A DNA stretch of 20,453 nucleotides from a virus. Position numbers and translations under genes: made by a program. The stretch is taken from positions 1 to 20,453 of the IMG/VR virus record IMGVR_UViG_3300031787_004800; one strand, written 5' to 3'. Below are positions 1 through 20,453 of the stretch, in pieces (position 1 is the first letter of the stretch; every line of letters begins with the position of its first letter). Under the pieces are notes generated by a model that saw nothing but the letters and a program-made list of their open reading frames with translations, was not told the origin of the DNA and ran no database searches.

Positions 1-39
1 GTATGTAAACACAGTAGCGAGCGTGTAAACACATGTCAA
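1..39 (-). promoter_or_regulatory. Early promoter with paired operator motifs, first copy
   Basis: This is the same sequence as 15492-15530. On the minus strand there is a TTGACA -35 box (34-39), a 17-bp spacer and TACTGT as the -10 box (11-16). Two TGTGTTTACA motifs overlap it. It reads leftwards off the window; if the genome is circular or concatemeric, it is the promoter of the early operon. Confidence 0.6.
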
Positions 40-101
40 GCACCCCGAGGGGGCGGGGGCAGGATCGGGGAGAAACATCGACCCCACCCCCTAATCTTGC
101 G

Positions 102-118
102 GGCGATGTCCCGTCGCC
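102..118 (-). terminator. Short hairpin after the endolysin gene, possible weak terminator
   Basis: GGCGA (102-106) and TCGCC (114-118) can pair around a 7-base loop, just downstream of the endolysin stop on the minus strand. No T-run follows, so it is not a canonical intrinsic terminator. It lies between the last late gene and the early promoter, where a terminator would be expected. Confidence 0.2.
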
Positions 119-128
119 GGCAAGAGTT

Positions 129-599
129 CTATGGCTTAGGCAGCGCTCTCCATGCAGCCTCAAAAGCCTCGGCAGATGCCCAGTCGTTAGAAACTTCGAC
201 GTGTAGCCATGTACCGCCGGGTGTGCCTGCGTTGTCGGTAGCGGTAAACACCTTGACGCCTTTAGTGCCAATGCCACGAGAGCACCTGTACCCGCGACCC
301 CAGTCCTTGTATGCGTAGTCGTGTATCTCACAGATACGCAGCTCCTCGGAATACTTGAGAAACCAGTCCCATGCTTGCACGGCCTTGGCGCGGGCGTCCT
401 TGCCTGTGCCGTAACCGATGTCCACGGCGAAGCCAGTGGCGTGAACCGAAAGATTGTTGGACCCTCGCATTTGGCGATTGGCATAAATGCCGAGGTTTGT
501 AAACCCCCAGCGGCGCTTGCAGAGATCCATAAGTTTGACGGTGACGGGGGATGCTTTTTTGCCGTCCCACGCTGGGTAAAAGGGATACTTACGAGGCAT
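129..599 (-). CDS. Endolysin, M15-type zinc peptidase (VanY/L-Ala-D-Glu peptidase-like)
   Basis: A 156-aa lysis enzyme predicted to cut peptidoglycan peptide bonds. The zinc-site motif SVHATGFAVD (51-60) supplies His53 and Asp60, and WLHVE (131-135) supplies the third ligand, His133; this spacing is characteristic of M15 D,D/L,D-peptidases. The protein has no signal peptide, so release depends on the neighbouring holin. The ATG at 599 follows a strong AAAGGAG ribosome site by 7 bases and overlaps the holin 3' end by 11 bp. No separate cell-wall-binding domain is visible, and the length suits a single-domain enzyme. The variant at 15620-16093 keeps all the motif residues but differs by an insertion and substitutions just before the WLHVE motif. 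The exact bond cleaved cannot be read from the sequence. Confidence 0.88.
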   Translation of the reverse strand: MPRKYPFYPAWDGKKASPVTVKLMDLCKRRWGFTNLGIYANRQMRGSNNLSVHATGFAVDIGYGTGKDARAKAVQAWDWFLKYSEELRICEIHDYAYKDWGRGYRCSRGIGTKGVKVFTATDNAGTPGGTWLHVEVSNDWASAEAFEAAWRALPKP

Positions 600-882
600 T
601 GCTTGACTCCTTTGGTTTTGACTTCAAACCATTTGCACTTAAGACCCCCGCCAAAGACCCAGTCATAAAGACGCAAAGCGTAGACACCAGATCAATAAAG
701 GCGGCGTCGTTGGGCGATTGGGAAGTCAGCGGCTGCGTGATGAAGATGAGCGCGTACAGCATCGACAGGACGGACGCTGCAAACACCACGGCCAGTGTGA
801 TGCCGATAATGAAGATAAGCCGTGCGTGGATTTCCTCGGGCGTGTGGCGCTTCTCAGGGTGCTGGCGTACTGATGGGGGCAT
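589..882 (-). CDS. Holin, two transmembrane segments
   Basis: A 97-aa small membrane protein directly upstream of, and overlapping, the endolysin gene. It has a charged N-terminus (1-20), a long hydrophobic segment (about 22-49), a short polar loop, a second hydrophobic segment (about 65-85) and a Lys/Ser-rich tail. Size, topology and position fit a two-TM phage holin that forms lesions in the inner membrane for endolysin release. Compared with the copy at 16083-16376, all four amino-acid changes fall in the last seven residues, so the membrane part is under strong constraint. The assignment rests on topology and context, not on a recognised holin family. Confidence 0.72.
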   Translation of the reverse strand: MPPSVRQHPEKRHTPEEIHARLIFIIGITLAVVFAASVLSMLYALIFITQPLTSQSPNDAAFIDLVSTLCVFMTGSLAGVLSANGLKSKPKESSNAS

Positions 883-1060
883 CGTTTATTTCCTTAGGGA
901 GCATGTCTGTAGTGCAGGTGTCAGAGGCTGTGCAGATCGGTGGCTTGCAGTCTGCGGTCTCCCAGTTGGCTGGGTCTTGGCAGGGGTACCGGTATGACCC
1001 GTCGTAGCCACAGCTACTGAGGGTTAGCGCCAGCAGGGTCACTGTCAGAAGACGGTTCAT
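854..1060 (-). CDS. Small phage lipoprotein in the lysis module
   Basis: A 68-aa protein with a lipoprotein signal: basic MNR, a hydrophobic core and an LSSC lipobox with Cys17 as the predicted lipidation site. The mature part is Cys/Pro-rich (Cys at about 27, 38, 43 and 49) and has no domain I recognise. I chose the ATG at 1060, preceded by GAGGA at 6 bases, over an in-frame TTG at 1072. The gene overlaps the holin by 29 bp. A lysis accessory role or exclusion of superinfecting phage are both possible. It changes fast between the two variants (11 of 68 residues), with the signal peptide and cysteines conserved. Confidence 0.68.
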   Translation of the reverse strand: MNRLLTVTLLALTLSSCGYDGSYRYPCQDPANWETADCKPPICTASDTCTTDMLPKEINDAPISTPAP

Positions 1061-1148
1061 GCTTTTCCTCAATTGGTGCGTCTATCTCGTAAATCTCCAA
1101 CTTGCCTGATGACCAGTCGTGGACGGTTTGTTTTTCTGTGTTGCTCAT
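1014..1148 (-). CDS. Conserved 44-aa protein of unknown function
   Basis: A short acidic, soluble protein starting MSNTEKQ and ending GANPQ. Its ATG shares a base with the stop of the preceding tail gene (TAATG), which suggests coupled translation, and its 3' end overlaps the lipoprotein start by 47 bp. The second variant (16508-16642) keeps the same start, stop and length; most differences upstream of the overlap are third-position synonymous, which is good evidence that it is translated. Five of 44 residues differ. No family recognised. Confidence 0.62.
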   Translation of the reverse strand: MSNTEKQTVHDWSSGKLEIYEIDAPIEEKHEPSSDSDPAGANPQ

Positions 1149-1690
1149 TAGTTGCGGTATCCAAACACTTGGTATTCGACTGTGGCTGTTCCTGAGCTTG
1201 TAAACAACTGAAACCCTGTGAACTGGTTGGTTGAGTTTTGACTGCCACCAACCATGTACGGAAAGCCGAAGTTTGCGTCAACAAGAGTGCCGTGGTGCAT
1301 TGTGAGAGCTGCCTTGTTTGGGTTGTAAATGTCAATGGACTGTGACAACAAAGCAGAACTAGCAATACCGAATAACTGGGTATCGGCATTTGAACGCTGG
1401 TAATAAAGAGTGTTATTAAACGTGTAGTCAGACCCGATGCCAGCCTGGTAATAGTTTGTGCTGGTGGGCGTTGTGCCGACAATGTATTTCATGTCAACAC
1501 GGATTGAGGCTGATTTGTTAGTCACGTTTAAAAGCAAGCGGTACTGCTTGTAGTCAGAACTGAACACGCCCGTAACATTGGTCGGGGTAGTAGTTAGCGA
1601 AAGAGTGCCGGTGGCAATCTTCCAAAGGCCCACTCGGTCCATAGCGGCCGCTGTCAGAACCTCCCCTGGTGCAAAATCTGGTACTGGCAT
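1148..1690 (-). CDS. Minor tail protein, probable receptor-binding or tail-tip protein
   Basis: A 180-aa protein. Its N-terminus (MPVPDFAPGEVLTAAAMD) resembles the short attachment segment common at the start of actinophage tail-tip proteins. The rest is beta-rich and Thr/Ser/Asn/Tyr-rich without cysteine, as expected of a fibre head. It is the last tail gene before the lysis module. Against 16642-17184 it has nine substitutions, most within residues about 100-145, the pattern expected of a host-contact surface. No enzymatic motif. The receptor-binding role is inferred from position and variation. Confidence 0.6.
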   Translation of the reverse strand: MPVPDFAPGEVLTAAAMDRVGLWKIATGTLSLTTTPTNVTGVFSSDYKQYRLLLNVTNKSASIRVDMKYIVGTTPTSTNYYQAGIGSDYTFNNTLYYQRSNADTQLFGIASSALLSQSIDIYNPNKAALTMHHGTLVDANFGFPYMVGGSQNSTNQFTGFQLFTSSGTATVEYQVFGYRN

Positions 1691-1720
1691 AACTAAAATC
1701 CTAACTTGCCGTGTGTGTTG

Positions 1721-2872
1721 CTAATAGACATAAAGCCCCAACTTATTGGTATCCAAAATCCCAAAGTCGTCGCTATCCAAAATAAAATAAGGATTAGATT
1801 CAGCGGACGACAGGTAGTAAGTAACGCGGGTTTGCTCTGGAGTGGCCGTCATGGTTGCGCCTTCGATGCGAGCAGCAACTGTGGTACCTCTGAACTGAAT
1901 ACGGGTCTTGTAGGCAGGCAAAAAAGCAAAAATGTCTGTATTCATCGTGTCTATGTTGGTGCCGTTTTGACCACCAGAAACGACAGAAACAGCATTAGGT
2001 GCCACCACCTGATCGTCAACCGACGCCAAGTAATAATCTGCAAGGTCGCTGGCCTGTTCAACCGTGGTTGCATAGGTCTGTATAACAAAGCTGCGGTATG
2101 GCGCACTTCCGACACGGTTGCCTTGTTTGACTAGAGGAGGAGCTTCGACAATTACTTCAGTTATGTAGTTGTCAGCAAGTGTGTCAAAATCAAGGACGTT
2201 ATAAATTGCGTTAGTTGAGTCGTTAAAAACGTCAGAAAATTTAGACAATGTAGTCAAGTTGGTTGCATTAGAAAAAATGAAAATACTGCCTTGACGGTAA
2301 ACGTCGTCAATTGCGGATCTGGGAGCACCGTCAATTAGACGACCTTGAACAGTATTCATAAAGGTCTGCATCCAATCGGACAAGGGTCCTTCAGTGGCTA
2401 CTGGGTTCACTGGTTCACTGGTCAAGTTTCCATTCCAGCTAAGACCGTAGTAGTTAGCTACTTCTGTCAATTGGCCGTTAGCCAAGGCCACTGACGGGGT
2501 AAACCCGTCGCCCTGTGTTCTACCCCAACGCCCCATTGCACCCTCGGCGTCAATAGTGAGAAGATCTGCTTCGCCGACACCAGCTTGGAATGGCATACCC
2601 CAAGTCACTTTGACGTCTCTGATAAACCCAGTCCATGCGGCGGTTACCGTGTTTCCGGGCGAAAAAAATCTAATTCCAACGTCAACAAGAAGAGCTGTGT
2701 TAGGTGATGTAAACCCTGTGGGGTAGCGAAAAGTAAAAGAAGCTGTGGACACAGACCAACTGTCGGTCACTTGTTTTCTGCCGACAGTGCAATCCAATGC
2801 AACGAGCTCTGGTATTTCAACCCAAGCGGACCCGCTGAAGTATTCAACTTTGTAGTTGCTAAAGAGGCTCAT
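1721..2872 (-). CDS. Minor tail protein (tail-tip/baseplate component)
   Basis: A 383-aa beta-rich protein directly after the tape measure gene. Its ATG overlaps the tape measure stop by 4 bp. The position matches the distal-tail or tail-tip hub proteins of siphophages. The N-terminal about 120 residues read like a beta-sandwich (alternating hydrophobic strands, FTFRYPTGFTSPN at about 47-59), followed by a long domain with many aromatic residues. Only six residues differ from the second variant (17215-18366). I cannot tell Dit-like from Tal-like by eye. Confidence 0.7.
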   Translation of the reverse strand: MSLFSNYKVEYFSGSAWVEIPELVALDCTVGRKQVTDSWSVSTASFTFRYPTGFTSPNTALLVDVGIRFFSPGNTVTAAWTGFIRDVKVTWGMPFQAGVGEADLLTIDAEGAMGRWGRTQGDGFTPSVALANGQLTEVANYYGLSWNGNLTSEPVNPVATEGPLSDWMQTFMNTVQGRLIDGAPRSAIDDVYRQGSIFIFSNATNLTTLSKFSDVFNDSTNAIYNVLDFDTLADNYITEVIVEAPPLVKQGNRVGSAPYRSFVIQTYATTVEQASDLADYYLASVDDQVVAPNAVSVVSGGQNGTNIDTMNTDIFAFLPAYKTRIQFRGTTVAARIEGATMTATPEQTRVTYYLSSAESNPYFILDSDDFGILDTNKLGLYVY

Positions 2873-4713
2873 CTTGAGATTTTAATCTGTGCTGGAAGTG
2901 AACCATTTTGACGTGAGTACTTCACCAGCGCGTCGACTACAGCCTGCGGATCTGCACCGCTGACGTTAATGGTGACGTTGTTTCCAGATCGGCGAGCATT
3001 GGCTTGATTAAGTAAACCCATGTCTCCCGCAATTGCTGATTCGCCAAGTGCTGCACCTGCCACGTCAATTGAGCCGAGGTCGGCGTTGAGAGATGCAACA
3101 CTCATGCCGCCAGTGCCTGCAAGAAGATCAGCGGCGACCTGTGAACCAGCCACGGGTCCAAGGTTCATGAGCTGTGCAAGACCAGACCTGCCGAGACCAG
3201 CTGCGATGAGCTCCTGAAGTTGTCCCCCAAATTTCTTGGCGGCTGCAATCTGTTCGGCGAATGCCTGAGAGTAGGTCTTGCGCTGGGCTTGTGCAGTGTT
3301 GACTCCTGCTTCAGCTTTGGCAACGCGCTCGGTGGCGTCTGCCATTTGCTCTTGGGTGTAAACGCCATCCTTCTGAAGTTTGTTTAGTTCTGCATAGGCA
3401 TCTACCCGCTCTTTAAGCGCATCTTGGTATTTGGTTTCAGAATCAGTGGCGCCAGAGACAGCAGAACCGAGAGACACCCAGCCCCTTACTGCGTCAGCAA
3501 GTCCGCTGGCGTATTCACGAAGAGATTGTTTAGCCCCTTCAATTGCTTTCTTAGTGGCTTCAAACAAGTTTTTAGCGGCTTGTCTTGCTTTATCTGATGC
3601 GGCCTTGGCTTTTTCGGCGGCAGCAATACCGGCAGCTTCAGCCTGACGCGCCCTATCACCTGCTTCTCGAGCCTTGTCAATCTGGACCTTTAAGTAGCCA
3701 GTTTCTTCTGCTGCCTTGTTTGTGGCATTGGCATAATCGCCTTGAGCCTTAGTGGCGTTTCTGACCATAACGGTAAGACCGACAAGTGCAGCAGCTCCAG
3801 CTATGGCTGTGGCAATGCCGACACCCGTGGCAATCTGAACGGCGAAACCCGAAATAGCGAGAGCTGTGTTTGCTGCCGTGGTGATGGCGGCGATTGTGTT
3901 GTAAACAACCATTGCGGCCTTGGCTGCCAAAAGAGCCGTCGCAAGACCGCCGACCCCAATTGCAAACCCAATGACTAGCGGCGTGTTTTCTCTAACAAAG
4001 GTGGCAGCCTTCTGGAGCCCCTTAGCAAACTCAGCAAGGTACGGCACCAGTGCCAAGCCAATTGTTTCTTGAGCGTCGTCAAGGGCAATCTGCATCTTCT
4101 TAAGTCCACCGGCTGCGGTGTTTGCAGCTGCGTCAGATGCGCCCCCAAAGTTGCCTTCAAGAATTTTAAGCACTTCAGAAAAGTCAGCGCCATTCTTGAT
4201 TGCGGTCTTTAACTCTGGGGACAAGGCTGCAAGAGATCGCATGTTGCCTGAGAACCCACGCGAAAGCGCTTCAGAGACAGACCCTAAATCTTGGCCGGTT
4301 GCCGCCGATACGTTTAAAGCCGTTTGCAGTAAACGCTGTGCATGGCTGACGTCCTTAGTGGCTGTCACCAAAGTGGACAAGGCCGGACGAAGCTCGTCGT
4401 CCGACACGGCCGCGGTGTACTGGAGTTGCGCTACGAAATCCTCATTGGCAGAAATTTGAGCGTCTGTGGCTGTGGTGCTGTTGCGGATTTGAGTTGCCAG
4501 TTTTTTCATGGCAAGTTCTTCGTCTGCGGCAGCCTTAGCAGCAGATAGTCCAGCGGCAGCAAGACCGGCTACAGCAGCAGCGGCAGGCAATGCAGCCTTG
4601 CGGATTGCGAACGATGCCTTTTCTCCGTTGGTCTTAAGGCTTTCAAATTCTTTAATAGCACTCTTAATGCCTTTGAGGTTGGCGTCTGCGACGATGCTGA
4701 GAATGATGCTCAT
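2869..4713 (-). CDS. Tail tape measure protein
   Basis: A 614-aa, Ala/Lys-rich, mostly helical protein; the longest tail gene, placed after the chaperone genes and before the tail-tip genes. It has an N-terminal helical region (1-240), a hydrophobic stretch with membrane-insertion character (about 244-315), long charged heptad-like coiled coils (about 330-400 and 430-500) and a C-terminal segment ending QIKISR. Tape measure length sets tail length; at about 1.5 angstrom per residue, 614 residues suggest a short tail of roughly 90 nm. The start overlaps the previous stop by 4 bp (ATGA). Four residues differ in the second variant. No lysozyme or peptidase insert is visible. Confidence 0.9.
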   Translation of the reverse strand: MSIILSIVADANLKGIKSAIKEFESLKTNGEKASFAIRKAALPAAAAVAGLAAAGLSAAKAAADEELAMKKLATQIRNSTTATDAQISANEDFVAQLQYTAAVSDDELRPALSTLVTATKDVSHAQRLLQTALNVSAATGQDLGSVSEALSRGFSGNMRSLAALSPELKTAIKNGADFSEVLKILEGNFGGASDAAANTAAGGLKKMQIALDDAQETIGLALVPYLAEFAKGLQKAATFVRENTPLVIGFAIGVGGLATALLAAKAAMVVYNTIAAITTAANTALAISGFAVQIATGVGIATAIAGAAALVGLTVMVRNATKAQGDYANATNKAAEETGYLKVQIDKAREAGDRARQAEAAGIAAAEKAKAASDKARQAAKNLFEATKKAIEGAKQSLREYASGLADAVRGWVSLGSAVSGATDSETKYQDALKERVDAYAELNKLQKDGVYTQEQMADATERVAKAEAGVNTAQAQRKTYSQAFAEQIAAAKKFGGQLQELIAAGLGRSGLAQLMNLGPVAGSQVAADLLAGTGGMSVASLNADLGSIDVAGAALGESAIAGDMGLLNQANARRSGNNVTINVSGADPQAVVDALVKYSRQNGSLPAQIKISR

Positions 4714-5243
4714 TTAGGGGTCACCTTTAGATTGCGGTTTACGGCGTTGCCAACCTTCTCGACGATGTCAAGCATGCCCTGCTGGATTTCGCCCTCGTGA
4801 CGTTCAAACGCTGGGTACATAATGCGAGAGGGCTTGCCGTGCTTTTCTGCAAGACGATCACCGAGCACGTTGCGATTGCGACGGCCAGCCATGTCATACA
4901 CGGTGTTAGCCATGCCCTGCCACTTGACCGAAAAGACCGCAAGGTTGCGGACGATGCCAGCAAACTCCTTGGGCTTCTTGGCGCTGACCGCTTGCTTGAC
5001 CATGGTCATTGCTGCAGACCCATTCCATGGGAACAACTGGTATCCGCTTTGAGTAACCCACTTGCGACCCATACCAGAAATCGGTGGGTCCTTAGGAATC
5101 TCGCTGCGGATGTCAGCCACCAGCGGATTGGTCAGCTGCTTAAAGTCTTTGGTGATTTGTAAACGCAAACGGCGGTCGACGCGGGATAGTTCCGAGAGTG
5201 CCTGCTTGAGTCCGTAGACCTCATAGTGCATCTCGACTGTCAT
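4710..5243 (-). CDS. HK97 gp10-like tail/neck protein (tentative)
   Basis: A 177-aa basic protein between the frameshifted chaperone and the tape measure. The N-terminal part, with an amphipathic helix, a polar DIRSEIPKDPP segment and a conserved SG..W pattern, resembles HK97 gp10-type tail-completion proteins, which usually lie nearer the connector genes. Its location here is somewhat unusual. The ATG overlaps the stop of the chaperone extension (ATGA), and its own stop overlaps the tape measure start. A tail assembly or neck role is likely; the family assignment is tentative. A partial second copy starts at the right edge of the window. Confidence 0.5.
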   Translation of the reverse strand: MTVEMHYEVYGLKQALSELSRVDRRLRLQITKDFKQLTNPLVADIRSEIPKDPPISGMGRKWVTQSGYQLFPWNGSAAMTMVKQAVSAKKPKEFAGIVRNLAVFSVKWQGMANTVYDMAGRRNRNVLGDRLAEKHGKPSRIMYPAFERHEGEIQQGMLDIVEKVGNAVNRNLKVTPK

Positions 5244-5631
5244 TGCTTGCGGCTTTCGTTTAGGACTTTGACAACGGTTGCTAGATCGTTGGTGTCGAAG
5301 TCAATGGCTGGGGGCCACCAGCCCGTCGCTACTAGCAGCTCTGCTAGGCGTCGGCGCTGGGTTCCCCTTGGGTAGGGTTTTCGGTTTCCGAGTCGAGCAC
5401 TTCAACCTTGTCCACCTTCTTGATGAAAGAGTCAAAGGCTGCGTCTACAACCACGTTGGAAACCTTGCAAGCCTCGTAGGCGAGAAAGGCAAGGTCCTCG
5501 GCTCCGATGCCGGTGGCCATTTGTGTGATTTTGGACTTGTACTTGCGTTCCCACTGGGTGATTACCCAGAGGTTGGTTACGACGGTGGCTTGCGCGCCGT
5601 CTGTGAAGTCCACACGGAGTGTGAGTTTCAT
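5240..5631 (-). CDS. Tail assembly chaperone GT fusion made by -1 frameshift
   Basis: The 95-aa upstream reading frame (5344-5631) is followed by an open -1 frame running to TGA at 5240-5242. A slip at AAACCCT (5374-5380) would give 86 zero-frame residues plus 44 more, about 130 aa in all. The added part contains WWPPAIDFDTNDLATVVKVL, a downstream chaperone signature of the type seen in lambda G/GT and actinophage pairs. The extension has no start of its own near the junction, and its TGA overlaps the next gene's ATG by 4 bp, which supports translation of the fused product. These chaperones coat the tape measure during tail assembly and are absent from the virion. Confidence 0.75.
5344..5631 (-). 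CDS. Tail assembly chaperone, short form (G-like)
   Basis: A 95-aa protein starting MKLTLRVDF and ending in an acidic, Pro-rich tail (TENPTQGEPSADA). It has the typical chaperone layout: an N-terminal strand pair, a helical WERKYKSK segment and a C-terminal disordered end that carries the frameshift site. It lies immediately after the tail tube gene, the standard place. This is the unshifted product of the programmed frameshift pair. Confidence 0.8.
   Translation of the reverse strand: MKLTLRVDFTDGAQATVVTNLWVITQWERKYKSKITQMATGIGAEDLAFLAYEACKVSNVVVDAAFDSFIKKVDKVEVLDSETENPTQGEPSADA
5374..5380 (-). other. Programmed -1 frameshift site AAACCCT
   Basis: In the zero frame the codons are GAA AAC CCT. 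The heptamer A AAC CCT fits the X XXY YYZ rule exactly, so both tRNAs can re-pair one base back on AAA and CCC. The -1 frame is then open through the downstream chaperone domain. No strong downstream pseudoknot was obvious by eye; only a short GGG-CCC pairing lies nearby. Confidence 0.65.
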
Positions 5632-5655
5632 TTTGTTTCTCCCTTAGTTGTTAGA

Positions 5656-6084
5656 TCAGGACACGTCGACTGAGTACGATCCACCCTGTATGGTGATGTC
5701 GATCGTGCTCAATTCTCCCATCGTCGCATTGATTACTGGCAGTGAAGCCAAGTATGCGCCGGTGAGAGTGAAGCCAGGGTTTGTTGCCGAGTAGGTACCT
5801 GGAGTCGTTGGTGCCGATGGCGAGACAATGACATTGAACTGTGTGCCAACAAGGCTGGCAAGAGTTGCGTAAGTCTCTGACGCTGCGTAGCTCATGTAGA
5901 GGGTAAGCGTGAGTTCGTTGGCCTCAAGACCGCCGACATAAAAGCGGGCGAGGTCACCAAAAGCGGTTGACTCAAGAGCCTCGACTGTGCGGGTCAGCGT
6001 TGCTGCACTGCACTGGTCACGGAGAGACACGGCCCCAATGAGGACGTCTGGGTTGGAAAGGTATGTGGTCGTTGTAGCAGACAT
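5656..6084 (-). CDS. Major tail tube protein
   Basis: A 142-aa beta-rich protein, Thr/Ser/Ala-rich and poor in charge, directly before the tail chaperones and after the terminator-like genes. Size, composition and place suit the subunit that stacks into the siphophage tail tube. The N-terminus is MSATTTTYLS and the C-terminus ends in a short beta stretch (YSVDVS). The start at 6084 lies 5 bases after the previous stop, and a GTTTAC-family motif (6088-6093) sits in that junction. Confidence 0.72.
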   Translation of the reverse strand: MSATTTTYLSNPDVLIGAVSLRDQCSAATLTRTVEALESTAFGDLARFYVGGLEANELTLTLYMSYAASETYATLASLVGTQFNVIVSPSAPTTPGTYSATNPGFTLTGAYLASLPVINATMGELSTIDITIQGGSYSVDVS

Positions 6085-6089
6085 GGGGT

Positions 6090-6272
6090 TTACTCCTCGG
6101 TGAGTTCTTGCTTGGGTTCTGTTTTAGCAGATTTTGTGGGTGCTTGTGGGGCTTCAGAGATAAAGCCTGCCTTCAGCAAATAGTCAATCACCTTCTCGGT
6201 GATGTACTTGTTGATCTTGAGCTTCTCGCCGACGGTGCCGACGCGATGCGAGTTTACGATGTAATCAGTCAT
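6090..6272 (-). CDS. Small protein in the connector module, unknown function
   Basis: A 60-aa protein whose ATG overlaps the upstream stop by 4 bp. The N-terminal 40 residues contain helices (KYITEKVIDYLLKAGFI), followed by a disordered Lys/Pro/Glu tail. I do not recognise the family. Its place between a terminator-like protein and the tail tube suggests a structural or assembly role in the head-tail junction. Confidence 0.65.
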   Translation of the reverse strand: MTDYIVNSHRVGTVGEKLKINKYITEKVIDYLLKAGFISEAPQAPTKSAKTEPKQELTEE

Positions 6273-6625
6273 GATGTCTGTGCCTGCATTGCAATAGTGA
6301 GGTCGTATGAACCGTAGTCCTGACCGCCGATGGTGAGTACTGATGGCCGTCCGTCAAGGACTGCCACATTCTTTGTGAGCAACGCAGCTGCGATGCTGAG
6401 AAGCACACGAAGACCGTTGAGGTCCACAGGGCCTGTGCCGATTACACGGACAGGGAATGTCATGCGGACGATGTTGTAGTTGAGTGCGTCAAACGATGGG
6501 GCATCAAGAAACGCACACGGCGGGTTGATGGCTTTCGGATCTGTGACGACGCGTAAACCTGTAATAGTTGACAGCGTTGCGGTGAGGTCGTCGATGGCCT
6601 CGTTAAATAGATCCGTGTAAGCCAC
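6269..6625 (-). CDS. Tail terminator-like protein
   Basis: A 118-aa alpha/beta protein starting MAYTDLFNEAIDDL, with central strands (VRMTFPVRVIG) and a C-terminal strand set (YDLTIAMQAQTS). It resembles minor tail/terminator proteins that cap the tube and join it to the head connector, and it lies just upstream of the tube gene as expected. It overlaps the previous gene by one base (stop/start junction) and the next by four. The assignment is by position and general fold pattern. Confidence 0.55.
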   Translation of the reverse strand: MAYTDLFNEAIDDLTATLSTITGLRVVTDPKAINPPCAFLDAPSFDALNYNIVRMTFPVRVIGTGPVDLNGLRVLLSIAAALLTKNVAVLDGRPSVLTIGGQDYGSYDLTIAMQAQTS

Positions 6626-7263
6626 TATGCAACCTGCGGACGGTTAATGCCGAGTAGCTGCATGACCATTGGGGTGACACCGGTGGATGGTGGAGCGCCC
6701 ATGCCGTCAAAGGTAGCAATCGTGTTGAAGCTGCCCTTCTGCCTGTAGTAGGCAGCGCCAATCATGATGGTGCCAAGTTTGACGTCACCAGACGGAGCAG
6801 TGCTTAAGGAATCTTGAAGGTAGCCCGCCTCGTAACGTCGGCGATAGGCGAATGCGTTACAAGCGGAAGCACACTGCGTCAAGAAAGCAGCCTCTTCAAT
6901 TGAGGCCGTGCCAATACCCACGTAGTCCTCAATGTCCGTAGCCGTGACCCAAGTGCAGGTCAGCGTCCATGTGCAGGTGCCTGTCGGCAGTGCAGCGCTG
7001 AAGTCAAGGTCAGCACCAACATCACGAAAGAGCAACTGGTTAGGGCGTGGCACCTCTGGGTTAAACGTCAGCTCACCAGTATTTGACTGGACTCCGGTGT
7101 ACTCGTACTGGGGGCAGTCAAGCACAACGTGGGTGCCGTTTAGATCGTGACCTATACCAGCAATAGTGATGCTTTGACCGACTTCAATGTCAGTTCCCGT
7201 CAGGGTCTGGACGACTGCGTAATCGTCCAGACGCTGATGAGAGATAACTGTGAATACCGCCAT
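6625..7263 (-). CDS. Head-to-tail connector/adaptor protein with extra N-terminal domain
   Basis: A 212-aa protein following the capsid gene. Residues 1 to about 105 form a beta-rich domain. Residues about 110-212 contain a helical adaptor-like segment (DIEDYVGIGTASIEEAAFL, then a Cys-containing helix with YRRRYEAGY), the pattern of HK97 gp6-type adaptors that dock on the portal. Most such adaptors are only about 100 residues, so the N-terminal half is an addition. A 12-bp palindrome (7264-7275) sits directly before its start codon. Confidence 0.6.
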   Translation of the reverse strand: MAVFTVISHQRLDDYAVVQTLTGTDIEVGQSITIAGIGHDLNGTHVVLDCPQYEYTGVQSNTGELTFNPEVPRPNQLLFRDVGADLDFSAALPTGTCTWTLTCTWVTATDIEDYVGIGTASIEEAAFLTQCASACNAFAYRRRYEAGYLQDSLSTAPSGDVKLGTIMIGAAYYRQKGSFNTIATFDGMGAPPSTGVTPMVMQLLGINRPQVA

Positions 7264-7275
7264 GGCGGTACCGCC
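7264..7275. promoter_or_regulatory. Palindrome GGCGGTACCGCC at the connector start site
   Basis: This perfect 12-bp palindrome lies immediately upstream of the ATG at 7263 and overlaps the GAAAGG ribosome-site region. In mRNA it could fold into a 4-bp stem with a 4-base loop that partly hides the ribosome site. It lies between the capsid gene and the connector gene, products needed in very different amounts, so a role in lowering translation is possible. Confidence 0.35.
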
Positions 7276-7283
7276 TTTCGGGA

Positions 7284-8873
7284 TTAGGCGATTGCGATGG
7301 ACTTGACCTGATCGCCGTCAGCGATGAAGGTCGAGACGTATCCGTAGTAGGAGAAGGTGCGGCCCAATGTGCTTGGTACTTCTACCGACATGATTCCGCG
7401 AATCTGCTCATAAAACTCGATAGCAGTGCCACGAGCTACGACCATGGTGTTGTCGGCGAATGCGCGGTCGACGACCAAATTCAAGCCCAGTGGGTTGAAG
7501 GTGTTCATCTGTGTCACGTTTGCGGTGCCCATTCCGTTTACACCCATGAGACCAGCTGCGCCGGTGTATGGGAAGATTGGGGACTTTTCTGCGTTGAGCT
7601 GAGCGCCCAATTTTTGCCATACGTCTGGGCTGACAAAAATGTGATCAGGCAAGAAGTTGGTTGCCTTCAAGATGTCTGTTGCTGCGTCGTACAGTGCAGA
7701 GATCAATGAGGTTGGGTCATTTGCTGTCACTGTCCATGTGGACCCTGATGCGGTGTCTCCTGCGAGGATTGCTGCACAAGCGACTGCGTCCGACTGCAAC
7801 ATGTACTGTCCAGCGAGGTCGCGCAAGATGATCTCCATCGCGGCTGGCGAAGTGAAGTCAATGTCCTGAGCTGACAGTGTGACCTGTCCGGCAAGGGTGG
7901 TCTTGCTCACCACGTTGGATGCAATCACTGGAGTGGTTGCGGAAACGCCACCAAGCTCTGGGCTCTGAGACCCTACGCTCACGTGGGTCGTCCAAGTTGG
8001 TCTCACGAAGGTCTTCTGAGTTCCGCCGTCTGGAAACGCGCGAGCGCCCACTGCCGAAACAACTGGTCTGATGTAATTGAGGTCAGTGAAAACGGGACCC
8101 AACACCATCTGATTCAAGAGGCCAGGTGTGTCAGTCGTTAATGAGTCGCCAGCGGCGGCCTGCAATGCGGTCTGCTTTGACTTTGCGACTTCTGCTGCTG
8201 CTGCGTTTACACGCTGCCAAACTTCGCCACCGATGTGGTAAGCAGCCATGAACTCGCCAGCAGATGGCATGCCGAAATTGCGCTTAGCTTGAGCGGGGAT
8301 TGGTGCGGTTGGTGTCGCAGCTTCGATTGCTGCTTCTGGCTGTACTGAGTCCACGGGTTCTGTCTCCTCGACTTGTTCTGGTGTGGGTTCTGTGTCGGGT
8401 TCTGTTTCCGCTGACGCGGCCACTTGGGTGATGGTAGCACCTGCAAAGGCTGGTATGGGCACTAATGACAATTCCATCCAATCTGCTGCGGTAACAATCA
8501 TGCGGCCTTGATCGTCGTAGGAAAACTCTCGAGGGTTTACACCTACGGAAACATCCATAACGCCGTCGGCTGCAAGCACAAGTGCGTCGTCACCAGCTTG
8601 GGTGCGTGAGATGTACATGCTTGCAAGCATTGCCTCATCGGTTGACACTCGCTCGGACACGATGCCGACTGGCTGTGACGAATCGTGGTACATGAAAACG
8701 CGAGGAGCCTTGCCATCTACAGGAAGCGAGCCCTCCTTAAACATGACCTCGGTGCCGTCGCTGACGGTTGCGAAAGTATTCCAAGGGACAGCAATCGCAT
8801 CAATGCGGCGCTCCCCTGTTGGCTCGCCGGCAGCGGCGCTGACGGTGACTGTGTCTGATGTGAAACGGATCAT
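7284..8873 (-). CDS. Fused prohead protease and major capsid protein (HK97 fold)
   Basis: A 529-aa fusion. Residues 1 to about 150 are an S78-type capsid maturation protease: VFMYHD with candidate catalytic His63, the DVSVGV segment with a candidate nucleophile Ser109, and ELSLVPIPAFAGA (134-146), a family signature. Residues about 155-200 are an acidic Pro/Glu/Thr linker that may act as scaffold (delta) domain. From about residue 200 to the end is an HK97-type major capsid protein. Protease and capsid are usually separate genes; here one chain supplies both, so processing must occur in cis or between subunits. The start overlaps the portal stop by 4 bp. Confidence 0.87.
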   Translation of the reverse strand: MIRFTSDTVTVSAAAGEPTGERRIDAIAVPWNTFATVSDGTEVMFKEGSLPVDGKAPRVFMYHDSSQPVGIVSERVSTDEAMLASMYISRTQAGDDALVLAADGVMDVSVGVNPREFSYDDQGRMIVTAADWMELSLVPIPAFAGATITQVAASAETEPDTEPTPEQVEETEPVDSVQPEAAIEAATPTAPIPAQAKRNFGMPSAGEFMAAYHIGGEVWQRVNAAAAEVAKSKQTALQAAAGDSLTTDTPGLLNQMVLGPVFTDLNYIRPVVSAVGARAFPDGGTQKTFVRPTWTTHVSVGSQSPELGGVSATTPVIASNVVSKTTLAGQVTLSAQDIDFTSPAAMEIILRDLAGQYMLQSDAVACAAILAGDTASGSTWTVTANDPTSLISALYDAATDILKATNFLPDHIFVSPDVWQKLGAQLNAEKSPIFPYTGAAGLMGVNGMGTANVTQMNTFNPLGLNLVVDRAFADNTMVVARGTAIEFYEQIRGIMSVEVPSTLGRTFSYYGYVSTFIADGDQVKSIAIA

Positions 8874-9988
8874 GCGATTTGCTCCTGTGTGTTTTCTTCT
8901 GGTACTCGTGCGTCTTCTTGAGCCATGGAGGTCTCTTCAAATTCGCCGATGAAGTCGTCCACGTCAAACTCTACGAAGGTCCCGCGTGGGAGGATTGCGT
9001 CAGAGGACAGCGTCGATGCGATGCACTCTGCGTAGATCTTGGTGCCAAATGTCCAGAGGTCAATGCGTGACTCTCGGCTGTTGGTGTAGGCGTAGGCACC
9101 TGTGGAAACGCCGAGCAAGTACGGCGGGCAATTGCACAGTCGTGAGATGTCGAGAGCGCTGTAGTTGGCTGACTCAATAAGAAGCATCTTGTCCGGTGTT
9201 GCAGAGGTCGGCTCGTAAGAAAGAAACTCGTTTAGTGCTGCGGTCTGGTTGGTTGCTCGAGCAGCGTTGAAAGCAGCTGCAAGGTCGGCAAGTTCTTGGG
9301 CGCTGAGGGGCTCGCCTCCGGTCTGACGAAGGATGCCCGACGGAATCGCCGAGGCCGCATTGCGGTAGCGACTGTCTTCAACCTTGAGCGCTGTAGCAAT
9401 GGTCTGCTCACCTTGGTAGATGATGCCTTGAACGGGGCTGATGAACTGGACAAGATCTTTAGGGTCAAGCATTGATCCGTTGAAGTAAACCTCGTTAGAC
9501 GGGGCAAACCATACAGGTCCGACTTGGTCGGTGGTAGTGATAGATCCTGCGGGCAAGCGTGTAAACGATGCGGGGTATCCGTCTTGTGTCCTGCTGGAAA
9601 TCCACCAGAACGCACGGCCAAAGAAGAAAAGGTCGTCAAGCGTCCAAGCCATAAGGGTCTCATACGGGATAGCAGGATCTGGGCGACGCAACCAAGATCG
9701 TGGCGCAAGGTCTGTCTCTTCCATTTCGCGTGTCTGCTCATTCCATGACTCGCGGTACATTTTGAGTCGCATGGCGCTGATGACGCTGGCATGAAGATCA
9801 CGAGCACGGGAAACCGCTGCAACTTGCATCGCGCGATTACGCGCCTCGCCTTCTTGGTACGTGTAGTACTGGCCAATCATCGCCGAGCTTGCGCTGTTGG
9901 ATGAGTATCCACCAACCGCAGCAGCTGCCTTCTGAACGGGCGCTGGGCTGATCTGTGCTTTGGTCTCACCCTTAGTGAATAAACCCAT
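8870..9988 (-). CDS. Portal protein, HK97-like
   Basis: A 372-aa portal protein, the dodecameric ring at the packaging vertex. Recognisable stretches are the RNRAMQVAAVSRARDLHA helix, the WLRRPDP loop, the FFFGRAFWW segment and the C-terminal SALDISRLCNCPPYLLGV region, which is typical of HK97/phi-C31-type portals. It lies between terminase and capsid as usual. I chose the ATG at 9988 (AAAGG six bases upstream) rather than an in-frame GTG at 10036, which would add an Arg/Trp-rich 16-residue leader. The acidic C-terminal tail ends EENTQEQIA. Confidence 0.88.
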   Translation of the reverse strand: MGLFTKGETKAQISPAPVQKAAAAVGGYSSNSASSAMIGQYYTYQEGEARNRAMQVAAVSRARDLHASVISAMRLKMYRESWNEQTREMEETDLAPRSWLRRPDPAIPYETLMAWTLDDLFFFGRAFWWISSRTQDGYPASFTRLPAGSITTTDQVGPVWFAPSNEVYFNGSMLDPKDLVQFISPVQGIIYQGEQTIATALKVEDSRYRNAASAIPSGILRQTGGEPLSAQELADLAAAFNAARATNQTAALNEFLSYEPTSATPDKMLLIESANYSALDISRLCNCPPYLLGVSTGAYAYTNSRESRIDLWTFGTKIYAECIASTLSSDAILPRGTFVEFDVDDFIGEFEETSMAQEDARVPEENTQEQIA

Positions 9989-10055
9989 GATGACCTTTCG
10001 AGAGGGTGGCCACCACGCCCGACGCGTGGCGGTCACTTAGTGAGAGCATACGCTA

Positions 10056-11834
10056 CTAAGAGACCACGAGCATCGGCTTCTGGCGGTTAGTCGGTTTACT
10101 TACCAGCGAGATTGCAAACACTGCAACACGTGCGAGCTCGATGGGTCCAGGACTCTTCTGTGAACTAAGCACGGCTCCTTGGGCGGTCTTGACCATTACG
10201 GCGCGCCCGAGATGCTCGGCCAGTGCGGTGGACCCAGTGTGTGCAACCTTGTCCTCAAGAATCATCTTCTGCACAAGGGTGGTGTAGCGAAGCAGTTCAC
10301 CGTATCCAACCACGCTGTACCGGCGAGAGTATTGCGTGGGCATGTGGATCTCAAGCGTTGGTGTAATCGCAAGGGTGGTGGATTTGTCCTGCATGACGCG
10401 GTCAATCTGTCGCCACATTTCGTCTTCTGTGTCAACGACAAACTCGACATGAACGATGGTCTTGTGGTCCATTTGCACCGCGCGGACACCGACATAGCGA
10501 GCCTCCGAGATGGATGAATCCACAGCGAGGACACCGCCCGCTGGCATCTCAAGATTGGTATGGCATTTGCTCCAGTCGCCAATGTCCCAAGCGCCACGGC
10601 TCGAGACCCACTGGTTCAGGTGAGCACGTTGGAAGTAATCCTTTTTGGACGCTGCACGGAGAGCCTTCATTGTGATCGTCGTGCCCAGCGCTGGGTTAGC
10701 CCACCGGTAGAACTCCTCGCCCTTGGCCTCGGGGGGCATGCTCCACTCAGCGAAATAGAGCCCGTTGTTTTCGCCACGGTCAATGTCGCGTAAACCCTGC
10801 TCACGGATTTGCTGCATAAAGAGTGAGTCGGCATCTCCAGCCGTCGACCACATAGAAAGCAGGGGATTACTTTTAGCAATCATGGTTGGTCTGATTGCCT
10901 GATCCATGACCTCGCCGGCGATGTCGAAGATTTCGTCAGCAACAACAAGATCGTAGGAGCCACCGTGCAGGCGAGTTGATGCAGCTCTGACTTCCCACTT
11001 GGAGCCGTCTGGCATTGTGACTGACTTACGACCGAGGGCTTGCATCTGCTTAGCGCCGAAATGCTCGACAAGGATTGGGGCGACGGTGGCGTGGATTGCC
11101 TCGGCGCGGTCCAGCATGTTTGCTGTGCTGAGCACGTTTACCTTGCGCCCCCAAGGATGAGTTAAGAACCAGCCGATTAACGCTGAGAGGGCAAGTGACT
11201 TTCCGTTCTGTCGAGCGGTGCTGACCAACGCTTCTCGATGCACAAAGTCGCCGGCATCATCCGTCTCGAGTTGCTTTGTAAGACAGTGCAACTGCCACGG
11301 CATGAGCTCGGTCTGCATGAACTTGGAAGCCCACTCTGCAACTAGGGGTCCATAACTCCAGCCCCCCAAGCTGATCGTTTCCAGTCTGGGCAATGTGCGG
11401 CCAGTCTCGATGTCTCCGTTTACCTCGTCCGTGTTTCCAGCCAGTTCGGGCTGTTTACCGTCGAAAAAGAGACGATTGATTGGGGCCGGGGTCAGTGGGT
11501 CTGTGGAAAAAAATGCTGCGGTTGGTGATTCATTTCTTTCGGGGGCTGGGTCGGCGCGGCGGGCTGTGTTTACGGCTTGGTTTCTGCCGGCGATTTTTTG
11601 GTGGTTGGCTCGTGCTTGGTCGAGTGACCCGCGTCTGCTGTTGCATCTGGAGTGTGCGGGCTGAAGGTTCGAGAGGCTGTGGTCGCCTCCGTTCATAAGT
11701 GGCACGATGTGATCCGCGGTCCACTTCTGTCCTGCGATGTCGCCGTGTCCGCAGATAGCGCACGTGAGTTGTGTGCCGGCGAGGATTATCTTGCGGTTGC
11801 GTTGGTACTCAGGGTGTGAGTATGGGGATGTCAT
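10056..11834 (-). CDS. HNH endonuclease-large terminase fusion
   Basis: A 592-aa DNA-packaging motor. Residues 23-69 form an HNH nuclease with C25-x2-C28, DH at 41-42, N56, H61 and C64. After a low-complexity linker (about 70-145) comes the terminase: Walker A STARQNGKS (205-213), Walker B VVADE (297-301) and a RuvC-like nuclease domain beginning at VLAVDSS (Asp439). HNH proteins beside cos-type terminases normally form a separate gene; here the domain is joined to TerL. No small terminase gene is visible. The ATG at 11834 follows GGAGA by 7 bases; an earlier in-frame start at 11918 has no such site. The stop lies 67 bp before the portal start. Confidence 0.9.
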   Translation of the reverse strand: MTSPYSHPEYQRNRKIILAGTQLTCAICGHGDIAGQKWTADHIVPLMNGGDHSLSNLQPAHSRCNSRRGSLDQARANHQKIAGRNQAVNTARRADPAPERNESPTAAFFSTDPLTPAPINRLFFDGKQPELAGNTDEVNGDIETGRTLPRLETISLGGWSYGPLVAEWASKFMQTELMPWQLHCLTKQLETDDAGDFVHREALVSTARQNGKSLALSALIGWFLTHPWGRKVNVLSTANMLDRAEAIHATVAPILVEHFGAKQMQALGRKSVTMPDGSKWEVRAASTRLHGGSYDLVVADEIFDIAGEVMDQAIRPTMIAKSNPLLSMWSTAGDADSLFMQQIREQGLRDIDRGENNGLYFAEWSMPPEAKGEEFYRWANPALGTTITMKALRAASKKDYFQRAHLNQWVSSRGAWDIGDWSKCHTNLEMPAGGVLAVDSSISEARYVGVRAVQMDHKTIVHVEFVVDTEDEMWRQIDRVMQDKSTTLAITPTLEIHMPTQYSRRYSVVGYGELLRYTTLVQKMILEDKVAHTGSTALAEHLGRAVMVKTAQGAVLSSQKSPGPIELARVAVFAISLVSKPTNRQKPMLVVS

Positions 11835-12160
11835 GTGTTGTTCTCCTACCGCCCTTGCGCTTCGCGCTGCGGTTGGTTCCATGTTATGCAGATAGTTGTC
11901 TCGGTGCTTGCCCCCCACAGTTCGAGCAAGTAGCTCAGGCTGCCGGATGTTCTAACAACACCAGTGGACGGACACCATACGGATTTGTGACGTTTCGACG
12001 CTGCACTCCCCAGCTCTAAGGCAGGGAGCTCTACCCACGCTTTCCGTGTGTGTTTACCAGCACAGTGCAATCCCATACGTGGCCGTGGTCGTATTCAATT
12101 AGGGGGTGAGGGGTGAGCCGTTCGCGACAGGTTTACTGCCCGTGAAATGAATGCTCGCAC
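11835..12160. other. 326-bp noncoding region upstream of terminase; candidate packaging or late-control region
   Basis: No supported gene lies here. It holds two GTTTAC-family motifs (12049-12057 and 12131-12136), a CTCCC/GGGAG stem (12006-12010 with 12024-12028), a repeated AGCTCT (12012-12017 and 12028-12033), a CTTGC/GCAAG inverted repeat near 11906-11930, and the left arm of a larger inverted repeat (12109-12117). It is the place where cos-type phages keep their packaging site, and where a late promoter would be needed. I saw no convincing -35/-10 pair and cannot define a cos. Confidence 0.45.
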
Positions 12161-12168
12161 TCACCCCT
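12109..12168. repeat. Inverted repeat AGGGGTGAG / CTCACCCCT
   Basis: Nine-base arms at 12109-12117 and 12160-12168 are exact reverse complements separated by 42 bases. The right arm runs into a 12-bp palindrome, CCCCTCGAGGGG (12164-12175), at the end of the nuclease gene. It may be a terminator-like structure for early transcripts or part of a packaging site. Confidence 0.4.
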
Positions 12169-12508
12169 CGAGGGGTTTGAGCCCAGAGAGTCTGGCGGCG
12201 ATTGCCATCAAATCTCTAGGGCGCCAAATGTACACTTCTGCGCCGTTGCGCTCAAGAGTGTTGAGAATTTGTTGCTGAAGTGGCGAGACCTTGCCTGAGG
12301 CGGTCTTCAGCTCGGCATAGATGATGCCTCGCCCGTTCTGTGAGATAAGGGTTAGATCTGGCATGCCGGCGAGACCTCCTGTTCCCCAGTTGTTTCCTAG
12401 TGCGTTCTTGTTGTTGTAGCGCATGGGTGGCACATGGTGCGCTAACCAGCCGTACATCTTGCAGAGCTGCAATACGTGGTCTTGGAAAATGCGCTCAGTC
12501 ATGTCCAT
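12161..12508 (-). CDS. VRR-NUC family nuclease
   Basis: A 115-aa protein with the compact PD-(D/E)xK nuclease core of VRR-NUC proteins: GMPDL with Asp51, then YAELKTASGKVSPLQQ with Glu66, Lys68 and the downstream Gln78, and GAEVYIW near the C-terminus. Stand-alone phage members are thought to act on branched DNA or in recombination and packaging. The ATG at 12508 has AGGTGG 7 bases upstream; a second ATG at 12502 is also possible. It overlaps the preceding gene by 14 bp and is the last gene of the early operon, next to the recombination module. Confidence 0.85.
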   Translation of the reverse strand: MDMTERIFQDHVLQLCKMYGWLAHHVPPMRYNNKNALGNNWGTGGLAGMPDLTLISQNGRGIIYAELKTASGKVSPLQQQILNTLERNGAEVYIWRPRDLMAIAARLSGLKPLEG

Positions 12509-12698
12509 GCTTGGCCCACCTAATCCTCTCAAGTTGCGTTATAAGAGCAACGGCGTTTGCGTAGGGAATGCCCTTGCACCACACAGGCTCAATGCCGGCG
12601 ACAATGCAAAGGGACCAGATGTGTTTACATTGTTTAAATGTCGCCTTGTCGGGCTCAGCACGAAACTCGTGCTCGATGATGCGACTAACTTTGTCCAC
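12495..12698 (-). CDS. Early protein of unknown function, 67 aa
   Basis: A GTG start at 12698 (GGGAG 7 bases upstream) gives a 67-aa protein beginning MDKVSRIIEHEF and ending WAKHGHD. Longer upstream starts would lie inside the previous gene's frame and lack a ribosome site. It has two Cys, three Trp and a helical pattern. No family recognised. It overlaps both neighbours by 14 bp. A TGTGTTTAC motif (12620-12628) lies within it. Confidence 0.6.
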   Translation of the reverse strand: MDKVSRIIEHEFRAEPDKATFKQCKHIWSLCIVAGIEPVWCKGIPYANAVALITQLERIRWAKHGHD

Positions 12699-12888
12699 TG
12701 GTGCGCTCCCATGCCCAATGCAGCGCGTGAGACTCGTAACGCTTGTACATGTCAGCGGTCCCCAGCAGCTCTTTAATCTCGCCGGCGAGGATGTTGGCTG
12801 TGCCTTCCCAACGGGCTCGTGCATCGAGAGCCATTGCGAGCTGTTGTTTCAGGTTGTTCATTTCGACTGCGTGTGCTGATGATTCCAT
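12685..12888 (-). CDS. Early helical protein of unknown function, 67 aa
   Basis: The 67-aa protein begins MESSAHAVEMNNLKQQ and is almost entirely helix-forming and charged, with a likely coiled coil at about 8-45. The start at 12888 has a strong AGGGGG site 4-5 bases upstream. It sits tightly between a tiny membrane peptide gene and the next unknown gene. No catalytic motif or known family is visible. Confidence 0.62.
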   Translation of the reverse strand: MESSAHAVEMNNLKQQLAMALDARARWEGTANILAGEIKELLGTADMYKRYESHALHWAWERTSGQS

Positions 12889-12896
12889 GATGCCCC

Positions 12897-12977
12897 CTAG
12901 ATGTGTTTACGGGCGAGCCATGCGCCCAGCACCATCATTAGGAATGAGTGGGACAGGAAGTAAATGAACTCAGTCAT
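12897..12977 (-). CDS. Tiny membrane peptide, 26 aa
   Basis: The frame MTEFIYFLSHSFLMMVLGAW (first 20 residues) continues with LARKHI and stop. It is one hydrophobic helix with a positive C-terminus, so a single-pass inner-membrane peptide with N-out or N-in unresolved. The ATG overlaps the previous gene's stop by 8 bp and its stop lies 8 bp before the next start, so it fills the only gap in this part of the operon. The ribosome site is weak. It may be a holin-like regulator, a toxin-type peptide or an exclusion peptide; function unknown. Confidence 0.48.
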   Translation of the reverse strand: MTEFIYFLSHSFLMMVLGAWLARKHI

Positions 12978-13152
12978 TGGCTTTTTGTAGCTCGTCCTTG
13001 AGCGCTTTGTGCAGCTCAATAACGGCCAATGCCTTGTCTGTGTTGTCCATTGCCTGCTGGGCTGTTGCCTGCCAAAAGCGGACCTGACCTTGTAAATCGT
13101 TGACCTGCAAGATGAGGTCTGCGATGTAATCGCGCATCGTTCCGTTATCCAT
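12970..13152 (-). CDS. Small coiled-coil early protein, 60 aa
   Basis: The 60-aa protein MDNGTMRDYIADL... is nearly all helix with heptad-like leucine and alanine spacing and a Lys/Glu-rich end. Its ATG overlaps the previous stop (TGATG), so it is probably translated by coupling. No family recognised; a partner or regulator of the adjoining recombination protein is possible but unsupported. Confidence 0.65.
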   Translation of the reverse strand: MDNGTMRDYIADLILQVNDLQGQVRFWQATAQQAMDNTDKALAVIELHKALKDELQKAND

Positions 13153-13706
13153 CAGAATGGCTCCTCAGGTGGGTAATTGTCGTCTGGTGGTGCGGGCTGT
13201 TCTCCAGCCTCGAGACGCTTGAGCTCGTCAATGTAGGCCGATGCTTGGCGCTTTGTCATGCCGTCAAGGTTGACCGGTGGAGTCTTGCCGAGGGACTTGC
13301 AGACGGCGCGGATCATGTTGCGCTGCTTATCGCTAGCAAGGTCGCCGCTTTCAGTAATCGTGACGTTATTAACGACCCGCTGAACCTTCTGCATTTCCTC
13401 TCGAGACGGACGCTTGGTGTGGTCCGAGGTTGGTGCGTATGACTCGCACATACGACCGAGGGCAGAGGTCTCGCAGTTCTCGACATGGCTGGTGCGGTTT
13501 ACATTGCCCTGACCACGCACCTCCTCGGCGTGTCCAGTGGCCATGAGTTGCTCACCAATCCACAGCTCTGCACGGAACACGCAGACATCAGATCCAGGTT
13601 GAGACAGCATGACGGTAACGACACGTGGCTCAATGTTTCGAGACCTAAGGGTTTCAAGTAAACGCGCTAGGCGCACCGCTACTGGTTCGTAATCTTCAAG
13701 ACTCAT
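13152..13706 (-). CDS. Erf/annealing-like recombination protein
   Basis: A 184-aa protein. The segment VENCETSALGR (75-85) matches the core pattern (ENAETSAxGRAL) shared by phage Erf-type and related single-strand annealing proteins. The first 75 residues supply the expected strands (VVTVMLSQPG, VFRAELWIG). The C-terminal part (SDKQRNMIRAVCKSLG...ASAYIDELKRL) is a helical tail often joined to these proteins, ending in a disordered acidic Pro-rich tip. These proteins promote annealing and concatemer formation. The ATG at 13706 follows GGAGGA by 6 bases and overlaps the previous stop by 4 bp. Arg/Met replace the usual Ala-Leu after the GR. Confidence 0.66.
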   Translation of the reverse strand: MSLEDYEPVAVRLARLLETLRSRNIEPRVVTVMLSQPGSDVCVFRAELWIGEQLMATGHAEEVRGQGNVNRTSHVENCETSALGRMCESYAPTSDHTKRPSREEMQKVQRVVNNVTITESGDLASDKQRNMIRAVCKSLGKTPPVNLDGMTKRQASAYIDELKRLEAGEQPAPPDDNYPPEEPF

Positions 13707-13945
13707 GGCAAGTCCTCCCAAGGGTTTTTGACTTTGAACACGACGGTCTCGCCGTATGACTCAAATGTTGTCGCCTCGGTACGGGCCCCAATGGATGGGT
13801 GCCACGTGTTTACGATGTCGGACAATTCAAGAAGTCGTGCAGCTGCTTCATAAAGCCATTTAGCGCCGACAGCGTCACCAGAAAGGTGACGATCTGTGGC
13901 GAGGTTCTTTAGGCGCTGGGCAAGTGCATCATCAGAGAACGACAT
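13703..13945 (-). CDS. Early protein of unknown function, 80 aa
   Basis: I placed the start at the ATG at 13945, where the frame overlaps the previous gene by 14 bp; the longer frame to 14044 is the out-of-frame shadow of that gene. The 80-aa product MSFSDDALAQRLKNL... has helices in the first half and beta-type residues at the end (YGETVVFKVKNPWEDLP). No family recognised. The 4-bp overlap with the recombination gene suggests co-expression. Confidence 0.6.
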   Translation of the reverse strand: MSFSDDALAQRLKNLATDRHLSGDAVGAKWLYEAAARLLELSDIVNTWHPSIGARTEATTFESYGETVVFKVKNPWEDLP

Positions 13946-14159
13946 TGGCTGCCGCTTTCTTGGCGTCGCGCTTGGCTTTGGCTTCAGCCTTTTTGCGGAT
14001 TGTCTCAAGTGACTTGGCACCTTCTGCAACGAGAGGCTCGACAACCTTACGCAGGGTCACTGCAAGGGTTTTGTCGCCGTCACGCAGCTGGACATGGACA
14101 AGGGCGGTGTATTCCTCAGGTGTTAAGCGGAGGGCAACCGAGTGTGGTTTGTTGATCAT
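13932..14159 (-). CDS. Ribbon-helix-helix-like DNA-binding protein (candidate repressor)
   Basis: The 75-aa protein begins MINKPHSVALRLTPEEYTAL. A short strand (SVALRL), then helix (TPEEYTALVHVQL), then turn and second helix (KTLAVTLRKVVEPL) is the ribbon-helix-helix order of Arc/MetJ-type DNA-binding proteins, followed by a basic Ala/Lys tail that could add DNA contacts. The ATG at 14159 has GGGAG 5 bases upstream. A TGTGTTTAC motif (14175-14183) lies in its leader, which would fit autoregulation. The fold call is by pattern only. Confidence 0.55.
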   Translation of the reverse strand: MINKPHSVALRLTPEEYTALVHVQLRDGDKTLAVTLRKVVEPLVAEGAKSLETIRKKAEAKAKRDAKKAAANVVL

Positions 14160-14174
14160 TGTTTCTCCCAATGT

Positions 14175-14183
14175 TGTGTTTAC
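14175..14183 (+). promoter_or_regulatory. TGTGTTTAC motif in the leader of the RHH-like gene
   Basis: This nine-base family member lies 15 bases before the ATG at 14159 and just upstream of its ribosome site. The stop codon of the preceding lysozyme-like gene (14180-14182) is formed within it. The placement would allow control of the RHH-like gene, but no promoter is visible here. Confidence 0.45.
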
Positions 14184-14671
14184 TTGCCTGACGTTGCGCG
14201 CCAGTTTCTTAATCCCTTGCCATCATCCCAGATAGCACTAGCCACCTTGAGATTGCAGGAAGGGTCTGTCAGGGAGCGTAGCACCTGACGTGCTGGGCGT
14301 TTACACACCCGTGCGGTCAGCGACCGCCACGATGAATTGATTTGCAGAAGGCCGATGTCATACGAGCTAACAGCCTTGCAATTCTTGTAGGTAGGTGCCG
14401 GCGATAGCACACAGTCGGTGTGGTCTTTGCCTTGGCGGTAATTCCATCCGACAGCTGTGGGGATGCAGCGCGACTCGCGCCACATGATGCGATCGAACAC
14501 CTCCACCGGTAAGCCGTGGCTTCTGAGCATGGTGTGCCACTGGGGGCATTTCCATTCGGGTGCAGCTGATGCTTGCACGGACGGGATAGATACGGTGAGT
14601 ACTGCGAAGCAGAGCAATGCACGTTTAATCAACCTTCTCAACTTTGGTAGGCGACCCCCACACTTGCCCAC
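14180..14671 (-). CDS. Exported lysozyme/transglycosylase-like protein
   Basis: The 163-aa protein has a classic Sec signal: basic RRLIKR, hydrophobic ALLCFAVLTVSIPSV, cleavage likely after ASA at about 36. The mature part contains WRESRC with candidate catalytic Glu66, and SSYDIGLLQINSSW (102-115), the core signature of the lysozyme/soluble transglycosylase superfamily. Six cysteines after the signal suggest disulfides outside the cytoplasm. The GTG at 14671 overlaps the upstream gene by 47 bp; a TTG at 14641 is an alternative. It is separate from the lysis cassette and sits in the early operon. It may help at entry, in late wall degradation or against rivals. Confidence 0.75.
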   Translation of the reverse strand: MGKCGGRLPKLRRLIKRALLCFAVLTVSIPSVQASAAPEWKCPQWHTMLRSHGLPVEVFDRIMWRESRCIPTAVGWNYRQGKDHTDCVLSPAPTYKNCKAVSSYDIGLLQINSSWRSLTARVCKRPARQVLRSLTDPSCNLKVASAIWDDGKGLRNWRATSGK

Positions 14672-14801
14672 GGCAGCGCCTAGTGGCGACGGTGGTGCGA
14701 ATGATCAGGTCCGGATTATGGATGTCACGAAAAATTTGGACTAGCACTAGCCCGTCCTCTGAGCGTAGTTCTTCGTAGAGGAATGTGGGTATCAGTCCCA
14801 T
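14625..14801 (-). CDS. Small early protein, 58 aa, unknown
   Basis: The frame begins MGLIPTFLYEELRSEDGLVL and ends PTKVEKVD before TAA at 14625-14627. It fills the interval between the membrane peptide gene and the lysozyme-like gene and overlaps the former by 10 bp. GAGG lies 4 bases before the ATG. Alternating hydrophobic residues (LVLVQIF, LIIRTTVAT) suggest a small beta-rich protein. No family recognised. Confidence 0.55.
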   Translation of the reverse strand: MGLIPTFLYEELRSEDGLVLVQIFRDIHNPDLIIRTTVATRRCRGQVWGSPTKVEKVD

Positions 14802-14935
14802 AGGTCCTCGTCTTCAAAGTTCCAATCGTATGGGGGGTCTTGCCAGTGGGTTTCTATGTCTAGGGCTTGGTACATGCCGTAGATCAGGAAGCCAAAGAAC
14901 AGACCGAGTGGAACGGTGATAAAGAAGATGCTCAT
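14792..14935 (-). CDS. Small single-pass membrane protein, 47 aa
   Basis: The product starts MSIFFITVPLGLFFGFLIYG, one strong transmembrane helix, followed by an acidic, Trp-rich tail (PYDWNFEDEDLWD). The ATG overlaps the stop of the winged-HTH gene by 4 bp (ATGA), and GGTGG lies 7 bases upstream. Function unknown; topology and early expression would fit an exclusion or membrane-signalling role. Confidence 0.58.
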   Translation of the reverse strand: MSIFFITVPLGLFFGFLIYGMYQALDIETHWQDPPYDWNFEDEDLWD

Positions 14936-15267
14936 GGGATGGCCACCCAGACGATTGCTTCACGGCCTGAGCGCGTGTTACGGCGACGGCCTGAGTCTTC
15001 CAGCCATCCGTCATTGGCGAGCGTGTTGATGGCTGGGGTTGCGGACTGAACCAACATCTGAAAGTACTCGCAGATTTCGTCGCAGGTCATGCCGTCAGAG
15101 CCTCGAGATTTAATCTCTTGATAGATGGCGTTGCGTTGGGAGCCTGAGCGCCCCAGAGCGCGTCTAGCGGCCGCCTGAGACGTCTCCTGAGGTCCTGTGC
15201 GGGTGACGTTGCGGTCAACTGGCGGGCGGTTAATGCCGGCGAAGAGTGGAAGGTCATCGAATCCCAT
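14932..15267 (-). CDS. Winged-helix DNA-binding protein
   Basis: The 111-aa protein starts MGFDDLPLFAG at the ATG at 15267, just before the stop of the first gene's frame ends; the longer frame to 15429 is out-of-frame shadow. Residues about 45-111 have a winged helix-turn-helix pattern: SQRNAIYQEIKSRG, then DGMTCDEICEYF, then the recognition-helix-like SATPAINTLANDGWL, then the wing DSGRRRNTRSGREAIVWVAI. Similar small proteins are common in early operons of actinophages. It may control transcription or help replication. Confidence 0.72.
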   Translation of the reverse strand: MGFDDLPLFAGINRPPVDRNVTRTGPQETSQAAARRALGRSGSQRNAIYQEIKSRGSDGMTCDEICEYFQMLVQSATPAINTLANDGWLEDSGRRRNTRSGREAIVWVAIP

Positions 15268-15268
15268 G

Positions 15269-15457
15269 TCAGTACCCCAAGTCTCGGAATGTGTCCATGA
15301 TGCAGGCAACGTATCGGGCGTCTTCGCCGATTTGTTCTGCAATTTCGTATGACGTGAATCCAGCCCAGAATCCCTCGAGAATCTGTGAGTGGGGCTTGTC
15401 CATGTTGAGCAAGTGCTGTTCGCACTCAAGCTCTGCTGGTGTCATTTCTTTAAGCAT
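15269..15457 (-). CDS. HTH-like protein, first gene of the early operon
   Basis: The 62-aa protein starts at the ATG at 15457 behind AGGAG, 7 bases upstream. Residues about 28-55 (ILEGFWAGFTSYEIAEQIGE, then DARYVACIMDTFRDLG) read as a sigma-factor-type helix-turn-helix. It is directly downstream of the promoter at 15502-15530, so it is probably the first protein made. It is a second candidate for the factor that reads the dispersed motif. Confidence 0.65.
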   Translation of the reverse strand: MLKEMTPAELECEQHLLNMDKPHSQILEGFWAGFTSYEIAEQIGEDARYVACIMDTFRDLGY

Positions 15458-15494
15458 TGTGTTTCTCCTATGTAAGCGGGGCGGGCACCCCGTA

Positions 15495-15524
15495 TGTAAA
15501 CACAGTAGCGAGCGTGTAAACACA
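15495..15524 (-). promoter_or_regulatory. Paired TGTGTTTACA operators on the early promoter
   Basis: Two identical TGTGTTTACA copies on the minus strand (15515-15524 and 15495-15504) are 20 bp apart start to start, close to two helical turns. One fills the spacer next to the -35 box; the other overlaps the end of the -10 box and the likely start region. Bound protein would block RNA polymerase. Confidence 0.6.
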
Positions 15525-15530
15525 TGTCAA
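15502..15530 (-). promoter_or_regulatory. Sigma70-like early promoter
   Basis: The minus strand has TTGACA (15525-15530), a 17-bp spacer and TACTGT (15502-15507). The -35 box is perfect; the -10 keeps the key TA...T positions. The early operon's first ATG is 45 bases downstream. This is the best promoter I could find in the window. Confidence 0.65.
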
Positions 15531-15619
15531 GCACCCCGAGGGGGCGGGGGCAGGATCGGGGAGAAACATCGACCCCACCCCCTAATCTTGCGGGCGATGT
15601 CCCGTCGCCGGCAAGAGTC

Positions 15620-16093
15620 CTATGGCTTGGGTAGCGCTCTCCATGCAGCCTCGAAAGCTTCTGGTGTCCAGTCGTTAGAGATCTCAACGTGGAGCCATGT
15701 AGAGGTGGGTCCGGGTGTCCCAGCGTTATCTGTCGACGTGAAAATTTTTACCCCTTTGGTGCCTGCCCCTCGACTGCACCTGTATCCACGACCCCACTGC
15801 TTGTAGGCGTAATCGTGTATCTCGCAGATACGCAGCTCCTCGCTGTACTTCACAAACCAGTCCCAAGCTTGGATGGCCTTGGCGCGGTTTTCCTTGCCTG
15901 AGCCGTAGCCAATGTCAACGGCGAAACCAGTGGCATGCACTGACAGATTGTTGGAGCCACGCATTTGACGGTTTGCGTAGATGCCTAGGTTCCTGAACCC
16001 CCAACGGCGCTTGCAGAGATCCATGAGTTTCTCGGTAACGGGGGAGGCTTTCTTGCCGTCCCACGCTGGGTAGTAGGGATACTTACGAGTCAC
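15620..16093 (-). CDS. Endolysin, M15-type, second variant
   Basis: This is a 157-aa homologue of the first-unit endolysin with the same zinc motifs (SVHATGFAVD and WLHVE). Its start is GTG at 16093, at the same place as the ATG of the other copy, 7 bases after AAGGAG; the longer frame to 16126 is not needed. It differs most near the C-terminus, with a Pro-Thr-Ser insertion-type change before WLHVE and DWTPEAF in place of DWASAEAF. The net length difference of 3 bp shifts all later coordinates to an offset of 15,494. Confidence 0.86.
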   Translation of the reverse strand: MTRKYPYYPAWDGKKASPVTEKLMDLCKRRWGFRNLGIYANRQMRGSNNLSVHATGFAVDIGYGSGKENRAKAIQAWDWFVKYSEELRICEIHDYAYKQWGRGYRCSRGAGTKGVKIFTSTDNAGTPGPTSTWLHVEISNDWTPEAFEAAWRALPKP

Positions 16094-16376
16094 TAGCAGG
16101 CTCCTTGGGCTTGGACTTAAGACCATTGGCGCTGAGTACGCCGGCGAGGGAGCCGGTCATAAAGACGCAGAGGGTGCTTACTAAGTCTATGAATGCGGCG
16201 TCATTGGGCGATTGCGAGGTTAAAGGCTGGGTAATGAAGATGAGTGCGTAAAGCATTGACAGCACTGATGCAGCAAACACGACCGCCAGTGTGATCCCGA
16301 TGATAAAAATTAGACGGGCGTGGATTTCTTCGGGGGTGTGGCGCTTTTCAGGGTGCTGGCGTACTGAGGGGGGCAT
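16083..16376 (-). CDS. Holin, second variant
   Basis: A 97-aa two-TM protein, identical to the first-unit holin except in its last seven residues, while the DNA differs at many synonymous sites. It overlaps the endolysin start by 11 bp and the lipoprotein end by 29 bp, as in the first unit. Confidence 0.72.
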   Translation of the reverse strand: MPPSVRQHPEKRHTPEEIHARLIFIIGITLAVVFAASVLSMLYALIFITQPLTSQSPNDAAFIDLVSTLCVFMTGSLAGVLSANGLKSKPKEPASDS

Positions 16377-16554
16377 CGGTTGTCTCCAGTGGGATTAGGT
16401 TGCCAGTGCAAGTGTCTGACGCTGTGCAAATGGGTGGATTGCATTCTGTTGTTTCCCAGTTTGCTGGGTCTTGGCAGGGGTAACGGTATGACCCGTCATA
16501 GCCACAACTACTGAGGGTCAGCGCCAGCAAGGTCACTGTCAGAAGACGGTTCAT
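16348..16554 (-). CDS. Lysis-module lipoprotein, second variant
   Basis: A 68-aa homologue starting at the ATG at 16554. The signal peptide, LSSC lipobox and later cysteines are kept. Eleven residues differ, concentrated in the C-terminal third (for example TTDMLPKEIN against GNLIPLETT). Confidence 0.68.
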   Translation of the reverse strand: MNRLLTVTLLALTLSSCGYDGSYRYPCQDPANWETTECNPPICTASDTCTGNLIPLETTDAPLSTPAP

Positions 16555-16642
16555 GCTTTTCCTCAATCTCAGCGTCTATTTCGTAGATTTCCAGACTGCC
16601 CGAAGACCAGTCATGAACGATTTGCTTCTCTGTGTTGCTCAT
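16508..16642 (-). CDS. Conserved 44-aa protein, second variant
   Basis: It has the same length, start overlap (TAATG) and stop as the 1014-1148 gene. Outside the lipoprotein overlap, most base changes are at third codon positions, which supports its being a real gene. Confidence 0.62.
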   Translation of the reverse strand: MSNTEKQIVHDWSSGSLEIYEIDAEIEEKHEPSSDSDLAGADPQ

Positions 16643-17184
16643 TAGTTTCGGTATCCAAACACTTGGTATTCAACGGTTGCGGTTCCTGAGCTTGTAAACA
16701 ACTGGAAGCCTGTGAACTGGTTGGTTGAGTTTTGACTGCCACCAACCATGTACGGGAATCCTGTGTTGGCGTCAACAAGGGTGCCGTGGTGCATGGTTAG
16801 CGCGGCTTTGTTGGGGTTGTAAATGTCCATAGACCAACCCAAAAGCGCGGAACTGGCAATGCCAAAAAACTGCGAGTCGTTGTTTGATCGCTGGTAATAA
16901 AGCGTGTTGTTAAACGTGTAATCAGAACCAATACCGGCTTGGTAATAATTAGTGCTAGTAGCCGTTGTGCCAACGATGTATTTCATGTCAACACGAATTG
17001 AGGCTGACTTGTTAGTAACGTTTAGAAGCAGACGGTACTGCTTATAGTCCGAGCTGAATACGCCCGTGACATTGGTCGGAGTAGTAGTTAAGGAAAGCGT
17101 GCCGGTGGCAATCTTCCAAAGGCCCACTCGGTCCATAGCGGCCGCTGTCAGGACCTCCCCGGGTGAAAAGTCTGGTACTGGCAT
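16642..17184 (-). CDS. Minor tail/receptor-binding protein, second variant
   Basis: A 180-aa homologue with nine substitutions. Six lie in two small patches (SNNDSQFF against SNADTQLF, and LLGWSMD against LLSQSID), as expected if this part faces the host receptor. The N-terminal attachment segment is almost unchanged. Confidence 0.6.
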   Translation of the reverse strand: MPVPDFSPGEVLTAAAMDRVGLWKIATGTLSLTTTPTNVTGVFSSDYKQYRLLLNVTNKSASIRVDMKYIVGTTATSTNYYQAGIGSDYTFNNTLYYQRSNNDSQFFGIASSALLGWSMDIYNPNKAALTMHHGTLVDANTGFPYMVGGSQNSTNQFTGFQLFTSSGTATVEYQVFGYRN

Positions 17185-17214
17185 AACTAAAATCCTAACT
17201 TGCCGTGTGTGTTG

Positions 17215-18366
17215 CTAATAGACATAAAGCCCCAACTTGTTTGTATCTAAGATCCCGAAGTCGTCGCTATCCAAAATGAAATAAGGATTAGATTCAGCGG
17301 ACGACAGGTAGTAAGTGACGCGGGTTTGCTCTGGAGTGGCCGTCATGGTTGCGCCTTCGATGCGAGCAGCAACTGTGGTACCTCTGAACTGAATACGGGT
17401 CTTGTAGGCAGGCAAAAAAGCAAAGATGTCTGTATTCATCGTGTCTATGTTGGTGCCGTTTTGACCACCAGAAACGACAGAAACAGCATTAGGAGCCACC
17501 ACCTGATCGTCAACCGACGCCAAGTAATAATCTGCAAGGTCGCTGGCTTGTTCAACCGTTGTTGCATAGGTCTGGATAACAAAGCTGCGGTAGGGCGCAC
17601 TTCCGACACGGTTGCCTTGTTTGACTAGAGGAGGAGCTTCGACAATTACTTCAGTTATGTAGTTGTCAGCAAGTGTGTCGAAATCAAGCACGTTATAAAT
17701 TGCGTTGGTTGAGTCGTTAGAAACGTCAGAAAATTTCGACAATGTAGTCAAGTTGGTTGCATTAGAAAAAATAAAAATACTGCCTTGACGGTAAACGTCG
17801 TCAAATGAGGACCGTGGTGCGCCATCAATTAGACGACCTTGAACAGTGTTCATGAAGGTCTGCATCCAATCGGACAGGGGTCCTTCAGTGGCTACTGGGT
17901 TGACTGGTTCACTGGTCAAGTTTCCATTCCAGCTGAGACCGTAGTAGTTGGTTACTTCTGTCAATTGGCCGTTAGCCAAGGCCACTGACGGGGTAAACCC
18001 GTCGCCCTGTGTTCTACCCCAACGCCCCATTGCACCCTCGGCGTCAATAGTGAGAAGATCTGCCTCGCCGACACCATCTTGGAATGGCATACCCCAAGTC
18101 ACTTTGACGTCTCTAATAAAGCCAGTCCATGCGGCGGTCACTGTGTTTCCGGGCGAAAAAAATCTAATCCCAACGTCAACAAGAAGAGCTGTGTTAGGTG
18201 ATGTAAACCCTGTGGGGTAGCGGAAAGTAAAAGAAGCTGTGGACACAGACCAACTGTCGGTCACTTGCTTTCTGCCGACAGTGCAATCTAATGCGACTAG
18301 CTCTGGTATTTGAACCCAAGCGGACCCGCTGAAGTATTCAACTTTGTAGTTGCTAAAGAGGCTCAT
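17215..18366 (-). CDS. Minor tail protein (tail tip), second variant
   Basis: A 383-aa homologue with six amino-acid changes. It overlaps the tape measure stop by 4 bp. Three GTTTAC-family sites of the first unit (2297, 2499, 2709) are conserved at the matching positions. Confidence 0.7.
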   Translation of the reverse strand: MSLFSNYKVEYFSGSAWVQIPELVALDCTVGRKQVTDSWSVSTASFTFRYPTGFTSPNTALLVDVGIRFFSPGNTVTAAWTGFIRDVKVTWGMPFQDGVGEADLLTIDAEGAMGRWGRTQGDGFTPSVALANGQLTEVTNYYGLSWNGNLTSEPVNPVATEGPLSDWMQTFMNTVQGRLIDGAPRSSFDDVYRQGSIFIFSNATNLTTLSKFSDVSNDSTNAIYNVLDFDTLADNYITEVIVEAPPLVKQGNRVGSAPYRSFVIQTYATTVEQASDLADYYLASVDDQVVAPNAVSVVSGGQNGTNIDTMNTDIFAFLPAYKTRIQFRGTTVAARIEGATMTATPEQTRVTYYLSSAESNPYFILDSDDFGILDTNKLGLYVY

Positions 18367-20207
18367 CGTGAGATTTTAATCTGTGCTGGAAGTGAACCAT
18401 TTTGACGTGAGTACTTGACCAGCGCGTCGACTACAGCCTGCGGATCTGCACCGCTGACGTTGATGGTGACGTTGTTTCCAGATCGGCGAGCATTGGCTTG
18501 ATTAAGTAAACCCATGTCTCCGGCAATTGCTGACTCGCCAAGTGCTGCACCTGCCACGTCAATTGAGCCAAGGTCTGCGTTAAGAGATGCAACGCTCATG
18601 CCGCCAGTGCCTGCAAGAAGATCAGCGGCGACCTGTGAACCAGCCACGGGTCCAAGGTTCATGAGCTGTGCAAGACCAGACCTGCCTAGACCAGCCGCAA
18701 TGAGCTCCTGAAGTTGTCCCCCAAATTTCTTGGCGGCTGCAATCTGTTCGGCAAATGCCTGAGAGTAGGTCTTGCGCTGGGCTTGTGCAGTGTTGACTCC
18801 TGCTTCGGCTTTCGCAACGCGCTCGGTGGCGTCTGCCATCTGCTCTTGCGTGTAAACGCCATCCTTCTGAAGTTTGTTTAGTTCTGCATAAGCATCTACC
18901 CGCTCTTTAAGGGCGTCTTGGTATTTCGTTTCAGAGTCAGTGGCGCCAGAGACAGCAGAGCCGAGAGACACCCAGCCCCTCACTGCGTCAGCAAGCCCAC
19001 TGGCGTATTCACGAAGAGATTGCTTAGCTCCTTCAATTGCTTTCTTAGTGGCTTCGAACAAGTTTTTAGCGGCTTGTCTTGCTTTATCTGATGCGGCCTT
19101 GGCTTTTTCGGCGGCAGCAATACCGGCAGCTTCAGCCTGACGCGCCCTATCTCCTGCTTCTCGAGCCTTGTCAATCTGGACCTTTAAGTAGCCAGTTTCT
19201 TCTGCTGCCTTGTTTGTGGCATTGGCATAATCGCCTTGGGCTTTTGTTGCGTTTCTGACCATCACGGTGAGACCGACAAGTGCGGCAGCGCCAGCGATGG
19301 CTGTGGCAATACCGACACCCGTGGCGATCTGCACGGCGAAACCCGAAATAGCAAGAGCTGTGTTTGCTGCAGTGGTGATGGCAGCAATTGTGTTGTAAAC
19401 AACCATTGCGGCCTTGGCTGCCAAAAGAGCCGTCGCAAGACCGCCGACACCAATTGCGAACCCAATGACTAGCGGCGTGTTCTCTCTAACAAAGGTGGCA
19501 GCCTTCTGGAGCCCCTTAGCAAACTCAGCAAGGTACGGCACCAGTGCCAAGCCAATTGTTTCTTGAGCGTCGTCAAGGGCAATCTGCATTTTTTTCAATG
19601 AGCCGGATGCGGTGTTGGCAGCTGCGTCAGATGCGCCCCCAAAGTTGCTTTCAAGAATCTTGAGCACGTCAGAGAAGTCAGCGCCATTCTTGATTGCGGT
19701 CTTTAGCTCTGGGGACAAGGCTGCAAGAGATCGCATGTTGCCTGAGAACCCACGCGAAAGCGCCTCAGAGACAGACCCTAAATCTTGGCCGGTTGCCGCG
19801 GACACGTTTAACGCTGTTTGCAGTAAACGCTGTGCATGGCTGACGTCCTTAGTGGCTGTCACCAAAGTGGACAAGGCCGGACGAAGCTCGTCGTCCGACA
19901 CGGCAGCGGTGTACTGAAGTTGCGCTACAAAATCCTCGTTGGCAGAAATTTGGGCGTCCGTTGCTGTGGTGCTGTTGCGGATTTGCGTTGCCAGTTTCTT
20001 CATGGCAAGTTCTTCATCTGCGGCAGCCTTAGCAGCAGACAGACCAGCGGCAGCGAGACCTGCTACAGCGGCAGCAGCTGGGAGCGCTGCCTTGCGGATT
20101 GCGAACGATGCCTTTTCTCCGTTGGTCTTAAGGCTTTCAAATTCTTTAATGGCACTCTTGATGCCTTTGAGGTTGGCGTCTGCGACGATGCTGAGAATGA
20201 TGCTCAT
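18363..20207 (-). CDS. Tail tape measure protein, second variant
   Basis: A 614-aa homologue, the same length as the first copy, with four amino-acid changes all within about residues 178-205. Synonymous changes are spread along the gene, so it is a separate strain sequence, not sequencing error. All four GTTTAC-family sites are kept. Confidence 0.9.
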   Translation of the reverse strand: MSIILSIVADANLKGIKSAIKEFESLKTNGEKASFAIRKAALPAAAAVAGLAAAGLSAAKAAADEELAMKKLATQIRNSTTATDAQISANEDFVAQLQYTAAVSDDELRPALSTLVTATKDVSHAQRLLQTALNVSAATGQDLGSVSEALSRGFSGNMRSLAALSPELKTAIKNGADFSDVLKILESNFGGASDAAANTASGSLKKMQIALDDAQETIGLALVPYLAEFAKGLQKAATFVRENTPLVIGFAIGVGGLATALLAAKAAMVVYNTIAAITTAANTALAISGFAVQIATGVGIATAIAGAAALVGLTVMVRNATKAQGDYANATNKAAEETGYLKVQIDKAREAGDRARQAEAAGIAAAEKAKAASDKARQAAKNLFEATKKAIEGAKQSLREYASGLADAVRGWVSLGSAVSGATDSETKYQDALKERVDAYAELNKLQKDGVYTQEQMADATERVAKAEAGVNTAQAQRKTYSQAFAEQIAAAKKFGGQLQELIAAGLGRSGLAQLMNLGPVAGSQVAADLLAGTGGMSVASLNADLGSIDVAGAALGESAIAGDMGLLNQANARRSGNNVTINVSGADPQAVVDALVKYSRQNGSLPAQIKISR

Positions 20208-20453
20208 TTAGGGGTCACCTTTAGATTGCGGTTTACGGCGTTGCCAACCTTCTCGACGATGTCAAGCATGCCCTGCTGAATTTCTCCTTCATGGCGCTCA
20301 AACGCTGGGTACATAATGCGTGAAGGCTTGCCGTGCTTTTCTGCAAGACGATCACCGAGCACGTTGCGATTGCGACGACCAGCCATGTCGTAGACAGTGT
20401 TAGCCATGCCCTGCCACTTGACCGAGAAAACCGCAAGGTTGCGGACGATGCCG
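20204..20453 (-). CDS. gp10-like tail/neck protein, second variant, cut by the window edge
   Basis: Only the C-terminal part (about 83 codons) of the homologue of 4710-5243 is present; the start lies beyond 20453. The visible part (GMANTVYDMAGRRNRNVLG and on to the end) matches the first copy almost exactly, with synonymous differences. Its stop overlaps the tape measure start by 4 bp. Confidence 0.6.
   Translation of the reverse strand, partial: GIVRNLAVFSVKWQGMANTVYDMAGRRNRNVLGDRLAEKHGKPSRIMYPAFERHEGEIQQGMLDIVEKVGNAVNRNLKVTPK

Follow-up and report, generated by a model that had tools for sequence, protein, structure and literature searches.

Comparison of the window, a virus record of 20,453 bases, with related contigs makes it likely that this very small, uncultured tailed phage controls its early genes through a ribbon-helix-helix (RHH) autorepressor, which would act at tandem operators on the early promoter and at further sites dispersed over the whole genome. 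The binder is most likely the small RHH protein encoded in the same operon. The phage probably uses this protein to shut off early genes and to occupy numerous sites on the phage genome, because the boxes in question occur only in related phages that encode it. We infer binding, repression and a role of the dispersed sites from the sequence, spacing, conservation and enrichment of the boxes, from their association with the RHH gene and from covariation between one residue of the protein and the motif. A preliminary description of this DNA had suggested that a repressor controls the early promoter and that a dispersed motif is linked to this control; the advance made here would be a named candidate, the RHH protein of the same operon, in place of the more obvious winged-helix gene.

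Self-comparison of the window showed that bases 1-4958 repeat bases 15492-20453 at 91.3% identity. The record appears to be a genome of ~15.49 kb unrolled past its start, with two close strains joined, and the 127 identical bases that open the repeat would fit a de Bruijn assembly with k = 127 circling such a genome. Reading it as a 20-kb genome, or as one with duplicated genes, would be a mistake: the first 127 bases are the same promoter region again and contain no second promoter, and the motif copies at 4-13 and 24-33 are thus the promoter counted twice. Open reading frames and family scans place nearly all genes on the minus strand of a genome that is ~92% coding, with the early genes spanning 15457 to 12161 (-) (Table 1). 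Portal, capsid, tail and tape measure genes are also present, the structural names except that of the terminase having been given by inspection. No lysogeny gene was recognised among the genes scanned, and a TerL query against bacterial genome contigs found no relative. An HNH endonuclease domain (residues 53-97) shares one open frame with the terminase large subunit (10056-11918, -), and many independent contigs begin near residue 147 of this fusion, which could be a genome end or a break caused by strain divergence.

Table 1. Positions of the promoter, boxes and genes in the window
Feature	Position	Strand	Details
Promoter region, second reading	1..127	.	assembly overlap; same letters as 15492-15618, mismatches from base 128 on (91.3% identity)
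Dispersed GTTTAC boxes, coding strand (= GTAAAC on +)	244..4334	+	starts 244, 499, 1200, 2297, 2499, 2709, 3012, 3358, 3901, 4329
HNH-terminase fusion	10056-11918	-	domain scans
Dispersed GTAAAC boxes, coding strand	10094..14304	-	starts 10094, 11136, 11418, 11453, 11568, 12052, 12131, 12623, 12905, 13497, 13808, 14178, 14299
Full 10-mer TGTGTTTACA, dispersed	12620..12629	+	
ERF-like (ssDNA-annealing/recombination type) protein, flank marker	13152..13706	-	phrog_11717/23738; ERF-type label by inspection only
Candidate binder, 75-aa RHH protein with Lys/Ala-rich C-terminal tail	13932..14159	-	alignment, family matches in relatives, model
GTAAAC box, RHH-gene leader	14178..14183	-	about 19 bp upstream of ATG; same place in most of clade 1
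SLT/lysozyme-like gene, flank marker of RHH locus	14180..14671	-	Pfam SLT_3 1e-5, SLT 0.0015
Winged-helix-like DNA-binding protein	14932..15267	-	phrog_1123
First early gene, 62 aa	15269..15457	-	missing or replaced in other relatives
Operator box 2, TGTGTTTACA	15495..15504	-	core 15501-15496; overlaps end of -10, core abuts -10
Early promoter	15502..15530	-	TTGACA 15530-15525, 17-bp spacer, TACTGT 15507-15502; read directly
Operator box 1, TGTGTTTACA	15515..15524	-	core GTTTAC 15521-15516; inside -35/-10 spacer; conserved in clade 1
Lysin-like gene	15620-16126	-	just before early promoter

Read on the minus strand, the early promoter has the order TTGACA-TGTGTTTACACGCTCGC-TACTGT-GTTTACA; downstream, the first early gene, preceded by a ribosome-binding site, starts with its ATG at 15457. 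It carries two copies of TGTGTTTACA (15524-15515 and 15504-15495) in the same orientation, one within the spacer and the other overlapping the -10, as the preliminary description had placed them; the spacing, which it gave as 20 bp or about two helical turns, is exactly 20 bp from start to start. The -35 is TTGACA, the hexamers lie 17 bp apart, within the 16-18 bp of sigma70-type promoters, and relatives with CATAAT or CAGAAT at the same -10 place support the call, but the -10 itself is poor: a strict consensus scan of the window did not list TTGACA-17-TACTGT, because TACTGT shares just 3/6 positions with TATAAT. Aligned relatives show TTGAC(A/T)-N17 followed by TACTGT, CAGAAT or CATAAT. With at most one mismatch, TGTGTTTACA occurs 11 times in the window, two of these being the re-read copies at 4-13 and 24-33, against 1.5 expected and a maximum of 5 across 100 shuffles. 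The meaningful unit appears to be the hexamer core GTTTAC rather than the 10-mer, because box-poor control phages show the same flanking preference; an 8-bp dyad (no A before and no T after GTTTAC) was rejected for the same flank pattern in these controls.

In the window, as in nearly every clade-1 contig, no 6-mer is more over-represented than GTTTAC/GTAAAC, with 37 copies per 15.5 kb as compared with 10.3 +/- 2.5 after synonymous-codon shuffling, which preserves proteins and codon usage. Over such shuffles the word reaches z = 6 to 13 in clade-1 contigs, and it comes first in the pooled 6-mer ranking of all three groups with S, A or V at the RHH residue considered below. The enriched word of other lineages is GTTTGC (z up to 7.5), and neither word is enriched in terminase-only relatives or in the L084/L109 group. 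The dispersed boxes lie mostly within coding sequence and occur in both orientations relative to the single-direction gene set. Their orientation flips at the promoter, with coding-strand GTTTAC upstream and GTAAAC downstream (window 1-4334 and 11136-14304, and relatives), and GTAAAC is still the most polar 6-mer, though codon shuffles predict much of the polarity. Since synonymous shuffles give much of the same pattern, polarity is not claimed here as an origin or stoperator signature. Even spacing of the boxes was likewise rejected as a general rule, since in most genomes evenness does not exceed the random level. The window (42 versus 10.8) and clade-1a contigs also have a strong excess of TCGCCG/CGGCGA over dinucleotide expectation.

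Related contigs were gathered with the terminase, the lysin, the pattern itself, the winged-helix gene, an RHH alignment and the SLT-like protein. The two motifs proved to be co-conserved, the pair upstream of the first early gene keeping its 20-bp spacing in most of these contigs. Within clade 1 it persists where the -35 is altered to TCGCCT or TTGCCT (L073, L075, L082, L083), and it is also kept where the -10 has become CAGAAT, CATAAT or CATGAT. A 20-bp direct pair occurs exactly once per genome, at the promoter, in the 13 clade-1 genomes checked. In L129, box 1 keeps its position but has the opposite orientation (GTAAAC), and the promoter of L154 has a GTAAAC-N4-GTTTAC pair, which suggests that the conserved unit is a pair of boxes and not one rigid sequence. 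Among GTTTGC phages, L087, L091 and L094 have GTTTGC...GCAAAC flanking the -10 and the promoters of L105 and L108 have one GTTTGC box only, while in L110/L111 and the L097 group GCTTGC stands in place of an exact GTTTGC. In most clade-1 contigs the RHH start codon is also preceded, at ~10-30 bp, by a box; this box reads GCAAAC at the equivalent place in the GTTTGC phages L087 and L092, and there is no exact box in the RHH leader of L072 and L075.

Association of the boxes with the RHH gene was examined in 124 related contigs holding both flanking genes of the RHH locus. All 61 contigs with the RHH gene were box-rich, as were 0/63 of those without it. Gene content in long contigs indicated that most other conserved families are common to the box-rich and box-poor groups, and that those found in the box-rich group alone are small ORFs, for the most part the RHH gene and the ORFs next to it. 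As these neighbouring ORFs also split the groups, the RHH gene is not uniquely picked out by presence alone. RHH presence switches only ~3 times on the ERF-protein tree, so that the 61/63 split rests on ~3 independent pairs, which were all concordant (3/3, p = 0.25) but too few for significance. In each contig where GTTTAC outnumbers GTTTGC, the first strand residue to face the DNA (S7 of the window protein) is S, A or V, and in each contig with the reverse it is T, with 1-2 evolutionary events behind this switch; relative to dinucleotide expectation, 3 of 15 T-type contigs are enriched for GTTTAC at least as much as for GTTTGC. Promoter and RHH-leader boxes mostly follow the genome-wide word in this matched lineage change. 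Because independent gain/loss and residue events are few, the case for the RHH protein is carried jointly by complete co-occurrence, by the specific position of boxes at the promoter and in the RHH leader, and by the concerted change of both of these sites, the genome-wide word and the residue. The link to the dispersed motif that had been proposed for the promoter gains from the same comparisons, since the pair is conserved, the hexamer is enriched beyond codon usage, the promoter box mostly shifts with the genome-wide word and a DNA-binding gene tracks with it.

In the family alignment, the 75-aa protein has an N-terminal strand in which Ala9 and Arg11 are invariant, followed by two helices, and its Lys/Ala-rich tail (KKAEAKAKRxAKK) is nearly invariant. 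Pfam matches were obtained for its relatives, namely NikA-like in 9/18 members (best 2.6e-5) and RHH_7, RHH_1 or ParD in others; the window protein itself has no direct Pfam match, and the RHH call rests on relatives and on the model. An AF2 monomer model (pLDDT 86.7) shows a strand-helix-helix arrangement, with helices at 14-27 and 32-74 after an N-terminal extended segment. The best Foldseek matches to solved structures are mostly RHH proteins (NikR, MazE, CdbA, Arc and ParD; also MatP), with E > 0.2 for this short chain. The modelled fold and the family-model matches of the relatives thus agree in placing the protein in the RHH (MetJ/Arc/CopG) class. Sequence searches of an annotated phage collection gave neither an RHH nor a lysin relative. 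At the corresponding position in L096, ~931-1123 past the end of the lysin, lies the gene for a distinct RHH-like small protein (MKYEEAMVTIAARIPARHAEIIRQ...), which the family model missed; this contig has no clear enriched word.

Under the mechanism that we propose, early transcription of the operon would lead to production of the RHH protein, dimers of which would occupy both GTTTAC boxes, which lie on the same promoter face at a distance of two helical turns. Bound protein would cover the spacer and the edge of the -10 and so turn the promoter off by negative feedback. The same protein would also bind the box ahead of its own gene and ~35 boxes over the ~15.5-kb genome, where it would most likely coat the long transcription unit, which runs in a single direction, or act on it as a roadblock. 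The dispersed sites may also titrate the RHH protein, and shut-off may then depend on genome copy number; elongation block, genome coat and titration are not distinguishable by sequence alone. More tentatively, we entertain a stronger version of this scheme, in which the protein marks the whole ~15.5-kb genome with ~35 selected hexamers embedded in coding sequence, serves at once as autorepressor and as roadblock or phage chromatin, has its choice of GTTTAC or GTTTGC largely set by one strand residue, and forms a stoperator-like system independent of cluster A.

It is conceivable, though we regard it as unlikely, that the RHH protein is mainly a chromatin, condensation or segregation protein of the phage similar to CdbA or MatP, with the dispersed boxes as main targets and the promoter pair as a secondary autoregulatory site. 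The ~35 sites per 15.5 kb on both strands of a ~92% coding genome, the nearly invariant tail and the weak Foldseek matches to CdbA and MatP are all consistent with such a role, as is the behaviour of CdbA of Myxococcus xanthus, an RHH protein that binds c-di-GMP and has >500 chromosomal sites with little effect on transcription (PMC7156744). Regulation is nevertheless favoured over a pure chromatin role because the 20-bp pair is special to the promoter and the RHH gene has its own leader box, and random-like box spacing in most genomes also counts against a chromatin function. That the two boxes are activator sites at which RHH binding switches the promoter on seems improbable: they do persist in L073, L082 and L083 where the -35 has decayed (TCGCCT), but they occupy the spacer and the -10 edge, positions typical of repression, and the -35 is near-consensus in most relatives.

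Other explanations dispense with the RHH protein altogether. A host-derived or Chi-like word, reflecting composition, a recombination hotspot or a host regulator, with a host factor bound at the promoter copies, would account for a short word on both strands and for its orientation switch at the promoter. We consider this very unlikely, as enrichment is absent from related phages that lack the RHH gene, the word shifts in step with the RHH residue, and coding constraint largely predicts the orientation switch in codon shuffles. The winged-helix early protein (14932-15267) is an obvious candidate binder, being DNA-binding-like, widely conserved and encoded by the first or second gene past the promoter, but its gene is absent from box-rich L097, L098, L101, L102 and L107 and present in many box-poor phages. 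This failure of presence/absence in both directions led us to reject it as a general binder, and there is scant probability that it takes the place of the RHH protein. Chance or an assembly artefact has a negligible probability: part of the repetition (4-33) is indeed the same promoter read twice in a chimeric contig, but 0/100 shuffles reach the observed count of TGTGTTTACA and dozens of independent contigs show the same arrangement.

Most of what is known of dispersed operators in phages comes from cluster A mycobacteriophages, where the repressor is of HTH type. L5-type phages have 20-30 dispersed 13-bp asymmetric sites, placed for the most part in small gaps between genes, with one orientation predominating relative to transcription, and bound by a monomeric repressor with an HTH and a second domain; their motif varies with the repressor between lineages, and a conserved site is found near the binder gene (PMC9283540, PMC6550527). 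The window resembles these phages in having the same site on the early promoter and dispersed through the genome, in the variation of the motif with the candidate binder by lineage and in the box near the binder gene. It differs in its 6-bp near-dyad core, in sites that are mostly coding and in both orientations with flanks not specific relative to controls, and in a 75-aa RHH protein as candidate binder; no homologous immunity repressor (HTH plus stoperator domain) was found among the early genes scanned with Pfam/PHROGs. L5-type operators and stoperators thus appear to be the nearest functional parallel, but the window system would not be a member, because site length, orientation and protein family differ. 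For the protein, we take Arc-type RHH autoregulators to be the nearest parallel. P22 Arc/Mnt, MetJ, NikR and MazE/ParD likewise are small RHH proteins with short promoter-overlapping boxes on the same DNA face and likely autoregulation of their own operon, whereas the tail of the window protein is Lys/Ala-rich. Repressors of these types act at one or few operators, and we know of no Arc/MetJ-type RHH repressor with ~35 selected sites across a small phage genome. An incomplete literature search found no precedent for a phage RHH protein with dispersed sites. CdbA and MatP share the RHH fold and many dispersed genomic sites but are cellular proteins, whereas the window phage has a conserved promoter pair. 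Arthrobacter cluster AN phages and Curtobacterium phage Penoan have genomes of ~15 kb, and Penoan shares the structural gene order and a TerL that is 25% identical, a distant similarity confined to TerL.

If the proposed scheme is true, a much smaller and unrelated protein has shaped an entire phage genome down to its synonymous codons, and the strategy has evolved more than once. The natural pairs of protein and site (S/A/V with GTTTAC, T with GTTTGC) would make specificity directly testable in vitro, and the system would offer a first way into the regulation of a large group of small, uncultured phages known solely from metagenomes.

Contigs of the RHH-negative group have features of their own. 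A cytosine-methyltransferase-like gene (SLFSGIGGLDLGLERAGMEVIWQSEIDPYA) is found only in this group, in L160 and six other contigs. In L164, L171, L170 and others, GTATAC, GTTAAC and GCATGC have 1, 2 and 3 copies, respectively, compared with 22, 46 and 36 expected from codon shuffling, and the near-absence of these palindromes looks like restriction-site avoidance.
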